This document shows positions 1 to 64,000 of a DNA stretch of 64,000 bases, one piece after another. Origin of the DNA: Aminomonas paucivorans DSM 12260 (lineage in GTDB: Bacteria > Synergistota > Synergistia > Synergistales > Synergistaceae). Within the stretch, counting starts at the first letter, position 1. Each line of letters starts with the position of its first letter. Made by a program: the position numbers and the translations under genes. The stretch lies in contig NZ_CM001022.1 of assembly GCF_000165795.1 (NCBI RefSeq), positions 2,203,812 through 2,267,811 of the forward strand, given 5' to 3'. Below the pieces are notes generated by a model. The model was not told the origin of the DNA and made no database searches. It worked only from the letters and a program-made list of their open reading frames with translations.

Positions 1-151
1 GGAGGGTGTCCATGCCCATGGCGGGACCGAAAATGAGGGGCACCAGGGTGGTGGCCCCGAAGAGGGTGAGCACGTGCTGCGCCCCCGCGAGGATCATGAT
101 GGGTGTCGGGGGCTTGTCGTTCAGGCCGTACACGATCTGTTTGCGTGCCAT
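1..151 (-). CDS. NCS2-family xanthine/uracil permease, N-terminal fragment
   Basis: This is the first 50 residues of a membrane permease that runs off the left edge of the window. The start (MARKQIVYGLNDKPP) is the typical opening of UraA/XanP-type NCS2 transporters, followed by a hydrophobic first segment containing AGAQHVLTLFGATTLVP, the family's QH region. An AGGAGGTG ribosome site lies just upstream of the ATG at 149-151. It is the last gene of a minus-strand purine/pyrimidine cluster, immediately after cytosine deaminase, so uptake of xanthine, uric acid or uracil is the likely role. Substrate cannot be decided from this fragment. Confidence 0.85.
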   Translation of the reverse strand, partial: MARKQIVYGLNDKPPTPIMILAGAQHVLTLFGATTLVPLIFGPAMGMDTL

Positions 152-214
152 GTCCGCACCTCCTGATGGATTGGGTGTTGTTCCCGAAAAGAAGAATCCC
201 GATCCCTTGCCTTC

Positions 215-1543
215 CTACCGCCTTCTCTGGCCGGGCACCTCCCCTCCCCTGGGCTCCACCCCTCGGACGGGAACCCGAAGGTCCACGTCCCGGCGGAATC
301 CCCCCAGGTCCAGGGACCGCACCGCCGGACGGGTCTTCAGGGCCGCGACGCCGCGCCGCACCGCGTAGAGGCAGTCGCTCTCCCGACGGATCGCGTCGAA
401 CTCGTCCTCCGCGTCCCACACCGCAAAGTTGGCGGGCTTGCCCGCCTCGATGCCGTACCGGCCCTCCACCTGCAGGGTCTTGGCGGAGTTGGCAGTGATC
501 ATGTCGAAGAGGGCGAAGATCTGCTCGTAGCCGCTCATGTGGGCGGTGTGGAGCAGCAGGTTCGCCGCCTGGAGCATGGACCCCTTCCCCAGGGGGTACC
601 AGGGGTCCATGATGGAATCATGTCCGATGCACACGTTGATCCCCCGGGCATGCATCTCGTCCACCCGGGTGTGCCCCCTCCGGCGGGGGTAGCCGTCGGT
701 GCGGTTCTGGAGCACCGAGTTGTCGAAGGGGTTGGTGATGAAGTTCATCTTCGACCGCTCGGCGATGCCCAGGAGCTTGAAGGCATAGTCGTTGTGGTAA
801 TTGTGCATGGCCGTGGCGTGGCTGGCGGTCACCCGTTCCCCCATGCCCGTGGACAGGGCCCGGGCCGCCATCACCTCCACGAACCGGGACTGGTCGTCCC
901 CCGTCTCGTCGCAATGGATGTCGATGAGGGCGTCGTGCTTTCGGGCCAGCTCGAAGGCCAGCTCCACGTCCCGCACCCCGTCCTCCCGGGTGAGTTCGTT
1001 GTGGGGGATGCCCCCCACCACGTCCGCCCCCATGTCCAGGGCCCGGCGCATCAGGGCCTCCCCCTCCGGGAAGGTGAAGACCCCGTCCTGGGGGAAGGCC
1101 ACGATCTGCACCTCCACCAGGTCCTTCACCCGGTCCTTCACCTCCAGGAGCGCCTCCAGTGTCAGGAGGGACGGGTCCGTCACGTCCGCGTGGGTACGAA
1201 TAAACTGCACCCCCTGGGCGAACTCCCACAGCACCGCCTCCACCGCGTTGTCCACCAGTTCCTTGCGGGTGAGGCGGGGCTTGCGCTCCCCCCAGATCTG
1301 GATGCCCTCCAGCAGGGTGCCGGAGGCGTTGAAGCGAGGGTCCCCCACGGAGAGCACCGCGTCCAGGTGCAGGTGGGGGTCGCACAGGGGCGGGGTGGTG
1401 AGGTTCCCCTCCGCGTCGATCTCCTCCCGTCCCTGCTCCTCCAGGGCGGGACCGATCTTCCGGATGATCCCCCCGTCCACGGCGATGTCCGTCCGTTCCT
1501 CGGCCCCCCGCAGGCGAGCGTTGCGCACCACCAGGTCCAGCAT
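215..1543 (-). CDS. codA: Cytosine deaminase (amidohydrolase superfamily)
   Basis: A 442-aa cytosolic amidohydrolase, close in length to E. coli CodA, that would deaminate cytosine (or a related oxo-pyrimidine/creatinine-like ring) to uracil and ammonia. Visible metal and catalytic motifs are DPHLHLD near residue 57, IDIHCDETGDD around residue 209, SHATAMHNY, and the GHDSIMDPW aspartate motif near residue 310. This is the CodA pattern rather than that of dihydroorotase or hydantoinase. The ATG is preceded by a purine-rich AAGGAGGAGGAGGAAGGG stretch. It lies 28 bases after the cytosine permease gene, so transport and deamination are co-transcribed. The C-terminal 40 residues are Arg/Gly-rich and may be poorly conserved. 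Confidence 0.9.
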   Translation of the reverse strand: MLDLVVRNARLRGAEERTDIAVDGGIIRKIGPALEEQGREEIDAEGNLTTPPLCDPHLHLDAVLSVGDPRFNASGTLLEGIQIWGERKPRLTRKELVDNAVEAVLWEFAQGVQFIRTHADVTDPSLLTLEALLEVKDRVKDLVEVQIVAFPQDGVFTFPEGEALMRRALDMGADVVGGIPHNELTREDGVRDVELAFELARKHDALIDIHCDETGDDQSRFVEVMAARALSTGMGERVTASHATAMHNYHNDYAFKLLGIAERSKMNFITNPFDNSVLQNRTDGYPRRRGHTRVDEMHARGINVCIGHDSIMDPWYPLGKGSMLQAANLLLHTAHMSGYEQIFALFDMITANSAKTLQVEGRYGIEAGKPANFAVWDAEDEFDAIRRESDCLYAVRRGVAALKTRPAVRSLDLGGFRRDVDLRVPVRGVEPRGGEVPGQRRR

Positions 1544-1571
1544 GCCCTTCCTCCTCCTCCTTCTTCCGGGA

Positions 1572-2861
1572 TCAGCAGCCCGGTTCTTCCGCCGGCACCG
1601 GAGCGGGGCCGTGGAGCAGCCGGTCCGCCGCCGCGTAGACCAGCGCCGCGACCACGATGGCGTTCAGGGGGGCGACGCTGAAGGTCCCCACCGGGGGGGA
1701 GAATTGGGACGCGGCGATGGCCACCCCCCAGGCGATCAGGGCGGCCCCGTTGACGGAGCGGAAGGGGTAGTCCTCCAGGGCTGGGTAGCGCCCTCGCCAC
1801 TTGAGGAAGAAATCCCCGATGAGGATGCCCCCGATGGGGGGCAGGGAGACGCTTAGAAACACCAGCCAGTTCACGAAATGGTTGTAGAGGAAGTGGGCCA
1901 GCAGGGTCCCCGCGGCACCCGCCAGGATCGTGAGCCGCCTGCGCTTGCCCCCGGTGATGTTGGCCAGTCCCAGACCGGAGGCGTAGAGGGCGTTGTCGTT
2001 GGTGGTCCAGATGTTCAGGGCCAGCAGGGCGATGCCGCCCCCCAGAAGGCCCTGGGCAGCCAGGACCTCCGACGTGTCCGCCACCCCCGTGGCCATGGCC
2101 CCCAGGGCGCCGAAGAAGAACATGAGGCTGTTGCCGAAGGTGAAGCCCACGGCCGTGGCCCCCACCCCGCCGGTCCGGCTGCGGGAGAAGCGCACGAAGT
2201 CCGGGGTGAGGGTGGCGCCGCTGATGAAGGACCCCACCCCCAGGGCCACCCCCTTGGCGAAGGTGAGGGGCTTGGAGGGCTCCACGGCCAGGAGGGCCGC
2301 AAGCCCTCCCGCGTCGGCAAACGCCCGGGCCATGGACCAAAACCCCAGGAAGAGGATGGCGGGGACGGCGATCCAGCTGATCCACTCGATGGCCTTGAAC
2401 CCGATGACCACCGTGCCGGTCATGAGGACGCCCCCCAGCAGGATCAGGGGCGTCAGGGGAACCCCCAGGAGCTTCTGGATGGGGTAGGCGAACATGGCCA
2501 CCCCCACGCCGAACCAGCCGATCTGGGTGAGGGCCAGCATGAAGGAGGGCAGCTTGGAACCGAAGGTTCCGAAGGCGTGCCGGGCCAGGATGTGGGTGGA
2601 CAGGTTGGTGGCGGAGGCAGCATACCCCAGAAAGGCCCCGTAGACCCCCAGGATCAGGTTCCCCGCGAGGACGACGACCACCAGGTCCGGCCAGAGACGG
2701 AACCCCGTCCCCAGCGCCCCTCCCGTCCACATGCTGGCGGCGAAGAAGGTGAACCCCAGCATCACCATGGACATGGAGAGGAAACCGCGACGCTCCCCCT
2801 CCGGCACCGGGGTCAGGGCATAGTCGTCGTGCACGCTCTCCCGGGTCTTTTGCGCGGACAT
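1572..2861 (-). CDS. codB: Cytosine/purine permease, NCS1 family (CodB-like)
   Basis: A 429-aa polytopic membrane protein of the NCS1 nucleobase:cation symport family. About twelve hydrophobic segments are visible, with NCS1-type signatures such as GIALLALNIWTTNDNALYASGLGL and a LTPDFVRFSR motif around the middle. The ATG at 2859-2861 (MSAQKTRESVHDD) was chosen because AAGGAAGGGG lies upstream at good spacing; an in-frame GTG 30 bases earlier has no better site. Next to codA it should import cytosine, though allantoin or purine import cannot be excluded. Confidence 0.88.
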   Translation of the reverse strand: MSAQKTRESVHDDYALTPVPEGERRGFLSMSMVMLGFTFFAASMWTGGALGTGFRLWPDLVVVVLAGNLILGVYGAFLGYAASATNLSTHILARHAFGTFGSKLPSFMLALTQIGWFGVGVAMFAYPIQKLLGVPLTPLILLGGVLMTGTVVIGFKAIEWISWIAVPAILFLGFWSMARAFADAGGLAALLAVEPSKPLTFAKGVALGVGSFISGATLTPDFVRFSRSRTGGVGATAVGFTFGNSLMFFFGALGAMATGVADTSEVLAAQGLLGGGIALLALNIWTTNDNALYASGLGLANITGGKRRRLTILAGAAGTLLAHFLYNHFVNWLVFLSVSLPPIGGILIGDFFLKWRGRYPALEDYPFRSVNGAALIAWGVAIAASQFSPPVGTFSVAPLNAIVVAALVYAAADRLLHGPAPVPAEEPGC

Positions 2862-2941
2862 CCCGCCACACCCCTTCCTTGGGTTCCCCACAAGCAGGCT
2901 CCGGGACGGGAGAGCCCCCGCCCCGAAGCCCGGAGTTCAGC

Positions 2942-5359
2942 TTACAGCCATTCCTTGATGGCGCTCTTGTAGCTCTGCTCCTGGGCGTAGGGATACTCCC
3001 AGAGGTCCGTCTCCCCCCTCTTGCCCATCTGCACGGCCTTGTACACCCGCTCCTTGGAGAAGGGATAGGTGTGGATCCGCACCCCCAGGGCGTCGAACAG
3101 GGCGTTGTCGATGGCCGGGGCCGGGGAGATCATGGAGTGTTCCCCGATGCCCCGGTTCCCGTAGGGGGACAGCTCCTCCGGGGTCTCCTCCCAGAAGGCG
3201 TCGATGTCCTCCGGCACGTCCATGGAGGTGGACATCTTATAGTCCGTGAAGTCCGGGGTCAGGAGACGTCCCTTCTCGTCGTAGTACATCCCCTCCATGA
3301 GCCCCGCGGAGATGCCCTGCACCGTGCCGCCCTCGATCTGCCCCCGCACGTTGATGGGGCTGATGGCGCGGCCCACATCATACCCGGCGCTCACCCGGTT
3401 GACCACCACTTCCCCCGTGGCGGGGTCCGCCTCGATGTCGATCCCCACGGCCCCCACGGTGAAGTGCACCACGCTCTTCCGGGACTGCCCCGTCTCCGCG
3501 TCCGGGTAGGTGATGTCCGGAGGGGTGAAGGAACCGGTCCCCACCACGGGCCCGCCGTGGAGGTTCCCGTCGGGCATGAGGAAACCGTTCTGGATCCGTT
3601 CGTCCAGGGGCTCGGACCGCCCCGCCTTGCGGCACTTCACCACCCCGTGTTCGATGGTGATGCTCTCCGGTTCCACCTGCCAACACTGGGCGTAGAGGGC
3701 GAGCAGCTTCTCCCGGGCATCCGTGGCGGCCCGCTTGACCGCCATGCCCATGGACCAGCAGGAGCGGCTGGCCACGGTCTGCCAGTCGTAGGGGTGGCTG
3801 TTGGTGTCCGGGAAGAGGCAGCGGATCTTCTCCAGGGGGATCCCCAGCTCCTCCGAGACCATCTGGGCGTAGGCGGTGTAGGCCCCCTGCCCCATGTCCA
3901 TGGTGGCCGCCAGGACCTCCACGGTGCCGTCCCCCAGGATCTTCACCAGGGCGGAGGAGGAGGCGTCGGCGGGCATGGCGGGGGCCTTGATGGCCAGGGC
4001 GAAGCCCTTGCCCCGAACCCATCCGGGCCGGGTGGCCTCTTCCTTGCGCTTCAGGCCGATGCGGTCCACCACCTTGCCCACGATGGTGCTCAGGGCGTGG
4101 TTGTGCATGGGCATGCCCGTGCAGGTGGGAAGCCCCGGCTGAAGCATGTTCTTCAGGCGGAACTCGATGGGATCCATGCCGATCTTCCGGGCGGCGATGT
4201 CGATGATCACCTCCATGGCTCCCATGAGTTCCGGAAGCCCGAAGCCCCGGTAGGCCCCCCCGAAGGGCTTGTTGGTGTACACCGCGTAGCTGTCCGTCCA
4301 CACGTTGGGGACGTAGTAGCACCCCGTGGAGGTGTAGCCCGCGCTGCGCACCGGGTTGGCCCCGTACTCCGCCGAGACCCCCGTGTCGAAGAAGAAGGTG
4401 TTCTTGATGGCCTGGATCTTCCCCTCCTTGTCGATGCCCAGCTTGATCTTCGCCACGTAGGCCTGGCGCACCCAGGAGGTGAGGAGCACCTCCTCCCGGG
4501 GGATGTAGAGCTTCACAGGGCGTCCCCGAAGGTCCGGATCCATGGCCCCGGCCAGACACAGGGACTCCACGGTCATCCCCGCCTTGCCCCCGAAGCCGCC
4601 CCCGATGGGAGGGGCCACGACCCGGATCTTGTGGAGGGGGTAGTTCAGTCCCTTGGCCACGATGTCCCGCACGGCGAAGGCGGACTGGGCGGCGGTCCAG
4701 ATGGTGAGGTTCCCCGTGGCGGGGTCCTCCTTGCAGATGCAGCAGTGGGGTTCCAGAAAGCCGTGGGCGATCTGGGGGCAGTTCACCGCCTCCTCCACGA
4801 TGTATTCCGACTCCGCGAAGGCCTTGTCCACGTCCCCCCGGCGGATGCGGAACCAGTTGGCGATGTTGGTTCCCGGCTGGGGGGTGAGGTAGGGGACCCG
4901 CTCGTAGGTCTCCAGCTCCGGGTGCACCAGCACTCCGTTGTCCGTGGCTGCCTGGATGGGGTCGAACACCGCCGGGAGTTCCCGGTACTTGGCGGTGATC
5001 TGGAGCATCCCCTCCTCCGCCGCCTCCTCCGTCTCCGCCACCACCAGGGCGATGGGTTCCCCCACGTAGCGCACCTTGCGGATGGCCAGGGGGGTGCGGT
5101 CCTGGAGGTAGAGGCCGAAGCGATGGACGAACTGATCTCCCGTGATGACCTTGACCACCCCGGGGACCTTCAGGGCGCCGGAGACGTCGATGGAGAGGAT
5201 CTCCCCGTGGGCCACGGTGGAGCGGGCCGCCCGGGCGTGGAGCAGCTCCGAACCGAACCGAAGGTCATCGGTGAACTGCAGGGTCCCGGCGGCCTTCTCC
5301 ACGTCGTACTGGCGGGGGACCCACTTGCCCACCCCGTCGTTGGTGATGGTCTGCTTCAT
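2942..5359 (-). CDS. xdhA: Xanthine dehydrogenase-type molybdenum hydroxylase, molybdopterin-binding subunit
   Basis: An 805-aa large subunit of a molybdenum hydroxylase that oxidises purines such as hypoxanthine or xanthine, passing electrons to the 2Fe-2S and FAD subunits encoded just upstream. The N-terminal aldehyde-oxidase a/b hammerhead domain (about residues 20-130) is followed by the Mo-pterin domain with PIGGGFGGK near residue 253 and the conserved GxGE base motif (GIGEHSM) near residue 738. The gene order FAD, FeS, Mo with 12-base gaps gives an L-M-S heterotrimer. Substrate is inferred from neighbours (codA, codB, FdrA set, PucR); nicotinate or another heterocycle is possible. No in-frame TGA suggesting selenocysteine was seen. 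Confidence 0.9.
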   Translation of the reverse strand: MKQTITNDGVGKWVPRQYDVEKAAGTLQFTDDLRFGSELLHARAARSTVAHGEILSIDVSGALKVPGVVKVITGDQFVHRFGLYLQDRTPLAIRKVRYVGEPIALVVAETEEAAEEGMLQITAKYRELPAVFDPIQAATDNGVLVHPELETYERVPYLTPQPGTNIANWFRIRRGDVDKAFAESEYIVEEAVNCPQIAHGFLEPHCCICKEDPATGNLTIWTAAQSAFAVRDIVAKGLNYPLHKIRVVAPPIGGGFGGKAGMTVESLCLAGAMDPDLRGRPVKLYIPREEVLLTSWVRQAYVAKIKLGIDKEGKIQAIKNTFFFDTGVSAEYGANPVRSAGYTSTGCYYVPNVWTDSYAVYTNKPFGGAYRGFGLPELMGAMEVIIDIAARKIGMDPIEFRLKNMLQPGLPTCTGMPMHNHALSTIVGKVVDRIGLKRKEEATRPGWVRGKGFALAIKAPAMPADASSSALVKILGDGTVEVLAATMDMGQGAYTAYAQMVSEELGIPLEKIRCLFPDTNSHPYDWQTVASRSCWSMGMAVKRAATDAREKLLALYAQCWQVEPESITIEHGVVKCRKAGRSEPLDERIQNGFLMPDGNLHGGPVVGTGSFTPPDITYPDAETGQSRKSVVHFTVGAVGIDIEADPATGEVVVNRVSAGYDVGRAISPINVRGQIEGGTVQGISAGLMEGMYYDEKGRLLTPDFTDYKMSTSMDVPEDIDAFWEETPEELSPYGNRGIGEHSMISPAPAIDNALFDALGVRIHTYPFSKERVYKAVQMGKRGETDLWEYPYAQEQSYKSAIKEWL

Positions 5360-5371
5360 GGCCGTCCCCCC

Positions 5372-5851
5372 TTATCCCTGTTCCTTCATCAGCGCCGCCG
5401 CCTTGCGCACCGCCCGGAAGATGCCCGTGTACCCGGTGCACCGGCAGAGGTTCCCCGAGAGCCCCACGCGAATCTGTTCGTCCGTGGGTTCCGGGTGGCG
5501 ACGCAGCAGGTCCACCACCGACAGGATCATGCCGGGGGTGCAGAAGCCGCACTGGATGGCCCCCTCGTCGATGAAGGCCTGCTGCACCGGATGCAGCTCC
5601 CCCTTGGGGCCCAGGAGCCCCTCCGTGGTGACCACGGAGCGCCCCTCCGCCTCCAGGGCCAGGACCATGCAGGATTTCTGGAGGACGTCGTCCAGCAGCA
5701 CCGTGCAGGTGCCGCACTCCCCCTCTTCGCAGCCCCGCTTGACGCTGGTGACGCCGTGCTCCCGCAGGGCCCGCAGCAAGGTGGTGCGAGGCTCCACCTC
5801 CAGGGTCACGGGCTTGCCGTTGAGGGTGAACGAAACGGATCGTTTCGACAT
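5372..5851 (-). CDS. xdhC: Xanthine dehydrogenase-type 2Fe-2S subunit
   Basis: A 159-aa subunit carrying two [2Fe-2S] clusters that relays electrons from the Mo site to FAD. The plant-type ferredoxin half has GCEEGECGTCTVLLD (residues about 40-55); the second, all-helical half has CGFCTPGM and NLCRCTGY. Length and cysteine spacing are standard for small subunits of molybdenum hydroxylases. AGGAGG precedes the ATG at 5849-5851. The gene lies 12 bases downstream of the FAD subunit and 12 upstream of the Mo subunit. Confidence 0.93.
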   Translation of the reverse strand: MSKRSVSFTLNGKPVTLEVEPRTTLLRALREHGVTSVKRGCEEGECGTCTVLLDDVLQKSCMVLALEAEGRSVVTTEGLLGPKGELHPVQQAFIDEGAIQCGFCTPGMILSVVDLLRRHPEPTDEQIRVGLSGNLCRCTGYTGIFRAVRKAAALMKEQG

Positions 5852-5863
5852 GTTCAGGACCTC

Positions 5864-6721
5864 CTACAGCCTTTCCAGGCAGGCGCGGACCGCCTTCTTG
5901 GTGAGTTCTGCCACCATGGAGAGCCGATACTCCCGGCTGGCCCGCACGTCCGTGATGGGGTTCACCGCCCCCGCCGCCTCCTGGGCGACCCGATCCAGCA
6001 GGGCCTCGTCGGGGTTGCGCACCCCCCGCAGGAGGGCCTCCGCCTTGGCGGCCCGCACCGGGACGGGAGCCACGGCGCCGTAGGCCAGGCGGAACTCAAG
6101 CCCCCCGGGGGCGTCCACGACCAGACAGGCCACCCCCACCTGGGCCAGGTCCAGGGCGTTGCGCCGCCCCAGCTTGATGTAGCATCCCGCGCAGGGGCCA
6201 GAGGGCACGGGAAAGGTCGCCCGGGTGACGATCTCCCCCCGGGCCAGGACGTTGCGCCGAGGTCCGGTGATGAAGTCCCGCATGGGCACCTGCCGGGACC
6301 CTCCCGGGCCCGCCAGGTGCAGTACCCCCTCGTGGGCACAGGAGGGGGGGATCAGGTCCCCCGAGGGCACGGAGGCGCAGAGGTTCCCCACCAGGGTGGC
6401 CTTGTTGCGGATCACGTGGTCCGAGTGGGAGAGAGCGGCGTCCAGCAGGGCGGGGAAGAGCCCCGCCTGGGGGTGCTCCGCCAGCTCGTTCAGGGTGGCG
6501 CAGGCCCCCACGGAGAGCCCCTCCCGGGGGTCGAAGGCGATCCCCCGCAGCTCCGGGATGGCGGAAAGGTCCACCACCAGCCCCGGCCGCACCGCGTGTT
6601 TCTTCATCCACACCAGCAGGTCCGTGCCCCCCGCCTTGGCCATGGGGGCCCGCCCGTCCTCCGCCAGAAGCCGCACCGCTTCCGCCAGGGTCCGGGGTCG
6701 TTCCATCTCAAAGGAAAGCAT
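5864..6721 (-). CDS. xdhB: Xanthine dehydrogenase-type FAD-binding subunit
   Basis: A 285-aa FAD-binding medium subunit of the same molybdenum hydroxylase. It begins MLSFEMERPRTLAEAVRLL, has the PCMH-type FAD pocket signatures KAGGTDLLVWMK and ATLVGNLCASVPSGDLIPP, and ends with a CO-dehydrogenase flavoprotein C-terminal domain. The ATG at 6719-6721 follows a GGGGGGAG site at good spacing; an alternative non-ATG start 24 bases upstream is less likely. A strong terminator lies 23 bases upstream, so this gene may have its own promoter inside the preceding gene or depend on readthrough. Confidence 0.9.
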   Translation of the reverse strand: MLSFEMERPRTLAEAVRLLAEDGRAPMAKAGGTDLLVWMKKHAVRPGLVVDLSAIPELRGIAFDPREGLSVGACATLNELAEHPQAGLFPALLDAALSHSDHVIRNKATLVGNLCASVPSGDLIPPSCAHEGVLHLAGPGGSRQVPMRDFITGPRRNVLARGEIVTRATFPVPSGPCAGCYIKLGRRNALDLAQVGVACLVVDAPGGLEFRLAYGAVAPVPVRAAKAEALLRGVRNPDEALLDRVAQEAAGAVNPITDVRASREYRLSMVAELTKKAVRACLERL

Positions 6722-6743
6722 GCACTCAACTCCCCCCAGCAAC

Positions 6744-6774
6744 AAAAAAGGGGCGTCCCACGTGGAGACGCCCC
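6744..6774 (-). terminator. Rho-independent terminator between the two halves of the purine cluster
   Basis: A perfect 8-bp stem (GGGGCGTC 6750-6757 with GACGCCCC 6767-6774) with a 9-base loop is followed on the minus strand by six T residues (6744-6749). It sits after the cyclase gene and before the molybdenum hydroxylase genes, so it probably separates or attenuates the two transcripts. Confidence 0.85.
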
Positions 6775-6784
6775 CGCCGACCCT

Positions 6785-7588
6785 CTATTCCTCCGCGAAG
6801 GCCACGATGCGGCTGATGCAGGACTCCCCGCCCACGAACTTCCAGGGGAAACAGCCGATGGTGACCCGCTTGCCCGACAGGAGGTCGATGTCCCCGCCCA
6901 GGCACTCCGCGTGGATGATGTTGTGGGGGAACAGCTCGATGTGCATGAGCTGGTAGTCCTCGGGAGGGAAGAAGTCGTCCAGCCCCTTGCCGTACTTGCC
7001 CTTCAGGTGGGCGTCCGCCAGCTTGGCGTACTGGGGCATCCACTCCCGGATCTTCGTGTTCATGGGATGGTCCGCGGAACCGCAGTCCACCCCGAGCCAC
7101 TTGATCTTGCGCTTCTCGCACCAGTGGGCGAACTCCAGGGTGGGACCGGGGTGCTTGATCATGTAGCGGATCTCGTCCGCCTCGGGCTGGTCCCATCCGT
7201 ACTTGTGGTAGCCCGTGTTGATGATCAGGATGTCCCCGTCGTGCACCTCCGCCCGGTCCTCGATGTCCTTGCTGCCGTAGATGCCGTAGTCCTCCGCCAT
7301 GTCGGAGAGGTCCACCACCACGCCGGGGCCCACCAGGTAGTTCTTCAGCTCCAGGCTGGCGATGTCTCCCCCGTGGGTGCAGAAGTGCAGGGGACCGTCC
7401 AGGTGGGTGCCCACGTGGTTGGAGTGGGTGAGCAGCTGGCCGTTGGCGCCGTTGGGAGCCAGGCGCTTGAAGAACTTGATCTGCAGGGGCTCATAGGTGG
7501 GCCATGCAGGGGTCAGGTGGCTGATGGGGATGGACAGGTCGTACACCTTCAGGTCGTTCCAGTTCTTCAGTTCCCAGTTGTTGCTCAT
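6785..7588 (-). CDS. Cyclase-family metal-dependent hydrolase (kynurenine formamidase-like fold)
   Basis: A 267-aa cytosolic protein of the cyclase family (PF04199), whose members include bacterial kynurenine formamidase and isatin hydrolase. The diagnostic metal motif HxGTHxDxPxH is visible as HVGTHLDGPLHF near residue 61. A second conserved region, LLIINTGYHKYG, follows near 125, and a C-terminal IHAECLGGDIDLL segment is present. AAGGAGG precedes the ATG. Its position in a purine/pyrimidine operon after DUF1116 suggests hydrolysis of an amide or ring intermediate. The real substrate is unknown; tryptophan catabolism is not otherwise indicated here. Confidence 0.8.
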   Translation of the reverse strand: MSNNWELKNWNDLKVYDLSIPISHLTPAWPTYEPLQIKFFKRLAPNGANGQLLTHSNHVGTHLDGPLHFCTHGGDIASLELKNYLVGPGVVVDLSDMAEDYGIYGSKDIEDRAEVHDGDILIINTGYHKYGWDQPEADEIRYMIKHPGPTLEFAHWCEKRKIKWLGVDCGSADHPMNTKIREWMPQYAKLADAHLKGKYGKGLDDFFPPEDYQLMHIELFPHNIIHAECLGGDIDLLSGKRVTIGCFPWKFVGGESCISRIVAFAEE

Positions 7589-7631
7589 GGCTTCGCGCCT
7601 CCTTAGTGGTTGTGTGGGGTCTTTCCCGAAT

Positions 7632-7647
7632 CGGCGGGATCCCGCCG
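7632..7647. repeat. 16-bp palindrome in the gap between DUF1116 and cyclase genes
   Basis: CGGCGGGATCCCGCCG is self-complementary over its full length and could form a small hairpin in the 73-base intercistronic gap, for example affecting mRNA processing or stability. No T-run follows on either strand, so it is not called a terminator. Confidence 0.5.
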
Positions 7648-7661
7648 GAGTTACCGCGTTC

Positions 7662-8921
7662 TTAGTCCTCCAGGTACTTCTCCACGAAGGCCTCGGCAGC
7701 CTTGGTGAAGGCCTCGGCGGGCATGCGGACGATCCCCGCCCCCACCTGCCCCTTGCCGGGCTCCTTGTTGGCCGCCCCCGTGTCCAGCACCGGGGTGATG
7801 CCCGTCTCCGCCACCTTGAGCACGTCGATCCCCGTGGGGGTCCCCCGGAAGTTCAGGGAGGGGATGGAGTACATGGTGTTCTCCCCCAGGGTGATCTCGT
7901 ACATCTCCAGGGTGTACTTCGCCGCGTCTGCGGGGGTGCCGCCGATGAACTGCACGATGGCGGGAGCGGCGGCCAGGGCGAACCCGCCCACCCCCAGGGT
8001 CTCCATGATGGCGCTGTCCCCGATGTCCCGGTTCACGTCGTCCTTGGTGAAGCCAGGGAAGAGGAGCACGTCCGGCAGGGCGGCCTGACAGGTGAACCAC
8101 CGACGCCCCAGGCCGGAGACCTGGATGCCCATGTCCGTGCCGTTGCGGGCCATGATGGTGACCAGGGAGGAACCCTCCACGTCGTGGGCCGCCTCGGTGC
8201 TGGCCTTGGCGGCGGCCATGGCCAGGTTGAGGAAGAAGTGGTCGTTCTTGTCGATGAAGCGCAAGACCTCCGCCAGATCCCGGCAGTTGGGCACCGCCTC
8301 GATCAGGAAGGGGGTGAGGGCCCGGAGGAACAGGCTGGTGCCAGCCTTGTTCCGGTTGTGCATCTCGTCTCCCATGTGCAGGGCCTGGGCGATGAGGTTC
8401 TTCAGGTCGATGCCCCCCTGCACCTCCGCAGCCTTGCGGATCCCCGCGTGGAGGTTGGGGTAGAGGACGTGGAGCATCCACTTGAGGTGTTCGATCACCT
8501 CCGGGGCGAAAGCCCCCATGCGCATGACCTTCCCCAGCCCCTCGTTCATGCTGCAGTAGGCCTTGTTGCCCCGATCCCGGTTCTCGATGACGAACACGGG
8601 CATGTTGGGGCTGGTGACCCCCGCCATGGGCCCCACGGCGTGGTGGTGGTGGCAGGGGTCGAAGGAGATCTGCCCGCTCGCCGCCACCCTCTGGGCCTCC
8701 TCGGGATCCGCGGCCCACCCCTCGTAGAGGCACGCCGCCATCACCGCCCCCCTCATGGGGCCGGACATGCGCTCCCAGGTGATGGGGGGCCCCGCGTGGA
8801 GCAGGGTCTTCTCCCCCATGCCGGGGATCACGTCCTTCGCCAGCCCCATGTCCGTCAGCACGGGCTGGGCGGACAGAAGCCGGGACAACGCCTCGCGGTT
8901 CGCCTGTTCGATGTCCACCAT
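7662..8921 (-). CDS. DUF1116 protein (YlbE/AllG-like, FdrA-associated)
   Basis: A 419-aa DUF1116 protein. E. coli YlbE (AllG) of this family acts with FdrA and YlbF as oxamate carbamoyltransferase, which splits a carbamoylated oxamate to give carbamoyl phosphate at the end of allantoin breakdown. Visible family features include a long N-terminal segment starting MVDIEQANREALSRLLSAQP, SPNMPVFVIENRDRGNKAYC near residue 110, and NGTDMGIQVSGLGRRWFTC near residue 262. It starts at an ATG with AGGA upstream, 12 bases after the small FdrA-associated gene. The carbamoyl-transfer role here is inferred from family and synteny, not from recognisable active-site residues. Confidence 0.85.
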   Translation of the reverse strand: MVDIEQANREALSRLLSAQPVLTDMGLAKDVIPGMGEKTLLHAGPPITWERMSGPMRGAVMAACLYEGWAADPEEAQRVAASGQISFDPCHHHHAVGPMAGVTSPNMPVFVIENRDRGNKAYCSMNEGLGKVMRMGAFAPEVIEHLKWMLHVLYPNLHAGIRKAAEVQGGIDLKNLIAQALHMGDEMHNRNKAGTSLFLRALTPFLIEAVPNCRDLAEVLRFIDKNDHFFLNLAMAAAKASTEAAHDVEGSSLVTIMARNGTDMGIQVSGLGRRWFTCQAALPDVLLFPGFTKDDVNRDIGDSAIMETLGVGGFALAAAPAIVQFIGGTPADAAKYTLEMYEITLGENTMYSIPSLNFRGTPTGIDVLKVAETGITPVLDTGAANKEPGKGQVGAGIVRMPAEAFTKAAEAFVEKYLED

Positions 8922-8933
8922 GGTCGTTCCTCC

Positions 8934-9110
8934 TTACCCTCTCTTCAGCTTCCGCAGCTTCGCCAGCAGATCCGAACTGGCCTGGGGGGGGGTCCATTCC
9001 ATCTGCACCACCCGGGTCTTCTGGGCCTCCAGGTCCGTGGCGAACTGCTCCACCCCGATGTTCACCACCACCGGCCCCTCCTTGAGCAGGGCCTTCAGCT
9101 TCTCGTGCAC
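8934..9110 (-). CDS. 58-aa FdrA-associated small protein (FdrA-domain type)
   Basis: A small GTG-initiated gene (VHEKLKALLKEG, ending KLRKLKRG) squeezed between fdrA and the DUF1116 gene. It starts five bases after the fdrA stop, with GGTGAGGAC as ribosome site. The motif VVNIGVEQFATDLEAQ followed by VVQMEWTPP matches what I know as short 'FdrA domain' proteins encoded next to fdrA in other anaerobes. The conserved position suggests a structural subunit of the FdrA/DUF1116/DUF2877 complex. No catalytic residue can be named. Confidence 0.75.
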   Translation of the reverse strand: MHEKLKALLKEGPVVVNIGVEQFATDLEAQKTRVVQMEWTPPQASSDLLAKLRKLKRG

Positions 9111-9115
9111 CGTCC

Positions 9116-10648
9116 TCACCCCTTCAGCAGGTACGCCGCCAAGCGGGCCGCCTGGGCGTTGCTGTGGCACACCGTCACCCCCGCCTCCTCCAGGATGCGG
9201 CGCTGCCGCGCCCCGTCCTGGGGATCCGCCTCGGTGCCGCAGATGGAGGCCACGAAGGCGATGCGGTCCTTCCCCAGGGCCCGGGCCTTGAGGATCCCCT
9301 CCACCAGCCCCGTGGCGGGGTCGGGGTTGCAGCCGTAGCCGATGACCACGTCGAAGAGGATCACCCCCACCTCCGGGTCCTTGGCCTCCTCCTCGAACCG
9401 GGCGGCCCGCAGGGACACGTCGATCATGGGATGCAGCCGCCCCTGGGTGAACTCGTCCTCCCCGAAGTCCACGATGGAGTGTTCCACCGAGGCCAGGCTG
9501 TCCTCCAGGCGCAGCTCCTTCTTCAGGGGGGTGTTGCTGTGGATGGGCCCCAGCAGGTCCTGGGCGATGAGCTGGGCCTCGTAGCACAGGGTGCCGCCGG
9601 AGTAGAGCCCCCGGAGCCACCCCTTGCGGGGGCCGATCTTCCCCGCCAGGGCCTTGAGGGCATCGTCCGCCTCCGCCAGGCTTCGGCGGGCGGAGGCCAC
9701 GTCCTCCCCCTTGGCCAGGGCGGCGGCCACCGCGGCGGTCTCCTCCAGCTCCCGGCAGATGTACACCGGGGGCTGGTCCCCCCGAGCCTCCCCGCCGATG
9801 AACCCCAGGACGGCGGGTTTCCCCCCCGCCCGAACCTGGGCCAGGATCTTTTGCTCCACCTCCGGAGCCGGGGGCTTGCCCACCACCACCAGGACCTTCA
9901 CCTCGTCGTCCGCCAGGAGGGTCTGGACCCCCATCTCCACCATGAGGCCCCCCACCTCGGCCTTCACGTCCCGGCCGCCGGTTCCGATGCCGTGGAGGGT
10001 CCCCACGCCCCGCTTGGCCAGCTGGACGTGTACCTCCTGGAGCCCCGTCCCCGCCGCGGCCACCAGGGACACGGGCCCGGTGGGACAGGCGTTGGCCATG
10101 CCCATGGCCACTCCCCGGACGATGATGGTGCCGCAGTCCGGCCCCATCACCAGAAGCCCCTTCTCCCGGGCCACCTTCTTGATCTCCACTTCCTTCTCCA
10201 GGGACACGTTGTCGGAGTAGAGCATCACGTTCAGGTCCCGCCCCAGACACTCCAAGGCCACGTCCCCGGCGTAGCGCCCCGCCACGGAGACGATGGCCAG
10301 GTTGGCCTCCGGCAGCACCGTCACCGCTCCGTCCAGACTTCGGGGCCGGTAGGTCCCTCCGTCGTCCTGGTTCTGCCGCCAGGGCGGGTTGGCCAGGTAG
10401 GCCTTGGCGGTGGACAGGGCCTCCTCCAGGACCGACTCCTCCCCGGCCACCGCCAGGATCAGGTCGTTGGGTCCGGCTTCCAGCCCCGTCAGGTCGAAGC
10501 CCCCCGCCGCCAGGATCCGCAGGTTCGCCTCCGTGCCCATGGACAGGGAGGCGCTCTTGACCCCTTCCCGAGCGGTGATTTCCTTGGCCACCCTCATGAG
10601 GGTGACGCTGTCGTAGTAGGTGCGGGCGATCACTTCCAAGCGCTGCAA
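9116..10648 (-). CDS. fdrA: FdrA, acyl-CoA synthetase-like subunit of a carbamoyltransferase-type complex
   Basis: A 510-aa protein related to succinyl-CoA synthetase alpha/beta folds; E. coli FdrA (AllF) works with YlbE and YlbF in oxamate carbamoyltransfer. A Rossmann-like CoA-ligase core is seen with MGPDCGTIIV near residue 168 and AAAGTGLQEV near residue 198. A second ligase-type domain carries LYSGGTLCYEAQ near 345 and VVIGYGCNPDPATGL near 440. It starts at a rare TTG (10646-10648) with GGGAGGTGA six bases upstream; no better in-frame start lies nearby. It is flanked by the partner families in the order DUF2877, fdrA, small protein, DUF1116. No carbamate kinase gene is in the window. Confidence 0.88.
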   Translation of the reverse strand: MQRLEVIARTYYDSVTLMRVAKEITAREGVKSASLSMGTEANLRILAAGGFDLTGLEAGPNDLILAVAGEESVLEEALSTAKAYLANPPWRQNQDDGGTYRPRSLDGAVTVLPEANLAIVSVAGRYAGDVALECLGRDLNVMLYSDNVSLEKEVEIKKVAREKGLLVMGPDCGTIIVRGVAMGMANACPTGPVSLVAAAGTGLQEVHVQLAKRGVGTLHGIGTGGRDVKAEVGGLMVEMGVQTLLADDEVKVLVVVGKPPAPEVEQKILAQVRAGGKPAVLGFIGGEARGDQPPVYICRELEETAAVAAALAKGEDVASARRSLAEADDALKALAGKIGPRKGWLRGLYSGGTLCYEAQLIAQDLLGPIHSNTPLKKELRLEDSLASVEHSIVDFGEDEFTQGRLHPMIDVSLRAARFEEEAKDPEVGVILFDVVIGYGCNPDPATGLVEGILKARALGKDRIAFVASICGTEADPQDGARQRRILEEAGVTVCHSNAQAARLAAYLLKG

Positions 10649-10693
10649 GCGCGGTCACCTCCCGGTGCGGCCCCGAGGGCCGTCCCTTCCCCC

Positions 10694-11416
10694 CTAGCGG
10701 GGGGCTGTTGCGTCAAACCTCCCCAGTGCCCCGGCGAATCCCGCCAGCCAGGCCCTTCCGGAGGTGTGTCCCCAATCCGTCATGGCCGAGACGGCCCGGA
10801 GCACCGCCTCCCCGTCCTCCCCCTCCAGGGCGGCCGTCAGGGCCGCCGGACGGGCCCAGGCGAGCCCCTCCAGGGCGTCCCGGATCACCTCTCCCGCCAG
10901 CCAGGCGGTGCACCCCGGATCGAACCGTCTTCCCAGCTCCCCCCGGGCACGAAGGCTCTCGGGGGAACCGATCCACCCCAGGGCCACCAGCCACCCCGCG
11001 ATCCAGTCGTCCCCCGCGGGGGTGTGCCCCGGCCCCAGGCCCGCCAGGGTCAGGGGGTCCTCCTCCCGCAGGGCTTCCCCCAAGACCCGAAGCTCCGGGT
11101 CCTCCAGGAAGACGGGCCATTCCTCCCACAGGGGCCGCCACCGGGGGCGGGGCCTCCCCGGACGGATGCGGGGGTCGAAGCGAAGCCCCTCCTCCCCCCT
11201 CGGGAGGTCCGGTCCCGGCTCCCCCTCCCGAAGCTCCGGCAGAAGGCTCAGCCAGGCTGTCCGGGGCCCCAGGTCCCTAGGGTCCGTCACCAGGCTGAAG
11301 CGCCTCCCCCGGGGGTCTTCAAGGTTCACCGCCCGGCGGTGCGCCTCCCGCACCCGAAGGGGCGGGGGAACGTCCGGCCAGTCGACGCTGACCCCCAGGA
11401 GGACCGGGGTGTCCAC
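10694..11416 (-). CDS. DUF2877 protein (YlbF/AllH-like)
   Basis: A 240-aa protein with the DUF2877 hallmark GLGPGHTPAGDDWIAG near residue 127 and a C-terminal TDWGHTSGRAWLAGF motif. In E. coli the family member YlbF (AllH) is the third component of oxamate carbamoyltransferase. The GTG start (11414-11416) follows the TAG of the CoA-transferase gene with no gap, so the two are translationally coupled. The protein is Arg/Pro-rich in its first 110 residues, where it looks divergent. Confidence 0.82.
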   Translation of the reverse strand: MDTPVLLGVSVDWPDVPPPLRVREAHRRAVNLEDPRGRRFSLVTDPRDLGPRTAWLSLLPELREGEPGPDLPRGEEGLRFDPRIRPGRPRPRWRPLWEEWPVFLEDPELRVLGEALREEDPLTLAGLGPGHTPAGDDWIAGWLVALGWIGSPESLRARGELGRRFDPGCTAWLAGEVIRDALEGLAWARPAALTAALEGEDGEAVLRAVSAMTDWGHTSGRAWLAGFAGALGRFDATAPR

Positions 11417-12613
11417 CTAAATGGCCCCCTCCTCCCGCAGCTTCCGGATCTCCTCCTCCGACATCCCCAGGAGGCCGCCGTAGATCGCCCCCACGTGCTC
11501 CCCCAACAGGGGAGCGGGACCGGCGATGGACGCAGGGGTCTCGGAGAACTTGATGGGCACCCCGGGCATCTTCAGTTCCCCCGCCACGGGATGAGCCACC
11601 GGGACGATCATCTCCCGAGCCAGCACCTGAGGGTCCGACACCACCTTGTCGATGGTGTTGATGGGGCCGCAGGGCACCTGCACCGCCATCAGGGCCTCCA
11701 TCCACTGGGCCGTGGTCTTCCCCTGGGTCTGGGCGTTCAGGATCGCCTTGAGGGCGAGCCAGTTCTCGATGCGGTCCCGGTTCGTGAGGAACCGGGGGTC
11801 CGCGGCGGTCTCGGGGATTCCCAGGACCTCGCACAGGCGGGCCCACAGCACGTCGTTCCCCGCGGCGATGTTGATGAACCCGTCGGCGCTCTCGAAGGTG
11901 GCGAAGGGGCAGATGGAGGGATGGTCGTTCCCGATGGGGCCCGGAGCCACGCCGCTGGTCTCGTACCGGGCCACGGCGTTCTCCAGGGTGGCCACCAGGC
12001 AGTCCAGCATGGCCACGTCCACCATCTGGCCCCGGCCGGTGAGGTCCCGGTGGTGCAGCGCCGCCAGGATCCCCGTGACCGCGAAGATCCCCGCCAGGAT
12101 GTCCGCCATGGAGGACCCCACCTTGAGGGGGTGCTTCGGGTCCGTCCCGGTGATGCTCTGAAGCCCCCCCATGCCCTGGACGATGAGGTCGTAGGCGGGG
12201 CGGTCGCTGTAGGGCCCCGTCTGGCCGAAACCCGAGCTGGCGGCGTAGATGAGCCGGGGGTTCACCCGGGAGAGAACGTCGTAGTCCAGCCCCAGCTTCT
12301 TCATGGTGCCGGGCTTGTAGTTCTCCACCAGGATGTCCGCCCGCGCCGCCAGTTCCTTGAGGATGCGCTTCCCCTCGGGGTGCTTCAGGTTGAGGGTGAC
12401 GCTCTCCTTGCCCCGATTGAGGCTCATGAAGTAGGCGCTCTCCCCGTTTTGGAAGGGGGTGTAGGCCCGGGCGTCGTCCCCCCCCTGGGGGTTCTCCACC
12501 TTGATGACCCGTGCCCCCATGTCCGCCAGCATCATGCCCGCAAAGGGCCCCGCCAGCACCCGGGTCAGGTCCAGCACCACCAGTCCTTCCAGGGGCTTCT
12601 TCCTCTCCGTCAT
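11417..12613 (-). CDS. Family III CoA-transferase (CaiB/BaiF-like)
   Basis: A 398-aa class III CoA-transferase that moves CoA between carboxylic acids through an aspartyl-acyl anhydride. It opens with PLEGLVVLDLTRVLAGPFAG and contains NRGKESVTLNLKHPEG. The GSSMADILAG segment near residue 163 contains the likely catalytic Asp, and the C-terminal CaiB domain has FINIAAGNDVLW. The ATG at 12611-12613 has GGGAGG overlapping the end of the upstream gene. In this operon it may activate oxamate, oxalate, formate or another small acid from ring breakdown. The substrate is unknown, and I know of no standard purine route that explains its presence. Confidence 0.85.
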   Translation of the reverse strand: MTERKKPLEGLVVLDLTRVLAGPFAGMMLADMGARVIKVENPQGGDDARAYTPFQNGESAYFMSLNRGKESVTLNLKHPEGKRILKELAARADILVENYKPGTMKKLGLDYDVLSRVNPRLIYAASSGFGQTGPYSDRPAYDLIVQGMGGLQSITGTDPKHPLKVGSSMADILAGIFAVTGILAALHHRDLTGRGQMVDVAMLDCLVATLENAVARYETSGVAPGPIGNDHPSICPFATFESADGFINIAAGNDVLWARLCEVLGIPETAADPRFLTNRDRIENWLALKAILNAQTQGKTTAQWMEALMAVQVPCGPINTIDKVVSDPQVLAREMIVPVAHPVAGELKMPGVPIKFSETPASIAGPAPLLGEHVGAIYGGLLGMSEEEIRKLREEGAI

Positions 12614-12618
12614 GGCCT

Positions 12619-13506
12619 CTACCTCCCGTAGGGGATGCGTCTTGCCGGCTCGAAGGCGCAGCGGCCTTCGTGCAGGATGCCCTCGTAGCTTCCCAGGTTC
12701 CGGTCCTCCACGTGGTCGAACCACTGCTCCGAGGAGCCGCAGGGGACCACCTTCCGCAAGGGGTCCGGGTCCAGCTCAGCCCAGATGTACTCCTCGCTGG
12801 CCCGGGCCTGGGCCAGCTTCACCGCCGTGGGGTGCACGATCATGGAACCGCCGAAGTAGAAGGACCCCGACTCGTCCCGCCCCACGGTGTTGGTGGCGAT
12901 CCAGTACACGTGGTTGTCGTAGGCCCGGGCCCGGTTGGTCAGGTCCCAGTGGTCGAAGGTGCGCATGAACGCCGAGGGCCGGCAGATGACCTCCGCCCCC
13001 AGCAGGGTGGTGGCCCGGGCCAGCTCCGGGAAGTCCCCGTCGTAGCAGATCACGATGCCGATGCGCCCCAGGGGGGTGTCGACACAGAAGGGCCTGCACC
13101 CCGGGGTGGTCCAGCCGCCCCCCTCCAGGCGCTCCGTGGGAAAGGGGTGGGTCTTCCGGTAGACCCCGAGGATTCCGTCGGGGCCGATGAGGGCGGCGGA
13201 GTTGTACACCACCCCGCGCTCCTCCCCCCGCTCATAGGTGGGGTACACCAGGTGGATGCCGAACTGCCGAGCCCAGCGCACCCCCACATCCGTCAGGGGA
13301 CCCGGGATGGAGGTCACCGCATCCCAGATGTCCGAGGCGGTCCCCCGGGGGGTGAACCCCGTGGTGAAGCTCTCCGGCAGTACCACCAAGTCCGCCTTGG
13401 ATTCCCGAACGCAGGCGTCGATCCACCCCTCCGCCTTCTCCAGGTTGGCCCGCACATCCATGGGCTCAATGGCGAACTGGATCGCCGCCCCGATCATTCG
13501 TCGCAT
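12619..13506 (-). CDS. Nitrilase-superfamily amidohydrolase (carbamoyl-amino-acid hydrolase-like)
   Basis: A 295-aa carbon-nitrogen hydrolase with the full Glu-Lys-Cys triad: LPESFTTGF near residue 45, YRKTHPFP near 118 and ICYDGDFPE near 155. Members cut linear amides or ureido groups such as N-carbamoyl-beta-alanine. It is the first gene of the minus-strand purine/pyrimidine cluster and is divergent from the PucR-type regulator. The start was set at the ATG 13504-13506 because GAGGAGG lies nine bases upstream; a TTG immediately before it is also in frame. Ureidoglycolate, oxamate or N-carbamoyl-amino acid are candidate substrates by context. Confidence 0.85.
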   Translation of the reverse strand: MRRMIGAAIQFAIEPMDVRANLEKAEGWIDACVRESKADLVVLPESFTTGFTPRGTASDIWDAVTSIPGPLTDVGVRWARQFGIHLVYPTYERGEERGVVYNSAALIGPDGILGVYRKTHPFPTERLEGGGWTTPGCRPFCVDTPLGRIGIVICYDGDFPELARATTLLGAEVICRPSAFMRTFDHWDLTNRARAYDNHVYWIATNTVGRDESGSFYFGGSMIVHPTAVKLAQARASEEYIWAELDPDPLRKVVPCGSSEQWFDHVEDRNLGSYEGILHEGRCAFEPARRIPYGR

Positions 13507-13875
13507 CAAGAACGTCCTCCTCGTGAATTGAGGTTCTTGTCACTCATCCACATCGACCCGGGCAACCCACGCCATCGTCCCGACGCGCCAGCCCCCGTGG
13601 AAGGGGAAAGGGGACTTCGTGCCGAACATTCCATGCCCCTTCGCCAGGTTACCCCTCAAGGCCGTGAAGCCGAAGGGGACAAAACCCCGATGAAGAGGCA
13701 GCACCGCGACGTTTCTCCCCCCTTACCGGCCACGGACCCGCTTGCGGATCCTCGCACCACACCTACAATACCCGTTAGGGAGAGGAGCGCACATGGCAAC
13801 AGGTGACATGTTTCCACCGCGCCCCGGGCAACTCTCTCCATATTGGACCTGAATTCACATGAAGGAGGACAGGCC
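13507..13875. promoter_or_regulatory. Divergent intergenic region between the catabolic operon and the pucR-type gene
   Basis: This 369-base gap must contain promoters for both directions and probably the regulator's binding site. A plus-strand candidate is TTGCGG (13742-13747), 16 bases, TACAAT (13764-13769). A weaker minus-strand candidate is a -10 TAACCT at 13646-13651 with TTCGGC 17 bases away. No clear operator palindrome was recognised and no coding sequence is convincing. Confidence 0.45.
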
Positions 13876-15438
13876 ATGATCGCCGCAGACCTTCTGCGTC
13901 ACCACCTCTTTCCGGACTTCGAGCTGCTGGGAGGAAGCGGGGGGCTCAACCGGGAACTCTCGTCGGTGTCCGTCATCGACGCCCCGGACGTGGACCGCTG
14001 GATGCGGGGGGGGGAGTTCCTCATCGGAAGCGGGTACATCTTCCGGGAGGACCCGGAGGGGTTCGCTCCCTTCCTGCGAAGGGTGGAGGAAAAGGGCATC
14101 GCCGCCCTGGGGATCAAGTTGGACCGCTACCACCACCAGCTTCCGGGAAGCATGGTGGCGGAGTCGGACTCCCTGAACCTTCCCCTGGTGGCCATCCCCC
14201 TGAACTACCGATGGACCGACGTCATCGAGGGGGTTCAGGCCTTCCTGTTCCAGGAAAAACGCCGGGGGGACCAGGCCCAGGAAGACCTGGGGAGCTTCTG
14301 GGAGGAGGGACTGGACCTGCGGCGCCTCCTCTCCGGCTTCGCCCTGCGCCTCGGGCTTCCCCTGGTGGTGCAGTCCACCCAGCTGGGGCTGAACCACCAG
14401 TTCCTCCCCGACGGCCGCATCGAGGGAGCCGACCAGGTGCAGGCCTTCCTGAAAACCCCGGTGGTGCAGGAGAAGGGACTCCCCCGGCGGGGGCAGATCC
14501 TGGAGAATCTGGAGCTGCGCAACAGCGGGGTGCTCCAGTGGTGCGCCGTGTACCGCTTCGTGGCGGACACCCCCCTGACCCTGCACCTGGGTCTGAGCGC
14601 CGGGGAGCAGACCCCCTCCACCCGGCAGGAGCGCATGGTCCTGCGCGCCCTCACCCTGCTTCGGGCGGCGGCCCTGGAAGTGGCCACCCTGTCGGACCGA
14701 TGGGTGGTGAAGAAGGAGAAGTTTTTCGAGGGGCTGTGCCTGGAGATCTACAACGACCCGGAGATGGTCCGGGCCAATCTGGAGGAGCTGGGGGTCGCCC
14801 TGCCCCGCCGGGGGTGCATCGTGGTGGCCTCCTCCAGTCGGGAGGCGGAGCCCCCCCGATGGGTTCCCCCGGAGGCGGTGTTCAGCCACCGCCTGGGGGA
14901 TCAGTGGACGGGGCTTCTGCCCCTGCCGGACCCGGACGGAGCCAAGCGGGACTGGGGACAGAAGGCGGAACGGGCGGGGGTCCACCTGGCCCTGGGGGGC
15001 ACGGTGCAGACCCCCCTGGAGATCAGCCGATCCTACCAGGAGGCCAAGCGCACCTCCAACTGGCTTCGGGAGTTCTCCCTGCCCCCGGGGGTCTACCTCC
15101 ACGAGGAGCTGTCCCTCTACGCCCTCCTGGACAGCCTGGCCCGCCTCCCGGAAGCCCGGGGGGTCTACCGGCGCTATTGGGAACCCCTGCTGGCGGAGCC
15201 GACGGGGGGAAGGCGGAGCCTGCCCCTGCGGGAGCTGGCGAAGGCCCTCATCCAGACGGACTTCAACGCCCGCCTCTGCGCCCAGAACCTGCACCTGCAC
15301 TACAACACGGTGCGCAACCATCTGGAGGACCTGGAGGGCCTGCTGGACCTGGATCTGTCCAACCCCCACCACCGTCTGGGGCTGATCCTGGCCAGCCACA
15401 TCCACGGCTCCTTCCAGAAGCGCGGGGGGGAAGGCTAG
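13876..15438 (+). CDS. PucR-family transcriptional regulator of the purine cluster
   Basis: A 520-aa regulator with an N-terminal PucR domain (about 1-125; DAPDVDRWMRGGEFLIGSG) followed by a variable region. A C-terminal PucR-type helix-turn-helix (LCAQNLHLHYNTVRNHLEDL near residue 480) precedes a GLILASHIH tail. PucR proteins control purine catabolism in Bacillus and relatives, often sensing allantoin-type intermediates. The ATG at 13876 follows AAGGAGGACAGGCC; an in-frame ATG 33 bases upstream lacks a site. It is transcribed divergently from the catabolic genes, the usual layout for a dedicated local regulator. The last four bases overlap the convergent MFS gene. Confidence 0.88.
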   Translation: MIAADLLRHHLFPDFELLGGSGGLNRELSSVSVIDAPDVDRWMRGGEFLIGSGYIFREDPEGFAPFLRRVEEKGIAALGIKLDRYHHQLPGSMVAESDSLNLPLVAIPLNYRWTDVIEGVQAFLFQEKRRGDQAQEDLGSFWEEGLDLRRLLSGFALRLGLPLVVQSTQLGLNHQFLPDGRIEGADQVQAFLKTPVVQEKGLPRRGQILENLELRNSGVLQWCAVYRFVADTPLTLHLGLSAGEQTPSTRQERMVLRALTLLRAAALEVATLSDRWVVKKEKFFEGLCLEIYNDPEMVRANLEELGVALPRRGCIVVASSSREAEPPRWVPPEAVFSHRLGDQWTGLLPLPDPDGAKRDWGQKAERAGVHLALGGTVQTPLEISRSYQEAKRTSNWLREFSLPPGVYLHEELSLYALLDSLARLPEARGVYRRYWEPLLAEPTGGRRSLPLRELAKALIQTDFNARLCAQNLHLHYNTVRNHLEDLEGLLDLDLSNPHHRLGLILASHIHGSFQKRGGEG

Positions 15439-16676
15439 GGTCTCCCCCCCGCCCTCACCCGACGAAGCATCGCCATGCCCCCCAGGAAGAACAGACCCAG
15501 GACGGGCCCGCCCATCCGGAGAGACCCGGTGAGCTGGGCCAGCAGACCGAAGAGGAAGGGCCCCAGGACCCCCGCGAACTTGCTGGACAGATCGTAGAAA
15601 CCGTAGAGTTCCGCGCTCCGCTCCTTGGGCACCAGGGAGGCGAAGAGGGATCGGGAGAGGGCCTGAGTCCCCCCCTGCACCACCCCCACCCCCAGGGCCA
15701 GGACCCAGAAATGCCAGGGCCGGACCACGAAGGGGATGAAGGCGCACAGGGCCAGGTAGCCCCCCAGCCCCGCCAGGAGAACCCGCCGATCCCCCCAGCG
15801 TCCGGCGAGTCGGCCGAACAGGATCGTGCAGGGGACCCCCACGAACTGGGTGGCCACCAGGGCTCCCAGGAGGGTCCCCTGTCCCAGCCCCAGGGAGCTG
15901 CCGTAGAGCACCCCCATGCGCATGATGGTGCCGATGCCGTCGTTGTAGAGCCAGAAGGCCCCCAGGAACCAGAGCAGGTCCGGCTGGTGCCGCAGCCCCA
16001 GGAGGGTGCGCCAGGGACGCCCGTAGGCCGAGGCTCCCCAGGTCTCTCCCGGTTCCCGCGGCGACGGAGGTGGCTCCCCCACGTGGCGCAGGAAGGGCAG
16101 GGTGAAGAGCCCCCACCAGAGGGCCACGGACAGAAAGGACAGGCGGAAACCCGCCTCCCCCCAGAAACCAGCCAGGGCGGCGTTGGCCACCAGCAGCGTT
16201 CCTCCCCCCAGGTAGCCCAGGGCGTACCCCGCCGAGGAGAGCCCCGCCCGCTCCTCCGGGGCCGCCAGGTGGGGCAGGAAGGAATCGTAGAACACGTTGT
16301 TGAAGGAAAACCCCAGGGAACCCAGGGCGAAGAGGGCCAACCCCCAGACCCAATGCCCTTCCCCCAGGAGGCCCATGGCGGCGGAGGCACCTACCCCCAG
16401 GGCCGTGGCGGCCAGAAGCGCCCCCTTGCGCCGCCCCGCCCCGTCCGCCAGCGCCCCCAGCCCCGGGGCCAGCAGGGCCGTGAGGAGCATGGAGAGGGCG
16501 GAGACGTAGCCCCACCAGGCCAGCACCGAGGAAGCCTCGGCCCCCGCCCCCAGCACCTCCCGATAGTACAGGGGGTACAGCACCGCCAGGATGGTGGTGG
16601 CAAAGGCGGAGTTCCCCACGTCCTGGAGGACCCAGGCCCGCCAGTCGAGGCGGCGAAGCAGGTCGCGGAGGATCAC
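15435..16676 (-). CDS. MFS transporter, UMF1/Atg22-like family
   Basis: A 413-aa membrane protein with about twelve hydrophobic segments. The opening LQDVGNSAFATTILAVLYP and LGSLGFSFNNVFYDSFLPHL are characteristic of the UMF1 (Atg22-like) branch of the major facilitator superfamily, which is linked to amino-acid or peptide movement. It starts at a GTG 41 bases after the L,D-transpeptidase gene, with a GGGGGCGG site. The stop overlaps the end of the convergent pucR-type gene. Its substrate is unknown. Confidence 0.82.
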   Translation of the reverse strand: MILRDLLRRLDWRAWVLQDVGNSAFATTILAVLYPLYYREVLGAGAEASSVLAWWGYVSALSMLLTALLAPGLGALADGAGRRKGALLAATALGVGASAAMGLLGEGHWVWGLALFALGSLGFSFNNVFYDSFLPHLAAPEERAGLSSAGYALGYLGGGTLLVANAALAGFWGEAGFRLSFLSVALWWGLFTLPFLRHVGEPPPSPREPGETWGASAYGRPWRTLLGLRHQPDLLWFLGAFWLYNDGIGTIMRMGVLYGSSLGLGQGTLLGALVATQFVGVPCTILFGRLAGRWGDRRVLLAGLGGYLALCAFIPFVVRPWHFWVLALGVGVVQGGTQALSRSLFASLVPKERSAELYGFYDLSSKFAGVLGPFLFGLLAQLTGSLRMGGPVLGLFFLGGMAMLRRVRAGGRP

Positions 16677-16716
16677 GGCGTCCGCCCCCGGGTGGACGAT
16701 CTGCTCCGGGAGACCC

Positions 16717-17196
16717 TCAAGGGAGAACCGCCACTCGGGTGCCCCGTCGAACCAGGGGGCGCAGCTTCTGCAAGTCCGCGTTGCGGAGCCGGATGCACCC
16801 CTCCGTCACGTCCTTCCCGACGCTGGAAGGGTCGTGGGTTCCGTGGATGCCGATGCCGTCCCAACCCGTCTTCAGCCGGATGAACCAGGGACCGTAGGCT
16901 CCGGGGATCTCCCCCTTCCCGTCCCGGAAATCGTGGGTCCAGGCCCGGGAATCCTGGATCCGGACCACCGAGAACTCCCCCTCCGGGGTACGGCGGTCCC
17001 CCCGCCTCTGCTTCTGTCCCGGGTTCGACCCCAACGCCACGGGGAAGGCGTCCCAGACGGCCTGCCCCCGAAAGACGACGAGACGGTGCTGCCCCTTCTC
17101 GATCTTGAGCCAGACCTCGCCTGCGGGTTCCGCCGCCTCGGAGATCCCCCCCGCGCAGCACACCGCTGCCAGGAGAAACGCCAGCAACCGCACCAT
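16717..17196 (-). CDS. Secreted L,D-transpeptidase (YkuD domain)
   Basis: A 159-aa exported enzyme that would form 3,3 cross-links in peptidoglycan or attach proteins to it. A signal peptide (MVRLLAFLLAAVCCAGG, likely cut after SEA or AEA) precedes a single YkuD domain. That domain carries the catalytic signature: HGTHDPSSVG then TEGCIRLRNAD near the C-terminus, with the active Cys in GCIRL. It lacks a LysM or other wall-binding domain. The ATG at 17194-17196 has GGGGACGAGG upstream. It is followed 40 bases later by the MFS carrier. Confidence 0.9.
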   Translation of the reverse strand: MVRLLAFLLAAVCCAGGISEAAEPAGEVWLKIEKGQHRLVVFRGQAVWDAFPVALGSNPGQKQRRGDRRTPEGEFSVVRIQDSRAWTHDFRDGKGEIPGAYGPWFIRLKTGWDGIGIHGTHDPSSVGKDVTEGCIRLRNADLQKLRPLVRRGTRVAVLP

Positions 17197-17242
17197 ACCG
17201 CCTCGTCCCCTTCCTATTTCGGAGCCTTCGCCCCGCAGGCCC

Positions 17243-17271
17243 ATCCTAGCGGCACCGGAAGGGTCCTCCAA
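17243..17271 (-). promoter_or_regulatory. Candidate promoter for the L,D-transpeptidase gene
   Basis: On the minus strand TTGGAG (17266-17271) is separated by 17 bases from TAGGAT (17243-17248), about 47 bases before the start codon. Match to the sigma-70 consensus is moderate. Confidence 0.4.
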
Positions 17272-17353
17272 GGGGAGAAACCCCCAAAAACCCTCCGAGA
17301 ACGGTACAATGCCCTCGGTCCTCCACCGAGGACCCGCAAGGGAGGGAGCACCC

Positions 17354-19288
17354 CTGATCCGTCTGCACGACATCCAACTCCGCTTCGGGGAGCGGGTGGT
17401 CCTGGACAGCCTGGACTGGAACATCCCCGACCGATCCCGAGTGGCCCTGGTGGGGCCCAACGGGACGGGCAAGACGACGCTGCTGCGCATCCTGGCGGGG
17501 CAGGCGGAGCCCGACGACGGCTCCGTGGAGCTGCCCCCCGAGGCGGTGGTGGGCTACCTGCCCCAGGACCTGGTGGAACTGGGCGAGGACACGGTGGTGG
17601 AGTACCTGAAGGCCCGGTCGGGCATCGCGGAGGTGGAAGCCCGCCTGGGGGAGCTGGAGCACCGCATCGCCGCCTGCACCTCCGAGGACCCGGAACTGCG
17701 GGGACTGACTCTGGAGCACGACCGGCTCCACGGAAGGCTCCACTACGGGGACGGCTACGCCTTCGACGCAGAGGCCCGCAAGGTCCTGGTGGGACTGGGG
17801 TTTCGGGACGGAGACGGGGACCGGCCCTGTCCGGACTTCTCCGGAGGCTGGAAGATGCGCATCCTCCTGGCGGCGCTTCTGCTGGCCCGGCCGGACGTGC
17901 TGCTTCTGGACGAACCCACGAACCACCTGGACACGGAGAGCATGGAGTGGCTGGAGGGATACCTGCGGGACTTCTCCGGGACCCTGGTGGTGGTGTCCCA
18001 CGACCGCCGCTTCCTGGACCGGACGGCGGGAAGCATCGCGGAGCTGGCCCGGGGGAAGATCGTCCCCTACTCCTACGGTTACGAGGCCTACCTGCGGGCC
18101 CGGGAGGCCCGGGCCGCCCAGCTGGAGAAGGAGCGCCAATCCCGGCAGGAGGAGATCGCCCGGGTGTCCGCCTTCGTGGAGCGGTTCCGGTACAAGGCCT
18201 CCAAGGCCGCCCAGGTCCAAAGCCGCATCAAGATGCTGGAGAAGCTGGAGATCGACCCGGAGCAGGAACAGGCCCGGTCGGTGCACATCCGCTTCCCCGA
18301 GGCGCCCCGGTGCGCCTACGAGGTGCTCCGGGGGGAGGACCTGGCGAAGCGCTACGGGGACCATCTGGTCTTCCGGGACGTGTCCGTGACCCTGCATCGG
18401 GGGGAAAAAGTGGCCCTGGTGGGGATCAACGGGGCGGGCAAATCCACCCTCCTGCGCCTCCTGAGCCAGGGGGAGGACCCCACGGAGGGGACCGTGGAGC
18501 TGGGCTCGGGGGTGCGCAAGGGGACCTTCTCCCAGGAGAGCGCCCAGAATCTGCGCTACGCCCACACGGTGTGGGAGGAGGTCTGCTCCACCGGCTCCAA
18601 GCTGAACGAACAGGAACGGCGCAACCTCCTGGGGGCCTTCCTCTTCTCCGGGGAGGACATCCACAAACCCGCAGGGGTGCTCTCGGGGGGGGAAAAGTCC
18701 CGTCTGGCCCTGCTGAAGCTCCTCCTGTCGGACACGAACCTGCTGATCCTGGACGAGCCCACCAACCACCTGGACCAGAACACCAAGGACCTGTTCCAGC
18801 GGGCCCTGCTGCAATACTCCGGGACCATCCTGCTGGTGTCCCACGACCGGTACTTCCTGGACGACCTGGCGGAACGGGTGTTGGAGATCCGGGACGGAAG
18901 GCTCTACGACTACCCGGGGAACTACTCCTACTTCGTGGAGAAACGGGCGGCCCAGCTGGCGGAGGAGGCGGGAGCCCTGGCGCCCCAGACCCAGGCCCCT
19001 CCCCGCAGCGTCCCCCGGGAGGCGAAACGGGCGGAGGCGGAGGAGCGCAACCGGCTCTACCGGCTGCGCAAGGCCCTCCAGGACCGGCTGGATCCGGTGG
19101 AACGGGCCATCGGGGAGGAGGAGGCCCGCAAAACCCAGGTGGAGGCCCTGCTCTGCGATCCGGCGGTGCTGGGGGACTCCTCCCGGGTACAGGACCTGAT
19201 GAAGGAGCTCAGACTCCTCCAGGAGAGCCTGAAGACCCGCTACGAGGAGTGGGAGGCCCTGAGCCTGGAGATGGAAGCAATCGACTAA
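17354..19288 (+). CDS. ABC-F subfamily ATPase
   Basis: A soluble protein of about 644 aa with two ABC ATPase domains and no membrane part, typical of ribosome-associated ABC-F factors such as Uup/YbiT. Walker A motifs are GPNGTGKTT and GINGAGKST; signature loops FSGGWKMR and LSGGEKSR, and both LLDEPTNHLD/ILDEPTNHLD Walker B boxes, are intact. A charged inter-domain linker and a C-terminal coiled coil (NRLYRLRKALQDR) are present. The start is uncertain. Homology suggests initiation at CTG 17354-17356 (LIRLHDIQLRFGE), preceded by GGGAGG. An in-frame ATG at 17309 lies inside a possible -10 sequence and before a hairpin. Confidence 0.88.
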   Translation: MIRLHDIQLRFGERVVLDSLDWNIPDRSRVALVGPNGTGKTTLLRILAGQAEPDDGSVELPPEAVVGYLPQDLVELGEDTVVEYLKARSGIAEVEARLGELEHRIAACTSEDPELRGLTLEHDRLHGRLHYGDGYAFDAEARKVLVGLGFRDGDGDRPCPDFSGGWKMRILLAALLLARPDVLLLDEPTNHLDTESMEWLEGYLRDFSGTLVVVSHDRRFLDRTAGSIAELARGKIVPYSYGYEAYLRAREARAAQLEKERQSRQEEIARVSAFVERFRYKASKAAQVQSRIKMLEKLEIDPEQEQARSVHIRFPEAPRCAYEVLRGEDLAKRYGDHLVFRDVSVTLHRGEKVALVGINGAGKSTLLRLLSQGEDPTEGTVELGSGVRKGTFSQESAQNLRYAHTVWEEVCSTGSKLNEQERRNLLGAFLFSGEDIHKPAGVLSGGEKSRLALLKLLLSDTNLLILDEPTNHLDQNTKDLFQRALLQYSGTILLVSHDRYFLDDLAERVLEIRDGRLYDYPGNYSYFVEKRAAQLAEEAGALAPQTQAPPRSVPREAKRAEAEERNRLYRLRKALQDRLDPVERAIGEEEARKTQVEALLCDPAVLGDSSRVQDLMKELRLLQESLKTRYEEWEALSLEMEAID

Positions 19289-19301
19289 GGGGCAGAGGAC
19301 G

Positions 19302-20675
19302 TTAGACCGGGTTGCTCTCCTCCAGAAGAGCAACCCGGCTCTTCTGCCTCCTACGAATACTCAAAAAAAGAATGTCAAATTTAAGCACCAGAAATGAAAT
19401 ATTTATCACTAGAACTCCAAGGATCTGCAGGACGTAGGGTAGATTTTGCCATTTTGGGATAATTTCTTGGAGGAACAAATCCATAGAAGTGGACTGAAAT
19501 TGCGTCATTAGAATACCAAAAGCAATATACACATAGGACAGGACCTGGATGCGAGACTCACGTCGCAATCCCCTTGAAACAACAGGAAAGAGCAAAACCA
19601 GAAATACCAATTCGTAAAAGAAGGCCGTCACCGGAACCCATATCATAAGAGGTATGTACGACACAAAACAATCCATTTTATAAAACGAAACGGATTCGAC
19701 TTTAGCATTATGTGCGTTAATCAAGTCCAACGCGGAATTCAGTACCAGAAATATCAAAAACATGGCCATTCCGTAGCATTTTATCAGTTCAAGATTCTCG
19801 TAATTCCCCAACCAAGGGAACCCCTTGAAGAGATAGTAAAATAAACAAAAAACACTTTGTGACGTTTTGTAGTCCAACATGCTGCCTCTCCATTTCAATT
19901 TATCAAAGAAATGCATCCACATGTCGGAACCATTCGTCAAGAAGAATAGGACAACAACCGTACCCACCATCGCCAGAGCAGCCTTGCCCTTCTTTGAAAT
20001 AGCCAATGGCAAAACTAATAGAAATGGATACATTTTTATTGAAGCAGCCAATCCCAACAAGGTTCCCCCCAAAACCATTTCAAACCGATCTTTTCCGGAT
20101 GATTCTCCATCTTTAAAAACGATACAAAAACCACACGCACACAGAGGAAAAATCAACCACTCTGCATTGAGTCGGTCTAGCAACATATAAAACGGTTGTC
20201 CTTCCACCACAAACCAGAAAATCAATACCGATACCAAAAAAGAAAAGGACCTATCAAAACTGGACCTGGCAACCCAATAGCCAGACAAGATGGTTAATAT
20301 AATATAAGAAACAAAGACCATGTCCCTTGCGTGCTCGTATGTTGCCCAAGAAAATATTCCACCAATAACATAGAGCGAAGGAGGTGGCGTAACTAGCATG
20401 GAGATTGAATTATATGGATTTGCACTGCTGGATAATGACTTAAAACCATCCCAATATGCTGAAAAATCAAAAGCCTCTGGCCTCATGGGGTAGGCATAAA
20501 CCATCCCCTTTTGCACCCATACACCAAAGATCTTAACTATAACGAATAGAAACGCACTTACTGCCACCATATACACTAAAAAAACAGCAAAATCTCGCTC
20601 TTCACTCCCAAGACACAACAACCTTCCGCGAACACCCGAAAACAACGCCCTGAGATCTCCCATCCGATTCACCAT
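19302..20675 (-). CDS. Polytopic membrane protein, probable GT87-like (GT-C) glycosyltransferase, A+T-rich
   Basis: A 457-aa protein with about ten membrane segments. An early loop, EAFDFSAYWDGFKSLSSSANPY, resembles the catalytic-loop region of polyprenyl-phosphate-sugar-dependent GT87/DUF2029 enzymes, followed by LNAEWLIFPLCACGFC and AASIKMYPFLLVLP. The gene is far richer in A+T than its neighbours (23 of 60 bases are G/C at 20281-20340 against 36 of 60 at 21001-21060) and uses codons rare elsewhere in the window. It starts 14 bases after a GT2 gene with a GGAGAGGGAAG site. Likely role: transferring a lipid-linked sugar to a surface polymer, as the variable gene of a Gtr-like set. Family assignment is tentative. 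Confidence 0.7.
   Translation of the reverse strand: MVNRMGDLRALFSGVRGRLLCLGSEERDFAVFLVYMVAVSAFLFVIVKIFGVWVQKGMVYAYPMRPEAFDFSAYWDGFKSLSSSANPYNSISMLVTPPPSLYVIGGIFSWATYEHARDMVFVSYIILTILSGYWVARSSFDRSFSFLVSVLIFWFVVEGQPFYMLLDRLNAEWLIFPLCACGFCIVFKDGESSGKDRFEMVLGGTLLGLAASIKMYPFLLVLPLAISKKGKAALAMVGTVVVLFFLTNGSDMWMHFFDKLKWRGSMLDYKTSQSVFCLFYYLFKGFPWLGNYENLELIKCYGMAMFLIFLVLNSALDLINAHNAKVESVSFYKMDCFVSYIPLMIWVPVTAFFYELVFLVLLFPVVSRGLRRESRIQVLSYVYIAFGILMTQFQSTSMDLFLQEIIPKWQNLPYVLQILGVLVINISFLVLKFDILFLSIRRRQKSRVALLEESNPV
19307..19338. terminator. Bidirectional hairpin overlapping the end of the membrane glycosyltransferase gene
   Basis: CCGGGTTGCTCT (19307-19318) pairs perfectly over 12 bp with 19327-19338 around an 8-base loop. 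It lies between convergent genes whose stops are only 13 bases apart and covers the last codons of the minus-strand gene. The T-run is weak on both sides, so efficiency is uncertain. Confidence 0.55.
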
Positions 20676-20689
20676 CTTCCCTCTCCGCC

Positions 20690-21709
20690 CTACGCGGGCA
20701 TGCGCCCGTCCCCCCGGACCAGGTCCCCGTTGTCCCTGAAGGACCGGTCCTTCAGGTTCCCCGTCTCCGCCACCAGGTAGAGGGGACGGCCCTTCACCTC
20801 CTCGATGATCCGGGCGATGTACTCCCCCATGAGGCCCAGCATGATGAGGATCACCCCGTTGAAGAAGAGGCTCACCGCGATGAGGGAGGTCCAGCCGGGC
20901 TGGGTGATGTCCGTGAAGAGCTTCAGGCCGATGTTCACCAGCAGGTAGAGAAAGCTCAGGGCGGAGAGACAGAACCCCATCCAGGTGGCGATCTTCAGGG
21001 GCATGGTGAAGGCGGTGATGGCGTCCATGGCCAGGCGCACCATCTTCTTGAGGGGATAGTGGGTCTGTCCGGCGAAGCGGGCGTCCCGGTCGTACTCCAC
21101 GTAGGTCTGCCGGAACCCCATCCAGGCCACCAGCCCGCGCATGTAGCGGCAGCGTTCGTTCACGTTCTCCAGGAGAATGCGCACGATGCGCCGGTCCAGG
21201 AGGCGGAAGTCCCCCGCGTCGGTGGGGATGTCCTGGTTCGCCATGGAGCGCAGAAACCGGTAGAACAGGGAAGCGGTGACCTTCTTGAACCAGGTCTCCC
21301 CGGCCCGCTTGAGGCGCTTGCCGTACACCACCTCGTAGCCCTCCCGCCATTTTTCGATCATCTTGGGGATCAGCTCCGGGGGATCCTGGAGGTCCGCGTC
21401 GATCACCACCACCGCCCGACCCGCGGAGGCATCCACCCCTGCGGTGATGGCGGCCTGGTGGCCGAAGTTCCGGGAAAAGCCGATGAAGCGCACGTGGGGG
21501 TCCCGGGCGGCGAGCTCCCTCAGGATGGCCCGGGTGGCGTCCCGGCTTCCGTCGTCCACGAAGAGCAGTTCGTAGGTGCCCTCCACCCCGTCCATGACCG
21601 TCTTGAGCCGTCGGTAGCTCTCGTGGAGCACCTCCTGCTCGTTGTAGGCGGGGATCACCACGGAAAAGTCGATGGTTTCCCGCTCCTGTCGTCCTTCCTG
21701 GCTCTGCAT
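20690..21709 (-). CDS. GT2 family polyprenyl-phosphate glycosyltransferase (GtrB/ArnC-like)
   Basis: A 339-aa inner-membrane enzyme with a cytosolic GT-A domain: FSVVIPAYNEQEVL, the FVDDGSRD nucleotide-sugar motif near residue 50, and VVVIDADLQDPPELIP near residue 96. Two C-terminal transmembrane segments sit around residues 235-310, followed by GEYIARIIEEVKGRPLYL. This layout is that of bactoprenyl-phosphate sugar transferases that load undecaprenyl phosphate with glucose, mannose or similar. It precedes the A+T-rich GT-C-like gene, the usual gtrB-gtrC order. The sugar is unknown. Confidence 0.88.
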   Translation of the reverse strand: MQSQEGRQERETIDFSVVIPAYNEQEVLHESYRRLKTVMDGVEGTYELLFVDDGSRDATRAILRELAARDPHVRFIGFSRNFGHQAAITAGVDASAGRAVVVIDADLQDPPELIPKMIEKWREGYEVVYGKRLKRAGETWFKKVTASLFYRFLRSMANQDIPTDAGDFRLLDRRIVRILLENVNERCRYMRGLVAWMGFRQTYVEYDRDARFAGQTHYPLKKMVRLAMDAITAFTMPLKIATWMGFCLSALSFLYLLVNIGLKLFTDITQPGWTSLIAVSLFFNGVILIMLGLMGEYIARIIEEVKGRPLYLVAETGNLKDRSFRDNGDLVRGDGRMPA

Positions 21710-21776
21710 GGTCCACCCTCCCGATCCGGCCCGCCCGAGGGGGCCCTCCGCCCTCTCCTCTGCGGGAGCAGGCTTT

Positions 21777-23867
21777 CTAGCGTTCCTTCACGCCGTAAAC
21801 CACCGTGTCTCCGTCGTCGTAGAGCTGTTCCAGACAGCCCCCGGGGGTGGAAGCCTCCCGCCGGAGGAGACCGTCGTTCACCCGGTACTCTCTCCGCGTA
21901 TCCCTGTCCACCAGGACGTAGCGGATCCGGTTCTCTCGAAGCAGCGCCTCCAGGCGTTCCGGAACCGTTCCCTCCAGGACCTCCTTCACCACCCGGTCCC
22001 GCGTCGCCGTGTCGTACCCGGCACTCCAGGTGTAGTACTGCCAGCCGTTGAAGAGCTTCCTCCCCGCCGCCAGGACGGGGTGCATGTAGTAGTTCTTGGA
22101 CAGGATGACCCCGTTGGGATCCAGGTGCTCCTGGGCCCAGAGCTTGAGGGGGGCCTTCTCCTGGATCGCTATGGCCCGTTCCGGGACGTTCTTGTTGTGC
22201 AGGGCCAACAGGTCCACCACCCCCGTGGAGAGGAGCACCGCCACCAGCCCCCATGCGGCAAACCACGTCTTCCGGAAGCGCATCATCTCCCCCAGGAGGA
22301 AAGCCACCAGAACGTTCCCCACCAGGACCGCGATAAAGAGGTATTTGTGGTTCACGTTGATGTCGGGGGTCAGGCTGACGGCGTTGGCGAAGACCAGGGG
22401 AGCCGCGGCGGCGAGGGCGAAACACCCCCGCCCGCGGAAGGGGGCGCAGAGCAGGGCAACCAACCCCACCGCCGGGAGGATGCCGAAAAGCTCCACGTAG
22501 TAGAAGATCAGCCCCTTCAGGGTCTTCTCCGGGGTCAGGAACCCCAGGTAGATCGACGGGTGGATCCCCGCCGCGCCCTGAAAGAAGAACGCCTTCTGGG
22601 CCTGGGCCAGAGCCAGGGCCACCCCAGCCAGCACCAGGTATTCCAGGCGATGGTCCGACCCCCAGGCCAGGACGAAGAGGATCAGCAGGGCCGCCAGCAG
22701 GGCCGCCCCGTTCCAGAACCCCGAGGCCCCGAGGAGCACCCCCAAAAAGAGCGGGCGCCCCCAACGCTCGGGCATCCAGGAAACCCCTTCCCCCCACGCC
22801 CCGCGAAGCAGGTCCCCCGCTCCCTCTCGACCTTCCCGGGAAAGACGGTCCCACAGGTCCGCGAAGAGGGGCAGCATCACCAGGACCACCAGCAGCAGGA
22901 CCGCCACCCCCAGGGGGAGGTGGCGCTGGTTGACGAAGACGTTCTGGTTCCACAGGCCCCAGTCCTCGTGGGGCGTCCGGCCGATGAAGCGATCCACCTG
23001 AAGGATCGCCTTCAGTGCGGAGGTTCCGGGAGGAAGTTCCCAGAGGAAGACGAAGAGGGCGAAGGAACTGCGAAAGAAGCCCAAAAAGCAGGTCAGGAAC
23101 CCCACCAGGCGGCTGCCGCTTGTGGCCACCGCCAGCTGGTACAGCAAGGCCGCCATGGCCGTGAAGGCCAGAACGCTCTGGAGGTTGTAGGCCCAGACCA
23201 GGGGCATCCCCAGGTATTCCAGGTTCCCACAGAGGAACTGAAAGAGGAAGTGGTACCGGATCGTGCCGTCGGCGAAGAAGACGTACTCCGTAGGGAAGTT
23301 GCGCCCCAGGGAGAAGGATCGGGCCTGGGCGATGTGGGTGGTGAAGTCCCCGAAGACCGTCATGCCCATGCAGATCTCGTCCCCTCGTCGGAAGAGGGTC
23401 AGGGAGCACAGCCCCCAGGACACCAGGACAGTAGCCCCCAGGAATACCAGCTCCGCCCGGTTCTCCCGGACCCAGGAGCCCATGCTCCGGGGAACCGGAA
23501 GGCTCGGCCTCCGCCGCAGGCCCTCCGCGATCAGGATCCCGGCCCCCAGGACGAAGGCCACCCCGTTACCCGCCCCCAGGGGGTCCCCGGTGCCGCGAAG
23601 GAGGTAGGCCCCCAGGTACGCCGCCCAGGTCACTCCGATGGTCCCGATGAGGTAGCTGGAGACCAGGACCAGCAGCCAGGGCCTCACCGCCACGTCCAGG
23701 GCCGCCCCGGCTCGGACCGCGTCGGGGTAGCGCTCTTCCCCCAGAAACCAGCGGGTGCCCAGGCGCCGGTGGACGTTCAGCTCCGGGGATCGAAGCTCCG
23801 GCAGGAAACGCCCCGTCAGCGCCCAACCCACGGCGAAGCACAGGAGGACGTACAGGAAACCCATCAT
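21777..23867 (-). CDS. Large polytopic membrane protein, probable GT-C fold glycosyltransferase
   Basis: A 696-aa protein with at least a dozen hydrophobic segments and a C-terminal soluble part of about 120 residues (RYVLVDRDTRREYRVNDGLL). An acidic loop, GDFTTHIAQARSFSLG near residue 175, and DGTIRYHFLFQFLCG are the kind of features found in GT-C enzymes using lipid-linked donors. No named family was recognised. The ATGATG start overlaps the TGA of the preceding GT2 gene, so the two are translationally coupled and likely act as a donor-maker and transferase pair. Confidence 0.68.
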   Translation of the reverse strand: MMGFLYVLLCFAVGWALTGRFLPELRSPELNVHRRLGTRWFLGEERYPDAVRAGAALDVAVRPWLLVLVSSYLIGTIGVTWAAYLGAYLLRGTGDPLGAGNGVAFVLGAGILIAEGLRRRPSLPVPRSMGSWVRENRAELVFLGATVLVSWGLCSLTLFRRGDEICMGMTVFGDFTTHIAQARSFSLGRNFPTEYVFFADGTIRYHFLFQFLCGNLEYLGMPLVWAYNLQSVLAFTAMAALLYQLAVATSGSRLVGFLTCFLGFFRSSFALFVFLWELPPGTSALKAILQVDRFIGRTPHEDWGLWNQNVFVNQRHLPLGVAVLLLVVLVMLPLFADLWDRLSREGREGAGDLLRGAWGEGVSWMPERWGRPLFLGVLLGASGFWNGAALLAALLILFVLAWGSDHRLEYLVLAGVALALAQAQKAFFFQGAAGIHPSIYLGFLTPEKTLKGLIFYYVELFGILPAVGLVALLCAPFRGRGCFALAAAAPLVFANAVSLTPDINVNHKYLFIAVLVGNVLVAFLLGEMMRFRKTWFAAWGLVAVLLSTGVVDLLALHNKNVPERAIAIQEKAPLKLWAQEHLDPNGVILSKNYYMHPVLAAGRKLFNGWQYYTWSAGYDTATRDRVVKEVLEGTVPERLEALLRENRIRYVLVDRDTRREYRVNDGLLRREASTPGGCLEQLYDDGDTVVYGVKER

Positions 23868-24814
23868 TTCCGGGGGACCTCCTCCCGGTCCTCCCGCACC
23901 TCCTCGCAGACCAGGTACCGGGGACGTCCCTTCACCTCGTCGAAGATCCGGGACACGTAGACGCCGATGATGCCCAGGCTGAACATGAGGGTGCTGCCGA
24001 TGACCAGCAGCAGGAGGATCACCGTGGTGAACCCGTCCACGGCGGAGCCGGCGAGCTTGCGGTACAGGGTCTGTCCTCCCAGCAGGAGGGCGAAGAGGAA
24101 GAACACCCCTCCCAGGGCGGTCACCAGGTGAAGGGGGGCGGAGGAGAAGGAGGCGATGGCGTCAAGGGCCAGGCGCAACAGCTTGAAGGGGGACCAGCGG
24201 GTGCCGCCCCCTTCCCGAGGGGACACCTCGAAGGGCAGGGAGGCCCGCCGGAACCCCAGCCAGGCGGTCATGCCCCGGAAGAAGGTGCGGCTCTCCCCCA
24301 GGCGCCGCCAGGCGTCCAGGACCCGGGCGTCCAGAAGCTTGAAGTCCGAGGCGTTGTCGAAGTCGCAGCCCGAAAGGGCCTTCATCAGCCGGTAAAACCC
24401 CACGGCGCAGAGGCGGTAGAGGAGGCTTTCGTCCCCTCGCCTCGCCTTGACCCCCTCCACCACGTCGTACCCCTTGCGGATCCAGAGATCCAGCATGGCG
24501 GGGATGAGCGCCGGGGGGTGCTGCAGATCCCCGTCCAGCACCAGACACCCGTCCCCGGAGGCCGCCTCCAGCCCCGCGCAGAGCGCCGCCTCCTTGCCGA
24601 AGTTGCGGGAAAGGCGCAGCCCCCGCACGTCTCCCCGGGCGGATTCCGCCCGGATGACCTCCCAGGTGTCGTCCCGGGAGCCGTCGTCCACCAGGACGAA
24701 GGTCCAGGAGAGGTCCTCCCGCACTCCCCCCAGGACTCCCCGGAGCACCTCCAAGGTCCGGGGGAGCTGGGATGCCTCGTTGTAGACCGGGATCACCACG
24801 GAGAGGGAGCGCAC
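23864..24814 (-). CDS. GT2 family polyprenyl-phosphate glycosyltransferase (second copy)
   Basis: A 316-aa paralogue of the enzyme at 20690-21709 with the same architecture: SLSVVIPVYNEASQLP, VLVDDGSRDDTWEV, CLVLDGDLQHPPALIP, two C-terminal membrane helices and SRIFDEVKGRPRYLV. It would charge a polyprenyl phosphate with a hexose at the inner face of the membrane. It begins at GTG 24812-24814, ten bases after a small SMR-type carrier that could flip the product, and its stop overlaps the start of the GT-C-like gene. Confidence 0.86.
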   Translation of the reverse strand: MRSLSVVIPVYNEASQLPRTLEVLRGVLGGVREDLSWTFVLVDDGSRDDTWEVIRAESARGDVRGLRLSRNFGKEAALCAGLEAASGDGCLVLDGDLQHPPALIPAMLDLWIRKGYDVVEGVKARRGDESLLYRLCAVGFYRLMKALSGCDFDNASDFKLLDARVLDAWRRLGESRTFFRGMTAWLGFRRASLPFEVSPREGGGTRWSPFKLLRLALDAIASFSSAPLHLVTALGGVFFLFALLLGGQTLYRKLAGSAVDGFTTVILLLLVIGSTLMFSLGIIGVYVSRIFDEVKGRPRYLVCEEVREDREEVPRK

Positions 24815-24824
24815 GGGAGAGAAC

Positions 24825-25172
24825 CTACCGGGCCAGAAGCCAGATGCCCGCCACCACCAGGAAGATCCCCAGCATCTGCCAGAGGGTCAGGGATTCCCCG
24901 AAGCAGGCCACCGCCACCGCCGCCAAGGTGACGGCGATGCACCCCGTCATGAGGGGGTAGGCCACGCTCAGGTCCATCCGGGTGAGGAGGGCGCTGTAGG
25001 TGACGAAGGCCAGACCGTAGCAACCCACACCCAGCACCATGTAGGGGCTGCGGATCATGTACATCACCATGCCGCCCCCCACGCCCCCCGCAAAGCCGGT
25101 CATGCCCATCTTCACGAAGGAGTTGGCCAGCACGTTGAGCACCAGGGTCGCCAAAATGATCGCAAGAGTCAT
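24825..25172 (-). CDS. Small multidrug resistance (SMR)-type four-helix membrane protein
   Basis: A 115-aa protein with four hydrophobic segments (MTLAIILATLVLNVLANSF, VLGVGCYGLAFVTYSALL, VAYPLMTGCIAVTLAAVAV, LWQMLGIFLVVAGIWLLAR), the EmrE/ArnE-like layout. The conserved early membrane Glu of drug-exporting EmrE is not evident in helix 1, which favours a lipid-flippase-like ArnE/ArnF role over drug export. It sits directly before two GT2/GT-C pairs, so flipping a polyprenyl-phosphate sugar is a sensible inference. Confidence 0.78.
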   Translation of the reverse strand: MTLAIILATLVLNVLANSFVKMGMTGFAGGVGGGMVMYMIRSPYMVLGVGCYGLAFVTYSALLTRMDLSVAYPLMTGCIAVTLAAVAVACFGESLTLWQMLGIFLVVAGIWLLAR

Positions 25173-25221
25173 GAGGACACGTCCCTTCCGGACAGGGGCT
25201 TCTCGCCCCGGCCCGGAGGTT

Positions 25222-25249
25222 ATCTTAGCATTTCCACCGGAAAGGAAAA
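25222..25249 (-). promoter_or_regulatory. Weak candidate promoter for the glycosylation module
   Basis: On the minus strand TTTTCC (25244-25249), a 16-base spacer and TAAGAT (25222-25227) lie in the 80-base gap before the SMR-type gene. The -10 is fair and the -35 poor. Confidence 0.25.
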
Positions 25250-25252
25250 GCC

Positions 25253-25597
25253 TCAGTCCCTTCGGCGCAGGCGGATGCGGGTGCCTTCCTCGGGGGAGGA
25301 CTCCACCTCCAGCACCTCCGTGGCGTTGCCCACCACCTCCAGCTCCGTCCCCCGATGCTCCCCCCCCGCCAGACCCCAGTAGTATTCCCCGATCTCCCTC
25401 TGCTGGGGGTGGATGAGACGACGCCGGAGCCTCTGGAGGTCCTCCTGATCCACCACCAGGTCCTTCGCCAGGACGCACACCTCCAGGGATCCGTCGACGA
25501 ACCGGTAGTGGTTGTCGATGTCCCGGGCTCCCCGACGGATGAAAAACGCCACCAGCTCCCCGGAGGCGTGGATGGCCTTGGCCCATTGTCCCTTCAT
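25253..25597 (-). CDS. Unknown 114-aa cytosolic protein paired with DUF1576
   Basis: No family was recognised. The protein has a mixed a/b look: an N-terminal KAIHASGELVAFFIRRGARD segment, the region VDGSLEVCVLAKDLVV, and a C-terminal VLEVESSPEEGTRIRL stretch that faintly recalls the end of GHKL-type ATPase domains. It starts four bases after the stop of the DUF1576 gene, strongly suggesting co-expression and perhaps a regulatory partner of that membrane protein. No signal peptide or membrane segment is visible. Confidence 0.7.
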   Translation of the reverse strand: MKGQWAKAIHASGELVAFFIRRGARDIDNHYRFVDGSLEVCVLAKDLVVDQEDLQRLRRRLIHPQQREIGEYYWGLAGGEHRGTELEVVGNATEVLEVESSPEEGTRIRLRRRD

Positions 25598-25601
25598 GGC
25601 T

Positions 25602-26861
25602 TCAGTCCTCCCGGAAGGATTCCAGCACCGGGAGCAGCATCATGGCCACGATGCCCCCGGAGAATCCGTTGTTGTAGAGGTTCAGTCCCCCGTGGACGCT
25701 GGCCACGGACATGGCCACCACCAGGTGCAGAAACCCCGCCGCCACTCCCGCCAGGACCCCGAAGGCTCCCGCCACGGGGGCCAGGGTGGCCCCGAAGAGC
25801 GCCGCCAGCACCGCCCCCGGGCTGTCCACGGGCCACACGGAGAGGACCGCCCCCAGCCAGACCCCGAAGACCACCGGGACCGTGTTGCGCAGGTGCTGCC
25901 CGAACCCCCCGAACCCCGCCAGGGTCAGCAGCCCCCCCAGGGTGGGACCGTTCAGGTCTCCCCCCACCGCGATCAGGTAGGCCAGTCCGGCCAGGCCCAG
26001 GGCTCCCATGTTGACCAGGGAGGGGCCGAAGCCGGAGTACTGCACGAAATCCGAGACCAGACGACCGGAGGAACGGTACAGTTCCCGCAGCCCCGGGAGA
26101 CAGCGAGGCTGGATCGCCAGCCCCGTGAAGACCATGGCGGAGAAGAAGCACCCCGTGGGAAGAAGCAGGGTGTCGTATCCCCCTTCCATCCAGTAGAAGC
26201 CCCCTTCCAGGGGGATCCCCAGGGCCCGAAGGAGGGCCATGCACACCAGTCCCAGGAAACCGCAGGCAAACCCCACGTTGTAGAGGTTGTAGCCCTGATG
26301 GGCGGACAAAAGGTGTTTCGCCAGGGGAGGAAGGAAGAACCCCGTCGCCACGCCCCCCAGCAGCCCCAGGAGGAAGGAGCCGGGGCCCGGGCCCAGGGGG
26401 GTCAGGGAGACCCCGAAGGTCAGCTCGCTCACCAGGGGAGCCAGGGCGGTGCCGAAGAGGGCGATGAGGAGGTGATCCCGGAAGGCCACCCCTCGGAGAC
26501 GGCCGTAGAGCCACACTCCCAGGAGGATGGGCCAGACGTTGTAGAGGTTCTTTCCGAAGAGGCCGAACCCCGTGACGGTGAACACCGCTGCCAGGCCGGG
26601 CCCCGTGAGCCGGGCTCCCTGGGCGGCCAGAAGCCCCAGGACGCAGAGTCCCAGAAATCCCGCGTTGACGAAGGCCGCCGCCCCGCCCAGGAGCACGTAG
26701 TCCGTGATCAGGGTGGCGGGACTGGTCAGGATGCGGGACAGCCCCGCAAAAAGCTCCTCCACGTCCCCTCCGCAACGGAGGATCCCGAAGAACACCAGTC
26801 CCCAGAGAAACAGGGACACCACGCAGTAACGCCGGAACTCCCTTCTGCTCTCTTCATCCAT
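25602..26861 (-). CDS. DUF1576 polytopic membrane protein with internal duplication
   Basis: A 419-aa membrane protein of DUF1576, function unknown. The two halves are clearly related. FGKNLYNVWPILLGVWLYG with LIALFGTALAPLVSE and GYNLYNVGFACGFLG in the first half correspond to FGQHLRNTVPVVFGVWLGA with VLAALFGATLAPVAG and GLNLYNNGFSGGIVA in the second. Such an inverted or tandem repeat is usual for secondary transporters and channels. The ATG at 26859-26861 opens MDEESRREFRRYC. It is the first gene of the minus-strand run that continues into the unknown 114-aa gene and the SMR/GT set. Confidence 0.82.
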   Translation of the reverse strand: MDEESRREFRRYCVVSLFLWGLVFFGILRCGGDVEELFAGLSRILTSPATLITDYVLLGGAAAFVNAGFLGLCVLGLLAAQGARLTGPGLAAVFTVTGFGLFGKNLYNVWPILLGVWLYGRLRGVAFRDHLLIALFGTALAPLVSELTFGVSLTPLGPGPGSFLLGLLGGVATGFFLPPLAKHLLSAHQGYNLYNVGFACGFLGLVCMALLRALGIPLEGGFYWMEGGYDTLLLPTGCFFSAMVFTGLAIQPRCLPGLRELYRSSGRLVSDFVQYSGFGPSLVNMGALGLAGLAYLIAVGGDLNGPTLGGLLTLAGFGGFGQHLRNTVPVVFGVWLGAVLSVWPVDSPGAVLAALFGATLAPVAGAFGVLAGVAAGFLHLVVAMSVASVHGGLNLYNNGFSGGIVAMMLLPVLESFRED

Positions 26862-27070
26862 GGGACGGGCTCCGGCGGTCTCTCATCGGGGCGGGGAAAG
26901 GGATCGAGTCGTACGCTTCATGGGACCACACCTCCTGGCACAAAGCCGTGGGATCGTCAGGGGGTCTTTTCTGGAGGGCCGCTTCGTCCGTTTGATCGGC
27001 TCATCGCGAAACGGGGATCGACCGAATCCTCCCCCTTTTGAACCAAATGAAGAAAGACATACCAAGCTCA

Positions 27071-27100
27071 GGGTAGCACGAAGCGGGCGTCCCCGCCAAG
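27071..27100 (-). promoter_or_regulatory. Weak candidate promoter upstream of the DUF1576 gene
   Basis: On the minus strand TTGGCG (27095-27100), 18 bases, TACCCT (27071-27076). The same TACCCT-type -10 occurs upstream of the nitroreductase gene. It would give a leader of about 200 bases; nothing else was recognised in 26862-27107. Confidence 0.25.
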
Positions 27101-27107
27101 CAGGGCC

Positions 27108-28226
27108 TCACTCGGGGGAGGGCGACGGATCGGGCTCTTCCCACAGCTCCCGAAACCGGGCCAGGTCCCCTTCCCGGGGAACCCGAAGCCTCACGGCCCT
27201 TGCCCCGAGCCCGGGATAGGCCCTCCCCGATTCGGTCCGGATCCCCCGGCGCAGAAAGGTCTCGTAGAGGTCCTCCCCCGGATCCTCCGCCACCCCCAGG
27301 AGGAGGGGGACCTCCGGGTCCGTGGCGGCCGTCCGCAGTCCCGGTACGCCCCCCAGGACCTTCAGGACCTCCCGCTTGAGGAAAGCCACGGCGGCCCGGC
27401 TTCGGGCGGGGAAATCCCGTTCTTTCAGGGCCTCGCAGGCCAGCTCCGTCCCCAGGGCGCTCACCTCGAAGGGGGGGGTGGACCACCCCAGGACCTCCCG
27501 GAGCTGCGGGTCCCGCACCACCCCATACCCCACCCGAAGTCCCGCCAGTCCCCAGCCCTTGGAGAAGGAGCGCACCACCGTCACGGCGGGATGGTCCAGG
27601 TTCAGGGCGGACTCCGCCTCGGGGAGGAACTCCCCGTAGGCCTCGTCGACCAAAAGAGACGCCCCGCAGTCGCCGCACCGCTCCGCCAGCCGGGCCACGT
27701 CCCCCAGCGGAAGGACCTGTCCCGTGGGGTTGTGGGGGCGGTCCAGGTACACCGCCGAGTCCCCCGGGGCGACCTCCCGGAGGAGGCGTTCCGGCTCCAG
27801 GGCGTACTCCGGGAAAAAAAGGGGGAGGGAGCGGGCCTCCATCCCCGAGAAGCGGGCCTGGAAGGGAAAGTCGGGGAACTGGGGCGAAAGCCCCAGCAGG
27901 GAGGCGCCGGGACGAGCCAGCACCCGCAGGAGGGACAAAAGCACCCCCATGGAACCGCAGCCCAGAAGGACCTGCTCGGGGCGGAAGAGCCCGTCCCAGG
28001 CGGAGGACAGGGCCTCCGCCAATGGCCCCTCTCCCCGGGGGTAGGGGGCCAGATCCAACCCCGAAAGGGGCTCCCGGAGGCGTGCGGCCACCCGGGGGGA
28101 CATCCCCAGGGGGTTGACCCCCAGGGAGCAGTCCACCTCGTAGGGACGAGGCTCCTGGTGGAGACAGTACAGGTCGGGGCGTTGGTCCCCCGCCGCCCCC
28201 AGCCGGTCCCGCCAGGTCCTCCTCAC
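27108..28226 (-). CDS. PLP-dependent aminotransferase, threonine-phosphate decarboxylase/HisC-like
   Basis: A 372-aa fold-type I PLP enzyme. It opens with a CobD-like segment (CSLGVNPLGMSPRVAARL) and contains the RPHNPTGQ motif near residue 162. DEAYGEFLP follows near 193, and the PLP lysine sits in SFSKGWGLAGLR near 223. These fit the histidinol-phosphate aminotransferase/threonine-phosphate decarboxylase (CobD) group. The N-terminal form favours CobD-type over HisC, but no cobalamin genes are adjacent. It starts at GTG 28224-28226 overlapping the stop of a membrane-protein gene, so they are coupled. Confidence 0.8.
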   Translation of the reverse strand: MRRTWRDRLGAAGDQRPDLYCLHQEPRPYEVDCSLGVNPLGMSPRVAARLREPLSGLDLAPYPRGEGPLAEALSSAWDGLFRPEQVLLGCGSMGVLLSLLRVLARPGASLLGLSPQFPDFPFQARFSGMEARSLPLFFPEYALEPERLLREVAPGDSAVYLDRPHNPTGQVLPLGDVARLAERCGDCGASLLVDEAYGEFLPEAESALNLDHPAVTVVRSFSKGWGLAGLRVGYGVVRDPQLREVLGWSTPPFEVSALGTELACEALKERDFPARSRAAVAFLKREVLKVLGGVPGLRTAATDPEVPLLLGVAEDPGEDLYETFLRRGIRTESGRAYPGLGARAVRLRVPREGDLARFRELWEEPDPSPSPE

Positions 28227-28705
28227 GACCCCGTCAGTTCCAGCAACCAGCGGTAGAAGTCCAGCTGGTGGGGGTAGAGGCAGAAGGAGGCGAACATGCC
28301 CATGGGGATGATGGAGCGCAGGGAGGCGGTGAAGGAGAGGCGCTCCTCCCGTCGGGCGATGCGGGCCAGGGGGATCTGGCAGGCCAAAAACCCCAGGACA
28401 TAGAAGGGCACCCGGCTCCCCGCCGCGGGGTCAGCGGCGAAGCGAAGGGTGCGTTCGGCGCAGTAGGCGGTCCACCCCGTCTGGAGGAGGATCTCCCCGG
28501 ACAGCACCAGGGCACAGAGCAGGGCGGCCAGGATCCGGGGGATGCGCTGCCCCTCCAGATCCCCGCCCCGGGCGGCGTCCTCGAACCCCCTGCGGACCCG
28601 GGCAAGCGGGGGCCCCACCCATCGCTCGAAGCTTACGGAGAAGATCACCCCCCAGGTGGCCAGACCCAGGAGAAAGCGCCCCAAGAGCACCCCGTCACCC
28701 CCCAT
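28223..28705 (-). CDS. Unknown four-helix membrane protein coupled to the CobD/HisC-like gene
   Basis: A protein of about 160 aa with four hydrophobic segments (LLGRFLLGLATWGVIFSVSF, ILAALLCALVLSGEILLQ, VPFYVLGFLACQIPLA, SIIPMGMFASFCLY). No family was recognised. The start is uncertain: ATG 28703-28705 is used, but GTG at 28688-28690 with GGGGGGTGA upstream is equally plausible. Its TGA overlaps the GTG of the aminotransferase gene, so the two are co-translated. Confidence 0.65.
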   Translation of the reverse strand: MGGDGVLLGRFLLGLATWGVIFSVSFERWVGPPLARVRRGFEDAARGGDLEGQRIPRILAALLCALVLSGEILLQTGWTAYCAERTLRFAADPAAGSRVPFYVLGFLACQIPLARIARREERLSFTASLRSIIPMGMFASFCLYPHQLDFYRWLLELTGS

Positions 28706-28721
28706 TTCGACGTCCCGGCGG

Positions 28722-28751
28722 TTGGACCCGCCCTGCTTCCCATGATACACT
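28722..28751 (+). promoter_or_regulatory. Candidate promoter for the DMT exporter gene
   Basis: TTGGAC (28722-28727), an 18-base spacer and TACACT (28746-28751) lie 75 bases before the start codon and within the divergent gap. Consensus match is moderate. Confidence 0.35.
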
Positions 28752-28825
28752 CCTCGCCGTGCCCCTTCTCCTGCGGGCACCCCACAAAACGAAGGCTGTT
28801 TCCCCCTTCAAGGAGGCAAAACAAC

Positions 28826-29722
28826 ATGAAAAACTCCACAAGAACCTTCCTGGCGGACGGGGGGATCCTCCTGGCCGCAGCCCTTTGGGGCGTGGGCTTC
28901 GGGGTGCTCAAGGACGTGCTGGACTACCTGCCCCCCTTCACCCTCCTGGTTCTGCGCTTCCTCCCCGGCGGCGTCCTGCTGGGGCTTTTCTTCCTGAGAC
29001 GTTTCCGGGAAACGGGATGGGACGACCTTCGCGACGGGGCACTGGTGGGGCTGCTGCTCTTCGGGGGGTTCGCCTGCCAGACCACGGGGCTTCAGTGGAC
29101 CACCGCAGGCAAACAGGCCTTCCTCACCGCCACCTACGTCCTCCTGGTGCCCTTTTTCTCCTGGGGGATCCACCGGGCTTTCCCGGGAGGTCGAGTCTTC
29201 GCCGCCTCCGGCATCTGCCTGGCGGGGATGTCCCTCCTGACCCTCCGGGGGGCTTCGGGGATCAACCTGGGGGACGGGCTCACCCTGGTGTCTGCGGTGT
29301 TCTTCGCGGGGCACCTGATGGCGGTGGAGCGGTTCACCCGTCGACGGGACCCCCTGGTCCTGGCGTCCCTCCAGATGGTCGTCCTGGGGCTGTGCGCCCT
29401 TCCCTTCGCTCTCTTCGAACGACCGGACCTGGGGGGGATCCCCCTGCGGGGCTGGATCGGCTTCGGCTACATGTTGCTGTTCTGCACCATCGGGGCCTTC
29501 GCCCTGCAGAACCTGGCGCAGAAGTACACCCCCTCCACGCATGCGGCGCTGCTCTTCTCCACGGAGGCTCTCTTCGGGGCCGCCTCGGGGGTGCTGCTCC
29601 TGGGGGAGACCTTCACCCCTCCCATGGCCACGGGGGCGGCCCTGATGATGGGGGCCATCCTGCTGGTGGAACTCCCCATCCCCTTCCTCCGGAAGGGCCC
29701 TTCCCCCGAAACCCGATCCTGA
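28826..29722 (+). CDS. DMT superfamily transporter (two EamA domains)
   Basis: A 298-aa inner-membrane carrier with ten hydrophobic segments in two EamA repeats. The first begins DGGILLAAALWGVGFGVLKD with FLPGGVLLGLFFLRRF; the second has GDGLTLVSAVFFAGHLMAVE and ends with the typical ALLFSTEALFGAASGVLLLG. Such proteins export amino acids or metabolites. The ATG at 28826 follows AAGGAGG with nine bases between. The downstream gene is convergent and shares the terminator region. Confidence 0.88.
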   Translation: MKNSTRTFLADGGILLAAALWGVGFGVLKDVLDYLPPFTLLVLRFLPGGVLLGLFFLRRFRETGWDDLRDGALVGLLLFGGFACQTTGLQWTTAGKQAFLTATYVLLVPFFSWGIHRAFPGGRVFAASGICLAGMSLLTLRGASGINLGDGLTLVSAVFFAGHLMAVERFTRRRDPLVLASLQMVVLGLCALPFALFERPDLGGIPLRGWIGFGYMLLFCTIGAFALQNLAQKYTPSTHAALLFSTEALFGAASGVLLLGETFTPPMATGAALMMGAILLVELPIPFLRKGPSPETRS

Positions 29723-29738
29723 AAGCCCGGGGAAGGAC

Positions 29739-29772
29739 AAAAAAAGGGCGGCCTCCCGAAGGAGACCGCCCT
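29739..29772 (-). terminator. Terminator of the cold-shock gene
   Basis: The stem pairs 29745-29756 with 29761-29772 (11 of 12 pairs) around a four-base TTCG-type loop and is followed on the minus strand by a run of seven T residues. This is a textbook intrinsic terminator. It may also stop plus-strand readthrough from the DMT gene. Confidence 0.9.
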
Positions 29773-29794
29773 GAAGGAATCGAAGCCGTCAGAA

Positions 29795-29998
29795 CTACAG
29801 CTTCACCACGTTGGCCGCTTGTTCGCCCTTGGGCCCCATCTCCACGTCCAGGGAAACCCGCACACCCTCGTCGAGGGCCTTGTAGCCGTCCATCTTGATG
29901 GCGCTGAAATGGCAGAAAACGTCGCGCCCCTCGTCAGTGGTGATAAACCCATAGCCCTTCGTCGCGTTGAACCACTTCACGGTACCTTGAGTCGCCAA
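29795..29998 (-). CDS. csp: Cold-shock domain protein (CspA family)
   Basis: A 67-aa single cold-shock domain protein that binds single-stranded RNA/DNA. It carries RNP1 as KGYGFITTD and RNP2 as DVFCHFSAI and ends EQAANVVKL, the family norm. Initiation is at TTG 29996-29998 with AGGAGG upstream; a longer reading frame extends past it but would cross the promoter. A strong promoter lies about 70 bases upstream, and an intrinsic terminator follows, so it is a monocistronic unit. Confidence 0.93.
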
Positions 29999-30068
29999 AG
30001 TGTTGCCTCCTGAATGAGTCCTTACTAGAGAAGGACGGTTTCGCCGGACCTTCACGGCCAGCTGCTGT

Positions 30069-30097
30069 ACTGTACCTTCCCCGAAAGATTCCGTCAA
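30069..30097 (-). promoter_or_regulatory. Promoter of the cold-shock gene
   Basis: On the minus strand TTGACG (30092-30097), exactly 17 bases, TACAGT (30069-30074). The predicted 5' leader of about 65 bases contains a possible hairpin formed by AAGG and CCTT arms around CGAAA, placed just before the ribosome site. Confidence 0.75.
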
Positions 30098-30107
30098 TCC
30101 CCCGGAT

Positions 30108-30326
30108 TTACCACGTCAGCAAGCGAAGCAGCAACCGCACCGCCCCTCCGGGGGTCAGGCCGCGCCCCGCCGCAAACCCCGCGGCCAGGGATCCCCCCAG
30201 GGTGAACCAGGGGTGCCGACCCGCCCAGCGGAGGGGGTCCGCCCCCTGAGCCGCCTCCAGAAAGCGGGCCTTGGCCCGATCCGCCTCTAGCTTCGGATCC
30301 GGTTGTGCACGGTCCACCCAAGCCAC
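30108..30326 (-). CDS. Small envelope protein, third member of a YqjD/YqjE-like trio
   Basis: A 72-aa protein with one short C-terminal hydrophobic region ([16 protein letters not shown]) after a charged, amphipathic N-terminus ([16 protein letters not shown]). No family was recognised, but its layout is like YqjK/DUF883-type companions. It starts at a GTG inside the preceding gene (overlap about 40 bases). A later GTG in frame, four codons downstream, is also possible. Confidence 0.55.
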
Positions 30327-30565
30327 CCCCCCAGGGCGACGAACAGCCCCCCCGTGATGCCCGAGGCGGCCACGGGGCCCCAGAGCCGGGCCAGGACGAG
30401 ATACCCCCCCCGCCCCAGAAGGGCCAGGCCCAGGGCGACGCAGAACCCCGCCACCAGCACCAGGGTCGCCCCGGTGGCGGCCTCCACGGCCCGGCGTCGA
30501 AGGAGTTTGGCCTCCGCCTCCACCAGGTCGCAGAAGGCCACCACCAGGCGGGAAAGGGCCTCCAT
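30287..30565 (-). CDS. YqjE-like (holin superfamily III) small membrane protein
   Basis: A 92-aa protein with two membrane segments (GATLVLVAGFCVALGLALLG and [20 protein letters not shown]) after an amphipathic LSRLVVAFCDLVEAEAKLL helix. This is the YqjE/DUF1469 pattern of inner-membrane stress proteins. Its ATG is one base after the stop of the DUF883-like gene. Confidence 0.72.
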   Translation of the reverse strand: MEALSRLVVAFCDLVEAEAKLLRRRAVEAATGATLVLVAGFCVALGLALLGRGGYLVLARLWGPVAASGITGGLFVALGGWLGWTVHNRIRS

Positions 30566-30566
30566 C

Positions 30567-30905
30567 CTACCGACGCCGCATCAGGGCTCCCAGCAGAAGC
30601 CCCGCCCCGAAGGCCAGGGCCGCCGTAGCCAGGGGAGACTCTCCCAGGGCGGACTCCACGCGCCCCACCGCCTCCCGGCTGGGGTCGCCCACCTTCTCCA
30701 GACCCCGGTTCCAGAGGTCCGCAACCCGCTTCCCCGCCGTCTCCAGGAGATCCTGGATCTTGCGGACGTCCGGGGACAGAGGCTCTTCCCCCTGCACCGC
30801 CCCCGTGTCCACCCGGCCTCGAAGCTGGGCCACCTCTTCCGTCAGGGCCTCCAGTCGCGCCAGCACCTCCGCCTCCCGGCTCTCCGGGGTCATCGCCTCG
30901 GCCAT
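30567..30905 (-). CDS. DUF883-like (YqjD/ElaB type) membrane-anchored protein
   Basis: A 112-aa protein with a charged, coiled-coil-forming N-terminus (EAEVLARLEALTEEVAQL, then DVRKIQDLLETAGKRV) and a C-terminal anchor ATAALAFGAGLLLGAL ending in RRR. This is the layout of tail-anchored, ribosome-associated YqjD/ElaB. AAGGAGGGGG precedes the ATG at 30903-30905. It leads a compact three-gene set that looks like the enterobacterial yqjD-yqjE-yqjK arrangement. Confidence 0.75.
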   Translation of the reverse strand: MAEAMTPESREAEVLARLEALTEEVAQLRGRVDTGAVQGEEPLSPDVRKIQDLLETAGKRVADLWNRGLEKVGDPSREAVGRVESALGESPLATAALAFGAGLLLGALMRRR

Positions 30906-30954
30906 GCACGCCCCCTCCTTCCCCAGGTTCGGTGTTGGATCTCGATGCTTCATT

Positions 30955-32037
30955 CTAGCATCGGGGTGACTCGCCGTCCTCCCGGCGCAACCGTTCCAGA
31001 AGTTTGCGACACCCCGCGGAGGCGGGAAGCCCCGCCGCCTCTTCGGGGGTCCACCAGGTCCCCTGCCCCGGGGTGGACTTCCACCCCTCCGGCAGGTCCA
31101 GCAGGAACCCCAGCAGGCGGACCCGGGTGCGGAGGAAGGCGTGGCGGACCTCGCAGCAGGGTTGGGGGATCTCCACCTCCCCCAGGAGGGGCGCCAATTC
31201 CCGCCCCAGGGCCACTCCGGGGTCCTCCCCCTCCTCCAGGAGCCGCCAGGGGAACTCCCAGAACCCCGCCCAGAGACCCCGGGGGGGACGCCGCCGCAGC
31301 AGCAGCTTTCCCCGGTGACGCACCAGCCCCGCCACCCCCAGGGCCTGGACCGAGGCACCCCGTGAGACCTTTTCGGGACGCAGCGCCTCGGTGCCGCGCC
31401 ACCGGGCCAGACAGCAGGAGACGAGGGGACAGACGGGGCACCGGGGAGAGGAGGGGACACAGACCAGGGCTCCCAGCTCCATGAAGGCCTGATTACAGTC
31501 CCGGGCCCTCCCGGGGGGGATGAGGGAAAGGGCCAGGGCCTCCAGCTCTTTGCGCCCCTTCCCCTGGAAGGTGCCGGGGAGGTCGAACCACCGGGCCAAG
31601 ACCCGGACCACGTTGCCGTCCACCGCCGGGGCGGGGAGGTTGTAGGCGATGCTGCGCACCGCCCCCACGGTGTAGCTCCCCAGGCCGGGAAGGGACCGGA
31701 GAACCCCTTCGTCCTCCGGAGGTTCCCGGTACCCCAGGGCGTTCAGGCGGGCCGCCGCCTCCCGCAGGAAACGGGCGCGGCGGTAGTAGCCCAGGCCGGT
31801 CCAGAGGGCCAGGACCTCCTCCTCCGGAGCCCCCGCCAGGGCCTCCAGGGTGGGGAAGCGCTCCAGAAACCGGAGGAAGTAGGGCACCGCCGCCTCCATC
31901 CGGGTCTGCTGGAGCAGGATCTCCGAGAGCAGCACCTCGTAGGGACGATAGGTACGCCGCCAGGGGAGGTCCCGCCCTTCCCGGGCAAACCACTCCAGAA
32001 GGAGGGGCACGCCCCTCCGAGGATCCGAAACCCCCAC
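30955..32037 (-). CDS. mutY: A/G-specific adenine glycosylase
   Basis: A 360-aa base-excision repair glycosylase that removes adenine opposite 8-oxoguanine. The catalytic Glu is in SEILLQQT near residue 38, the helix-hairpin-helix is LPGLGSYTVGAV near 115, and the catalytic Asp is in AVDGNVVRVL near 138. The 4Fe-4S loop has the C-x6-C-x2-C-x5-C spacing (CVPSSPRCPVCPLVSCC). A C-terminal NUDIX-like 8-oxoG recognition domain (about 235-350) is present. It starts at GTG 32035-32037 with GGAAGGAGG upstream. Confidence 0.93.
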   Translation of the reverse strand: MGVSDPRRGVPLLLEWFAREGRDLPWRRTYRPYEVLLSEILLQQTRMEAAVPYFLRFLERFPTLEALAGAPEEEVLALWTGLGYYRRARFLREAAARLNALGYREPPEDEGVLRSLPGLGSYTVGAVRSIAYNLPAPAVDGNVVRVLARWFDLPGTFQGKGRKELEALALSLIPPGRARDCNQAFMELGALVCVPSSPRCPVCPLVSCCLARWRGTEALRPEKVSRGASVQALGVAGLVRHRGKLLLRRRPPRGLWAGFWEFPWRLLEEGEDPGVALGRELAPLLGEVEIPQPCCEVRHAFLRTRVRLLGFLLDLPEGWKSTPGQGTWWTPEEAAGLPASAGCRKLLERLRREDGESPRC

Positions 32038-32089
32038 CGTCCCGCCTCCTTCCCCCGTTCCGACGGTCCAGTCTACCAGTTCGGTCGGC

Positions 32090-32118
32090 TTGTGACCCCC
32101 CGGGGGACATGCTACCCT
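32090..32118 (+). promoter_or_regulatory. Candidate promoter for the nitroreductase gene
   Basis: TTGTGA (32090-32095), 17 bases, TACCCT (32113-32118), about 70 bases before the start codon. The spacer contains a CCCCCCGGGGG palindromic run. Confidence 0.4.
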
Positions 32119-32185
32119 GGCCCTGCGAGATGCTGCCCAGACGCATCAACGCCAAGCTCGGACAATCGGATAAGGGGGGAAGATC

Positions 32186-32818
32186 ATGAACGTGCTGGTG
32201 GCCATCCACGAACGGCGATCCATCCAGTTCTTCGATCCGCAGCGGGAGGTGGATCCCCATCTGCTGCGGGAACTCCTGGAGACGGCCAACCTGGCCCCCT
32301 CCTCCTTCAACCTGCAGCCCTGGGACGTGATCACCCTGCAGGACCGGGAGAACAAGAAGAAGCTCCGGGCCTGCGCCTTCGACCAGCCCAAGGTGGAGGA
32401 GGCGGGAGCGGTGCTCATCCTGGTGGCGAACCCCCGGGGGGTGGAGGAGCACATCGACCCGGTGCTGGACCGGATGATCGAACTGGGCTACCTGAAGCCC
32501 GAGGCCCGGGAGAAGACCCGGGGAATGCCCTTCGGCCTCTACGGTCAGGATCCGGACTCGGTCTCCCGCAAGCTCTTCGCGGTGAAGAACGCGGCGCTCT
32601 TCGCCATGAACCTCATGGTGGCCGCCCGGGGTTACGGCCTGGAGACCCACCCCATGGACGGCTTCCAGGAGGACAAGGTGAAGGAGGCCTTCGGGATCCC
32701 CCAGGACCGGCTGGTGCCCATGCTCATCGCGGTGGGACACCTCAAGCCGGGGACTCAGCTTCTGCCCCGGGGGTATCGGCGCCCCGTGGAGGACTTCGTC
32801 CACCCCGAACGCTTCTGA
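32186..32818 (+). CDS. Nitroreductase-family flavoprotein
   Basis: A 210-aa FMN-dependent oxidoreductase of the nitroreductase family. The N-terminal AIHERRSIQFFDP motif with RRS for phosphate binding, APSSFNLQPWDVITL near residue 38, and a C-terminal VGHLKPG segment are standard. It could reduce nitro compounds, quinones or flavins with NAD(P)H; the true substrate is not evident. AAGGGGGGAAG precedes the ATG. Confidence 0.9.
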   Translation: MNVLVAIHERRSIQFFDPQREVDPHLLRELLETANLAPSSFNLQPWDVITLQDRENKKKLRACAFDQPKVEEAGAVLILVANPRGVEEHIDPVLDRMIELGYLKPEAREKTRGMPFGLYGQDPDSVSRKLFAVKNAALFAMNLMVAARGYGLETHPMDGFQEDKVKEAFGIPQDRLVPMLIAVGHLKPGTQLLPRGYRRPVEDFVHPERF

Positions 32819-32825
32819 CGCCTCC

Positions 32826-33023
32826 ATGGACACCCTCTTCCGCCTCTCGGGCATCCTGGCCCTCACAAGCCTGGTCGTGGCGGCAACCACGGGGCTTTTC
32901 GGGGCGGCCCTGAGGCGACGGTTCCCGGGCCCCTGGGTCCTGCGGGTCCACAGAACCGCGGGGATCGCCGCCCTCGCCTCCGCCCTGCTGCACGGGGGGA
33001 TCGTCCACCTGTACTACCGATAG
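32826..33023 (+). CDS. Unknown 65-aa membrane protein
   Basis: A small protein with two predicted membrane helices (LSGILALTSLVVAATTGLFG and TAGIAALASALLHGGIVHL) and three histidines near the second helix (VHRTAG, LLHGG, VHLYY). This is reminiscent of fragments of cytochrome b561-like or cytochrome b-type domains, but too short to assign. It begins seven bases after the nitroreductase stop, without a good ribosome site, so translation may be coupled. Confidence 0.55.
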   Translation: MDTLFRLSGILALTSLVVAATTGLFGAALRRRFPGPWVLRVHRTAGIAALASALLHGGIVHLYYR

Positions 33024-33063
33024 AAAAAAGCGGGGGGCCGGCGCAAGCGCGCCGGTCCCCCGC
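33024..33063 (-). terminator. Intrinsic terminator of nhaC
   Basis: A 15-pair stem (33030-33044 with 33049-33063, one G-U pair) with a four-base loop is followed on the minus strand by six T residues. It lies 20 bases beyond the nhaC stop and also ends the convergent plus-strand unit. Confidence 0.92.
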
Positions 33064-33083
33064 AGTCCCTTCCCCGGCGGGGA

Positions 33084-34520
33084 TCAGGCCTTCTCGGGCC
33101 GCACTCGGGTGGGACGTCCGTCCTTGCCCTTCCAGAAGACCCCGATGCCCAGGGCGGTGAGGGCGATGGCCATGAGCGGGTTGATCCAGTTCAGGAACGC
33201 ATAGGGGGCGTACTGAAACGCCGAGATCCCCAGGGTGGAACTCATGAAGCCGCCGCAGGCGGTCCAGGGGATCAGGGGGGAGGTCAGGGTCCCGCAGTCC
33301 TCCAGGGTCCGGGAGAGCATCCGGGGCGCCAAGCCCATCTCCTCGTAGGCAGGCTTGAACATCCGTCCCGGCACCACGATGCCCAAGAACTGGTCTCCCA
33401 GGAACATGTTGCCGAAGAAGCTGGCCCCCACCGTGGAGGCCACCAGGGAGGTGGGGTTCCGGAGCATCCCCCTCATGGCCCCGAGGATGGTCTCCAGGTA
33501 GCCGCACCGCTCCACGATGCCCCCGAAGGAAAGGGCACACATGATGAGGGAGATGGTCCACATCATGCCCTGAAGTCCTCCCCGGGAGAGCAGGTCGTCC
33601 ACCATCTCCATCCCCGTCTTGGACTCGAAGCCGTTCTGGGCCACCCCGAGCAGGTCCGTCACCGAGACCCCCTGGAAGCCCATGGCCACCAGCGCCCCGG
33701 CGAGGCACCCCAGGATCAGCCCGGGGATGGCGGGAAACCGCACCGCCGCGAAGACCACGATGAGGAGCGGGGGCAGCAGGGTGAGGAGGTTGAGGTTGAA
33801 GTGCCCCGAGATGGCCCCCTGGATGGCCTGGATCTGCTCCAGACTGCCCATCTGCCCCTGGAAGCGCAGGCCCAGGAACACGTAGATGGCGAACACCAGC
33901 ACGTAGGTGGGGCCGGTGGTCCAGATCATGGCCCGGATGTGGTCGAACAGCTCGTTCCCCGCCACCGCGGGAGCCAGGTTGGTGGTGTCGGACAGGGGGC
34001 TCATCTTGTCCCCGAAGTACCCCCCCGAGATCACCGCCCCGGCGCACATGGGAGCGGGGATGCCCAGCCCCGCCCCGATGCCCATGAGGGCGATCCCCAC
34101 GGAGCTCACGGTGGTCCAGGAGCTGCCCGTGGCCAGGGAGACCACGGAGCAGATGAGCAGGGACGCCGCAAGGAAGATGCTGGGAGACAGGAGCTTGAGG
34201 CCGTAGTAGATCAGGGCGGGGACGGTGCCGGAGCAGATCCAGACCCCCACCATGACGCCCACCATCATGAGGATCAGGATGGGCTGCAGCGCCAGGCTGA
34301 CCCCCTGGAGCATCCCCTCCTCGATGGCCGACCAGGGCATGCGGAGGAAGAGAACCCCGCAGGTCGCCGCCAGGACCGCCGCCAGGACCAGGGGGAGGTG
34401 GGCGTCGGAGCCCAGCTTCAGCACCGAGAACCCGATGATCCCTGCGCTTGCCAGAATGACGCCCAAGGAAAGCCCCAAGGAGGGCTTTCGGGGAGAAGAG
34501 GAGGAAGGCTGTTGCGTCAC
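33084..34520 (-). CDS. nhaC: Na+/H+ antiporter, NhaC family
   Basis: A 478-aa inner-membrane antiporter with about eleven hydrophobic segments. NhaC signatures include ATGSSWTTVSSVGIALMGIG near residue 130, GAVISGGYFGDKMSPLSDTTNLA near 160, and GNMFLGDQFLGIVVPGRMF near 370. The start is GTG 34518-34520 with AAAGGAG upstream. Members may also swap malate or amino acids. In a sodium-dependent amino-acid fermenter it would maintain the Na+ gradient used by the NSS and AGCS carriers found nearby. Confidence 0.92.
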   Translation of the reverse strand: MTQQPSSSSPRKPSLGLSLGVILASAGIIGFSVLKLGSDAHLPLVLAAVLAATCGVLFLRMPWSAIEEGMLQGVSLALQPILILMMVGVMVGVWICSGTVPALIYYGLKLLSPSIFLAASLLICSVVSLATGSSWTTVSSVGIALMGIGAGLGIPAPMCAGAVISGGYFGDKMSPLSDTTNLAPAVAGNELFDHIRAMIWTTGPTYVLVFAIYVFLGLRFQGQMGSLEQIQAIQGAISGHFNLNLLTLLPPLLIVVFAAVRFPAIPGLILGCLAGALVAMGFQGVSVTDLLGVAQNGFESKTGMEMVDDLLSRGGLQGMMWTISLIMCALSFGGIVERCGYLETILGAMRGMLRNPTSLVASTVGASFFGNMFLGDQFLGIVVPGRMFKPAYEEMGLAPRMLSRTLEDCGTLTSPLIPWTACGGFMSSTLGISAFQYAPYAFLNWINPLMAIALTALGIGVFWKGKDGRPTRVRPEKA

Positions 34521-34833
34521 GATGGATCCGCTCCTTTCGAAATAGTGAAAATGAAGTGCTCCGGCTCGTTGGTTTTTTCCCGAACCGACTCAAGCTTACC
34601 TTCCCCCGGCGCTTTCATCATGAAATTTGCGAAAAATCACGTAGGGGTATGCCCTTTTGGTGAATTAAATCTTTCACAGGTCTATGTTTTTCTACATTTA
34701 TCAAACTCTTTATTTTGTACATCATTCTATTCCAAGGGGATGGAGACACAAACCCGTTGTCTCTCCCGTTGCCCTTCCCCAAAAAGGGAACTCCATCATG
34801 CAATTGGTTCTTTTTTCATGTTCCCTCATGCCC
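34521..34833. other. A+T-rich divergent intergenic region between nhaC and the nickel/cobalt transporter
   Basis: More than 300 bases with no convincing gene and a clear drop in G+C from about 34560 to 34800. It must contain the nhaC promoter on the minus strand; candidates such as TTGGAA with TAAAGA at 17 bases are weak. No riboswitch consensus (cobalamin or NiCo) was recognised. Confidence 0.5.
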
Positions 34834-34868
34834 TGGACGGGTGTTACGAATGGCGTAAACTGTAACAT
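34834..34868 (+). promoter_or_regulatory. Promoter with overlapping NikR-like operator upstream of cbiM/nikM
   Basis: A dyad GTGTTAC (34841-34847), 14 bases, GTAACAT (34862-34868) matches 13 of 14 positions of a perfect inverted repeat. It closely resembles the GTGTTAC-N13/14-GTAACAC operator I know for NikR in Desulfovibrio-type bacteria. A candidate promoter TGGACG (34834-34839), 16 bases, TAAACT (34856-34861) lies within it, so binding would block RNA polymerase. The first gene starts 38 bases downstream. Confidence 0.6.
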
Positions 34869-34905
34869 GACCCATGGGGTCCATTCCGTTTCAGGAGGTG
34901 CTCCG

Positions 34906-35889
34906 ATGCACATTCCCGAGAACTATCTCTCCCCCTCCACCTGCGCCGTCTTCGGCGTCGCCATGATCCCTCTGTGGACCCGCTCTCTCGCCAAGGTCCG
35001 GGAGGAACTCTCCCCGGAACGTCTGCCTCTCCTGGGCATCGGCGCGGCCTTTTCCTTTCTGGTGATGATGCTCAACCTGCCTCTCCCGGGGGGCACCACG
35101 GGACACGCGGTGGGGGCGGCCCTCCTGGCCATCCTGCTGGGCCCCTGGAGCGCCTCCCTGGCGGTATCCATGGCCCTCTTGGTCCAGGCCCTCTTCTTCG
35201 GCGACGGAGGGATCCTGCCCTTTGCGGCCAACTGCTTCAACATGGCGGTGCTCATGCCCTTCGCGGCCAGCTTTCTCTATCGGACCCTGAGCGGCGGGGC
35301 CGCCCCCGGATCGACCCGGGAACGGGGCGCCGCCTTCGTGGCCGCCTGGACCTCTCTCAACCTGGCGGCCTTCTCCACGGCGGTGATGTTCGGCATTCAG
35401 CCCCTGCTCTTCACGGACCCGGCAGGACAACCCCTCTACGCCCCCTACCCACTCTCCGTGGCGATCCCCGCCATGATGGTGCCCCACCTCCTGGTGGCAG
35501 GGGTGGCGGAAGGGATCGCCACGGTGCTGGTGCTGGAGTTCCTCCGCCGCACCGCCCCCTCTCTGGTCGCCCGCCGGTCGGAGGGTCCCTCCTTCCGGCC
35601 CGCCTACCTCCTGCTGGCCCTGCTGGTGGCGGCCAGCCCCCTGGGGCTCCTGGCGGCGGGAACCGCCTGGGGAGAATGGGGAGCGGAGGAGATCCAGGCG
35701 CTGGTGGGCTTCATCCCCCGGGCCTTCGAGACGGGGCTTCAGTTCGAGGCCCCCGCCCCGGACTACGCCTTCCCGGGGCTCTCCGAAGTCCTGGGATACG
35801 TGCTCTCCGCCGCCGCGGGGACATCCCTGCTCCTGGGCCTGTTTGCCCTGGCCCGCAGGCTCTGGAACCGGACCGCCCCCTCTCGGTGA
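34906..35889 (+). CDS. cbiM: ECF nickel/cobalt transporter substrate-binding membrane component (CbiM/NikM with C-terminal PDGLE-like domain)
   Basis: A 327-aa S-component beginning MHIPENYLSPSTCAV, the invariant metal-binding N-terminus of CbiM/NikM whose free amino group and His2 ligate Ni2+ or Co2+. Seven hydrophobic segments follow with LVQALFFGDGGILPFAANCFNMA near residue 90. The C-terminal 60 residues (PAPDYAFPGLSEVLGY plus a membrane helix) look like the PDGLE/NikN accessory domain fused on. The ATG at 34906 has AGGAGG upstream; longer readings are unlikely. The NikR-like operator argues for nickel. Confidence 0.9.
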   Translation: MHIPENYLSPSTCAVFGVAMIPLWTRSLAKVREELSPERLPLLGIGAAFSFLVMMLNLPLPGGTTGHAVGAALLAILLGPWSASLAVSMALLVQALFFGDGGILPFAANCFNMAVLMPFAASFLYRTLSGGAAPGSTRERGAAFVAAWTSLNLAAFSTAVMFGIQPLLFTDPAGQPLYAPYPLSVAIPAMMVPHLLVAGVAEGIATVLVLEFLRRTAPSLVARRSEGPSFRPAYLLLALLVAASPLGLLAAGTAWGEWGAEEIQALVGFIPRAFETGLQFEAPAPDYAFPGLSEVLGYVLSAAAGTSLLLGLFALARRLWNRTAPSR

Positions 35890-35921
35890 GCCTTCCCCTC
35901 CCCGGGACCTCCCGTTTCCCC

Positions 35922-35960
35922 CGCGCCCGGAGAGGCCTCTCCGGGCGCGTTCTCTTTCCC
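35922..35960 (+). terminator. Terminator-like palindrome between cbiM and cbiQ
   Basis: A 28-base perfect palindrome (35922-35949) forms a stem of at least 12 bp and is followed by TTCTCTTTCCC. It probably ends or attenuates the cbiM transcript. Confidence 0.65.
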
Positions 35961-35978
35961 CCCTCGGGAAGCTATGAT
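35950..35978 (+). promoter_or_regulatory. Candidate second promoter for cbiQO
   Basis: TTCTCT (35950-35955), 17 bases, TATGAT (35973-35978). The -10 is strong and the -35 poor. It sits just after the palindromic terminator and about 36 bases before the cbiQ start. Confidence 0.4.
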
Positions 35979-36013
35979 GGATCCGGTCGGGAGAACGGAA
36001 GGGGGAAAGACCG

Positions 36014-36814
36014 GTGAAGGACTGGCTGGAACGGGAAGAACCCTTCGTCCCCTCCCCGAAGCGGGAGAACCCCTTCCTCGCCCGCACCCTCCGGGGACTG
36101 CGGGCCGCGACGGAACCTCCCGCCTCTTCCCCCTCCGGGAGGAGCCAGGCCTTTCTCACAGCCCTCCACCCCCGGGCGAAGCTCCTCGCCACCCTGGGGA
36201 TCCTGGTGGCGGTGGGACTGACCGGGGATACGGGACGACTGCTCCTTCCGGGGCTCTGGACGGCGGCCCACGTGGCAGCCCTCCCCCGAGCCCCGCGACG
36301 CCGGGTCCTGGCCCTGGGGGCAGGGGCCCTGGGCTTTTCCCTCTTCCTCCTGCTTCCCCTTCCTTTCCTGGGGCAGACGGGGGCGATGCTTCGCTTCCTG
36401 GGCAAGGAGGCCGTCACGGTCCCCCTGGTGGCCGCCCTCGGGGCTTCCTCCCGGCGACATCAGCTCCAGCGGGAACTCCGAACCCTGGGGGTCCCGGCGG
36501 ATCTGGTCTTCGCCCTGGATCTGACCCTGCGGGCCCTGCACCTCCTGGCCAGGGAGGGAGCCGCCCTGATCGAAGCCCTTTTCCTGCGCCGCCTCGCCCC
36601 CTCCCTTTCCTGGCGTCCCCTGGGAGGCTGGGTGGGGGTGCTGTTTCTTCGGACCCTGGAGATGGAGCGACGCACCCAGGAGACCCTGACCTGTCGGGGC
36701 TTCACGGGAACCCCGCCACCCCTTCCCCGTCGCCCCCTGGAAGCGGAGGACTGGCTGTACCTGGCCTGTGCCTTCGCCCTTCTGGCGGTCCTGGCGCTGG
36801 GGAGGACTCCATGA
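36014..36814 (+). CDS. cbiQ: ECF transporter transmembrane coupling component (CbiQ/EcfT)
   Basis: A 266-aa membrane protein with about five hydrophobic segments, representing the T-component that links the CbiM S-component to the ATPase. Family features are the LHPRAKLLATLGILVAVGL opening helix near residue 50 and two coupling-helix regions, EALFLRRLAP and RRTQETLTCRGF. It starts at GTG 36014-36016. The N-terminal 45 residues are unusually long and charged, so a later start is possible. Its TGA overlaps the ATG of the ATPase gene. Confidence 0.85.
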   Translation: MKDWLEREEPFVPSPKRENPFLARTLRGLRAATEPPASSPSGRSQAFLTALHPRAKLLATLGILVAVGLTGDTGRLLLPGLWTAAHVAALPRAPRRRVLALGAGALGFSLFLLLPLPFLGQTGAMLRFLGKEAVTVPLVAALGASSRRHQLQRELRTLGVPADLVFALDLTLRALHLLAREGAALIEALFLRRLAPSLSWRPLGGWVGVLFLRTLEMERRTQETLTCRGFTGTPPPLPRRPLEAEDWLYLACAFALLAVLALGRTP

Positions 36815-37548
36815 ACACCCCCCTGTTCCGCCTGGATCGTGCGGGTTGCCGCTACGGCGACCACGTGGCTCTCCGGGAGGTCACCCTCGTCGTGGAACCC
36901 GGGGAATCCCTGGCCTTGCTGGGACCCAACGGGTGCGGCAAATCCACCCTGCTGCGGATGCTGGCGGGGCTCCATCCCCCCGATGCGGGAACCTGCCGCT
37001 TCGAGGGACGGGAGGTGAACCGGGAATCCCTTCGGGAAGGGGCCTTCGCCCGAAGGCTCCACCAGCGAGTGGGCCTCCTCTTCCAGAACCCGTCGGACCA
37101 GCTCTTCTGCCCCTCCGTGGAGGAGGAGATCCTCTTCGGCCCCTTGCAGCTGGGTCTGGGGGAGGAGGAAGCCCGAAGGCGCCTGGAGGATTGTCTGGAG
37201 CTGCTGCACCTGGGCCCCCTGAGGGAGCGCCCCCCCTATGCCCTGAGCGGGGGGGAGCGCAAACGGGTCGCCCTCGGGGCGGTTCTGTCCTCCAACCCGT
37301 CGGTGCTGCTGCTGGACGAGCCCTTCGGGGAACTGGATCCGAGGGGCCGAAGGGCCCTGCGGGATCTGCTGGTGCGGCTTCACGCCGCCGGGAAGACCCT
37401 GGTGGCGGCCACCCACGACCTGACCCTGGCGGAAGGGCTCTTCCATCGGGGGGTGGTCTTCCGGGAAGACCACCGCATGGGGGCGGACGCCCCCCTGGAG
37501 GAGATCCTCCGGGACCGGGAGCGCCTGGAGGCATGGAACCTGATCTGA
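36811..37548 (+). CDS. cbiO: ECF transporter ATPase (CbiO/NikO)
   Basis: A 245-aa ABC ATPase with Walker A GPNGCGKST near residue 39, Q-loop FQNPSDQLFCPSVEEEI (the ECF-type QNPxxQ form), signature ALSGGERKR near 145, Walker B LLLDEPFGELD near 165, and the switch His in THDLTL. It overlaps cbiQ by four bases. It energises the cbiM-cbiQ metal importer. Confidence 0.92.
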   Translation: MNTPLFRLDRAGCRYGDHVALREVTLVVEPGESLALLGPNGCGKSTLLRMLAGLHPPDAGTCRFEGREVNRESLREGAFARRLHQRVGLLFQNPSDQLFCPSVEEEILFGPLQLGLGEEEARRRLEDCLELLHLGPLRERPPYALSGGERKRVALGAVLSSNPSVLLLDEPFGELDPRGRRALRDLLVRLHAAGKTLVAATHDLTLAEGLFHRGVVFREDHRMGADAPLEEILRDRERLEAWNLI

Positions 37549-37560
37549 CTCTTGCGGGGG

Positions 37561-37589
37561 TTGACGCACCGGAAAGCAGCTTCTACATT
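37561..37589 (+). promoter_or_regulatory. Promoter of the NSS transporter gene
   Basis: TTGACG (37561-37566), exactly 17 bases, TACATT (37584-37589). The resulting 5' leader is about 145 bases long, with no gene in it. Confidence 0.7.
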
Positions 37590-37742
37590 CACCTTGGCAT
37601 CGGGTACAGAAGAGAGATTCTCTAAGGCGACAGAGTCTTTTCCTTCATTTTTCTCAGAAAGGAGGGGCAGAGAACAGGTTTACGCGACGATTCTTTGCAC
37701 CAACGCCCCACGGGGCGACATCTCCCAGAAGGAGTGACCAGC

Positions 37743-39152
37743 GTGAGCGAACCCAACATTAAACGGGAAGGCTTCTCCTCCGGTCTGGCGGTGTTCTTCG
37801 CCACCCTCGGATCCGCGGTCGGACTGGGCAACATCTGGAAGTTTCCCTACCTCACCGGCGCCAACGGCGGCGGCGCTTTCCTCCTCATCTACTTCATCTG
37901 CATCGTCTGTGTGGGCGTGCCCGTCATGGTCAGCGAGTTCTACATCGGCCGGCGCACCCGCAAGAACGCCGTGGGGTCCTTCAAGGTCCTCACGGGCAAA
38001 CCCGGAACCCCCTGGAAGGGCATCGGCCTCATGGGGGTGGCGGCGGCCTACCTGATCATGTTCTTCTACTCCGACGTGGCGGGCTGGGTGTACTTCTACT
38101 GCTTCAAGGCCTTCACGGGGCAGCTGGCGGGGATCACCAAGGACGCGGTGGGCCCCCTGTTCGGCCAGGTCATCGGGGCGGGCACGGCGGGACAGCCCCT
38201 CTCCGCCGCCACCCTCTCCCCCCTGGTGTGGCAGGTCATCGTCATGACGGTGGTGGGAACCATCCTCTCCATGGGAGTCCGGGGAGGCATCGAGCGGATC
38301 ACCAAGACCCTCATGCCCCTGCTGTTCCTGCTCATCATCATCTGCGACATCCGGGCCCTCACGCTGCCCGGGGCGGGCAAGGGGATCGACTTCCTCTTCC
38401 ACGTGGACTTCTCCAAGATCACCGCGCCGGTGATCCTCTCCGCCCTGGGGCTGGCGTTCTTCAAGCTCTCCCTGGGCATGGGCACCATGATCACCTACGG
38501 CTCTTACTTCACCGACGACAACCACATGATCCAGACGGCGGGCAAGGTGGCCGCTTCGGACACCCTGGTCTCCATGCTGGCGGGCCTGGCCATCTTCCCC
38601 ACGGTGTTCTCCTTCGGCATGGAGCCCTCCGCCGGCCCGGGGCTGCTCTTCATGACCATCCCCCTGGTGTTCAACCAGATGCCCTTCGGGGGCATCCTCC
38701 TGGCGTGCTTCTTCCTCCTCACCTGCTTCGCCGCCACCACCGCCATGCTCTCCCTGGTGGAGGTGCCCATCGCCTACTTCGTGGAGGAGCTGAAGGTCTC
38801 CCGGGTGAAGGCCACGGTCTTCAACTGCGTCCTCATCGCCCTGGTGGGGATCACCGCCACCCTTTCGGTGGACTCCTCCAGCTACCTGGGGCAGTACAAG
38901 TTCTTCGGCAAGGGGTTCTTCGACCTCTACGACTACCTCTCCTCCAACATCATCCTGCCCCTGGGCGGGCTGTGCATCGCCCTGTTCGTGGGCTACTGCA
39001 ACAAACGGGAGGACATCGCCGACGAGCTGAGCAACCACGGGACCCTGGCCAACGCCTCCACCGTGGACGCCTACCGGTTCATCATCCGCTTCGTGTCTCC
39101 GGCCCTGCTGATCCTGGTCTTCCTCAACAGCGTGGGCATCCTCAAGTTCTAG
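37743..39152 (+). CDS. Neurotransmitter:sodium symporter family amino-acid transporter
   Basis: A 469-aa Na+-dependent amino-acid carrier of the NSS/SNF family (LeuT, MhsT, TnaT relatives). It opens with the family's unmistakable FATLGSAVGLGNIWKFPYL and ANGGGAFLLIYF. Helix 6-type LGLAFFKLSLGMGTMITYGSY is near residue 240. About 11 to 12 hydrophobic segments are visible. It starts at GTG 37743-37745 with GAAGGAG nine bases upstream. Tryptophan/indole-type or branched-chain substrates are possible; the window's IOR operon would degrade such amino acids. Confidence 0.92.
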   Translation: MSEPNIKREGFSSGLAVFFATLGSAVGLGNIWKFPYLTGANGGGAFLLIYFICIVCVGVPVMVSEFYIGRRTRKNAVGSFKVLTGKPGTPWKGIGLMGVAAAYLIMFFYSDVAGWVYFYCFKAFTGQLAGITKDAVGPLFGQVIGAGTAGQPLSAATLSPLVWQVIVMTVVGTILSMGVRGGIERITKTLMPLLFLLIIICDIRALTLPGAGKGIDFLFHVDFSKITAPVILSALGLAFFKLSLGMGTMITYGSYFTDDNHMIQTAGKVAASDTLVSMLAGLAIFPTVFSFGMEPSAGPGLLFMTIPLVFNQMPFGGILLACFFLLTCFAATTAMLSLVEVPIAYFVEELKVSRVKATVFNCVLIALVGITATLSVDSSSYLGQYKFFGKGFFDLYDYLSSNIILPLGGLCIALFVGYCNKREDIADELSNHGTLANASTVDAYRFIIRFVSPALLILVFLNSVGILKF

Positions 39153-39174
39153 GCACCCCACAACCCGTGGAACC

Positions 39175-39206
39175 GCGAAACGGAGGCCCTCGGGCCTCCG
39201 TTTCGC
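39175..39206 (+). terminator. Hairpin terminator/attenuator after the NSS gene
   Basis: GCGAAACGGAGGCCC pairs with GGGCCTCCGTTTCGC (39175-39189 with 39192-39206), giving a 14-bp stem with a CTCG loop. There is no T-run after the stem, so it may act as an attenuator or stability element before the next gene. Confidence 0.6.
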
Positions 39207-39229
39207 CTACCCGAAGGGAGGAAGCGCTC

Positions 39230-39685
39230 ATGGACAATCCCCTGCTGACCCAAAGGGAGATCGAAGCCCGGATCCTGGAGCCCGTCCTGGAGGTCCTGAC
39301 GGAACGGCTGGGACGGGAGGAGGCCCGGGCCCTTCTGGGCAAGGCACTCTGCGCCCAGTCCCGCCGCCAGGGAGCGAAGACCGCCCAGGACCTGGGGAGG
39401 AACGACCTGGAGGCCTTCAAGTCCGTCGTGGCCCGCTGGAACGAGGGCGGGGCGCTGGAACTCTCCTTCCGGAGGGACGACCCCGAAGCCCTGGAGTTCG
39501 ACGTGACGCGGTGCGCCTTCGCAGAGGCCTACGAGCGCCTGGGTCTGGAGGATCTGGGAACGGTCCTCTCCTGCCACCGAGACTTCGCCTTCCTGGAGGG
39601 GTTCAACCCCGACCTGGTCCTGGAGCGGGAGACCACCCTCATGGAGGGGGGCGCGTGCTGTCCCTTCCGCTACCGCCGTCGTTAG
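39230..39685 (+). CDS. L-2-amino-thiazoline-4-carboxylate hydrolase-family protein
   Basis: A 151-aa cytosolic protein of the ATC hydrolase family (PF14196). The pattern is clear: EFDVTRCAFAEAYERLGLEDLG near residue 85, then LSCHRDFAFLEGFNPDL and the C-terminal TTLMEGGACCPFRYRR with the family's Cys/Phe-Arg-Tyr ending. ATC hydrolase opens a thiazoline ring to N-carbamoylcysteine; many family members have unknown substrates. GGGAGG precedes the ATG at 39230. It lies 78 bases after the NSS carrier gene, behind a hairpin. Confidence 0.82.
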   Translation: MDNPLLTQREIEARILEPVLEVLTERLGREEARALLGKALCAQSRRQGAKTAQDLGRNDLEAFKSVVARWNEGGALELSFRRDDPEALEFDVTRCAFAEAYERLGLEDLGTVLSCHRDFAFLEGFNPDLVLERETTLMEGGACCPFRYRRR

Positions 39686-39781
39686 GGAACGGTCAACCCC
39701 CCTTTGTCCCCATCCGATACTAGAAGCAGGACGAGCGGGGGCAGCCGGAACGGCGCGACCCCGGCGGAGGGGGGTGGACCC

Positions 39782-40156
39782 ATGGACCGGAAGGTGGAAC
39801 CCGTGGAGGCGACGAAGGCCGTCGAGCCCATTCGGGCGCGGCGCATTCTGCCCAAGGGATCGAAGGGGGAGGACGAACCGCCCCGGAAGAAGTGGAAGGA
39901 CGTGCTTCGGGAGAACCTGGATGAGGGACAGGAGGAAGCCTCGGACCAGAGGGAGCGGGATCGCTACGAGGCCCACGAGGATCCCCAACCACCCCGCCCC
40001 TCCGGGGAACCCCCCAAGGAGTGGCGCCCGGAGCCGGTGGACCCGGCCCAGCGGCAGGCCCTCCTGCAGAACCTGAAGGAAAACCCGGAGACCCTGCTGG
40101 AGATCCACCGGTTCACCCGGGACCCCCAAGGGCGCCTTCTGGACTCCAAGGGTTAG
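39782..40156 (+). CDS. Unknown highly charged 124-aa protein
   Basis: No family was recognised. The sequence is hydrophilic and rich in Glu, Arg and Pro (for example PPRKKWKDVLRENLDEG) without membrane segments or signal peptide. The last 40 residues (PAQRQALLQNLKENPETLLE) look helical. The ATG at 39782 is preceded by GGAGGGGGGT. Low-complexity composition lowers confidence. Confidence 0.55.
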   Translation: MDRKVEPVEATKAVEPIRARRILPKGSKGEDEPPRKKWKDVLRENLDEGQEEASDQRERDRYEAHEDPQPPRPSGEPPKEWRPEPVDPAQRQALLQNLKENPETLLEIHRFTRDPQGRLLDSKG

Positions 40157-40202
40157 CAGTGTCACGCTTTGACGGCCACATCACGAAAATGACAACCAAT
40201 AG

Positions 40203-40231
40203 TTGACTTTTAGATGTCTGCCTGTTATCCT
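40203..40231 (+). promoter_or_regulatory. Promoter of the orphan 49-aa gene
   Basis: TTGACT (40203-40208), exactly 17 bases, TATCCT (40226-40231), in locally A+T-rich DNA, about 47 bases before the start codon. Confidence 0.7.
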
Positions 40232-40277
40232 TCACCCAGTGACTCCCGGCAAGGGGGTCCCCAAGGAGGCGAAGGAC

Positions 40278-40427
40278 ATGGCGATCTTCCGGCGTTGGGC
40301 CCAGTCCCTGGGATGGAGGCGGATCTCCCCGGCCGAGGTGGCTCGGCTCTGCGACGGGGACCGGTTCGGAGGTGACGCCCGCAGTCGGGTGACCCTCCGG
40401 GACCTTCTGGAAACCCGACCCTCCTGA
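40278..40427 (+). CDS. Unknown 49-aa basic protein with its own promoter and terminator
   Basis: A short gene starting MAIFRRWAQSLGWRRISP and ending LRDLLETRPS. It is basic and soluble, and no family was recognised; the middle (PAEVARLCDGDRFGG) could form a small helix-turn unit. Support comes from signals: a consensus-like promoter 47 bases upstream, AAGGAGG seven bases before the ATG, and a strong intrinsic terminator 25 bases after the stop. It is a complete monocistronic unit and could also be a small regulatory RNA with a dual role. Confidence 0.68.
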   Translation: MAIFRRWAQSLGWRRISPAEVARLCDGDRFGGDARSRVTLRDLLETRPS

Positions 40428-40451
40428 CCTCCTCGTCGACGCAAATCGTTT

Positions 40452-40489
40452 CGCAAAGCCCCTTCCCCGTGAAGGGGCTTTGCGCTTTT
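40452..40489 (+). terminator. Intrinsic terminator of the 49-aa gene
   Basis: A perfect 14-bp stem (40452-40465 with 40471-40484) with a five-base loop is followed by C and four T residues. Confidence 0.88.
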
Positions 40490-40593
40490 CCCACCCCCGC
40501 GCCTCTCTCCTCCCCCCAACGGCTCCGATGAGAGTAGAATCGACCCCGACATTCCGACGCCTCCTTCCGGAGGAGCCCGCAAAGGGCATGAAG

Positions 40594-40625
40594 AAAGGGC
40601 GGCCCGGTCTCCCGGGCCGCCCTTT
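40594..40625 (-). terminator. Terminator of the buk-ptb-iorAB operon
   Basis: AAAGGGCGGCCCGG (40594-40607) pairs perfectly with 40612-40625 around TCTC. On the minus strand it follows the iorB stop by 18 bases and ends in CCCTTTCTTC. It could act on both strands. Confidence 0.75.
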
Positions 40626-40643
40626 CTGGTCTATCGGTTCCCC

Positions 40644-41222
40644 CTACAGGGCCATCCCCGCCCGCAGGGCCTTCACGTTGAGGTCGAAGAGCTTCGGAGG
40701 CACGATGCCCCGGAGCACCTCCGTCCAGTCCAGGGAGTCCAGCCCCATGGCCTTGATGAGAGCCCCCAGAAGCACCACGTTCTGGGCCTTGATGTTCCCC
40801 AGCTCCTCGGCGATGCGCCCGGCGTTGAAGATCTTCACGTTCTGTACCGTCTCCCGGAGCCGCTCGTTGAGCCCCTGGGGGTAGACGGCACTGCCCAGCA
40901 ACACCGGGAGGGAGTAGATCTCGTAGTCGTTCACCACCAGGGCTCCGGAGGGCTTGAGGTGGTCGATCCACCGGGCCGCCTCCACCTTCTCGAAGGCCAC
41001 CAGCACATCCGCCTCGCCGGGGGAGATCACCGGAGAGGCCACCTGGTCTCCGTAACGCACGTGGGTGCTCACGCTCCCCCCCCGTTGGGCCATGCCGTGG
41101 ATCTCCGACATCTTCACGTCGTACCCCATCTGCATGAGCCCCTCGGAGAGGATCTTGGAGGCCAGGATGGTACCCTGTCCCCCTACTCCCACCAGGAGGA
41201 TGCTCTTCGTCTCCCTACTCAT
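40644..41222 (-). CDS. iorB: Indolepyruvate:ferredoxin oxidoreductase, beta subunit
   Basis: A 192-aa gamma/beta-type subunit of the 2-oxoacid:ferredoxin oxidoreductase family. It starts with the ILLVGVGGQGTILASKIL nucleotide-like motif and has SEIHGMAQRGGSVSTHVRYG near residue 40, both diagnostic of IorB. It overlaps the end of iorA by eight bases, giving tight translational coupling. With IorA it oxidatively decarboxylates aryl pyruvates to acyl-CoA and reduced ferredoxin. Confidence 0.93.
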   Translation of the reverse strand: MSRETKSILLVGVGGQGTILASKILSEGLMQMGYDVKMSEIHGMAQRGGSVSTHVRYGDQVASPVISPGEADVLVAFEKVEAARWIDHLKPSGALVVNDYEIYSLPVLLGSAVYPQGLNERLRETVQNVKIFNAGRIAEELGNIKAQNVVLLGALIKAMGLDSLDWTEVLRGIVPPKLFDLNVKALRAGMAL

Positions 41223-42987
41223 GGACCTCGCCCTCCCTCGAGATGGCCTGCTTGGGGCAAAGCTGCATACAGAGGCCGCAGCCGTTGCACTGGGCCGGAT
41301 CGATGACGATGACCCCGTCCTTCATGGCGATGCCGGGACAGCCGGGACGCAGGCAGGACTTGCACTTCACGCACGTGCTCTGGTCCACGACGCAGCGCAC
41401 CCCGGCGCGCTTCTTCTGCACGTCCTTGATGAGGGCGCAGGGCTGCCGGGTGATGATGACGAAGGGCTCCGGGCAGGCCTGGGCGGCCTTCACCGCCTCG
41501 TCGCAGGCCTTCAGGTCGTAGGGGTCCAGCACCACCAGATTCTCCCGCTTCACCCCGCAGGAGATGCAGAGGGACTCCAGGTCCAGGGCCACCGTCTCCT
41601 CCCCCATGAGGGTGCGCCCCGTCCCGGGATTCTCCTGGTGTCCCGTCATGGCGGTGATGCGGTTGTCCACGATGATCAGGGCCAGGGGGACCTTGTTGAA
41701 CACCGAGTCGATGAGCCCGGTGATGCCGGAGTGGAAGAAGGTGGAGTCCCCGATGACCCCGAAGACCTTGCCGGTTCGCCCGGCGATCTGCTGGGTCTTC
41801 TGGAAGCCCACCCCCGCGGAGACGGAGGCGCCCATGCAGATCACCGTGTCCCCCACGTTCAGCGGAGCCAGGGACCCCAGGGTGTAGCAGCCGATGTCGC
41901 TGCTCACCACCTTGTCCTTCACCTTGCTCAGGGCGAAGAAGATGCCCCGGTGGGGGCACCCGGCGCAGAGCACCGGAGGCCGGGGGGGGATGGGCACGTC
42001 CAGGCGCAGGGGTTCCTCCTGGTCGTGGGCCAGGAAGGCCTTGCGCACCACCGAGGGAGAAAGCTCGTCCACCCCGGGCAGCAGGGCCCGGCCCACGCAG
42101 GGGATGCCCAGCTCCTTGACCTTGGACTCCAGGTAGGGCTCGTTCTCCTCCACCACGTAGACCTTGTCCACGCAGGCGGCGAAGGCCCGGATCATCTCGT
42201 CGGGCAGGGGGAAGGAGAAGCCGATCTTCAGGTAGCTGGCTCCGTCCCCGAAGACCTCCCGGGCGTGCTGGTAGCCGATGCCGCTGGTGATGATCCCGAC
42301 CCGCTTGTCTCCCCACTCGATGCGGTTGAAGGGACAGCGGTTGGAGTAGGCCCGGAGGGCCTCCAGGCGATCCTCCACCAGGCGGTGGCGCACCTTCGCC
42401 GCCGCGGGGGTCATGAGGTTCTTGGAGGTGTTCCGGACGTACTCCCGCACGGGGACTTCCTGGCGGTCTCCCAGCTCCACCACTCCCTTGCTGTGGCAGA
42501 TGCGGGTGGTGACCCGGAAGAGCACGGGGGTGTCGAAGCGCTCCGAAACCTCGAAGGCCTCCTTGATGAAGTCCAGACACTCCTGGCTGTCTGCGGGTTC
42601 GAACATGGGGACCTTGGCGTGGGGGGCGTACCACCGGTTGTCCTGTTCGTTCTGGGAGCTGAACAGCCCGGGGTCGTCGGCGGAGACCAGCACGAAGCCC
42701 CCGTTGACCCCGATGTAGGCCATGGTGAACAGGGGATCCGCCGCCACGTTGACCCCCACGTGCTTCATGGCCGCCAGGGACCGGGCCCCGGCGATGGAGG
42801 CCCCGGAGGCCACCTCCACGGCCACCTTTTCGTTGGGGGCCCACTCGGAGTAGACCTCTTTGTACTGGGCCATGTTCTCCAGGATCTCCGTGCTGGGCGT
42901 GCCCGGGTAGGCCGCCGCCACGTGGAGCCCCGCCTCCCAGGCTCCCCGGGCGATGGCCTCGTTGCCCGTCAGGATCTTCTTCGTCAA
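41215..42987 (-). CDS. iorA: Indolepyruvate:ferredoxin oxidoreductase, alpha subunit
   Basis: A 590-aa fusion of pyrimidine- and core-TPP-binding domains with a C-terminal 2[4Fe-4S] ferredoxin domain. The N-terminal region has GNEAIARGAWEAGLHVAAAY. The TPP motif is GDSTFFHSGITGLIDSV near residue 420, preceded by CAGCPHRGIFFAL. Cluster ligands are CVKCKSCLRPGCPG and CNGCGLCMQLCP at the end. It starts at TTG 42985-42987 with AAGGAGG eight bases upstream. It converts indolepyruvate, phenylpyruvate or related transamination products with CoA to aryl-acetyl-CoA, CO2 and reduced ferredoxin. Confidence 0.93.
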   Translation of the reverse strand: MTKKILTGNEAIARGAWEAGLHVAAAYPGTPSTEILENMAQYKEVYSEWAPNEKVAVEVASGASIAGARSLAAMKHVGVNVAADPLFTMAYIGVNGGFVLVSADDPGLFSSQNEQDNRWYAPHAKVPMFEPADSQECLDFIKEAFEVSERFDTPVLFRVTTRICHSKGVVELGDRQEVPVREYVRNTSKNLMTPAAAKVRHRLVEDRLEALRAYSNRCPFNRIEWGDKRVGIITSGIGYQHAREVFGDGASYLKIGFSFPLPDEMIRAFAACVDKVYVVEENEPYLESKVKELGIPCVGRALLPGVDELSPSVVRKAFLAHDQEEPLRLDVPIPPRPPVLCAGCPHRGIFFALSKVKDKVVSSDIGCYTLGSLAPLNVGDTVICMGASVSAGVGFQKTQQIAGRTGKVFGVIGDSTFFHSGITGLIDSVFNKVPLALIIVDNRITAMTGHQENPGTGRTLMGEETVALDLESLCISCGVKRENLVVLDPYDLKACDEAVKAAQACPEPFVIITRQPCALIKDVQKKRAGVRCVVDQSTCVKCKSCLRPGCPGIAMKDGVIVIDPAQCNGCGLCMQLCPKQAISREGEVHE

Positions 42988-43072
42988 ACCCTTCCCCTCC
43001 TTCGTCCTTCCTGCCTTCTCTGCCGTCTCTTCCGACCGCGCCCCCGCGGGACCCGGTCGCCAACCCCTCGGA

Positions 43073-43975
43073 TCAGCCCTTCGCCGCGGCCAGGCAGGCC
43101 AGGGCGATGGAGATGAGCTTGCCCTGGGCCGTTTCGGCCCGGGAGGTGAGCACCACCGGCGCCGCCGCCCCCAGCACCAGCCCCGCCATCTGGGCCCCGG
43201 CGTAGTGCAGCAGGCTCTTGCCCGCCACGTTCCCCGCCTCGATGTTGGGCATGAGGAACAGATCCACGTCCCCGGACACGGCGCTTTCGATGCCCTTGTG
43301 CCGCGCCGCCTCGGGGGAGAGGGCCACATCCAGGGCGATGGGCCCCTCCACCACGCAGGGGACCTCGAAAGCCCCGGCCTTCCAGGCTTCCACCAGCCCC
43401 GCCGCGTCCACCGTGGCGGGCATCTTGGGGTTCACCTGCTCGTTGGCGGTGATGGCCGCCACCTTGGGGGCATCGTAGCCCAGAGCCGCCAGGGCCGCCA
43501 GAGCGTTGGCCAGGATGCCTTTCTTGGCCTCCAGGTCCGGAGCGATGTTGATGCCCCCGTCGGTGTGGAAGGCCAGCTTGGGGGTCCCGGGGATCTGGAA
43601 GACCGCCAGGTGGCTCAGGAGACGGCCGGTGCGGAGTCCCTTCTCGGGATGGAGCACCCCCCTCATGAAGTCGCTGGAGTTCACCAGGCCCTTCAGGAGC
43701 ACCTGGGCCTCCCCCCGGTGCACCAGCTCCGCCGCCCGAACCGCCGCGGCGGCGGGGTCCGGCTCGTGGACCACCCGCAGGTCTCCCAGCCCCAGCTCCT
43801 CCGCCAGGGGACGGATCGTTCCCTCGTCCCCCACCAGGAGGCCCCGGGCCACGCCCTTTTCCCCCGCCAGGCGCACCGCCTCCAGGACCTCCCGGTCCCC
43901 CGCGGCGGCCACCGCAACTTCCCTTCCCCCGAGCTTCCGGGTCTGTTCGATCACTTCCTCGAAGTTCCGCAGCAC
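43073..43975 (-). CDS. ptb: Phosphate butyryltransferase
   Basis: A 300-aa phosphate acyltransferase that exchanges CoA for phosphate on butyryl-, isobutyryl- or related acyl-CoA. Family features are the FEEVIEQTRKLGGREVAVA opening, VLLKGLVNSSDFMRGVL near residue 95, VSGDVDLFLMPNIEAGN near 235 and LTSRAETAQGKL near 280. The N-terminal pattern and length fit Ptb rather than the larger Pta. It starts at GTG 43973-43975, 13 bases after the kinase gene. Confidence 0.92.
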   Translation of the reverse strand: MLRNFEEVIEQTRKLGGREVAVAAAGDREVLEAVRLAGEKGVARGLLVGDEGTIRPLAEELGLGDLRVVHEPDPAAAAVRAAELVHRGEAQVLLKGLVNSSDFMRGVLHPEKGLRTGRLLSHLAVFQIPGTPKLAFHTDGGINIAPDLEAKKGILANALAALAALGYDAPKVAAITANEQVNPKMPATVDAAGLVEAWKAGAFEVPCVVEGPIALDVALSPEAARHKGIESAVSGDVDLFLMPNIEAGNVAGKSLLHYAGAQMAGLVLGAAAPVVLTSRAETAQGKLISIALACLAAAKG

Positions 43976-43988
43976 CTGCCGTCCCTCC

Positions 43989-45053
43989 CTAGTAATCCTT
44001 CGCCGCTTCCTCGCCCCGGAGCACCCGCAGAGCCCCCAGGGCCAGGGCTTCCAGCTCCTCCTCCCCCGGCACCACCGCCACGGGGGCGATGAAGCTCACC
44101 CGGGCGATGACCTTCGCCATGAGTTCCTTGGAGTGGGCCATGCCCCCGGTGAGCACCACCCGGTCCACCTTGCCCTCCAGAACCGTGGCCTGGGCCCCGA
44201 TCTCCTTGGCCACCTGGTAGGCGAAGGCGTCCAGCAGCAGCGCCGCCTTTTCGTCCCCCCCCCGGGCCCGGGCCTCCACCTCCTGGAGGTCCTTGGTGCC
44301 CAGGTAAGCCGCCATGCCCCACCGGCTCAGGAGGTTCTTCTTCATCTCGTCGAAGCTGTACCGGCCGGAGTAGCACAGGGCCACCAGTTCGTAGGCCGGG
44401 AGCCCCCCCGCCCGCTCCGGGGAGAAGGGACCCTCCTGCTTGGCGTCGTTCACGTCCACCACCCGTCCCCGACGGTGCGCCGCCACGGAGACCCCGGAGC
44501 CCAGGTGGGCCACCACCAGATTCAGGTCCTCGTAGGGACGCCCCAGCTCGGTGGCCACCCGGTGGGCTACCGCCTTGTGGTTCAGGGCGTGGAACATGCT
44601 GATACGCTCCACCTCCGGGGATCCGGAGATGCGGGCCACGGGCTCCATCTCGTCCACCGAGACGGGGTCCACGATGAAGCTGGGGATCCCCGCCCGATCC
44701 CCCAGGTCCAGGGCCAGCACGGCCCCCAGGTTGGAGGCGTGCTCCCCCCGGGCGGCGGCCTTCATGTCCCCCACCATGGTCTCGTTCACCCGGTAGGTGC
44801 CTCCGGGGATGGAGCGCAGGAGCCCCCCCCGTCCCACCACCGCCGACAGGTCCCCCAGGGCGATCCCCGCCTCCTCCAGGGCTGCCAGGATCAGATCGCG
44901 CCGGTAAGGGATCTGGTCCATGACCCGGGGGTAGCCCCTGAGGTCCTCCATGGAGTGGGGCACGGTCTTCTTGAACAGGGGGCGCTCGTCCTCGAAGATC
45001 GCGATCTTGGTCGACGTGGCGCCGGGGTTGATGGCCAGGATCCGAAAGCCCAT
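43989..45053 (-). CDS. buk: Butyrate kinase
   Basis: A 354-aa acetokinase-family enzyme making ATP from acyl phosphate. ILAINPGATSTKIAIFE is the Buk-specific start (acetate kinase has NxGSSS). VVAHLGSGVSVAAHRRGRVVDVND is near residue 185 and VLTGGMAHSKELMAKV near 295. AAGGAGG precedes the ATG. It leads the operon buk-ptb-iorA-iorB, which couples 2-oxoacid oxidation to substrate-level phosphorylation. Branched-chain or aryl acids are as likely as butyrate. Confidence 0.93.
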   Translation of the reverse strand: MGFRILAINPGATSTKIAIFEDERPLFKKTVPHSMEDLRGYPRVMDQIPYRRDLILAALEEAGIALGDLSAVVGRGGLLRSIPGGTYRVNETMVGDMKAAARGEHASNLGAVLALDLGDRAGIPSFIVDPVSVDEMEPVARISGSPEVERISMFHALNHKAVAHRVATELGRPYEDLNLVVAHLGSGVSVAAHRRGRVVDVNDAKQEGPFSPERAGGLPAYELVALCYSGRYSFDEMKKNLLSRWGMAAYLGTKDLQEVEARARGGDEKAALLLDAFAYQVAKEIGAQATVLEGKVDRVVLTGGMAHSKELMAKVIARVSFIAPVAVVPGEEELEALALGALRVLRGEEAAKDY

Positions 45054-45258
45054 CCTTTTCCCTCCTTGGGATACCTTTGTGTATGAAGTAGACCGAAAGG
45101 ACGTTACGAGGCTAAACCTTGAGGGTTTCTTTGTCCAGACTCGAAGGGGCTCAAATAGCTAATCTTCAAAGAAAAGGACCATTTTTGCTTTAGCTTTTTC
45201 TTGCTGTTCTCCTTTTGGTCTTTGCCTTGTCGTTTTCCCAAAGGGAGGGATCGGAAAC
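45054..45258. other. Intergenic region between buk and the hybrid kinase gene
   Basis: About 205 bases, A+T-richer than average around 45120-45240 with several T-runs on the plus strand. It should contain the buk operon promoter on the minus strand; TGGACA with TAGCCT at 17 bases is a weak candidate. No clear terminator stem was found for the upstream kinase gene. Confidence 0.3.
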
Positions 45259-48255
45259 CTACCAGACCACCCGATCCCTCCCCGCTTCCTTGGCCCGATA
45301 GAGGGCCTCGTCGGCGGCGGCGTTGAGGGCGTCCAGGGAGCCGATGCGGTCGTACTCCGCCACGCCGAAGCTGGCGGTGAAGGCCAAGGACTGGCCCTGG
45401 TACTCCAGGGGGGCGTCGGCGATGCGGAACCGCAGGCGCTCGCACACCTGAGCGGCCTCGAAGGCGCTGGCTCCGGGGAAGACCAGGAGGAACTCCTCCC
45501 CTCCGTAACGGCCGCAGAGGTCGTACTCCCTCAGGTTGCACTGGATGAGCCGCGCCGCCTCCCGAAGCACCTCGTCCCCCGCCAGGTGGCCGTACCGGTC
45601 GTTGATGGCCTTGAAGCGGTCCAGGTCCATCATGGCTACGCTCACGGGCTCGCCGGTGCGCCGGGACCGGGTCAGCTCCGCCTCCTCCTGCTCCAGCAGG
45701 GCCCGGCGGTTCAGGAGCCCCGAGAGGGGGTCGTGGGTGGCGGCGTAGAGGAGCTGTTCGTGAAGCTCCACCACCCGCCGCCCCGAGGCGATGCGCATCT
45801 CCAGCTCCTCCGGGTCGAAGGGCTTGATGACGTAGTCGTCCGCCCCCGCCTCCAGGCCCTGGAGCAGGTGCTCCCGGGCACCCCGGACGGTGAGGAGGAT
45901 CAGGTAGGTGTAGTGCTTGTCCCGCTGGTTGGCTCGGCGCACCCACCGCACCACCTCGGGCCCCTCCAGCCCCGGCATCATCCAGTCCAGCACCGCCAGG
46001 CGAGGGGGGTCGTCCTGCAGCAGCAGGTCCAGGGCCCGGCGCCCGTCCTCCGCCACCTCCACCTCGTAGCCCTTCTGCTGCAGAAACCCCGTCAGCATCA
46101 TGCGGGAGGAACGGTTGTCCTCCGCCACCAGGATCCTCATGCCCTCTTGTCCTCCCGTCTGCCCGCCCTCCGTCGCAGGGGGGGTCCTCTTCCGTCCCTC
46201 GAAGGCTCGGGCCTGCTCCGCCAAGCTCTGCCGAAGCCTCCTCGTCCTTTCTTCGTCCTCCCCCGAGTCCTCCTCCAGGGCCGCCGCGGCGTCCCGGATC
46301 CCCGGGGCCCCCAGGTTGGCCGCCGCCCCCCGCAGGGCGTGGGCGGCCTTCCGCAGGGCCGGGCGATCCCCCGCGGTCAGGGCCTGGTCCATCGCCCCGG
46401 AGAGTTCCCGCAGGTCCTCCTCGAAGGCCGCCAGAACCTGCCCCGCCAGGGCCGCATCCCCCCCCGTCCGGGCCAGAAGCTCCTCCTCCCGAAAGACCGG
46501 GGCCGCCTCCGGAAGGGGAAGCAGGCGTCCCAGGACGCGGCTCAAATCCTCCGGCACCAGGGGTTTGGAGAGCACGTCGTCCATCCCCGCCTCCAGATAC
46601 CTCTCCCGCTGCCCCGGCGTCACCGCCGCCGTGAGGGCCACCACGGGAACCTCCGGATCCCGGCACCCCGTCTCAGGGTCCCGAAGGGCCCGGACCGTCT
46701 CCACCCCGTCCAGGCCGGGCATCTGGATGTCCAGGAGCACCCCGTCGAAGCGCTCCCTTCGAAGACGCTCCAGGGCCCCCTCCCCGCTCTCCTCCCCCTG
46801 GGCCTCGAAGCCCAGGCGGCGCAGGAAGGCCAGGCCCACCAGGCGACTGGTGGGGTTGTCCTCCACCAGGAGGATCCTCCCCCGGGAGACCCGGGGGGGA
46901 GCCTCCTCCCGGAGGGCCTGGGGTTTCGTCGGGGCGGGGGCCGCCGTCAGGGGCAGGGAGAGGACGAAGCGGCTTCCTTCGCCGGGAGACGAAGAGACCT
47001 CCAGGGTGCCCCCCATGAGGGTCGCGAGGCTGCGGGAGATGGGCAGGCCCAGCCCCGTGCCCCCGTGTCGCCGGGCCACGGAGGGGTCCGCCTGGACGAA
47101 GGGCTGGAAGATCCGCTCCAGAGCCTCGGGAGCGACCCCCTCCCCCGTGTCCTCCACGGACCACACCAGCCGGTCCCCCGGGGCGTCCAGCTCCAGGAGC
47201 ACCCGCCCCCGGGAGGTGAACTTCACCGCGTTGGACAGGAGGTTCCCCAGGATCTGCCGCAGCCGGTTCGGGTCCCCCAGGGCGCCGGGGGGCACGGAAT
47301 CCCGCACCCGCACCTCCACAGGCAGGCCCTTCTCCGAGGCCCGGTGGGCGAAGGCCCGGCCCACGTCCCGGGTGAGCTGCCCCGGGGCGAAGGGGATGGA
47401 CTCCACCTCCAGGCGTCCCGCCTCGATCTTGGAGAAGTCCAGCAGGTCGTCCAGGAGACGCACCAGGATCTGCCCCTCCAGGAGGAGGAGGGACACGTGC
47501 TCCTCCTGCTCCCGGGAGAGGTCCCCCTCCCCCAGGAGGCGGGAGAGCCCCAGGATGCCGTTCAGGGGCGTGCGGATCTCGTGGCTGATGTGGGCCAGGA
47601 AGGCGTCCTTGGTGCGGTGGGCCTCCTCCAGGGCCAGGCGGGTTTCCTCCAGGCGGCGCACCTGGTCCCGGAGGCGGGCGTTCAGGTCCTGGACGGTGTG
47701 CACCCGCTCCATGTCCTGGAGCACCCCGGCGGCGGCGTTGAGCACCACACGCAGAAAGGCCAGGGCGATGTCCGGGAGAGTCTGGGGGTCGCAGGAGGGT
47801 TCCCCCAGCAGCACCCCCAGGGTCCGATTGGGGGTGCTCAGGGCGTGGAGAAGCAGGGGACGGGAACCGTCGGCGGTGGTAACGAACACCGGGTGGGGGT
47901 GGTTCAGGGCCCAGGCCAGGGTGCCGTCCTCCACCAGGGGCTCCAGCTCCGCCTCGAAGGACTTCCCCGCACCGACGGGGTCCGTCAGGGCGGCCCGGAA
48001 GTCCAGACCGTCCTCGGAAAGGAGGTAGAACGCCAGGGCGCGCAGGGGCACCAGGGCGCGCACCTTCTGGGCGGTCTCCCGGAGCAGCCCCTCCCGCTCC
48101 TCCTCCGGAGAGGCCTGTCCGTTCGGGTCCGCCCCGTGGGCGCCGGGGGAGAAGTTCAGCGCCCCCACCGCCGCGTCCAGGATGCGGTTCACCGCGTCCC
48201 GCTCCTGATCCAGACGCCGGATCCGCTCCTCCAGTTCCGCCAGCCGAAAGGTCAT
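45259..48255 (-). CDS. Hybrid sensor kinase fused to two receivers, HPt and diguanylate cyclase
   Basis: A 998-aa cytosolic signalling protein. In order: an N-terminal coiled coil; a GAF-like domain (about 55-180); a second coiled coil; HisKA with the phospho-His at 225 (HISHEIRTPLNG); a HATPase (about 330-440; EDTGEGV, GGTGLGLPIS); REC1 (about 462-580; VLLDIQMPG); and an HPt-like segment (KAAHALRGAAANLG). REC2 begins at Met706 (MRILVAEDN; VLDWMMPGL), and GGDEF (about 835-998) carries GGEEF and an upstream REYD inhibitory site. No membrane helix is seen. It is followed downstream by buk and preceded 15 bases away by an HDOD gene. An internal ATG at 46138-46140 could also give a separate REC-GGDEF protein. 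Confidence 0.9.
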   Translation of the reverse strand: MTFRLAELEERIRRLDQERDAVNRILDAAVGALNFSPGAHGADPNGQASPEEEREGLLRETAQKVRALVPLRALAFYLLSEDGLDFRAALTDPVGAGKSFEAELEPLVEDGTLAWALNHPHPVFVTTADGSRPLLLHALSTPNRTLGVLLGEPSCDPQTLPDIALAFLRVVLNAAAGVLQDMERVHTVQDLNARLRDQVRRLEETRLALEEAHRTKDAFLAHISHEIRTPLNGILGLSRLLGEGDLSREQEEHVSLLLLEGQILVRLLDDLLDFSKIEAGRLEVESIPFAPGQLTRDVGRAFAHRASEKGLPVEVRVRDSVPPGALGDPNRLRQILGNLLSNAVKFTSRGRVLLELDAPGDRLVWSVEDTGEGVAPEALERIFQPFVQADPSVARRHGGTGLGLPISRSLATLMGGTLEVSSSPGEGSRFVLSLPLTAAPAPTKPQALREEAPPRVSRGRILLVEDNPTSRLVGLAFLRRLGFEAQGEESGEGALERLRRERFDGVLLDIQMPGLDGVETVRALRDPETGCRDPEVPVVALTAAVTPGQRERYLEAGMDDVLSKPLVPEDLSRVLGRLLPLPEAAPVFREEELLARTGGDAALAGQVLAAFEEDLRELSGAMDQALTAGDRPALRKAAHALRGAAANLGAPGIRDAAAALEEDSGEDEERTRRLRQSLAEQARAFEGRKRTPPATEGGQTGGQEGMRILVAEDNRSSRMMLTGFLQQKGYEVEVAEDGRRALDLLLQDDPPRLAVLDWMMPGLEGPEVVRWVRRANQRDKHYTYLILLTVRGAREHLLQGLEAGADDYVIKPFDPEELEMRIASGRRVVELHEQLLYAATHDPLSGLLNRRALLEQEEAELTRSRRTGEPVSVAMMDLDRFKAINDRYGHLAGDEVLREAARLIQCNLREYDLCGRYGGEEFLLVFPGASAFEAAQVCERLRFRIADAPLEYQGQSLAFTASFGVAEYDRIGSLDALNAAADEALYRAKEAGRDRVVW

Positions 48256-48270
48256 GGTCCCCCTCCTCTC

Positions 48271-49518
48271 CTACAGCAGGAAGGCCCGACGGATCTCCGC
48301 CACCTGCCGCCTGGCCTGGGCCACCACGGACTCCAGGGCCTCCGGGGCCAACCCCAGCACCTCCAGGGCTCCCCGGTCCGCCTCGGGCACGTGGACGGAG
48401 CCGCTGGTGCCCCAGCGCAGCACCCCCGTCAGCAGGTCCGCCAGGTGCACCACCGCCGCCTCCCCGGGGTTCTCCCCCTCCGAGGGGCTGTGGTGGGCCC
48501 CCACCAGGGCCCGGATGGGCTCCGGGATGTTCCATTCCGCCATGAGGCGCTCCCCCAGGGCGGCGTGGTGGAACCCCAGGATCTGGGTCTCCACCTCGAA
48601 GAGGGGTCGCTCCTGCCACAGGGCCTGCTCCATGGCCCCCGTCAGGAGCCAGGGGACTTTGTGGAAGAGGATGAGCCGCCCGATGTCGTGGAGCAGCCCC
48701 GCCACGAAAAACCGCTCCTCATGGGGAAGCCGCAGGGCGAAGGCGATCACCCGGGCCAGGACGCCACAGGCCACGGAGTGCTCCCAGAAGGACTCCATGT
48801 CCACGAACTTCGCCGGAACCCCCTTGAAGACCTTCACCGCCGAGACGGCCAGGGCCAGGGCGGTGAGCTGGTTGGTGCCGATGATGGCCACCGCCCGGGG
48901 GATGGAATCGATGCGGGTGGGAAAACCGTAGAAGGAGCTGTTCACCAGACGCAGCAGGCGCACCGTGAGGCCCGGGTCCTTGCCCACCACCTCGGCGATG
49001 TGGGTGGCGGAACTCACGGGGGAGTCGATGATCTCCCGGAGCTTGAAGTACACCGCCGGGAAGGAGACCAGGCGCACCTGGTGGCGCACCAGCTCCCGCA
49101 TCCCCCCGGCCCCCAGCTCCGCCCCCCGCTCCTCCGGGAGGGGAGGGGCCTTCTCCGGCCTTTGGGGCACCCAGGGGGCGGGGACGTTGCCCTCCTTGAG
49201 GAGCCGGGTGGCCATCTCCTCCGTGGCGATGCGGGTCACCTCCCGCAGGAAGGGGTCCTCCCCGGGAGGGGGGGCCCACCGGGCCACCAGGGCGGCCGCC
49301 CGGGCCAGCTGCTCCGACTTCAGGGCCTCCTCCGCCCGGAGGGACTCGTCCTCGAAGCCCTCTACCTCCGCGTCGGTGACCCCCCAGATCTTGAACATGC
49401 GGATGTGCTTGTCCGTCAGGGCGGCTCCCGCCCCCAGGATCACCCGCCCCTCCGGGGTCCGGAGGGGCGCTTCCAGCACCATGCCTTCCTTGAGGGAACG
49501 AACGCTCACGCGGCCCAT
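48271..49518 (-). CDS. HDOD-domain signalling protein
   Basis: A 415-aa protein with an N-terminal segment typical of HD-GYP/HDOD proteins (SVRSLKEGMVLEAPLRTPEG) and an HDOD domain from about residue 145. That domain carries VSFPAVYFKLREIIDS, VGKDPGLTVRLLRLVNSSFYG, AIIGTNQLTALALAV and GLLHDIGRLILFHK. HDOD proteins are non-catalytic regulators of motility, c-di-GMP signalling or cell cycle. It precedes the kinase-GGDEF gene by 15 bases, suggesting a shared pathway. Confidence 0.88.
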   Translation of the reverse strand: MGRVSVRSLKEGMVLEAPLRTPEGRVILGAGAALTDKHIRMFKIWGVTDAEVEGFEDESLRAEEALKSEQLARAAALVARWAPPPGEDPFLREVTRIATEEMATRLLKEGNVPAPWVPQRPEKAPPLPEERGAELGAGGMRELVRHQVRLVSFPAVYFKLREIIDSPVSSATHIAEVVGKDPGLTVRLLRLVNSSFYGFPTRIDSIPRAVAIIGTNQLTALALAVSAVKVFKGVPAKFVDMESFWEHSVACGVLARVIAFALRLPHEERFFVAGLLHDIGRLILFHKVPWLLTGAMEQALWQERPLFEVETQILGFHHAALGERLMAEWNIPEPIRALVGAHHSPSEGENPGEAAVVHLADLLTGVLRWGTSGSVHVPEADRGALEVLGLAPEALESVVAQARRQVAEIRRAFLL

Positions 49519-49557
49519 CGAGGCTCCATCCTCCGGGGCGCGATGCGGGAGCCCCGC

Positions 49558-50661
49558 CTACCGGCCCGGCGGAGAGGCCAGGGCCTCCGCCAGGGGAATC
49601 TCCGTCCAGTCCTGCACCTCCGGGGCCTTCAGCCACAGGGTCCGGGTCTGGGGCACCGCCACCACCTGGTACACCGTGAGGTCCGACGTGGCTCCCAGGT
49701 CGGGGATGGAGGTGTCCAGGATCTCCCGCATCCGCAGGGGGCCGATGTCTCCCTTGAAGTGCTCCCCCAGGGCCATGAGGTTCTTCCGGCGGGTGGCGGT
49801 GAGCCAGAAGGCCCGGTCCTCCGGCTCCGGCAGGCCCCAGTCGGGATCGGCGAAGTGGTTGGTGGCCACCAGCAGCCCCGGGCGGTAGGAGGCCCGACGT
49901 TTCACGTCGAACACCGGCCACTCGTAGCACCGGGCCACCCGATCGTCCGCCACGGAGACGATGTAGGCGAAGTTGGAGCGCACCGTCTGGAAGTGCCCGT
50001 CCAGCTCCTCCAGGGTGGTGCTGTCCAGGAGAAAGCCCAGGAGGGAGGCGATGGTGGGGATGCGGCTCTCGTACCACAGGGCTCCCCCGGAGGGCATGCC
50101 GTTGTTCAGCTCCAGGAAGAGGCCGTCGGCGTTGAGGGCGGTGGTGACGTAGCAGGACCCGGCGTAGCCCACCGTGGCCACGGGGCGGGATCCGTCGGCG
50201 GGGTGCAGGACCACCACGCTCAGGTAGGGGGTGAACTTCCGGAACACGGGCAGGTAGTCGTAGTTGCGCCCGAACACCAGGGGGTTCCCGCCGGTGTAGT
50301 CCCCCCAGGCGGCGATGCCCGAACAGTGGGGGCGTACCAGGGATTCCGCCGCCGTCACCTCCAGGGCGTTGAGCAGCAGGTGCTGGGACAGGTCCAGGCC
50401 GGAGGTCTCCGCCATGCCCCGAAGGAATTCCTTGAACCGGTACGGGTACAGGGCGAAGAAGGACGCCGCCACCTGCTTCAGGTGCTCCGGGTCCTGCCCC
50501 TGCTCCCCCAAGAGGGTCTCCGTCACCGCCACCCGGTACAGGTCCCGCAGCTCCTGCCCCAGGAGTTCCCCGCACCGACGCCCCATGCCCCTCCAGGACC
50601 CGGAGAGGGTCACCAGGGAAAAGACGCCGTAGCTCCGCTTCGTTCCGCCGCCTTGGTCCAT
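49558..50661 (-). CDS. C45-family peptidase / acyl-CoA:6-APA acyltransferase-like Ntn hydrolase
   Basis: A 367-aa protein of the Ntn-hydrolase superfamily. The likely nucleophile is Cys113 in VRPHCSGIAAWGDYTGG, which would become N-terminal by self-cleavage; FGRNYDYLPVF, YAGSCYVTTALNADGLFLELNNG and VATNHFADPDWG follow as in AAT/choloylglycine-hydrolase relatives. The ATG at 50659-50661 (MDQGGGTKRSYGVF) was chosen for GAGGAGG upstream. It could hydrolyse amides of amino acids or act on peptides; the substrate is unknown. Confidence 0.82.
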   Translation of the reverse strand: MDQGGGTKRSYGVFSLVTLSGSWRGMGRRCGELLGQELRDLYRVAVTETLLGEQGQDPEHLKQVAASFFALYPYRFKEFLRGMAETSGLDLSQHLLLNALEVTAAESLVRPHCSGIAAWGDYTGGNPLVFGRNYDYLPVFRKFTPYLSVVVLHPADGSRPVATVGYAGSCYVTTALNADGLFLELNNGMPSGGALWYESRIPTIASLLGFLLDSTTLEELDGHFQTVRSNFAYIVSVADDRVARCYEWPVFDVKRRASYRPGLLVATNHFADPDWGLPEPEDRAFWLTATRRKNLMALGEHFKGDIGPLRMREILDTSIPDLGATSDLTVYQVVAVPQTRTLWLKAPEVQDWTEIPLAEALASPPGR

Positions 50662-50731
50662 GTCCCTTGCCTCCTCGGCTCGCTCATCGCTTCTGCAAAG
50701 TGAAGTCATCGTATCGCCCGGAAGGACGGTG

Positions 50732-51562
50732 TCAACGGGTCGGCACCGGGAAGACGCGCACCGAAACCTCCGTCCCCGTCACGTCCACCCGGAGGAAATG
50801 GAAGAACCCGTGGGCGGGGTCCTTGTCGTACAGGTGCGCCCCTCCCCCTCCCGTGACGGTGAAGGGCACGCCGCCCCAGGCGCCGTCGTACCAGCCGTGC
50901 ACGTGGCTGGCGAAGACCCGGGTCACCCGCCCCTCCCGGAAGACCTCCAGCAGCTCCCGGGCCCCTCGGGGGTCCATGCTGTGCCCCGAAACCTCCTGCC
51001 CCTTGCGGGGGTCGTAGAGGGGCTGGTGGCAGAACACCAGCCGAAAGCGAGCGTCCCGCCCCTCTTCCAGGGCGGAGCGCAGCCAGGCCAGGCGCTTCTC
51101 CCCCAAGGGGCGTCCGTCGGCGTTGTCGAGGAACAGGAAGAGCCCCCCTCCGTAGCGGAAGGCCCCGTCGAAGCTCTGGCCGAACCGCAGGGCGAAGCGT
51201 CCCCGCCCCCGGTCCACCAGCTCGTGGTTGCCCATCACCGCCAGCACCGGACGCCCCAGGGAGTCCAGGCTCCGCTGGACCTCCTCGTACTCCTTCGACG
51301 TGCCCCGATTGGTCAGGTCTCCCAGGTGGAAGACGAAGTCCCCCGACACGGGGCGCATCTCCTCGGCCACCTGAGGGAACCGGGAACGGGGGCCTCGGCT
51401 GTCCCCCACCACGAGGAAGGAGAAATCCCGGTCCCCCGGATCCCGCGCCCGGATCGCCTCCAGGGCCCGATCGTTGCTTCCCAGGGTCGCCGCCGAAGCG
51501 ACGGCGGCCCATCCCAGCACCAACAGGAGCCCCCACCAGCCGACGTCTCGCCGTCTCCTCAT
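50732..51562 (-). CDS. Secreted calcineurin-like metallophosphoesterase
   Basis: A 276-aa exported phosphoesterase. A signal peptide (GWWGLLLVLGWAAVASA) precedes the five metal motifs: VVGDSRG, FHLGDLTN, VMGNHE, VFCHQPLY and ASHVHGW. The His of the usual GDxH is replaced by Ser (GDSRG), a variation seen in the purple-acid-like group. The ATG at 51560-51562 has GAGGAGAG upstream. It may liberate phosphate from nucleotides or other esters in the envelope. Confidence 0.87.
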   Translation of the reverse strand: MRRRRDVGWWGLLLVLGWAAVASAATLGSNDRALEAIRARDPGDRDFSFLVVGDSRGPRSRFPQVAEEMRPVSGDFVFHLGDLTNRGTSKEYEEVQRSLDSLGRPVLAVMGNHELVDRGRGRFALRFGQSFDGAFRYGGGLFLFLDNADGRPLGEKRLAWLRSALEEGRDARFRLVFCHQPLYDPRKGQEVSGHSMDPRGARELLEVFREGRVTRVFASHVHGWYDGAWGGVPFTVTGGGGAHLYDKDPAHGFFHFLRVDVTGTEVSVRVFPVPTR

Positions 51563-51635
51563 TCCGTCCACTCTCCTCGCGGCTCTCCCGAACCCCCTGA
51601 TCCTACCGCACCACGGCACCCGTGAACACCGCGGG

Positions 51636-51664
51636 ATGACGGAAGCGCAAGCCCGGGGTATCCT
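51636..51664 (+). promoter_or_regulatory. Candidate promoter of rsmG
   Basis: ATGACG (51636-51641), 17 bases, TATCCT (51659-51664), 40 bases before the rsmG start. The -10 equals that of the 49-aa gene. Confidence 0.5.
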
Positions 51665-51704
51665 GATGGATCAAGACCCAACCTGAGGAAACGGGAGGAA
51701 CCCC

Positions 51705-52394
51705 ATGGAGCTGGACCTGACCGAACCGCTGAACCTGCTGCGCCGCCACGAGGGGGAGGTACGTCACTTCGTGGCCCTCCTGGCCACCGCCAACACACGG
51801 GCCCGCCTGACGGGCCCCACGGACGAACTCGTCCTCTGGGAAGACCACGTGGTGGACTGCGCCGCCGCTCTCGCCCTGCTCCCCCAGGGGGGACAGGTGA
51901 TCGACGTGGGCACCGGGGGAGGCCTGCCGGGGCTCGTATGGGCCCTCTGCCGCCCCGACGTGGCGGTCACCCTGCTGGACAGCGTGGAGCGCAAGTGCGC
52001 CCTGGTGGGGGAGATGGTCCAGGTCCTGGGGCTGCCCCCGGAACGGGTCCAGGTGGTGTGCGAACGCTCCGAGACCTTCGCCGCCCGCAACCGGGAGGTC
52101 TTCGACCTGGCCTCCGCACGGGCGGTGTGCGAGGCGGGGGTGCTGGCGGAGGTTCTCTCCCCCCTGGTGCGTCCGGGGGGACACCTGCTGGCCTTCAAGG
52201 GGCCAAGGGCGGAGGAGGAGCTGGAGGGAGGCCGGGAAAAGTGGGATCGCCTGGGCCTGGGGGAACCGGAGCGGCTGGGTTACGACCTGGGGGACAAGGT
52301 CCGGTGCTTCGTGCGATGGGAGAAGATCGCCCCCTGCCCCTCCAAGTACCCCCGTCGGCCGGGGATGGCGGAAAAACGCCCCTGGTACCGATAG
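51705..52394 (+). CDS. rsmG: 16S rRNA (guanine-N7) methyltransferase
   Basis: A 229-aa SAM-dependent methyltransferase that modifies G527 of 16S rRNA. The SAM motif is VIDVGTGGGLPGLVWAL near residue 66; LLDSVERKCALVGEM, DLASARAVCEAGVLAE and the terminal CPSKYPRRPGMAEKRP are typical. GGGAGG precedes the ATG. It is a single-gene unit here, without the mnmG or parAB neighbours common elsewhere. Confidence 0.93.
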   Translation: MELDLTEPLNLLRRHEGEVRHFVALLATANTRARLTGPTDELVLWEDHVVDCAAALALLPQGGQVIDVGTGGGLPGLVWALCRPDVAVTLLDSVERKCALVGEMVQVLGLPPERVQVVCERSETFAARNREVFDLASARAVCEAGVLAEVLSPLVRPGGHLLAFKGPRAEEELEGGREKWDRLGLGEPERLGYDLGDKVRCFVRWEKIAPCPSKYPRRPGMAEKRPWYR

Positions 52395-52395
52395 A

Positions 52396-52446
52396 GGACG
52401 AGGCCCCGCCGGGACAGATCCGGCGGGGCCTCGTCCTTGCTGTTTT
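52396..52446 (+). terminator. Intrinsic terminator of rsmG
   Basis: A perfect 17-bp stem (52396-52412 with 52420-52436) with a seven-base loop is followed by TTGCTGTTTT. It separates convergent genes and probably works for both. Confidence 0.85.
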
Positions 52447-52457
52447 CTATTCCTGCC

Positions 52458-53885
52458 CTACCCCTGCCGCATGGCCTCCTGGGCCTGGAAGAGCAGCCCC
52501 AGATAGGGATCGTCCACCCCGTTGTGGGAGGGACTGTGGATGAAGTACCGGGCGAAGAGGTCCTGCACCGTCTCCCGCCGCGTCACCACGTCCACGAACC
52601 GCTCCGCCAGGTGCAGGGGGGAATCCCCCTCCGTCACCACCTGGAAGCCCAGGATCTGCCCCGGCGCGAGGCCCTCGTTCCCCGGAGCCGCCACGGTGAG
52701 CCGCCACACCCCGTCCCGACCCGCCATGAAGGGGTCCCGAGACCGCACGGGCTGGGACAGGGGGAAGGCCCGGATACCCGCCCGGGTCGCCGCCTCCAGG
52801 GTCCAGCCCACGCTGCCCCAGTGGAGGCCGAAGATCTCGCTGACCCCCCAGACCGTGGCGGGGGGCAGGGCCATGGGCATGCCCACCAGGTTCGCCGCCG
52901 CCACCAGTGCCTGCCTCATGGCCAGGGTCCCGATGAGAGGCAACAGGGAGCGCCCCGTAGCGGCGTCGGGGATCTGCGCCGCATCCCCCACCGCGTAGAC
53001 CCCCGGGAGGTTGGTGGCCATGCGGGAGTCCGTGAGGATGCCCCGATCCGTCGCCACCCCCATGGCCCGGGACAGGTCCAGCCGCGGCCGGACCCCCGAG
53101 GCGAAGACCACCCCGTCCGCCTCCAGGAGCCTGCCGTCCTCCAGGCGCAGCCCCCCGGGCTCCACCGCCGCGGCCTTGACCCCCGTGAGGACCTCCACCT
53201 TCCGGCTCCACAGGGTGTTCTCCACCACCGCCGCCAGTTCCGGATCCAGGGCGGCCACCACGTGGTCCAGCACCTCCACCAGGGTCACCGCCACGCCCCG
53301 GTCCGCGAAGGCCTCCGCCGTCTCCAGGCCGATGGCCCCGGTACCCACCACCACGACCCGGTTCGCCCACCCCGCCAGCTCGTCCAGGTCTCGGGCGTCC
53401 CGGGCCCCCCGGAGGACGTGGACGTTCTCCCCCAGTGCCCCCCGAGGGACCAGGCGGTTCCCCACCATCACCGTGGGACCTCCCTCTCCGGGGGCGTCGC
53501 GAAGCACCCCGGGAAGCTCCGGAAGCCAAGGGGCGGCCCCGGGAGCGAGGATCAGGGACTCGTAGGAGACCCGCACCTCTCCGTCCCGGGTCACCACCTG
53601 AGCCGTCCTGCCCTGGGGGTCCACGGAGTGTGCAGTCCCCCAGATCACGTCCTTGGGCATGTCCTCCGGCAGACGGGGGGACCGGGCCAAGTCCACCACC
53701 ACCTTCTCCGGCCCGTCAGGGACCAGGCGTCGCCCCACCCCGTAGGGGAGACTGCAGATCACCGTGGGCTCCTCGTCCGCCACCAGGGCGACGGAATCCA
53801 CCCCCATGCGCCGCAGGGCCATGTAGGCCACCCTCCCCCCCGGACCGCCTCCCAGGATGAGGACCTTCGCCTTCCGTTCCTCCAT
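52458..53885 (-). CDS. NAD(P)/FAD-dependent oxidoreductase (CoA-disulfide reductase/NADH oxidase-like)
   Basis: A 475-aa flavoprotein with an N-terminal FAD motif VLILGGGPGGRVAYMAL, an NAD(P) motif VVVVGTGAIGLETAEAF near residue 176 and a second FAD motif TNLPGVYAVGDAAQIPDA near 295. A possible redox Cys lies in VICSLPYGVG near residue 44, the position used by CoA-disulfide reductase and NADH oxidases. The C-terminal dimerisation domain is longer than usual and carries the segment HNGVDDPYLGLLF. The ATG at 53883-53885 has GAGGAGGGG upstream. It has its own promoter with an operator-like dyad, so expression is probably signal-controlled. Confidence 0.85.
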   Translation of the reverse strand: MEERKAKVLILGGGPGGRVAYMALRRMGVDSVALVADEEPTVICSLPYGVGRRLVPDGPEKVVVDLARSPRLPEDMPKDVIWGTAHSVDPQGRTAQVVTRDGEVRVSYESLILAPGAAPWLPELPGVLRDAPGEGGPTVMVGNRLVPRGALGENVHVLRGARDARDLDELAGWANRVVVVGTGAIGLETAEAFADRGVAVTLVEVLDHVVAALDPELAAVVENTLWSRKVEVLTGVKAAAVEPGGLRLEDGRLLEADGVVFASGVRPRLDLSRAMGVATDRGILTDSRMATNLPGVYAVGDAAQIPDAATGRSLLPLIGTLAMRQALVAAANLVGMPMALPPATVWGVSEIFGLHWGSVGWTLEAATRAGIRAFPLSQPVRSRDPFMAGRDGVWRLTVAAPGNEGLAPGQILGFQVVTEGDSPLHLAERFVDVVTRRETVQDLFARYFIHSPSHNGVDDPYLGLLFQAQEAMRQG

Positions 53886-53920
53886 GCCGTACCCCTCCTC
53901 GCGCTGTCTTGATTTTGTCA

Positions 53921-53949
53921 AGCATATACCACCATAGGGTATACGTCAA
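53921..53949 (-). promoter_or_regulatory. Promoter with embedded operator dyad for the flavin oxidoreductase gene
   Basis: On the minus strand TTGACG (53944-53949), 17 bases, TATGCT (53921-53926). The inverted repeat TATACC-N7-GGTATA (53925-53943) fills the spacer between -35 and -10. This placement suits a repressor or MerR-like regulator. A further TTGA/TCAA dyad lies just downstream (53910-53920). Confidence 0.6.
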
Positions 53950-53990
53950 GACCCGAGGCTACCCTCGGACCGACGTGGATTGACGGAGGA

Positions 53991-54020
53991 TTGACATAGA
54001 ACATGGAAGATCGGTATGAT
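53991..54020 (+). promoter_or_regulatory. Promoter of the periplasmic-sensing diguanylate cyclase gene
   Basis: TTGACA (53991-53996, full consensus), 18 bases, TATGAT (54015-54020), giving a leader of roughly 100 bases. It diverges from the flavin oxidoreductase promoter. Confidence 0.7.
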
Positions 54021-54126
54021 TTTCCACAGTCCACTGTTTCGTTAAATTGTTAGCCCTACCCCGGCGGGAACGGCCCGTCGGGAACACCCCGGCCTAGACA
54101 CTCCCCACGGAATCGAGGCGGTCCCC

Positions 54127-56073
54127 TTGCCCGAAGACCAGGAACGCCAGATCCACCGCCCCCGCGCCCGGGCGCTCCTCTCCCGGGGCGTTACCGCGTG
54201 GGCGAGGCTCCTGCTTCTGGTTCTGTGGGTCTGGACCTCCGGGGCGTCTGTCTCTCAGGGGGCGGAGGGCCTCCGGGTGGTGCGCTTCGGCGTGACGGAA
54301 CACCCGCCGGTGTTCTTCCGGGATTCTTCGGGAGAGGCGGCGGGCTTTCTCCCGGACCTCCTGCGGGAGATCGCAGAGCGGCAGAACTGGAAGGTGCAGT
54401 TCGTCTTCGCCCACGGGGACAAGCTGGTGAAGATGCTCCAGGCAGGGGAGCTGGACCTGTTGAGCATGGCCCCCACCCCCCGGCTGGAGGAACGCTTCGA
54501 CTTCGGGAAGGAACCGGTGTTCTCCACCTGGTACACCTTCTACACCCTCCCGAACCGAAGCCTGTCTTCCTTCCAAGATCTGGGGGGCAAGCGCATCGGC
54601 ATCCAGGGGGGGTTCTACGCCCTGGTGGAACTGACGGAGATCCTCCGCCAGACCAAGACCGACGCCCGCATCCTCACCTACCCCACCATGAGGGAAGCCT
54701 TCCGGGCCCTCCTGGAGGGGAAGGTGGACGCCTGCGCGGCGGAGCAGCTGACCTCCCTGGGGGACACCCGGGAACTTTCCCTGAGACGGAGCCCCCTGGT
54801 CTTCGCCCCCGCTCGGATCTTCTTCGGTACCACCAAGGGAAAGAACGCGGACCTGCTTCAGGCGCTGGACCGGGAGCTTCACGCCCTGCGGGAGACCCCC
54901 GGGTCGACCTACGACCGCCTGCGGAGCCGCTGGTTCTACGACGAGAACCTGACCTTCTTCCCCCGCTGGGGGCTCTCTCTTCTCCTCGGCGCGGGGGGGC
55001 TCATCCTCCTGCTGATCGCCCTGATCGCTCTCTGGCACAAGAAGGACCAGCGCATCCGCCGGCAGGGACAGCTCCTCGCTCAAACCCTGGCCTTCGAGCA
55101 GACCCTGGCTGCCTGCGCCCGGGACCTGCTGGCCCGAACCGCCCCGGACACCCTGGAGCGGATCTGCCGCCACCTCCAGGAGGCCGCGGGAGCCCAGAAC
55201 CTGATGGTCTGCCAGTGGAAGGCCCAGGGGGAGGAGGACTCGCCCCAGCCCCCCTTGCGGACCGTAACGGTGGCCACCTCCGGATCCACCCCTCCCCCCT
55301 TCCCCACCTGTCCCTTCTCCGTGGCGGGCCCCGAGGACGAGGCGTCCCAGGGTCTGTCCCTCCGCTTCCCCCTGAACGCCTCGGGAAGCTGCCTCTGCGT
55401 CCGTTTCGCCCCCTCTCCCTGTGGCACGGAGGAACCACCCATCCCCCCGGCTCTGGAGAACTTCCTGGCCGCGGGGGCCAGCCTGATCGACCTGTTCCTG
55501 CTCCGCCGGGACATGGAGGAACAGCTGCTCCACCAGGCCCAGACGGACCCGCTGACGGGAGCGACGAACCGCCGGGCCTTCTTCGAGGCCGTTGCCCGGG
55601 AGATGCACCGAAGCCGCCGCTACGGCGTGCCCCTGTCCCTGGTGGTGCTGGACGTGGACCTGTTCAAGAGGGTGAACGACCGTTTCGGCCACGATGCGGG
55701 GGACACAGTCCTGCAGCGCCTGGTCATCGCGGCGCGAAACACCCTCCGGCAGGAGGACGTGCTGGGCAGGCTGGGGGGAGAGGAGTTCGGGATCCTGCTC
55801 CCCGAGACCCCCCTGAAGGAAGCCTGCGCGGCGGCGGAACGGGTCCGGATGGCCGTGGAGAATCTGCGTCCCCTGCCTTCCGCCCCCTGCCCGGCGGGGA
55901 AGGGCACGGAGCCCCGGGTCACCGCCAGCTTCGGCGTGGCCTCCCACCGCCCCGAGAAGGACGAGGACGCCCAGTCCCTCTACCGGCGGGCAGACAAAAA
56001 CCTCTACCGGGCCAAGGCCGCAGGGCGAAACCGGATCGTCTGGGACCCCGAACCCTCCGCCCCGAAGCGCTAG
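54127..56073 (+). CDS. Membrane diguanylate cyclase with periplasmic amino-acid-binding (SBP_bac_3) sensor
   Basis: A 648-aa signalling protein. An N-terminal signal/anchor segment (about 25-45; LLLLVLWVWTSG) precedes a periplasmic solute-binding domain of the amino-acid (SBP_bac_3) type (about 50-275; LRVVRFGVTEHPPVFFRDSSG, DLLSMAPTPRLEERFDF). A membrane helix (about 280-300) and a GAF-like region follow. A GGDEF domain (about 475-640) has GGEEF and an upstream RQED inhibitory site. It would convert an extracellular ligand, perhaps an amino acid, into c-di-GMP levels. The start at TTG 54127 is preceded by GAGGCGG; a later start is possible. Confidence 0.9.
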   Translation: MPEDQERQIHRPRARALLSRGVTAWARLLLLVLWVWTSGASVSQGAEGLRVVRFGVTEHPPVFFRDSSGEAAGFLPDLLREIAERQNWKVQFVFAHGDKLVKMLQAGELDLLSMAPTPRLEERFDFGKEPVFSTWYTFYTLPNRSLSSFQDLGGKRIGIQGGFYALVELTEILRQTKTDARILTYPTMREAFRALLEGKVDACAAEQLTSLGDTRELSLRRSPLVFAPARIFFGTTKGKNADLLQALDRELHALRETPGSTYDRLRSRWFYDENLTFFPRWGLSLLLGAGGLILLLIALIALWHKKDQRIRRQGQLLAQTLAFEQTLAACARDLLARTAPDTLERICRHLQEAAGAQNLMVCQWKAQGEEDSPQPPLRTVTVATSGSTPPPFPTCPFSVAGPEDEASQGLSLRFPLNASGSCLCVRFAPSPCGTEEPPIPPALENFLAAGASLIDLFLLRRDMEEQLLHQAQTDPLTGATNRRAFFEAVAREMHRSRRYGVPLSLVVLDVDLFKRVNDRFGHDAGDTVLQRLVIAARNTLRQEDVLGRLGGEEFGILLPETPLKEACAAAERVRMAVENLRPLPSAPCPAGKGTEPRVTASFGVASHRPEKDEDAQSLYRRADKNLYRAKAAGRNRIVWDPEPSAPKR

Positions 56074-56194
56074 CCCCATTTCACGGGCTTCCGGAAACCC
56101 CGGAGCGCCCCATTCTCTCCGATCCACCCAAACCCCCGTTTCCCGCAAAAACAAAAGATGAATCCCCGTTAAAACACTGCACTTTCAAACCTTC

Positions 56195-56223
56195 TCGACG
56201 ACTTCCTCGGGTATTTCTAAAAT
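56195..56223 (+). promoter_or_regulatory. Candidate promoter of the AGCS symporter leader
   Basis: TCGACG (56195-56200), 17 bases, TAAAAT (56218-56223; five of six consensus bases). Transcription from here gives a leader of about 400 nt before the ATG at 56634. Confidence 0.5.
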
Positions 56224-56229
56224 GGGAAC

Positions 56230-56633
56230 AATCGCACAATCTCTTCCCACGGGAGAACCGAAGCAAGGGGGAGGGTTGCCCATGTCCCGCGGAACCGTTC
56301 CGATCACTTCGATCCCCTTTCGTCCCTGAACCGGAGCCCCACGGCCGAGTTCGGCCGGGTCTTCGTCGTCCTCCGTCCCTTGGGCGGCTGTCTCGCACCC
56401 CTTCCTTCCGCGTTCCCGGAGAAGGGGCATGATGGGTTTTCCCCTGTTACCCCAGCTCTGAACCGCCCCTCCTCGGCCGAGTTCGGCCGATCCGGGGGGC
56501 CTGCATCTTCTGCACCCTCTTCCGAGGGGAGACCCAGCGGTGCCTCGGACTCCCGCGGCACCCCTCGTGGTTCGATGCCCAGCTCCAAGCGCGGAACGCG
56601 GCATCGAGGTTTCCTCGTAAGGAGGCGCAGGTC
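56230..56633 (+). promoter_or_regulatory. Long structured 5' leader of the AGCS symporter gene, possible cis-regulatory RNA
   Basis: About 400 bases without a convincing gene. It holds two copies of a 32-base element (see repeat). A nested stem pairs CGAGGGG near 56521 with CCCCTCG near 56560 around GGTGCC/GGCACC, and CGATGCC near 56572 pairs with GGCATCG near 56600. A small TTCCT/AGGAG hairpin could hide the ribosome site AAGGAGG just before the start codon. No known riboswitch consensus, including glycine, was recognised. Regulation of alanine/glycine uptake by this RNA is inference. Confidence 0.5.
56326..56489 (+). repeat. Imperfect tandem duplication, 132-nt period, in the AGCS leader
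   Basis: CTGAACCG, eight variable bases, then the palindrome CGGCCGAGTTCGGCCG occurs at 56326-56357 and again at 56458-56489 with identical internal spacing. Similar blocks follow both copies (GCACCCC-TTCC-TTCCG against GCACCC-TCTTCCG). The palindromes would form 7-bp hairpins. Confidence 0.75.
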
Positions 56634-57989
56634 ATGGATCTTCTTTCCTTGGTACAGGACATCAACGGCATTCTGTGGAACTACGTTCTCATCTTCCTTC
56701 TCTGCGGCACGGGAATCTACTACACCTTTCGGCTCCGGTTCGTGCAGGTCCGGCTCTTCGGAGCCGCCTTCAAGAAGGCCTTCGGAGGCCTGAATCTCTT
56801 CGGCGAGCGGGCGGGCAGCGACGGCATGTCCTCCTTCCAATCCCTGGCCACCGCCATCGCCGCCCAGGTGGGCACGGGGAACCTGGCGGGGGCAGCCACG
56901 GCCATCGCCATGGGAGGCCCCGGGGCCATCTTCTGGATGTACCTGGCCGCGTTCTTCGGCATGGCCACCAACATGGCGGAGGCCATCCTGGGTCAGGTCT
57001 ACAAGACCCGGGACGACCACGGACAGATCACCGGCGGCCCGGCCTACTACATCCGGGACGGCTTCGGCAGCCCCGCCCTGGCGACGTTCTTCTCCGTGGC
57101 CATCATCGTTGCCCTGGGCTTCATCGGGAACATGGTGCAGTCCAACTCCATCGCCGACGCCTTCCACACCGCCTTCGGGGTGCCCCACCTGGGAGTCGGG
57201 ATCGCTTGTGGTCTCCTGGGCGCCTTCATCTTCATCGGGGGCATCGGCCGCATCGCCTCGGTGACGGAGAAGATGGTCCCCCTCATGGCAGGGCTCTACC
57301 TGGTGGGCGGTCTGGGCATCCTGGTGTTCCACGCGGGAAGCCTGATCCCCGCCATCAAGTCCATCTTCATCGGGGCCTTCGACCCCGTAGCCGCCACGGG
57401 AGGCATCATCGGCGCCACGGTGAAGCAGGCCATGCGGTATGGCATCGCCCGAGGCCTCTTCTCCAACGAGGCAGGCATGGGCTCCACCCCCCACGCCCAC
57501 GCGGTGGCCAAGGTCCGCATGCCTGCGGAGCAGGGGCTCATGGGCATCGTGGCGGTGTTCATCGACACCTTCGTGGTGCTGAACATGACCGCCCTGGTGA
57601 TCCTCTGCACCGGCGTGCTGGACGGAAAGACCACGGGCATCGCCCTGACCCAGGCGGCCTTCACCGTGGGCATGGGCGCCTTCGGCAACCCCTTCGTGGC
57701 GGTGTGCCTGCTCTTCTTCGCCTTCTCCACCATCGTGGGGTGGTACTTCTTCGGGGAAGCCAACGTGAAGTACCTCTTCGGCACCAAGGGGCTCATGCCC
57801 TACCGGATCCTGGTGGTGGGCTTCATCATCCTGGGGGCCACCCTGAAGGTGGACCTGGTGTGGGAGCTGGCGGACACCTTCAACGGCCTCATGGTGCTGC
57901 CCAACCTGGTGGCCCTCATCGGGCTGTTCAAGGTGGTGGCCAAAGCCGTCTCGGAATACGAGGAGGACGGCAAACTGAAGGCTCACTAG
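56634..57989 (+). CDS. Alanine/glycine:cation symporter (AGCS family)
   Basis: A 451-aa membrane symporter importing alanine or glycine with Na+ or H+. AGCS signatures are strong: SSFQSLATAIAAQVGTGNLAGAATAI near residue 64, GGPGAIFWMYLAAFFGMATN near 92, RGLFSNEAGMGSTPHAHA near 275 and STIVGWYFFGEANVKYLFG near 365. GTAAGGAGG precedes the ATG. The gene has an unusually long leader and its own terminator. It complements the NSS carrier in amino-acid uptake. Confidence 0.95.
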   Translation: MDLLSLVQDINGILWNYVLIFLLCGTGIYYTFRLRFVQVRLFGAAFKKAFGGLNLFGERAGSDGMSSFQSLATAIAAQVGTGNLAGAATAIAMGGPGAIFWMYLAAFFGMATNMAEAILGQVYKTRDDHGQITGGPAYYIRDGFGSPALATFFSVAIIVALGFIGNMVQSNSIADAFHTAFGVPHLGVGIACGLLGAFIFIGGIGRIASVTEKMVPLMAGLYLVGGLGILVFHAGSLIPAIKSIFIGAFDPVAATGGIIGATVKQAMRYGIARGLFSNEAGMGSTPHAHAVAKVRMPAEQGLMGIVAVFIDTFVVLNMTALVILCTGVLDGKTTGIALTQAAFTVGMGAFGNPFVAVCLLFFAFSTIVGWYFFGEANVKYLFGTKGLMPYRILVVGFIILGATLKVDLVWELADTFNGLMVLPNLVALIGLFKVVAKAVSEYEEDGKLKAH

Positions 57990-58006
57990 ACTGCTTCGGC
58001 ACCCCG

Positions 58007-58045
58007 AGGGACCCCGGGCCTGCGCCCGGGGTCCCTTGCGTTTCC
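58007..58045 (+). terminator. Intrinsic terminator of the AGCS gene
   Basis: AGGGACCCCGGGC (58007-58019) pairs perfectly with 58024-58036 around CTGC, followed by TGCGTTTCC. Confidence 0.82.
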
Positions 58046-58134
58046 CCCTGACGGAAGTCCTGGAGGACGGGGGAATCCGGCTGCTCTACCAAATCACCGG
58101 ATGAACCACTTCCCGAAGGGGAGATGACCTCCCA

Positions 58135-58163
58135 TTGTCCCTCCCCGAAAGACCGGGTAGAAT
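58135..58163 (+). promoter_or_regulatory. Promoter of the ferredoxin gene
   Basis: TTGTCC (58135-58140), 17 bases, TAGAAT (58158-58163; five of six consensus bases), about 60 bases before the start codon. Confidence 0.6.
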
Positions 58164-58226
58164 GAGCGCGGGTTTCGCCGCGAGGCGAGACCGTCGAATC
58201 CAGACAGACAGAAGGAGGAGAGATCC

Positions 58227-58400
58227 ATGGCCAAGGCCGTAGTGGATAAGGATACCTGCGTGGGCTGCGAGGCCTGCGTGGGCGTGTGCCCCACCAGCGC
58301 CATCAGCATGGAGGACGGGAAGGCTCAGGTGAACGCCGACACCTGTGTGGAGTGCGGCGCCTGCGTCGCCACCTGCCCCGTGAGCGCCATTTCCCAGTAG
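58227..58400 (+). CDS. 2[4Fe-4S] ferredoxin
   Basis: A 57-aa clostridial-type ferredoxin, not longer than needed for its two clusters. Cysteine motifs are CVGCEACVGVCP and CVECGACVATCP, each C-x2-C-x2-C-x3-C, with the typical symmetric TSAISMEDG/VSAISQ segments. GAAGGAGGAG precedes the ATG at 58227. With its own promoter and terminator it is a monocistronic unit. It is the likely electron acceptor of the indolepyruvate oxidoreductase in this organism. Confidence 0.96.
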   Translation: MAKAVVDKDTCVGCEACVGVCPTSAISMEDGKAQVNADTCVECGACVATCPVSAISQ

Positions 58401-58423
58401 AGCCGCCCCTTTTTCGCTTTCCC

Positions 58424-58460
58424 GCAGGCCGGGCCTTGGGTCCGGCCTGCTCTCGTTTCG
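58424..58460 (+). terminator. Intrinsic terminator of the ferredoxin gene
   Basis: GCAGGCCGG (58424-58432) pairs with CCGGCCTGC (58442-58450), followed by TCTCGTTTCG. Confidence 0.72.
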
Positions 58461-58472
58461 GGAGGGATTCCC

Positions 58473-59648
58473 ATGGACCCGATCCGTTCCGCCCTGGAAC
58501 TGGCCCGGACCCTGTCCCGCCTGGGGCACCCCGCCGTCCTGGTGGGAGGCGCCGTGCGGGATCTGCTGCTGGGAAGGACACCCCACGACGGGGACCTGGC
58601 CACGGCGGCCCCTCCGGAGGCGTTGGAAGCCCTCTTCCCCTCCCTCCGTCGCCTGGACCGCCCGGGAGGCACCACCTTCCTCCTCCCCGGCCCCGAGGGG
58701 CTCCTCCACGAGACCGTCTCCACCTTCCCCGGAACCCTGCAGGACGACCTGGCCCGGCGGGACCTCACGGTCAACGCCCTGGCCCTGGACCCCCGTGGAC
58801 TTCTCCTGGACCCCACGGGGGGGCGGGAGGACCTGCTGGCTGGACGGCTTCGCTTCACCGGCGAGGGCGCGGACCGCCTCCGGGAGGACCCCCTTCGGGC
58901 CCTGCGCCTGGCGCGCTTCGCCGCCCAGATGCCCGGCTTCGCCCCCACCCCCGACGCCGTCCGCTGCTGCCGAGAGTTTGCCTTCCCCTTGGGGACCCTG
59001 CCCCCGGGCCGCAGGGGAGGAGAACTCTGGAGGGCCCTGGGGACGGACCCCGCCCGGTTCCTTCGCTGGGTCCGCCTGCTGGGGCTTCGGGACCCCTTTC
59101 CGGAGCTGCCCCCCCTCCCCGCCTCGGCTCCCCCGTTTCTGCGCCGAACCTGCGCCCGCACCTCCGACCCGGTGGCCCGGGCCGCCGCCCTGCTGGAAAC
59201 CCTGCCGCCCCAGGATCCCCCCGCCCCTGCGGAAACTCTCCTCTCCCTGGGGTGGCCCCGGGGAGCCCTGCGAGACCTCCTGGCGCTTCTCTCCCTTCCT
59301 CGGGACGGGGAGATTCCGGACACCCCGGCGGCGCGACGCCCCCTGAGGCAGGCCTCGCCGGAGAACCTCCGACGCTGGCTTCTCCTGGACTCCCTCCGGG
59401 ACGCCGCACCCTCCCCGAACCGCCGGGCACTGCGGGAAGCGGCGCTCCGTCGCCTGGCCCTGCCTTCCCGCCCTTCCCTCTCCCCGAAGCTGGCGGCCCA
59501 CCTGGAGGCCCTTCCCCCGGACCTCCGGAAAGAGGCCGGAGAGGCCGCCCAGGACCGGGCCTTCCTGGAGCCGGGCATGGGCTTCGAAGAAGCGCTGGTG
59601 CATCAGCTTCGGGCCCTGTCGCCCCCCCGCGTCGATGCGATGGGATGA
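58473..59648 (+). CDS. cca: tRNA CCA-adding enzyme / poly(A) polymerase-family nucleotidyltransferase
   Basis: A 391-aa class II nucleotidyltransferase. The active-site region reads AVLVGGAVRDLLLGRTPHDGD with the metal-binding DGD near residue 40, and the RRDLTVNALALDP base-recognition motif is near residue 95. An EDPLRALRLARFAAQ neck motif sits near 137. The C-terminal half is Pro/Leu/Arg-rich and divergent. CCA addition to tRNA 3' ends is the best guess; a polyadenylating or A-adding-only role cannot be excluded. CGGGAGGG precedes the ATG. Confidence 0.86.
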   Translation: MDPIRSALELARTLSRLGHPAVLVGGAVRDLLLGRTPHDGDLATAAPPEALEALFPSLRRLDRPGGTTFLLPGPEGLLHETVSTFPGTLQDDLARRDLTVNALALDPRGLLLDPTGGREDLLAGRLRFTGEGADRLREDPLRALRLARFAAQMPGFAPTPDAVRCCREFAFPLGTLPPGRRGGELWRALGTDPARFLRWVRLLGLRDPFPELPPLPASAPPFLRRTCARTSDPVARAAALLETLPPQDPPAPAETLLSLGWPRGALRDLLALLSLPRDGEIPDTPAARRPLRQASPENLRRWLLLDSLRDAAPSPNRRALREAALRRLALPSRPSLSPKLAAHLEALPPDLRKEAGEAAQDRAFLEPGMGFEEALVHQLRALSPPRVDAMG

Positions 59649-59744
59649 TACAATGGCCCCACGATAGGGACCCTCCCGATCCGGGAGCGGGAAGCCATCG
59701 AAAGCCCCGTAGGGGGCGTGAATCCACAGGGAGGGATGGACCGC

Positions 59745-60689
59745 ATGGTTCCAGGGAAGGATCGGAAGGGGCTTCGGGGACGCTTCCTCGTCGCGGCGAT
59801 GACGCTGGCGCTGTTGGTCGTGGCCGTCGGGGCGGAGGCCAAGCCCCGGGTGGCGGTACTGGATTTTCAGGACAATTCCGGGTCCGGGGCCCCCGCCAAG
59901 GCCATCACGGACATGATGACCACGGAACTCTTCAACACGGGGATGTTCACGGTGGTGGAGCGAAGCCGCATGGACGCCCTGGCGACGGAGCAGCGCCTGG
60001 CGGGCCAGGGCCTGGCGGACAGCACCACGGCGGTGCAGATGGGCAAGGTGCTGGGGGTGGACTACCTCCTCACCGGCTCCGTCACCCAGTACAAGTACGA
60101 GGCCTCCGGCGGCGTGATCCCCCTGCCCTTCGGGAACTTCAGCGGCGTGGCGGTGGGCTCCGAGACCGCCTACGTCACCCTGGACGTGAGGATGATCAAC
60201 GCCCAGACCGGGGAGGTGCTCCTCACCGCCAAGGAGGAAGGGGCGGCGAACCAGAGCCAGGGAGGCCTGGCCTACGACTGGGCGGTCTTCGGCACCGGCA
60301 AGGCCGGGGGCATCCTGGGACAGGCCACCTACAAGGCGGTCACCAAAGTGGTGACCAAGCTCAAGACCCAGACCGCCATGCGGGGAGGCGGGGACGTGTA
60401 CAACGTCCTGGCCGAGGCGGCCAAGACCGTCACCCTGGACGCGGGGGCGGTGAACGCGGGAGCCCAGGTGGGACAGCTCTACCTGGTCTACGCGGAGGGC
60501 AAGGCCGTGCTGGGCATCAAGGGGGAGATCCTGGACGTGGAGAAGATCACCCTCGCCCTGGTGAAGCTCACGGACGTGCAGCCCAAGTACTCCCGGGGGG
60601 AGATCGTCAAGGGAGTGGACGTGCGCCGGGGAGACAAGGCGGTTCCCTTCCACGGGGACCCGGAGACGGTGAAGATCGGCATCCGCTGA
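59745..60689 (+). CDS. CsgG-family secreted protein
   Basis: A 314-aa exported protein with a signal peptide (LVAAMTLALLVVAVGAEA) followed by a CsgG/HfaB-type domain. That domain carries KPRVAVLDFQDNSGSG, TELFNTGMFTVVERSRMDAL, GKVLGVDYLLTGSVTQY and TAYVTLDVRMINAQTGEVLL. The C-terminal 90 residues carry an SH3-like QVGQLYLVYAEGK segment. There is no lipobox Cys, unlike true CsgG, so it is probably periplasmic. The ATG at 59745 was preferred (GGAGGG nine bases upstream); an in-frame GTG at 59718 is an alternative. No curli genes are nearby. Confidence 0.85.
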   Translation: MVPGKDRKGLRGRFLVAAMTLALLVVAVGAEAKPRVAVLDFQDNSGSGAPAKAITDMMTTELFNTGMFTVVERSRMDALATEQRLAGQGLADSTTAVQMGKVLGVDYLLTGSVTQYKYEASGGVIPLPFGNFSGVAVGSETAYVTLDVRMINAQTGEVLLTAKEEGAANQSQGGLAYDWAVFGTGKAGGILGQATYKAVTKVVTKLKTQTAMRGGGDVYNVLAEAAKTVTLDAGAVNAGAQVGQLYLVYAEGKAVLGIKGEILDVEKITLALVKLTDVQPKYSRGEIVKGVDVRRGDKAVPFHGDPETVKIGIR

Positions 60690-60708
60690 TCCGAAGGAGG
60701 CTCGTCCC

Positions 60709-61554
60709 ATGAACGGTTCCACCAAGCGCGCTCTGGGCGTCCTGGCCCTCCTGGGAGCCCTCCTGACCCTGGCCGGGGCCGCCTCGGCGGCTCCCCTGCC
60801 TCCCCACAAGCGCATCGCCGTGGTGATCTTCGAGCAGGCCAGCGGGTTCTTCCGCCAGGGCCTGGGGGTAGGGGCGGCGGAGACCCTCATCACCCAGACC
60901 CTCATCGGCAACGGCTACCCGGTGGTCAACGCCGCCCAGGTGGAGAAGATCAAGAAGGACAAGCGGGCGGAGCTGCTGGCCCAGGGGAACAAGAAGGCCA
61001 TCAGGGAGCTGGGGAAGATCTACGACGTGAAGATTTTCCTGGTGGGCCGGGCCACCCTGGCGGAGCCCATGAAGAACGACTTCGGCACCTACACGGGCAC
61101 CGCCACCGTGGCGGTGCAGGCCTACTCCACCTCCGACGCCAAGTACCTGTTCAGCGACATGGCCTCGGGGAAGGAGCTGGGGGGCACCCCGGACGAATCG
61201 TCCCAGAAGGCCATCGAGGCGGCGTCCCGCATCATCGCCGCCAACCTCCTGGCGGGAGAAGGCAAGGCCGGGGGCGTCTCCGGCGGCGGGGCGGCCCCCG
61301 CCACGGCTCAGGAGGTGCAGATCCTCATCACCGACGTGACCAGCTTCCAGACCGTCAACGCGGTGCTGGAGGCGGCGCAGCACCTGGCGGGAGCCCGGGG
61401 GGCGGCGGTGACCTCCTACGCCGGGGGGGTGGCCACCCTCTCGGTGCAGTACATCGGCACCCCCAAGGACCTGATGGCGGGGCTCTCCCGCCAGGGCCTG
61501 CCGGTGCGCTTCACCGGCGTCTCGGGCAACAAGATCAGCGCCACGGGGCTGTAG
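60709..61554 (+). CDS. Secreted protein of unknown function paired with the CsgG-like gene
   Basis: A 281-aa exported protein (signal peptide MNGSTKRALGVLALLGALLT, cleavage near ASA). An N-terminal a/b domain (KRIAVVIFEQASGFFRQGLGV, YDVKIFLVGRATLAEP) is related in style to FlgT/CsgG-like TolB-N-like folds. A Gly/Ala linker (GGVSGGGAAPATA) follows, then a C-terminal domain (VQILITDVTSFQTVNAVL) that looks like a secretin/FlgT-type a/b repeat. It is 19 bases after the CsgG-family gene with GAAGGAGG as ribosome site. An envelope complex with that protein is likely; no function is claimed. Confidence 0.75.
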   Translation: MNGSTKRALGVLALLGALLTLAGAASAAPLPPHKRIAVVIFEQASGFFRQGLGVGAAETLITQTLIGNGYPVVNAAQVEKIKKDKRAELLAQGNKKAIRELGKIYDVKIFLVGRATLAEPMKNDFGTYTGTATVAVQAYSTSDAKYLFSDMASGKELGGTPDESSQKAIEAASRIIAANLLAGEGKAGGVSGGGAAPATAQEVQILITDVTSFQTVNAVLEAAQHLAGARGAAVTSYAGGVATLSVQYIGTPKDLMAGLSRQGLPVRFTGVSGNKISATGL

Positions 61555-61580
61555 GGCTCAGAACAACCGGCAAACGGCCA

Positions 61581-61620
61581 GAGGCGGGCGGGGAATCTCC
61601 CCGCCCGCCTCGCCCTTTTC
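61581..61620 (+). terminator. Intrinsic terminator after the CsgG pair
   Basis: GAGGCGGGCGGGGA (61581-61594) pairs perfectly with 61598-61611 around ATC, followed by GCCCTTTTC. It lies between convergent units. Confidence 0.88.
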
Positions 61621-61639
61621 TCTCGCGGCCTTTCTCCCC

Positions 61640-62605
61640 TCACCCCCGCCTTCGCTTGGCCATGAGGGCGTAGGCGGACACGGAAACCAGGATGACCAGG
61701 CCGTGGACCAGGCGGGTCCAGAAGCCCACGAGGCCCGCGGTGACGATGCCCGCCTCGATGATGCCGATGAGGATGGCCCCCACGAAGGAGCCGTAGATCG
61801 TCCCCTCCCCCCCGTAGGCGGAAGTGCCCCCCACGAAGACCCCTGCGAAGACCAGGAGCATGTATCCCTCCCCCTGGGTGGGCCACCAGTTGTTCAGCTC
61901 CAGGGTGGCCAGAAGCCCCGCGAAGGCCGCCAAAAGCCCCATGAGGGTGAAGGCCCCCACCCGGACCCGATCCACCGGGATGCCCAGGGAGGACGCGGCC
62001 CGGGGGTTGTCCCCGATGAAGAGGAGGGCGTCCCCGAAGGGGTGCCGGTGGAGCAGCAGGGCCAGCCCCACCCCCAGGGCCAGGGCCCAGAGGGATTGGG
62101 CGGGGATCTCCCAGGGTCCCAGACGCCCCACCAGGAGGGTGTGCAACCCCTGGCCCCGGAGAGCGTCCAGGGGGATGGCCAGGCCGTCTGCCAGCAGGAG
62201 GATCAGGCCCCGCCAGAAGAACTGGGTCCCGATGGTGGCGATGATGGAGGGGACCCCCACCTTCACCGTCAGGAGGCCGTTGAGAAAACCCATGGCGGCC
62301 CCCGCAAGGAGCGCCGCTCCCAGGGCCGCCGCCGGGGACCACCCCGCCTGGGCGTGGAGAAAGGCGAAGACGTAGGCCGCCGCTGCGGAGACGGAAGGGA
62401 AGCTCAGGTCCATCTCCCCCAGCACCACCAGAAGGGTCATGCCCAGGGTGAGCACCAGGGTGACGGGGATGGTGGAGAGGAAGGAGTTGTAGATGCGCCC
62501 GTCCAGGAAGGCCTCGGGGCTCGCCAGGACGAAGACGCCCCACACCCCCGCCAGGGCCAGGGTCACCAGGAGCTGGCGCCGGAAGCGTCCCAGGAGGAGG
62601 TCCAT
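61640..62605 (-). CDS. Sugar-type ABC transporter permease (RbsC/XylH family)
   Basis: A 321-aa inner-membrane permease with about nine hydrophobic segments. Features of the ribose/simple-sugar permease family include TLGMTLLVVLGEMDLSFPSV near residue 58, GFLNGLLTVKVGVPSIIATIG near 108 and FIGDNPRAASSLGIPVDRVR near 195. The ATG at 62603-62605 shares its A with the TGA of the ATPase gene, so the pair is coupled. Substrate may be a sugar, autoinducer or nucleoside. Confidence 0.9.
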   Translation of the reverse strand: MDLLLGRFRRQLLVTLALAGVWGVFVLASPEAFLDGRIYNSFLSTIPVTLVLTLGMTLLVVLGEMDLSFPSVSAAAAYVFAFLHAQAGWSPAAALGAALLAGAAMGFLNGLLTVKVGVPSIIATIGTQFFWRGLILLLADGLAIPLDALRGQGLHTLLVGRLGPWEIPAQSLWALALGVGLALLLHRHPFGDALLFIGDNPRAASSLGIPVDRVRVGAFTLMGLLAAFAGLLATLELNNWWPTQGEGYMLLVFAGVFVGGTSAYGGEGTIYGSFVGAILIGIIEAGIVTAGLVGFWTRLVHGLVILVSVSAYALMAKRRRG

Positions 62606-63360
62606 CACGCCCCTCCTCGGGAGCCCAGGAGGAGCCGGTCCGCCAGGGCCGAAAGGCTCGTCCGGGAACGCTCCAGCACCTCCGCCACCCGCCCCCGCTC
62701 CAGGAGGGCGAACCGGTCCGCCACCCGGTGGACGTGGTGCAGCTCGTGGCTCACCAGGAGACAGGAATGCCCCTCCTCCCGCAGGCGCTCCACGAAGGAG
62801 AGGACCTGCTCCGCCTCCCCCGCCCCCAGGGCGGTGGTGGGCTCGTCCAGCACCAGGATGGGGGCCCGGAAGTACAGGGCCCGGGCGATGGCCAGGCCCT
62901 GCCTCTCCCCCCCGGAGAGGGTGGCGGCCCGGGCGTCGGGGTGCATCCCCGCCCCTTTCAACCCGATCACGTCGGACAGGAGACGCTTCGTCTCCTCCCG
63001 CTCCCGCCTGGCGTCGATGAACCCCAGGGAGTTCTTCAGGTGGCGGCCCACGAAGACGTTTCTCCAAAGGGGCTGCTTCTCCCCGATGGAGCGCTCCTGG
63101 TGGACCGTCTCCACCCCCCGAAGTCGGGCCGAGGCCACGTCGTGGCGCCTCCAGTCCACCGGCTGCCCCTGGATCTCCAGGACGCCCCCGTCGGCGGGGT
63201 GCACCCCCGAGAGGATCTTCACCAGGGTGGACTTTCCCGCCCCGTTGTCCCCCAGAAGCGCCAGGACCTCTCCCCGGCGCAGGTCCAGGTCCACCCCCTC
63301 CAGGGCCCGCACGGGGCCGAAGGACTTGGTGATTCCCCTCATCCGGACTGCGGTCTCCAT
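62605..63360 (-). CDS. Sugar-type ABC transporter ATP-binding protein (single domain)
   Basis: A 251-aa ATPase of the RbsA/FrcA group but with a single nucleotide-binding domain. Motifs: Walker A LLGDNGAGKSTL near residue 36, signature LSGGERQGLAIARALY near 150, Walker B ILVLDEPTTALG near 170 and switch SHELHHV. GGAGGGGG precedes the ATG at 63358-63360. A terminator-like hairpin separates it from the binding-protein gene upstream. Confidence 0.9.
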   Translation of the reverse strand: METAVRMRGITKSFGPVRALEGVDLDLRRGEVLALLGDNGAGKSTLVKILSGVHPADGGVLEIQGQPVDWRRHDVASARLRGVETVHQERSIGEKQPLWRNVFVGRHLKNSLGFIDARREREETKRLLSDVIGLKGAGMHPDARAATLSGGERQGLAIARALYFRAPILVLDEPTTALGAGEAEQVLSFVERLREEGHSCLLVSHELHHVHRVADRFALLERGRVAEVLERSRTSLSALADRLLLGSRGGA

Positions 63361-63392
63361 GGTCTTCCCCCTCCGTGGTGGGGCTGCGCCCC

Positions 63393-63423
63393 AAAAAGGG
63401 CGGGAGGAAGGATCCCCCCGCCC
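63393..63423 (-). terminator. Intra-operon terminator between the binding-protein and ATPase genes
   Basis: On the minus strand GGGCGGG (63417-63423) pairs with CCCGCCC (63398-63404), with an extra inner GGA/TCC pairing, and is followed by five T residues (63393-63397). Partial termination here would give more binding protein than transporter. Confidence 0.72.
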
Positions 63424-63454
63424 TCGCTTCGTCTCTTTCGTTGTGAGGCCGTCC

Positions 63455-64000
63455 CTACCGGATGCCCTTCTTGGCCAGGGGCGCCACGGCGGCGATGTTC
63501 TCCTGGGAGACGTAGCCCCCGCCGGTGTCCACGGTGAGGCCGCCGAAGCCGTACTTGGCGGTCTGCACGATCTGGAGCACCCCGAGGTAGCCCATGAGGT
63601 AGGGCTGGGCCTCCGAGACCAGGTTCAGGTAGCCGCTCTCGATGGACGCCGCCGTGGCGGGGTTGAGGCTGAAGCCCGTGGCGTACACCTGCCCCGGCTT
63701 GAGCTTCGCCGCCCGGAGGAAGTTCTGCATCTGCCCCGTGAGGGCTCCGTGGTCCACCACGATGAGCTTGCAGTCCTTGTTCGCCGCCAGGTAGCCCGTC
63801 AGCACCGGGGCCCCCAGGGAGGCGTCCTTGTTGATTTCGTCGGAGATCTCCAGATAGTCCACCTTGAGCCCCGCCTTCTTGAAGACCTCCAGCATGGCCC
63901 GGGCTCGCCGTCCCCGGCTCTCCAGCCTCTTGAGACCCCAGACGAAGGCCTTGTCCCCGGGTTTGAAGGCCTTGCGGCGCAGGATCTCCTTGGCCATGTC
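63455..64000 (-). CDS. Periplasmic sugar-type substrate-binding protein, C-terminal part (incomplete)
   Basis: The last 181 codons of a solute-binding protein that continues past the right edge. It shows the second lobe of a type I periplasmic binding fold: FKPGDKAFVWGLKRLESRG, ARAMLEVFKKAGLKVDYLE, DCKLIVVDHGALTGQMQNF and KPGQVYATGFSLNPATA. The C-terminus AQPYLMGYLGVLQIVQ is typical of simple-sugar binders. The frame is open to base 64000, so the Met seen near the edge is internal. It supplies substrate to the permease and ATPase downstream. Confidence 0.88.
   Translation of the reverse strand, partial: DMAKEILRRKAFKPGDKAFVWGLKRLESRGRRARAMLEVFKKAGLKVDYLEISDEINKDASLGAPVLTGYLAANKDCKLIVVDHGALTGQMQNFLRAAKLKPGQVYATGFSLNPATAASIESGYLNLVSEAQPYLMGYLGVLQIVQTAKYGFGGLTVDTGGGYVSQENIAAVAPLAKKGIR

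Follow-up and report, generated by a model that had tools for sequence, protein, structure and literature searches.

A conserved Synergistota operon predicted to support oxidative breakdown of cytosine and uracil by anaerobes, with energy conserved through phosphorolysis

Introduction

Which substrate is consumed by an operon that places homologues of FdrA (AllF), DUF1116 (AllG), and DUF2877 (AllH) beside a CoA-transferase, a cyclase-family hydrolase, a molybdenum hydroxylase, and a cytosine deaminase? The chemistry of AllFGH has been shown experimentally in Escherichia coli, where the enzyme converts oxalurate to carbamoyl phosphate and oxamate (PMC11326118). A sequence-only reading of the window (the whole 64,000-nucleotide stretch of DNA analyzed) had proposed a single pathway from purines or hydantoin-like rings to carbamoyl phosphate and an acyl-CoA. 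We argue instead that the operon probably enables an anaerobe to degrade cytosine and uracil (and possibly thymine) oxidatively and to conserve energy through a phosphorolytic step. The anaerobic degradation of pyrimidines is commonly portrayed as a reductive process that leads through dihydrouracil to beta-alanine.

Results

Twelve tightly packed genes run on the minus strand from 13506 to 215, with intergenic gaps of less than about 75 bp, and the gene for a PucR-type regulator diverges from them on the plus strand (Table 1). All of the genes named in the sequence-only reading were found in this arrangement. The run also encodes the permease CodB, which that reading did not name, and the operon continues past the window edge into an NCS2 nucleobase permease gene that starts at window position 151. 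Gene order is conserved across phyla, so the grouping is far beyond chance. Gene content, family membership, conserved context, and intact catalytic motifs are direct observations throughout. Large plus-strand ORFs over the operon (e.g., 2879-7606 and one of 1155 aa at 9164-12631) were rejected as high-GC antisense frames, and the ORF at 7651-8997 was rejected as AllG because it is in the wrong frame.

Table 1. Features of the operon and its surroundings, in window coordinates
Feature	Coordinates	Strand	Evidence
PucR-type transcriptional regulator	13876..15438	+	PucR (PF07905) 101.9 bits; HTH_30 (PF13556)
Divergent intergenic region	13507..13875	.	sequence between regulator and operon
Nitrilase-like CN hydrolase (predicted malonamate amidase)	12619..13506	-	CN_hydrolase 160.6 bits
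Family III CoA-transferase (predicted malonate CoA-transferase)	11417..12613	-	CoA_transf_3 456.5 bits
AllH homologue (old name DUF2877)	10694..11416	-	PF11392 86.5 bits, over cut-off
AllF/FdrA homologue without last ~50 residues	9116..10648	-	PRK06091 431.1 bits (cut-off 433), model positions 9-493 of 555 matched; Ligase_CoA
58-aa ORF, detached C-terminal segment of AllF	8934..9110	-	pairwise match to E. coli AllF
AllG homologue (old name DUF1116)	7662..8921	-	PF06545 326.5 bits, over cut-off
Cyclase-family metal hydrolase (predicted barbiturate ring opener)	6785..7588	-	PF04199 114 bits
Terminator-like hairpin and U-run between cyclase and Mo hydroxylase genes	6739..6775	-	11 pairs, TTTTTGTTGC tail
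Mo hydroxylase FAD subunit	5864..6745 (start may be 6721)	-	FAD_binding_5 125 bits
Mo hydroxylase 2Fe-2S subunit	5372..5851	-	Fer2_2 111 bits
Mo hydroxylase molybdopterin subunit (predicted uracil dehydrogenase)	2942..5359	-	MoCoBD_1/2
Cytosine permease CodB	1572..2891	-	PRK11017 equivalog 494.9 bits, cut-off 326
Cytosine deaminase CodA	215..1543	-	PRK09230 511.4 bits, cut-off 483
NCS2 nucleobase permease, start only in window	1..151	-	full gene L106:12568-13962

The divergence of the regulator from the corresponding operon recurs with its orthologue in other Synergistota. The intergenic region likely holds the promoters of both divergent units; a sigma-70-like consensus scan found no site in it, and matches of that scan occur at chance level. 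Between the cyclase and Mo hydroxylase genes, the hairpin (fold z -1.8) is possibly a partial terminator inside the operon.

AllF, AllG, and AllH homologues are encoded together, as judged by profile scores. The 58-aa ORF matches positions 507-550 of E. coli AllF at 36% (E 3e-9 in a pairwise test) and the N terminus of E. coli YahG at 46%; by this sequence evidence, it is the split-off end of FdrA/AllF. The AllG encoded here is far from that of E. coli, which sits on a long branch. At the thresholds applied, neither the operon nor the module loci yielded a homologue of AllB, AllC, or AllD, so the operon does not count as an allantoin-oxamate pathway. It had been noted previously that allantoinase and carbamate kinase are absent, which is true of the operon; elsewhere, the host genome encodes a carbamate kinase that exceeds its cut-off (C1:427856). 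The comparison of FdrA neighborhoods, set beforehand as a test of the single-pathway idea, bore that idea out: the CoA-transferase and cyclase genes stay with FdrA/DUF1116/DUF2877 in other genomes. The nitrilase and CoA-transferase genes also accompany the module, reordered, in other Synergistota (L095 and L096), and they occur with it outside that phylum in L027, L036, and L063.

The cyclase gene, which adjoins that of AllG across phyla, encodes an intact HxGTHxDxPxH metal motif (H58-V-G-T-H62-L-D64-G-P-L-H68, with H58, H62, D64, and H68 kept). The family PF04199 includes formamidases, isatin hydrolases, and others. HxG[T/A]HxDxPxH is the metal motif of its hydrolases, which have the isatin hydrolase/KynB fold (PMC6117287). 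The isatin hydrolase signature GLQC/GLAS is absent from the cyclase sequence, the likely corresponding segment being IIHAE, and the structure model (pLDDT 46) is too poor for use. Among 66 loci, a cyclase gene occurs in 51 and an AtzD-family gene in four, never both together. In Proteobacteria, a barbiturase-family enzyme takes the place of the cyclase; that of L064, encoded beside AllF-AllG, is nearest the solved barbiturase (482 versus 305 bits) and has close copies in L068 and L073. The barbiturase-bearing loci have no adjacent Mo hydroxylase except for a weak, divergent one in L068. We predict that the cyclase-family hydrolase is a barbiturate ring opener replacing the AtzD-type barbiturase, of which there is none in the operon and no match in a genome search where control genomes gave none either.

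The AtzD-family enzyme of L053 is nearest cyanuric acid hydrolase and is paired there with AllF-AllG and a cytosine-deaminase-like enzyme. This could indicate that the operon acts on some other N-acylurea, derived from cyanuric acid or another urea-containing ring, with CodA as an aminohydrolase for a triazine- or creatinine-like ring. We find this scarcely plausible: CodA and CodB both exceed curated cytosine cut-offs, cyanuric acid needs no Mo hydroxylase, and the same genome search argues against it, with the stated reservation about the controls.

The Mo hydroxylase comprises three subunits (2942-6745). Its molybdopterin subunit falls well below every equivalog cut-off, including that of the xanthine dehydrogenase model XdhA of NCBIfam (446.9 versus the curated 780), and residues E203 and E740 are kept in 45 relatives. 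Uracil as its substrate is suggested by gene context, there being no equivalog match. In the amidase, the Glu-Lys-Cys triad (E46, K119, and C155) is kept in 15 orthologues, and the PDB relatives include omega-amidase-type Nit proteins. The catalytic Asp of the CoA-transferase (D173) is kept in 20 orthologues; this enzyme scores under all NCBIfam equivalog cut-offs, and no model assigns it a substrate.

Further pyrimidine links are found in other genomes. In L071, a Clostridia genome from the rumen, a codB gene over its cut-off neighbors the same module, and in four Clostridium operons (L038, L039, L042, and L051) a uracil permease gene over its cut-off (592 to 645 versus 477 bits) directly follows the Mo hydroxylase, in L051 with a carbamate kinase gene over its cut-off after it. 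The operon's own NCS2 permease carries the signature ENIGLIGLTG, with Glu as in uracil permeases and not Gln as in XanQ/UacT; a Gln-to-Glu change at this site confers uracil recognition on UapA (PMC5972032). The NCS2 permeases of Synergistota score nearer the xanthine than the uracil permease, below cut-off. In most relatives, such permeases stand in place of codAB, which is at the end of the operon here. This replacement, together with the internal hairpin, would fit two unrelated functions on one transcript, pyrimidine salvage (codAB and permease) and an AllFGH/Mo hydroxylase unit with another substrate, but the independent recurrence of pyrimidine-type transporters beside the module in Clostridia makes such a division very doubtful.

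In five Anaerolineae loci, genes for a biotin/Na+ decarboxylase of the (methyl)malonyl-CoA type lie beside AllF-AllG-cyclase, and such a decarboxylase is present elsewhere in the host genome (C1:459421). The linked carboxyltransferase subunit best matches methylmalonyl-CoA decarboxylase (781 bits, below the 999 cut-off), as would be expected if thymine were the main feed of the same pathway, via 5-methylbarbiturate, methylmalonamate, and methylmalonyl-CoA. The classical uracil dehydrogenase accepts thymine too, which also favors this feed. However, CodA and CodB supply uracil, not thymine, and the curated transporter matches are uracil permeases, so that we regard thymine as quite an improbable main feed. 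A GNAT-like protein encoded in the Clostridia and Anaerolineae versions was considered as a malonyl-CoA decarboxylase, which is less likely because the biotin decarboxylase co-occurs with it (L033, L034, L075, and L078).

Discussion

We propose the following route for cytosine and uracil, in which the substrate of every enzyme and the direction of every reaction are predictions. CodB and the NCS2 permease would import the base, CodA would deaminate cytosine to uracil, and the Mo hydroxylase would oxidize uracil to barbiturate with oxygen from water. Ring opening of barbiturate by the cyclase-family hydrolase would give ureidomalonate, an N-acylurea with one more carbon than oxalurate. By analogy with E. 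coli AllFGH acting on oxalurate, AllF-(58 aa)-AllG-AllH would cleave ureidomalonate phosphorolytically, yielding carbamoyl phosphate and malonamate. The amidase would release NH3 from malonamate, the CoA-transferase would convert the resulting malonate to malonyl-CoA, and the carbamate kinase and biotin/Na+ decarboxylase encoded elsewhere would form, respectively, ATP from carbamoyl phosphate and acetyl-CoA from malonyl-CoA. The predicted balance is uracil + 4 H2O -> acetate + 2 CO2 + 2 NH3 + 2[H], with one ATP via carbamoyl phosphate. Counting against this scheme, the substrates listed when the likely host was described are amino acids rather than pyrimidines (PMC3035310).

The products foreseen by the sequence-only reading, carbamoyl phosphate and an acyl-CoA, are retained in this scheme, whereas a purine, hydantoin, or allantoin-oxalurate feed is not. 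In that alternative, a purine-, hydantoin-, or imidazole-derived ring would yield oxalurate, AllFGH would form carbamoyl phosphate and oxamate as in E. coli, and the amidase and CoA-transferase would lead on through oxalate to oxalyl-CoA. The CoA-transferase does have oxalate-specific relatives (YfdE and formyl-CoA:oxalate transferase), the Mo subunits are most like xanthine dehydrogenase-type enzymes, and purine-type genes (ygeX/hyuA/ssnA) adjoin the module in L043, L056, L090, and L094. Yet oxalyl-CoA decarboxylase is found neither in 80 loci nor over its cut-off in the host genome (174 versus 739 bits). We read the feed as pyrimidine because the linked transporters and deaminase are of pyrimidine type, barbiturase can replace the cyclase, the linked decarboxylase is of the (methyl)malonyl-CoA type, and purines are served by their own cluster at about C1:2115000-2132000 (ygfK, ygeY, ygeW, hyuA, and two Mo hydroxylases). 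An oxalurate route is thus unlikely.

The proposed pyrimidine route overlaps only partially with known systems. The operon resembles that of E. coli AllFGH (FdrA-YlbE-YlbF, oxamic transcarbamylase) in encoding three homologous subunits together, predicted to carry out N-acylurea phosphorolysis to carbamoyl phosphate and an amide, but it is without allantoin genes, the AllF C terminus is a separate ORF, and the predicted amide is malonamate rather than oxamate. The E. coli yahEFG-yahIJ genes, a second AllHFG set, share the AllH-AllF-AllG order and a nearby CodA-like amidohydrolase; they include a carbamate kinase-like gene but lack genes for a Mo hydroxylase, a cyclase, an amidase, and a CoA-transferase. 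Uracil, barbiturate, ureidomalonate, and malonate are the intermediates of the Rhodococcus/Nocardia barbiturate pathway (uracil dehydrogenase, barbiturase, and ureidomalonase), as predicted here. That pathway uses an AtzD-type barbiturase and hydrolyzes ureidomalonate to urea, whereas in these obligate anaerobes a cyclase-family metal hydrolase would open the ring, phosphate would split ureidomalonate, and malonate would be activated to malonyl-CoA. The predicted fate of malonyl-CoA is that in biotin/Na+ malonate decarboxylation, except that the CoA ester used would come from the CoA-transferase. A search of the open-access literature (subscription papers lay outside its scope) found no description of a route through barbiturate and ureidomalonate to carbamoyl phosphate. 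Oxidative pyrimidine catabolism is already known as a kind, and we predict that the operon encodes a variant of it that has no matching description in the open literature searched.

The route seems widespread in anaerobes. We give about even chances to a broader proposal in two joined parts: that an undescribed anaerobic pyrimidine fermentation, proceeding from uracil to barbiturate and gaining energy via carbamoyl phosphate, a CoA ester, and Na+ pumping, is widespread in Synergistota, Clostridia, and Anaerolineae; and that FdrA/AllG/AllH are general N-acylurea phosphorylases, partnered by three or more ring openers (the cyclase family, barbiturase, and cyanuric acid hydrolase), for which oxamate is only one acceptor. 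If the proposed pathway is correct, strict anaerobes, acetogenic and rumen Clostridia included, would have a second, oxidative, and ATP-yielding route for pyrimidines. The substrate range of FdrA/DUF1116/DUF2877 would extend beyond oxalurate, a cyclase-family protein would gain the role of barbiturase, and three purified enzymes would allow a direct test of where these organisms obtain carbamoyl phosphate.

Operon organization

The sequence-only reading described one co-directional gene run from an amidohydrolase through a CoA-transferase, homologues of DUF2877, FdrA and DUF1116 (AllH, AllF and AllG, respectively), a cyclase-family enzyme and a molybdenum hydroxylase to cytosine deaminase, divergent from a PucR-type regulator. 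This arrangement is borne out, as all genes are there; the permeases were missing from that account. The window is 67.8% GC and spans positions 2203812-2267811 of one contig of 2,630,170 bases (the published Aminomonas paucivorans genome is 2,630,120 bp with 67.59% GC [PMC3035310]). A terminator-like hairpin with a U-run lies between the cyclase and Mo hydroxylase genes and could reduce expression of the operon's downstream half. An MFS/ATG22-like transporter gene is convergent with pucR and touches its end.

Features of the operon, its surroundings and related loci
Feature	Location	Strand	Remarks
Operon	window 13506 down to 215	-	12 genes in close succession: nitrilase-like amidase, family III CoA-transferase, AllH, AllF, 58-aa ORF, AllG, cyclase-family hydrolase, 3 Mo hydroxylase subunits, cytosine permease, cytosine deaminase
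NCS2 nucleobase permease	start at window 151		operon extends beyond the window's left edge
PucR-type regulator	window 13876-15438		divergent from operon
Hairpin	window 6739-6775	-	
MFS/ATG22-like transporter	window 15435-16676	-	
GNAT-fold protein	L056:12142-12816		
Cys-less thiolase-like protein	L049:12771-13970		
Zn-ribbon/OB partner	L029:12930-13271		
Cyanuric acid hydrolase-like gene	L053:11386-12471		Pelolinea MAG
Hydantoinase B and barbiturase-like genes	L064:2566-4455 and 4469-5563		Betaproteobacteria
Split allG	L094, G022:C1:1438853-1439511		Synergistota genome
Purine-type cluster	L109, G000:C1:2112001-2132000		window's genome

Conservation of the module

A scan of 84,980 genomes returned 66 AllG relatives with flanks, and AllG also occurs in 14 of 121 related genomes, whose loci were fetched. 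A cyclase-family gene accompanies AllG in 51 of the 66 loci, 43 of which also have Mo hydroxylase genes. Collapse at 90% AllG identity leaves 60 distinct loci. Synergistota share the order amidase, CoA-transferase, AllH, AllF, 58-aa ORF, AllG, cyclase, three Mo hydroxylase genes (moM-moS-moL) and NCS2, with pucR divergent. Two loci (L095 and L096) carry the same genes rearranged, which favors a functional tie over mere inheritance of order. Outside Synergistota, relatives of the amidase and CoA-transferase accompany the module in three loci (L027, L036 and L063). One Phycisphaerales-binned contig (L021) has an operon near-identical to that of a Synergistaceae locus (L067) and is probably misbinned. 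In another genome allG is split into several frames by a stop or frameshift, reflecting real decay or sequencing error; the gene is intact in a same-genus relative.

The 58-aa ORF matches E. coli AllF residues 507 to 550 (36%; E value of 3e-9 from a two-sequence test) and the N terminus of E. coli YahG (46%). The window AllF ends where E. coli AllF carries this segment, and in Clostridia and Anaerolineae this segment is an N-terminal extension of AllG. Judged from these matches, the segment is a single movable unit: Synergistota encode it as a separate ORF, the E. coli allantoin operon has it on AllF, and elsewhere it belongs to AllG. Given that the ORF lies between the AllF and AllG genes, the segment may act at an interface.

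Proposed pathway

We lean toward the prediction that the operon is a variant of oxidative pyrimidine catabolism, with substrates that we infer. Cytosine would be converted to uracil, barbiturate and then ureidomalonate, which AllFGH would split into carbamoyl phosphate and malonamate, a step modeled on E. coli AllFGH biochemistry (PMC11326118). Malonamate would then yield malonate and NH3, followed by malonyl-CoA and finally acetyl-CoA and CO2; with acetyl-CoA as the CoA donor, the final two steps would cycle CoA and release acetate. Catalytic residues are kept in the cyclase (HxGTHxDxPxH), amidase (E46/K119/C155), CoA-transferase (D173) and Mo subunit (E203/E740).

Pyrimidines are favored by the ring openers, by CodA and the permeases, and by the decarboxylase, carbamate kinase and purine-type genes described below. 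Ureidomalonate, the product of barbiturate opening, is an N-acylurea and a homologue of oxalurate. Four loci without the cyclase have an AtzD-family ring opener by AllF-AllG instead, and the two families (51 and 4 loci) never occur together. The enzyme of L064 scores 482 bits against solved barbiturase versus 305 against cyanuric acid hydrolases, and those of L068 and L073 are 83 to 90% identical to it; the L053 enzyme scores 499 bits against cyanuric acid hydrolase versus 312 against barbiturase. In L064, a hydantoinase B gene immediately precedes the barbiturase-like gene and AllF-AllG, and an NMT1-type ABC binding protein is also present. The L053 gene adjoins AllF-AllG and a cytosine-deaminase-like gene, and a phosphorolytic cyanuric acid/biuret route is possible there.

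CodA and CodB of the window both exceed curated cutoffs, as does codB by the module in L071. In four sampled Clostridium operons, an NCS2 gene immediately downstream of Mo hydroxylase exceeds the uracil permease cutoff (592 to 645 bits versus 477), and in L051 a carbamate kinase over its cutoff follows the uracil permease. The NCS2 permease of the operon itself scores closer to xanthine than to uracil permease, under the cutoff. Its signature is ENIG, with the Glu of uracil permeases instead of the Gln found in XanQ and UacT; in UapA, Gln-to-Glu at this position allows uracil to be accepted (PMC5972032).

In five Anaerolineae loci, a methylmalonyl-CoA-decarboxylase-type carboxyltransferase, a biotin carrier and a Na+ decarboxylase beta subunit adjoin AllF-AllG-cyclase, and in two of these loci (L034 and L078) they form a single run together with genes for a Mo hydroxylase and a CodA-like protein. 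Oxalyl-CoA decarboxylase was found in none of 80 loci. The window's genome has a biotin/Na+ decarboxylase set, a carbamate kinase over the cutoff and, about 80 kb off, a separate purine-type cluster (ygfK, ygeY, ygeW, hyuA and two Mo hydroxylases).

Alternative lower half

Mainly in Clostridia and Anaerolineae, 34 loci lack the amidase and CoA-transferase and encode a 224-aa GNAT-fold protein that has no Pfam family (AlphaFold pLDDT of 90, with numerous GNAT matches among PDB entries). The amidase and CoA-transferase (at least 45% identity) occur in nine loci, with zero overlap with the GNAT loci, a zero that is not strict, because the L063 sequence ends at the position where L058, its closest relative, has the GNAT gene. 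A thiolase-like protein comes next in 28 loci, mostly with a small Zn-ribbon/OB partner, and never together with the biotin decarboxylase (5 loci). Its nucleophilic Cys is gone (GPASG versus ACASG in a solved relative), and the GHP histidine is kept. Because these loci have common ancestry, the counts do not represent independent events; on the AllG tree, the larger labels require several changes. We speculate that, in these loci outside the window, the GNAT protein converts malonamate and CoA to malonyl-CoA and NH3, and that the Cys-less thiolase then decarboxylates malonyl-CoA.

Relation to known systems

An open-access literature search found no description of the proposed route. AllFGH was already known as an oxamate carbamoyltransferase, and in nitrifiers allFGHK lies beside triuret genes (PMC12625717), which is consistent with a broader role of AllFGH on N-acylureas.

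What the first reader, a model, noticed from the sequence alone, without database searches (positions are those of the whole stretch)
40203..40489. Orphan transcription unit for a 49-aa basic protein
A near-consensus promoter with 17-base spacing, AAGGAGG, a 49-codon gene and a perfect 14-bp terminator are packed into 290 bases. All signals are strong, yet the protein matches no family I know. It could be a small regulator, a toxin-like peptide, or a dual-function small RNA.
Basis: seen in the sequence. Interest (0 to 1): 0.6.

Follow-up and report, generated by a model that had tools for sequence, protein, structure and literature searches.

The report
New conserved small-protein gene family
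A 49-residue protein gene with its own promoter and terminator in an amino-acid-fermenting bacterium proves to be a real gene under selection, with five relatives in two other genera of the same phylum, but what the protein does is still unknown.

Summary
The sequence features are real: TTGACT-17-TATCCT with TGn before the -10, AAGGAGG eight bases before ATG 40278, a 49-codon ORF (40278-40427) and a perfect 14-pair hairpin followed by only four T. The gene is not an orphan. Pairwise searches miss its relatives, but synteny shows them: three genomes of genus g21 (one is Thermanaerovibrio acidaminovorans by exact length) carry a homologous 47-56-aa ORF at the same place, between the homologue of the upstream 124-aa ORF and the convergent iorB-like gene, with the same promoter layout. 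A profile then found two more relatives in genus g22. Held-out profiles rank the small ORF first in every locus tested. dN/dS is about 0.09-0.10, so selection acts on the protein. No Pfam, NCBIfam, PHROG, PADLOC or PDB sequence family fits. Six of 185 Synergistota genomes carry it. My best reading is a new, narrow family of basic, helical small proteins, probably a partner-binding regulator or adaptor. Protein-coding status is well supported; mechanism is inference. Toxin, leader-peptide and pure small-RNA readings are disfavoured.

The parts
40203..40231 (+). sigma-70-type promoter TTGACT-17-TATCCT with TGn before the -10
   Evidence: the same layout (TTGAC[AT], 17-18 nt, [TC]A[TC]CAT) lies upstream of the relatives in G170, G171, G172 and G009
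40263..40269 (+). Shine-Dalgarno AAGGAGG, 8 nt before the start codon
   Evidence: a spacer of 8 nt also in G170-G172 (sequences)
40278..40427 (+). gene for the 49-aa basic protein; conserved core L.D.DR...R..VT (P0001)
40452..40489 (+). intrinsic-terminator-like hairpin, 14 pairs, loop CCCGT, then C and TTTT
   Evidence: hairpins at the matching place in G170, G171, G172
39782..40156 (+). upstream 124-aa ORF of unknown family, conserved next to the small gene in G170-G172
40644..41222 (-). convergent iorB-like gene (name recalled from the sequence; the homology search supports conservation only)

Best explanation
It is a genuine, separately transcribed gene for a small cytoplasmic basic protein, the founding member here of a narrow Synergistota family with the core L-x-D-(G/A)-D-R-(several)-R-x-x-V-T-(L/V). 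The protein most likely works as a small regulator or adaptor: a short helical core with a fixed acidic patch (D.D) and arginines docks on one partner protein, and the less conserved N-terminal helix, amphipathic and basic in the g1 and g21 members, helps it bind a partner, nucleic acid or the membrane surface. Shown: anatomy, homology, synteny in four of six genomes, purifying selection on the protein. Inferred: expression, helicity, partner binding.
For: Same place and same signals in G170-G172. Held-out tests: the g21-only profile finds the window ORF as best of 917 frames (E 7.1e-4, next 0.78); the window protein alone finds the relative as best of 204 frames in each of three g21 loci (E 7.2e-4 to 2.7e-3) and of 217 frames in the G009 locus (E 0.0017); the g22-only profile finds the window ORF first (E 0.014). 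Pairwise scores of the window protein against the five relatives: z 5.9-9.1, 0-2 of 2000 shuffles as good. dN/dS 0.059/0.635 (G172/G171; changes by codon position 3, 2, 15) and 0.109/1.076 (G009/G010 core; 5, 3, 13). Two AlphaFold runs give helices only. Net charge is positive in all six.
Against: The structure models are low confidence (mean pLDDT 59.6 and 58.2), so helicity and docking are weakly based. No recurring partner gene: G009 has a GntR/FCD regulator upstream and a metallophosphoesterase downstream, unlike g1/g21. Only six members are known, and identity to the window protein is 29-37%. The N-terminal part is not conserved in g22. Nothing here tests expression.
Confidence: 0.5

Rival explanations
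1. Small DNA-binding autoregulator: the protein binds an operator over its own promoter and perhaps a few other sites.
For: G170 has a perfect 21-bp palindrome ATGATAACTGTGAGTTATCAT across spacer and -10, the only exact match in six genomes searched at up to 3 mismatches. The protein is basic, and its core is modelled as short helices.
Against: The palindrome is not kept in G171, G172 or the window, where mainly the -10 half remains. No helix-turn-helix family matches. At 49 aa it would need to dimerise.
Confidence: 0.15
2. Regulatory small RNA with a dispensable ORF, or a dual-function RNA.
For: Compact transcription unit with a strong terminator hairpin. The leader of G171, G172 and G009 forms a hairpin around the Shine-Dalgarno better than most shuffles (2, 5 and 1 of 200 as stable). 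One 40-base stretch has an 80% match on the antisense strand of a kpsF-like gene in the same genome and 88% in G019.
Against: Substitutions are mainly synonymous and the RNA sequence diverges while the protein core is kept. The window leader is not structured beyond shuffles (172 of 200 as stable). The kpsF match region is not shared by the g21 transcripts.
Confidence: 0.07
3. Toxin-like or membrane-active peptide.
For: Short, basic, with an N-terminal amphipathic stretch (hydrophobic moment 0.51-0.84 over residues 2-12 of the six).
Against: No antitoxin gene or antisense promoter seen; the promoter scan found no other site nearby. The most conserved part is a charged core, not a hydrophobic segment. 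Single copy: the other hits in G000 have E 0.16 and 0.48.
Confidence: 0.08
4. Chance ORF between two genes, with the promoter serving something else.
For: GC3 is below that of neighbours. Simple pairwise search gives no relative at E<=0.001 in 185 genomes other than itself.
Against: Held-out profile tests, synteny and dN/dS.
Confidence: 0.04

Closest known systems
Lineage-restricted bacterial small proteins (microproteins), as catalogued in smORF surveys such as PMC11364881, PMC11188072 and PMC11796252 (search listings and abstract openings seen only)
   Same: Short ORF with own RBS, purifying selection, narrow taxonomic range, no annotated domain.
   Different: This one has its own promoter and terminator conserved across genera. 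I did not check whether it is listed in any of these catalogues.
phrog_7737 (48-position phage family, unknown function)
   Same: Residues 18-32 of the G170 member align to profile positions 11-25 at E 0.012.
   Different: Only one of six members matches and only over 15 residues; not accepted as homology.
Pcc1 (PF09341)
   Same: One of six members matches weakly, E 0.091, 13.6 bits.
   Different: Below the curated cut-off of 20.9 bits and covers only part of the profile; rejected.

Membership tests
Conserved bacterial small-protein gene | Open frame with start and Shine-Dalgarno in several genomes | tested here: met
   Six of six frames open; Shine-Dalgarno seen upstream in the window, G170-G172, G009 and G010
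Conserved bacterial small-protein gene | Purifying selection at the protein level | tested here: met
   dN/dS about 0.09 and 0.10 in two close pairs
Conserved bacterial small-protein gene | Translated product detected | not testable with these tools
   Needs ribosome profiling or mass spectrometry
Any Pfam, NCBIfam, PHROG or PADLOC family | Match above the curated or a significant threshold | tested here: not met
   Window protein 0 families in Pfam, NCBIfam and PHROGs and PADLOC; all six members, no accepted match
Pcc1 (PF09341) | Score at or above the curated cut-off of 20.9 bits | tested here: not met
   13.6 bits, one of six members
Type I or II toxin | Adjacent antitoxin gene or antisense RNA | tested here: not met
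   Neighbours are the 124-aa ORF and a convergent iorB-like gene; no other promoter-like site in 39400-41400
Leader peptide with attenuator | A regulated gene downstream of the terminator on the same strand | tested here: not met
   The next gene is convergent
Rfam small RNA | Match at the gathering score | tested here: not met
   0 matches in the whole window

The most novel reading that the evidence does not exclude
A new family of small regulators whose production is also controlled at translation: in g21 and g22 a leader hairpin holds the Shine-Dalgarno and, in two g21 members, the start codon, so that the protein itself (or temperature) would switch its own synthesis.
Probability: 0.12. 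Interest if true: 0.5.

Novelty: new member of a known kind. Interest (0 to 1): 0.32.

Why it matters
It shows that an apparent orphan small gene in a poorly studied phylum is a conserved gene that pairwise search cannot link, and that shared position plus shared signals can. It gives a short list of residues (L24, D26, D28, R29, R35, V38, T39) and three genera for functional work. Any step beyond an ordinary new small-protein family is unproven.

Tried and rejected
Relatives outside the phylum: two genome-contig scans reported none, but this is not evidence of absence. The confirmation step (tblastn E<=1e-3) appears too strict for this family: the g21 relatives were not reported either, and the window protein alone did not reach them at E<=1 by pairwise search of those very genomes. 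Viral contigs, phages and plasmids: nothing, with the same limit on sensitivity.

More distant candidates not accepted: G098 C83 (E 6.8e-4, ORF cut by a contig end), G165 C86 (E 0.00135, in a phage-like stretch after an ATPase gene, judged by eye; searched in turn it found only itself, 1 of 185 genomes at E<=0.01, and nothing in phages), G176 C2 (E 0.02, not in the list). The G037 and G021/G022 hits were not followed further.

The kpsF antisense match is treated as chance: it is not shared by relatives. The CodY-box idea was checked against PMC9318921 (abstract and passages read): its Thermanaerovibrio consensus AATATT-N21-AAAATA does not resemble the palindrome. Structure search was not run because both models are low confidence. 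In one search the row labelled iorA was read in a wrong frame and is not used. In one search two relatives were read on the wrong strand and the script failed, so one search replaces it. Searches showed stretches on the wrong strand; one search replaces them. The G170 terminator stretch was misplaced; one search replaces it.

Full report
Where it is. The window is G000:C1:2203812-2267811 of a single-contig genome of 2,630,170 bases. G170 has 1,848,474 bases, exactly the published length of Thermanaerovibrio acidaminovorans (PMC3035242, passages read). That G171 and G172 are also Thermanaerovibrio is inference from their shared genus label.

Observation. The T-tract is short, and composition by itself does not single out this frame.

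Not an orphan. A six-frame search of all 185 held genomes of the phylum with the 49-aa protein found no convincing relative beyond itself (62 of 185 genomes have some match at E<=1, best non-self 0.0086). The neighbours were then used as anchors. The upstream 124-aa ORF has full-length matches in G172, G171 and G170 (E 1.8e-10, 7.0e-9, 1.6e-7), and the downstream convergent iorB-like gene is widespread (167 of 185 at E<=1e-10). In all three genomes the two anchors flank an intergenic stretch, and reading it showed a small ORF with the same core. The DNA alignment keeps TTGAC, the -10 region, GGAGG and parts of the coding core, while the rest diverges. A four-member profile then ranked G010 and G009 (genus g22) first among non-members (E 7.3e-4 and 1.3e-3); both are ORFs with Shine-Dalgarno sequences. 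The six-member profile matches 17 of 185 genomes at E<=0.1: the six members, which match by construction, and 11 others with best E 6.8e-4 that I do not accept. So the accepted range is 6 of 185 genomes: 1 of 1 in g1, 3 of 3 in g21, 2 of 5 in g22.

Independent tests. To avoid circularity I held members out. In every one of eleven runs the small ORF was the best of all open frames in the target stretch: g21 profile to window, E 7.1e-4 of 917 frames; window protein to L104, L105, L106, E 0.002, 7.2e-4, 0.0027 of 204 each, and to L147, E 0.0017 of 217; g21+window profile to L147, 2.7e-6; g21 profile to L147, 0.013; g22 profile to window 0.014, L104 0.042, L105 0.064, L106 0.028. The last group is weak one by one; together with rank they support homology. 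The L147 link (G009) has no synteny behind it.

Selection. G172 against G171: 20 differences over 46 codons, by codon position 3, 2 and 15; dS 0.635, dN 0.059. G009 against G010 over a 33-codon core: 5, 3, 13; dS 1.076, dN 0.109. This is the mark of a translated protein.

Signals. TTGAC[AT] with 17-18 nt to [TC]A[TC]C[AC]T lies 58-79 bases before the start codon in the window, G172, G171, G170 and G009; G010 could not be tested because its contig stretch begins 17 bases before the start codon. Hairpins follow the ORF in the window, G172, G171 (z -5.5, -6.8, -5.3) and G170 (z -2.4). Leader hairpins over the Shine-Dalgarno are better than most shuffles in G172, G171 and G009 (z -2.4, -2.6, -2.8) but not in the window (z +0.95) or G170 (z +0.2).

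Protein. pI 8.3-11.4 and net charge +0.5 to +5.7 in the six. Eight columns are invariant: M1, L24, D26, D28, R29, R35, V38, T39 in window numbering. AlphaFold gives a few helices at mean pLDDT about 59, too low for fold search. No sequence family fits.

Mechanism. The gene is followed by a terminator and then a convergent gene, so it is no leader peptide. The conserved charged core, lack of a hydrophobic segment and lack of a partner gene speak against a toxin. A small partner-binding regulator or adaptor is what remains most likely; that step is inference.

Novelty. No name for the family came up in the libraries used. Literature searches listed no paper on it by title or abstract opening; the papers' supplements and the small-protein catalogues themselves were not searched, so I do not claim it is unlisted. 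It is a new small family of a known kind.

Noticed in passing
L106/L109 (G170), G170:C1:407768-407788: Perfect 21-bp palindrome ATGATAACTGTGAGTTATCAT spans spacer and -10 of the small gene's promoter; no other exact copy in six genomes.
   Followed up: partly
L104 5103-5147, L126 1630-1675, L111 1638-1700: Leader hairpins that hold the Shine-Dalgarno of the relatives, absent in the window gene.
   Followed up: partly
window 39782-40156: A 124-aa highly charged ORF of no known family, conserved next to the small gene in g21 and with N-terminal matches in G017 and G018.
   Followed up: partly
window 40254-40293 and G000:C1:989551-989590: 40-base 80% match to the antisense strand of a kpsF-like gene (name recalled); 88% match in G019. 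Probably chance.
   Followed up: partly
L131 (G165:C86), 1450-1791: Small ORF with a similar LTPREIEIACDGDRA stretch right after an ATPase-like gene in a phage-like region; E 0.00135 to the family profile.
   Followed up: partly

Follow-up and report, generated by a model that had tools for sequence, protein, structure and literature searches.

TnaC-type leaders are stop-codon stalling leaders. The first of two short upstream ORFs (uORFs) in the leader described here resembles them in ending with Arg-Pro-stop and in being followed by a C-rich region, whereas the second uORF and the uORFs of relatives have no terminal Pro and the peptide is not conserved. The ilvB-II RNA motif of Corynebacterium turned out to be a uORF attenuator (PMC10272879), and like it the present leader has a single-copy, gene-specific element with a short ORF before an amino-acid gene. 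It differs from ilvB-II in having two uORFs and a duplicated stop-hairpin cassette, and in having neither diagnostic amino-acid enrichment nor an intrinsic terminator. The mgtQ uORF unmasks the ribosome-binding site (RBS) of a transporter gene, with acidic residues destabilising the ribosome (PMC8092293). Both have a short ORF in a transporter leader, where a stem may mask the RBS and alternative folds are known for mgtQ and predicted by inspection here, but mgtQ is a single, unduplicated uORF with acidic residues, whilst neither of the two uORFs here encodes one. The glycine riboswitch (RF00504), which in Streptococcus also lies ahead of alanine/glycine:cation symporter (AGCS) genes (PMC5829553), shares with the leader a tandem arrangement and an AGCS target gene, as in other bacteria, although the leader has no match to its covariance model.

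The symporter gene and its predicted leader

The window analysed here is a stretch of 64,000 nt, corresponding to positions 2203812-2267811 in a genome that forms one contig of 2,630,170 bases. A preliminary description of this DNA had proposed a leader with a 132-nt tandem duplication before an AGCS gene. The identity of that gene was confirmed by matches to PF01235 (E 3e-136) and TIGR00835; its orthologues in other genera are 77-78% identical at the protein level and, among the five AGCS paralogues of the genome, it is the nearest to those orthologues. The locus is flanked by genes for a diguanylate cyclase with a solute-binding domain (upstream) and a ferredoxin (downstream). The features referred to below are as follows.

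56195-56223, plus strand: predicted sigma-70-type promoter, TCGACG-17-TAAAAT, matching the consensus at 9 of 12 positions
56270-56274, plus strand: Shine-Dalgarno-like GGAGG, 7 nt before uORF1 (direct sequence reading)
56282-56329, plus strand: uORF1, ATG to TGA, encoding MSRGTVPITSIPFRP, its stop inside repeat copy 1
56326-56357, plus strand: repeat copy 1, CTGAACCG-N8-CGGCCGAGTTCGGCCG
56342-56357, plus strand: hairpin/palindrome of copy 1, CGGCCG-AGTT-CGGCCG, local z -0.9 and not exceptional
56418-56421, plus strand: Shine-Dalgarno-like GGAG, 7 nt before uORF2 (direct sequence reading)
56429-56461, plus strand: uORF2, ATG to TGA, encoding MMGFPLLPQL, its stop inside repeat copy 2
56458-56489, plus strand: repeat copy 2, of the same pattern
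56466-56497, plus strand: extended hairpin of copy 2, CCCCTCC-TCGGCCG-AGTT-CGGCCGA-TCCGGGG
56497-56510, plus strand: possible anti-Shine-Dalgarno stretch GGCCTGCATCTTCT, pairable with 56620-56633 at 13 of 14 positions
56620-56625, plus strand: AGGAGG, Shine-Dalgarno sequence for the symporter, 8 nt ahead of the ATG of that gene (direct sequence reading)
56634-57989, plus strand: AGCS gene, 451 aa

The promoter match that had been claimed was present (0 such matches expected in shuffles), with a poor -35 element, and sits in an AT-rich trough (GC 0.42 over 56140-56229 versus 0.68). Because of this match and its setting, and despite the -35 element, a leader of about 400 nt before the symporter gene, with a start predicted near 56230, is plausible. 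No intrinsic terminator or terminator-like T-run was found inside the leader; its C/G ratio reaches 1.78, a value near the 95th percentile for the window and not enough to decide for a Rho-type C>G bubble. The possibility that the leader is a long protein-coding region was rejected, as both candidates, a frame-1 ORF running through the two repeats (LNR..AEFGR) and a 139-aa reverse ORF, had neither codon bias nor a Pfam match.

The repeat and the two short upstream ORFs

The 32-nt element was found twice in the leader exactly as described, its copies being identical at 27 of 32 positions and spaced 132 nt apart. The best-repeat score of the leader was 22, against a shuffle mean of 10.7 and maximum of 17 (0 of 500 shuffles as good), making this the strongest repeat among 126 leaders, each 120 nt or longer, that were sampled with a crude gene caller from the window and a further 400 kb of its genome (20 stretches of 20 kb). 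The second-best repeat in this sample, which scored 19, is the pattern TTCGATCC-N4-GGGGGGTGCCG, occurring twice, 204 nt apart, in the divergent promoter region between a putative hutH and an AGCS paralogue at L166:13845-14206 (G000:C1). A genome-wide search with the full 32-nt element, allowing up to 3 mismatches, recovered only the two leader copies.

Read from the sequence, the 8-nt and 16-nt blocks of the two copies match at 24 of 24 positions and the N8 spacer at only 3 of 8, a pattern of conserved blocks and free spacer that argues for constraint and against recent copying. The larger duplication was not borne out: the sequences on either side of the repeats resemble each other no more than expected by chance, the supposedly similar following blocks being matched by 362 of 500 shuffles in global alignment and 158 of 500 in local alignment, and the preceding blocks by 204 of 500. 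The repeated core consists of a simple 6-7 bp palindrome and an 8-nt tag, and each copy opens C-TGA-ACCG.

At the head of each copy, the UGA terminates an ATG-initiated ORF that is led by a Shine-Dalgarno (SD) sequence and has no earlier in-frame stop. The leader contains four ATGs, of which three belong to uORF1 or uORF2. When the repeats were kept in place and the intervals shuffled, SD-led ORFs ended at both repeats in none of 4000 shuffles with ATG starts only, and in 13 of 4000 (0.3%) with ATG, GTG or TTG starts; this test was devised after the sequence had been seen, and the result is therefore a good lead and not proof. Across the sampled leaders, stops of SD-ATG uORFs are rare, at 0.06 per 100 nt, with two such stops in only 3 of 126. 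A stretch CCGRAG(C)AAGGGG precedes both uORF start codons, at a level not above chance. The two peptides are dissimilar to each other and to those of the Thermanaerovibrio uORFs; neither contains a diagnostic amino-acid run (one Gly each, no Ala), and no conserved stalling peptide was found among uORF1, uORF2 and the uORFs of relatives.

A hairpin, CGGCCG-AGUU-CGGCCG, begins about 12 nt past each uORF stop. The segment CUGAAC, which holds the stop codon, can form five Watson-Crick pairs and one G-U pair with GUUCGG, comprising the hairpin loop and 3' arm; by inspection, this pairing and the 6-bp hairpin are mutually exclusive, an arrangement that would lend itself to regulation by a ribosome positioned on the stop codon of the uORF. 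Only the copy 2 hairpin was unusually stable among the folds of the leader (z -3.2). Compensatory outer stems between the copies were rejected, the outer stem of copy 1 being at chance level, and covariation between the copies is unmeasurable because the two hairpins are identical. The fold hiding the RBS that had been suggested did not rise above chance (whole-leader z -1.84), and the anti-SD stretch was rejected as a significant feature of this leader, since a duplex between RBS and leader as good was formed in 178 of 500 shuffles.

Orthologous leaders and glycine riboswitches in the Synergistales

No copy of the element was found before the orthologous gene in 100 other Synergistales genomes, all from other genera, and elsewhere in these genomes the 32-nt pattern gave only scattered matches with 3 mismatches. 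A comparison of the leader DNA with 60 relatives returned one chance 26-nt match beyond its own genome and no homologous leader. The preliminary description had staked its reading on conservation in relatives' leaders, and as far as these leaders allow the point to be tested there is none.

Three Thermanaerovibrio-type orthologues are among the closest by protein (76-77%). Their leaders contain, in order, an SD, a short ORF ending in TGA (starting with ATG in one and TTG in two), a hairpin and an RBS-complementary stretch, the TGA being invariant between variable flanks. Sequence identity between these leaders and that of the window was no better than in shuffles (57 of 150). A joint fold of window positions 56398-56650 with the three leaders reached -28.2, versus -20.1 +/- 4.4 in shuffles, and was equalled by 6 of 150 shuffles and by 2 of 65 other leaders of the genome (p about 0.04, for a segment picked by eye and four sequences). 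In this fold 7 of 28 pairs have changed on both sides, with 0 of 500 shuffles of the paired letters as good, as scored on a structure derived from the same four-sequence alignment. These results are suggestive of an analogous, diverged leader layout in the Thermanaerovibrio orthologues. The folds that follow the uORF stop in relatives are unexceptional (z +0.2 to -1.5), and for two of the three Thermanaerovibrio-type leaders few shuffles formed an RBS duplex as good (15 of 500 and 14 of 500).

Other conserved segments were observed in these orthologous leaders. The Thermanaerovibrio-type leaders (L088, L090 and L091) share a conserved CCTCCCT segment capable of forming 8-16 nt of duplex with the RBS, a candidate for a translational switch of its own; a Thermanaerovibrio leader used as query against 53 genomes of the family matched only in two of its own genus. 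In six of seven genomes of a Dethiosulfovibrio-like genus, the orthologous AGCS leader is conserved over a block of some 75 nt, GCAAGACTT-N10-GGAATA-N3-GGTTC-N-TTT-N-TCATTCC...GGTGTAGAAT...GTGAAGG (L086:2413-2652, minus strand; L087, L089, L094 and L095:2905-3144, minus strand; L093:1201-1440, plus strand). This block occurs once per genome, solely in the AGCS leader, has no Rfam match, and contains a stem that changes from AGGAAT/ATTCCT to TGGAAT/ATTCCA (A-U to U-A). The Pyramidobacter-like orthologues (L100-L104) share a different conserved segment, GAGCTTTTCACAACTTTCTGCCCAAAGTTTGTGC, at about -110 to -60 relative to the gene, and each genus therefore has its own leader type.

The reported absence of a glycine-riboswitch consensus from the leader stood up to the RF00504 model. 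Rfam searches detected no glycine riboswitch in the whole window at the gathering score, or in the leader alone at E values up to 10, and nothing sensible at the leader in either case. The same model identified one glycine riboswitch in this genome (G000:C1:1715893-1716006), approximately 0.54 Mb from the leader and 7-9 kb from another AGCS paralogue. In two relatives (G003 and G005) a glycine riboswitch lies directly upstream of an AGCS gene, so relatives use it for this transporter family, which is not the case here. The present leader does lie upstream of an AGCS gene, and glycine riboswitches are expected before gcv or glycine/alanine transporter genes, but such a context does not suffice by itself. 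At two of the Dethiosulfovibrio-like loci (L093:2979-3069, plus strand; L095:1276-1366, minus strand) a glycine riboswitch was observed immediately 3' of the AGCS orthologue, where it seems to serve the gene that follows, and SECIS_4 elements upstream of the AGCS gene suggest a glycine-reductase neighbourhood.

Proposed control by the uORFs and competing explanations

The best single explanation, which we hold tentatively and place somewhat short of an even chance, is that this lineage-specific leader acts through translation of a uORF-stop-hairpin cassette present in duplicate. Transcription from near 56230 would yield an RNA with the two short uORFs, each with its own Shine-Dalgarno sequence and each terminating at the UGA within one copy of the cassette, which comprises the stop codon in CUGAACCG, an 8-nt spacer and the hairpin CGGCCG-AGUU-CGGCCG. 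We infer that the uORFs are translated, and a ribosome ending or pausing on one of them would cover CUGAAC and the spacer, thereby deciding which of the competing folds forms in response to whatever signal is sensed. The choice of fold would set symporter output through the downstream RNA, either by pairing of the anti-SD (56497-56510) with the RBS (56620-56633) or through access for Rho; as the leader has no intrinsic terminator, output would be translational or Rho-dependent. We know of no exact precedent for a two-step attenuator built from a duplicated cassette of this kind.

The repeat may instead comprise paired transcription-factor operators, in which a protein would bind the dyad CGGCCGA-GT-TCGGCCG at two sites 132 bp apart and act by repression or looping, perhaps with the CTGAAC/GTTCGG half-sites also part of the bound site. 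The dyad is perfect in both copies (7-bp arms, 2-nt centre), and conserved blocks about a free spacer are in keeping with such sites. Paired near-identical 23-nt elements, 204 nt apart, also accompany another AGCS paralogue (L129/L166), where the gene that we take to be hutH is adjoined by one with a presumed GntR-type helix-turn-helix, both names having been assigned by reading translations and not by family search. We regard operators as possible but doubtful, in that the 18-mer has only three further matches genome-wide at up to 3 mismatches (all with 3, the same as a reversed-pattern control), no regulator gene adjoins the symporter locus, where the neighbours are the diguanylate cyclase and the ferredoxin, both copies are downstream of the sole promoter match, and the uORF stops are left unexplained. 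That the repeat is a functionless local short duplication, or a chance repeat in GC-rich leader DNA, is unlikely. Its absence from relatives, the modest whole-leader fold and the score of 19 already attained by the second-best repeat in the sample are all consistent with this; the repeat is nonetheless too good for chance against 500 shuffles, both of its blocks align with uORF stops, and a neutral copy should scatter its mismatches and run past the blocks, contrary to what was observed in blocks and spacer.

An RNA-binding protein that recognises the duplicated hairpin and so controls the leader is quite improbable: hairpin, loop and 5' tag are identical in both copies and the copy 2 hairpin is stable, but no candidate gene lies nearby and, with only two element sites in the genome, such a protein would serve one mRNA alone. 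The earlier proposal of a riboswitch of a new type, whose two aptamer domains would sense an amino acid, accounts for a long leader, two copies and an amino-acid transporter downstream, and in relatives some AGCS genes are indeed preceded by glycine riboswitches. It is unsupported here because there is no Rfam match and the element is absent from the rest of the genome and from the orthologous leaders of the 100 genomes. In addition, the module, a tag with a 6-bp hairpin, is far below the size of known aptamers, the blocks outside it are not duplicated, and in both copies the 8-nt tag holds the stop codon of an SD-led short ORF. We consider this proposal very improbable, and see just as slight a chance for a new, lineage-restricted class of leader RNA that senses an amino acid through two domains acting together, each a tag-plus-hairpin module. 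From the earlier reading, a cis-acting leader is still the likeliest class, whilst the two-domain aptamer found no positive support.

If uORF-dependent control is correct, an amino-acid fermenter would regulate an AGCS transporter by translated mini-ORFs where some of its relatives use a glycine riboswitch. The locus also counsels caution, in that two small ORFs can have their stop codons in a repeat that resembles tandem aptamers. The orthologous AGCS leader is of a different type in every genus that was compared (Thermanaerovibrio-like, Dethiosulfovibrio-like, Pyramidobacter-like and the present one), and such genus-specific leaders provide a useful case for the evolutionary replacement of leader control.
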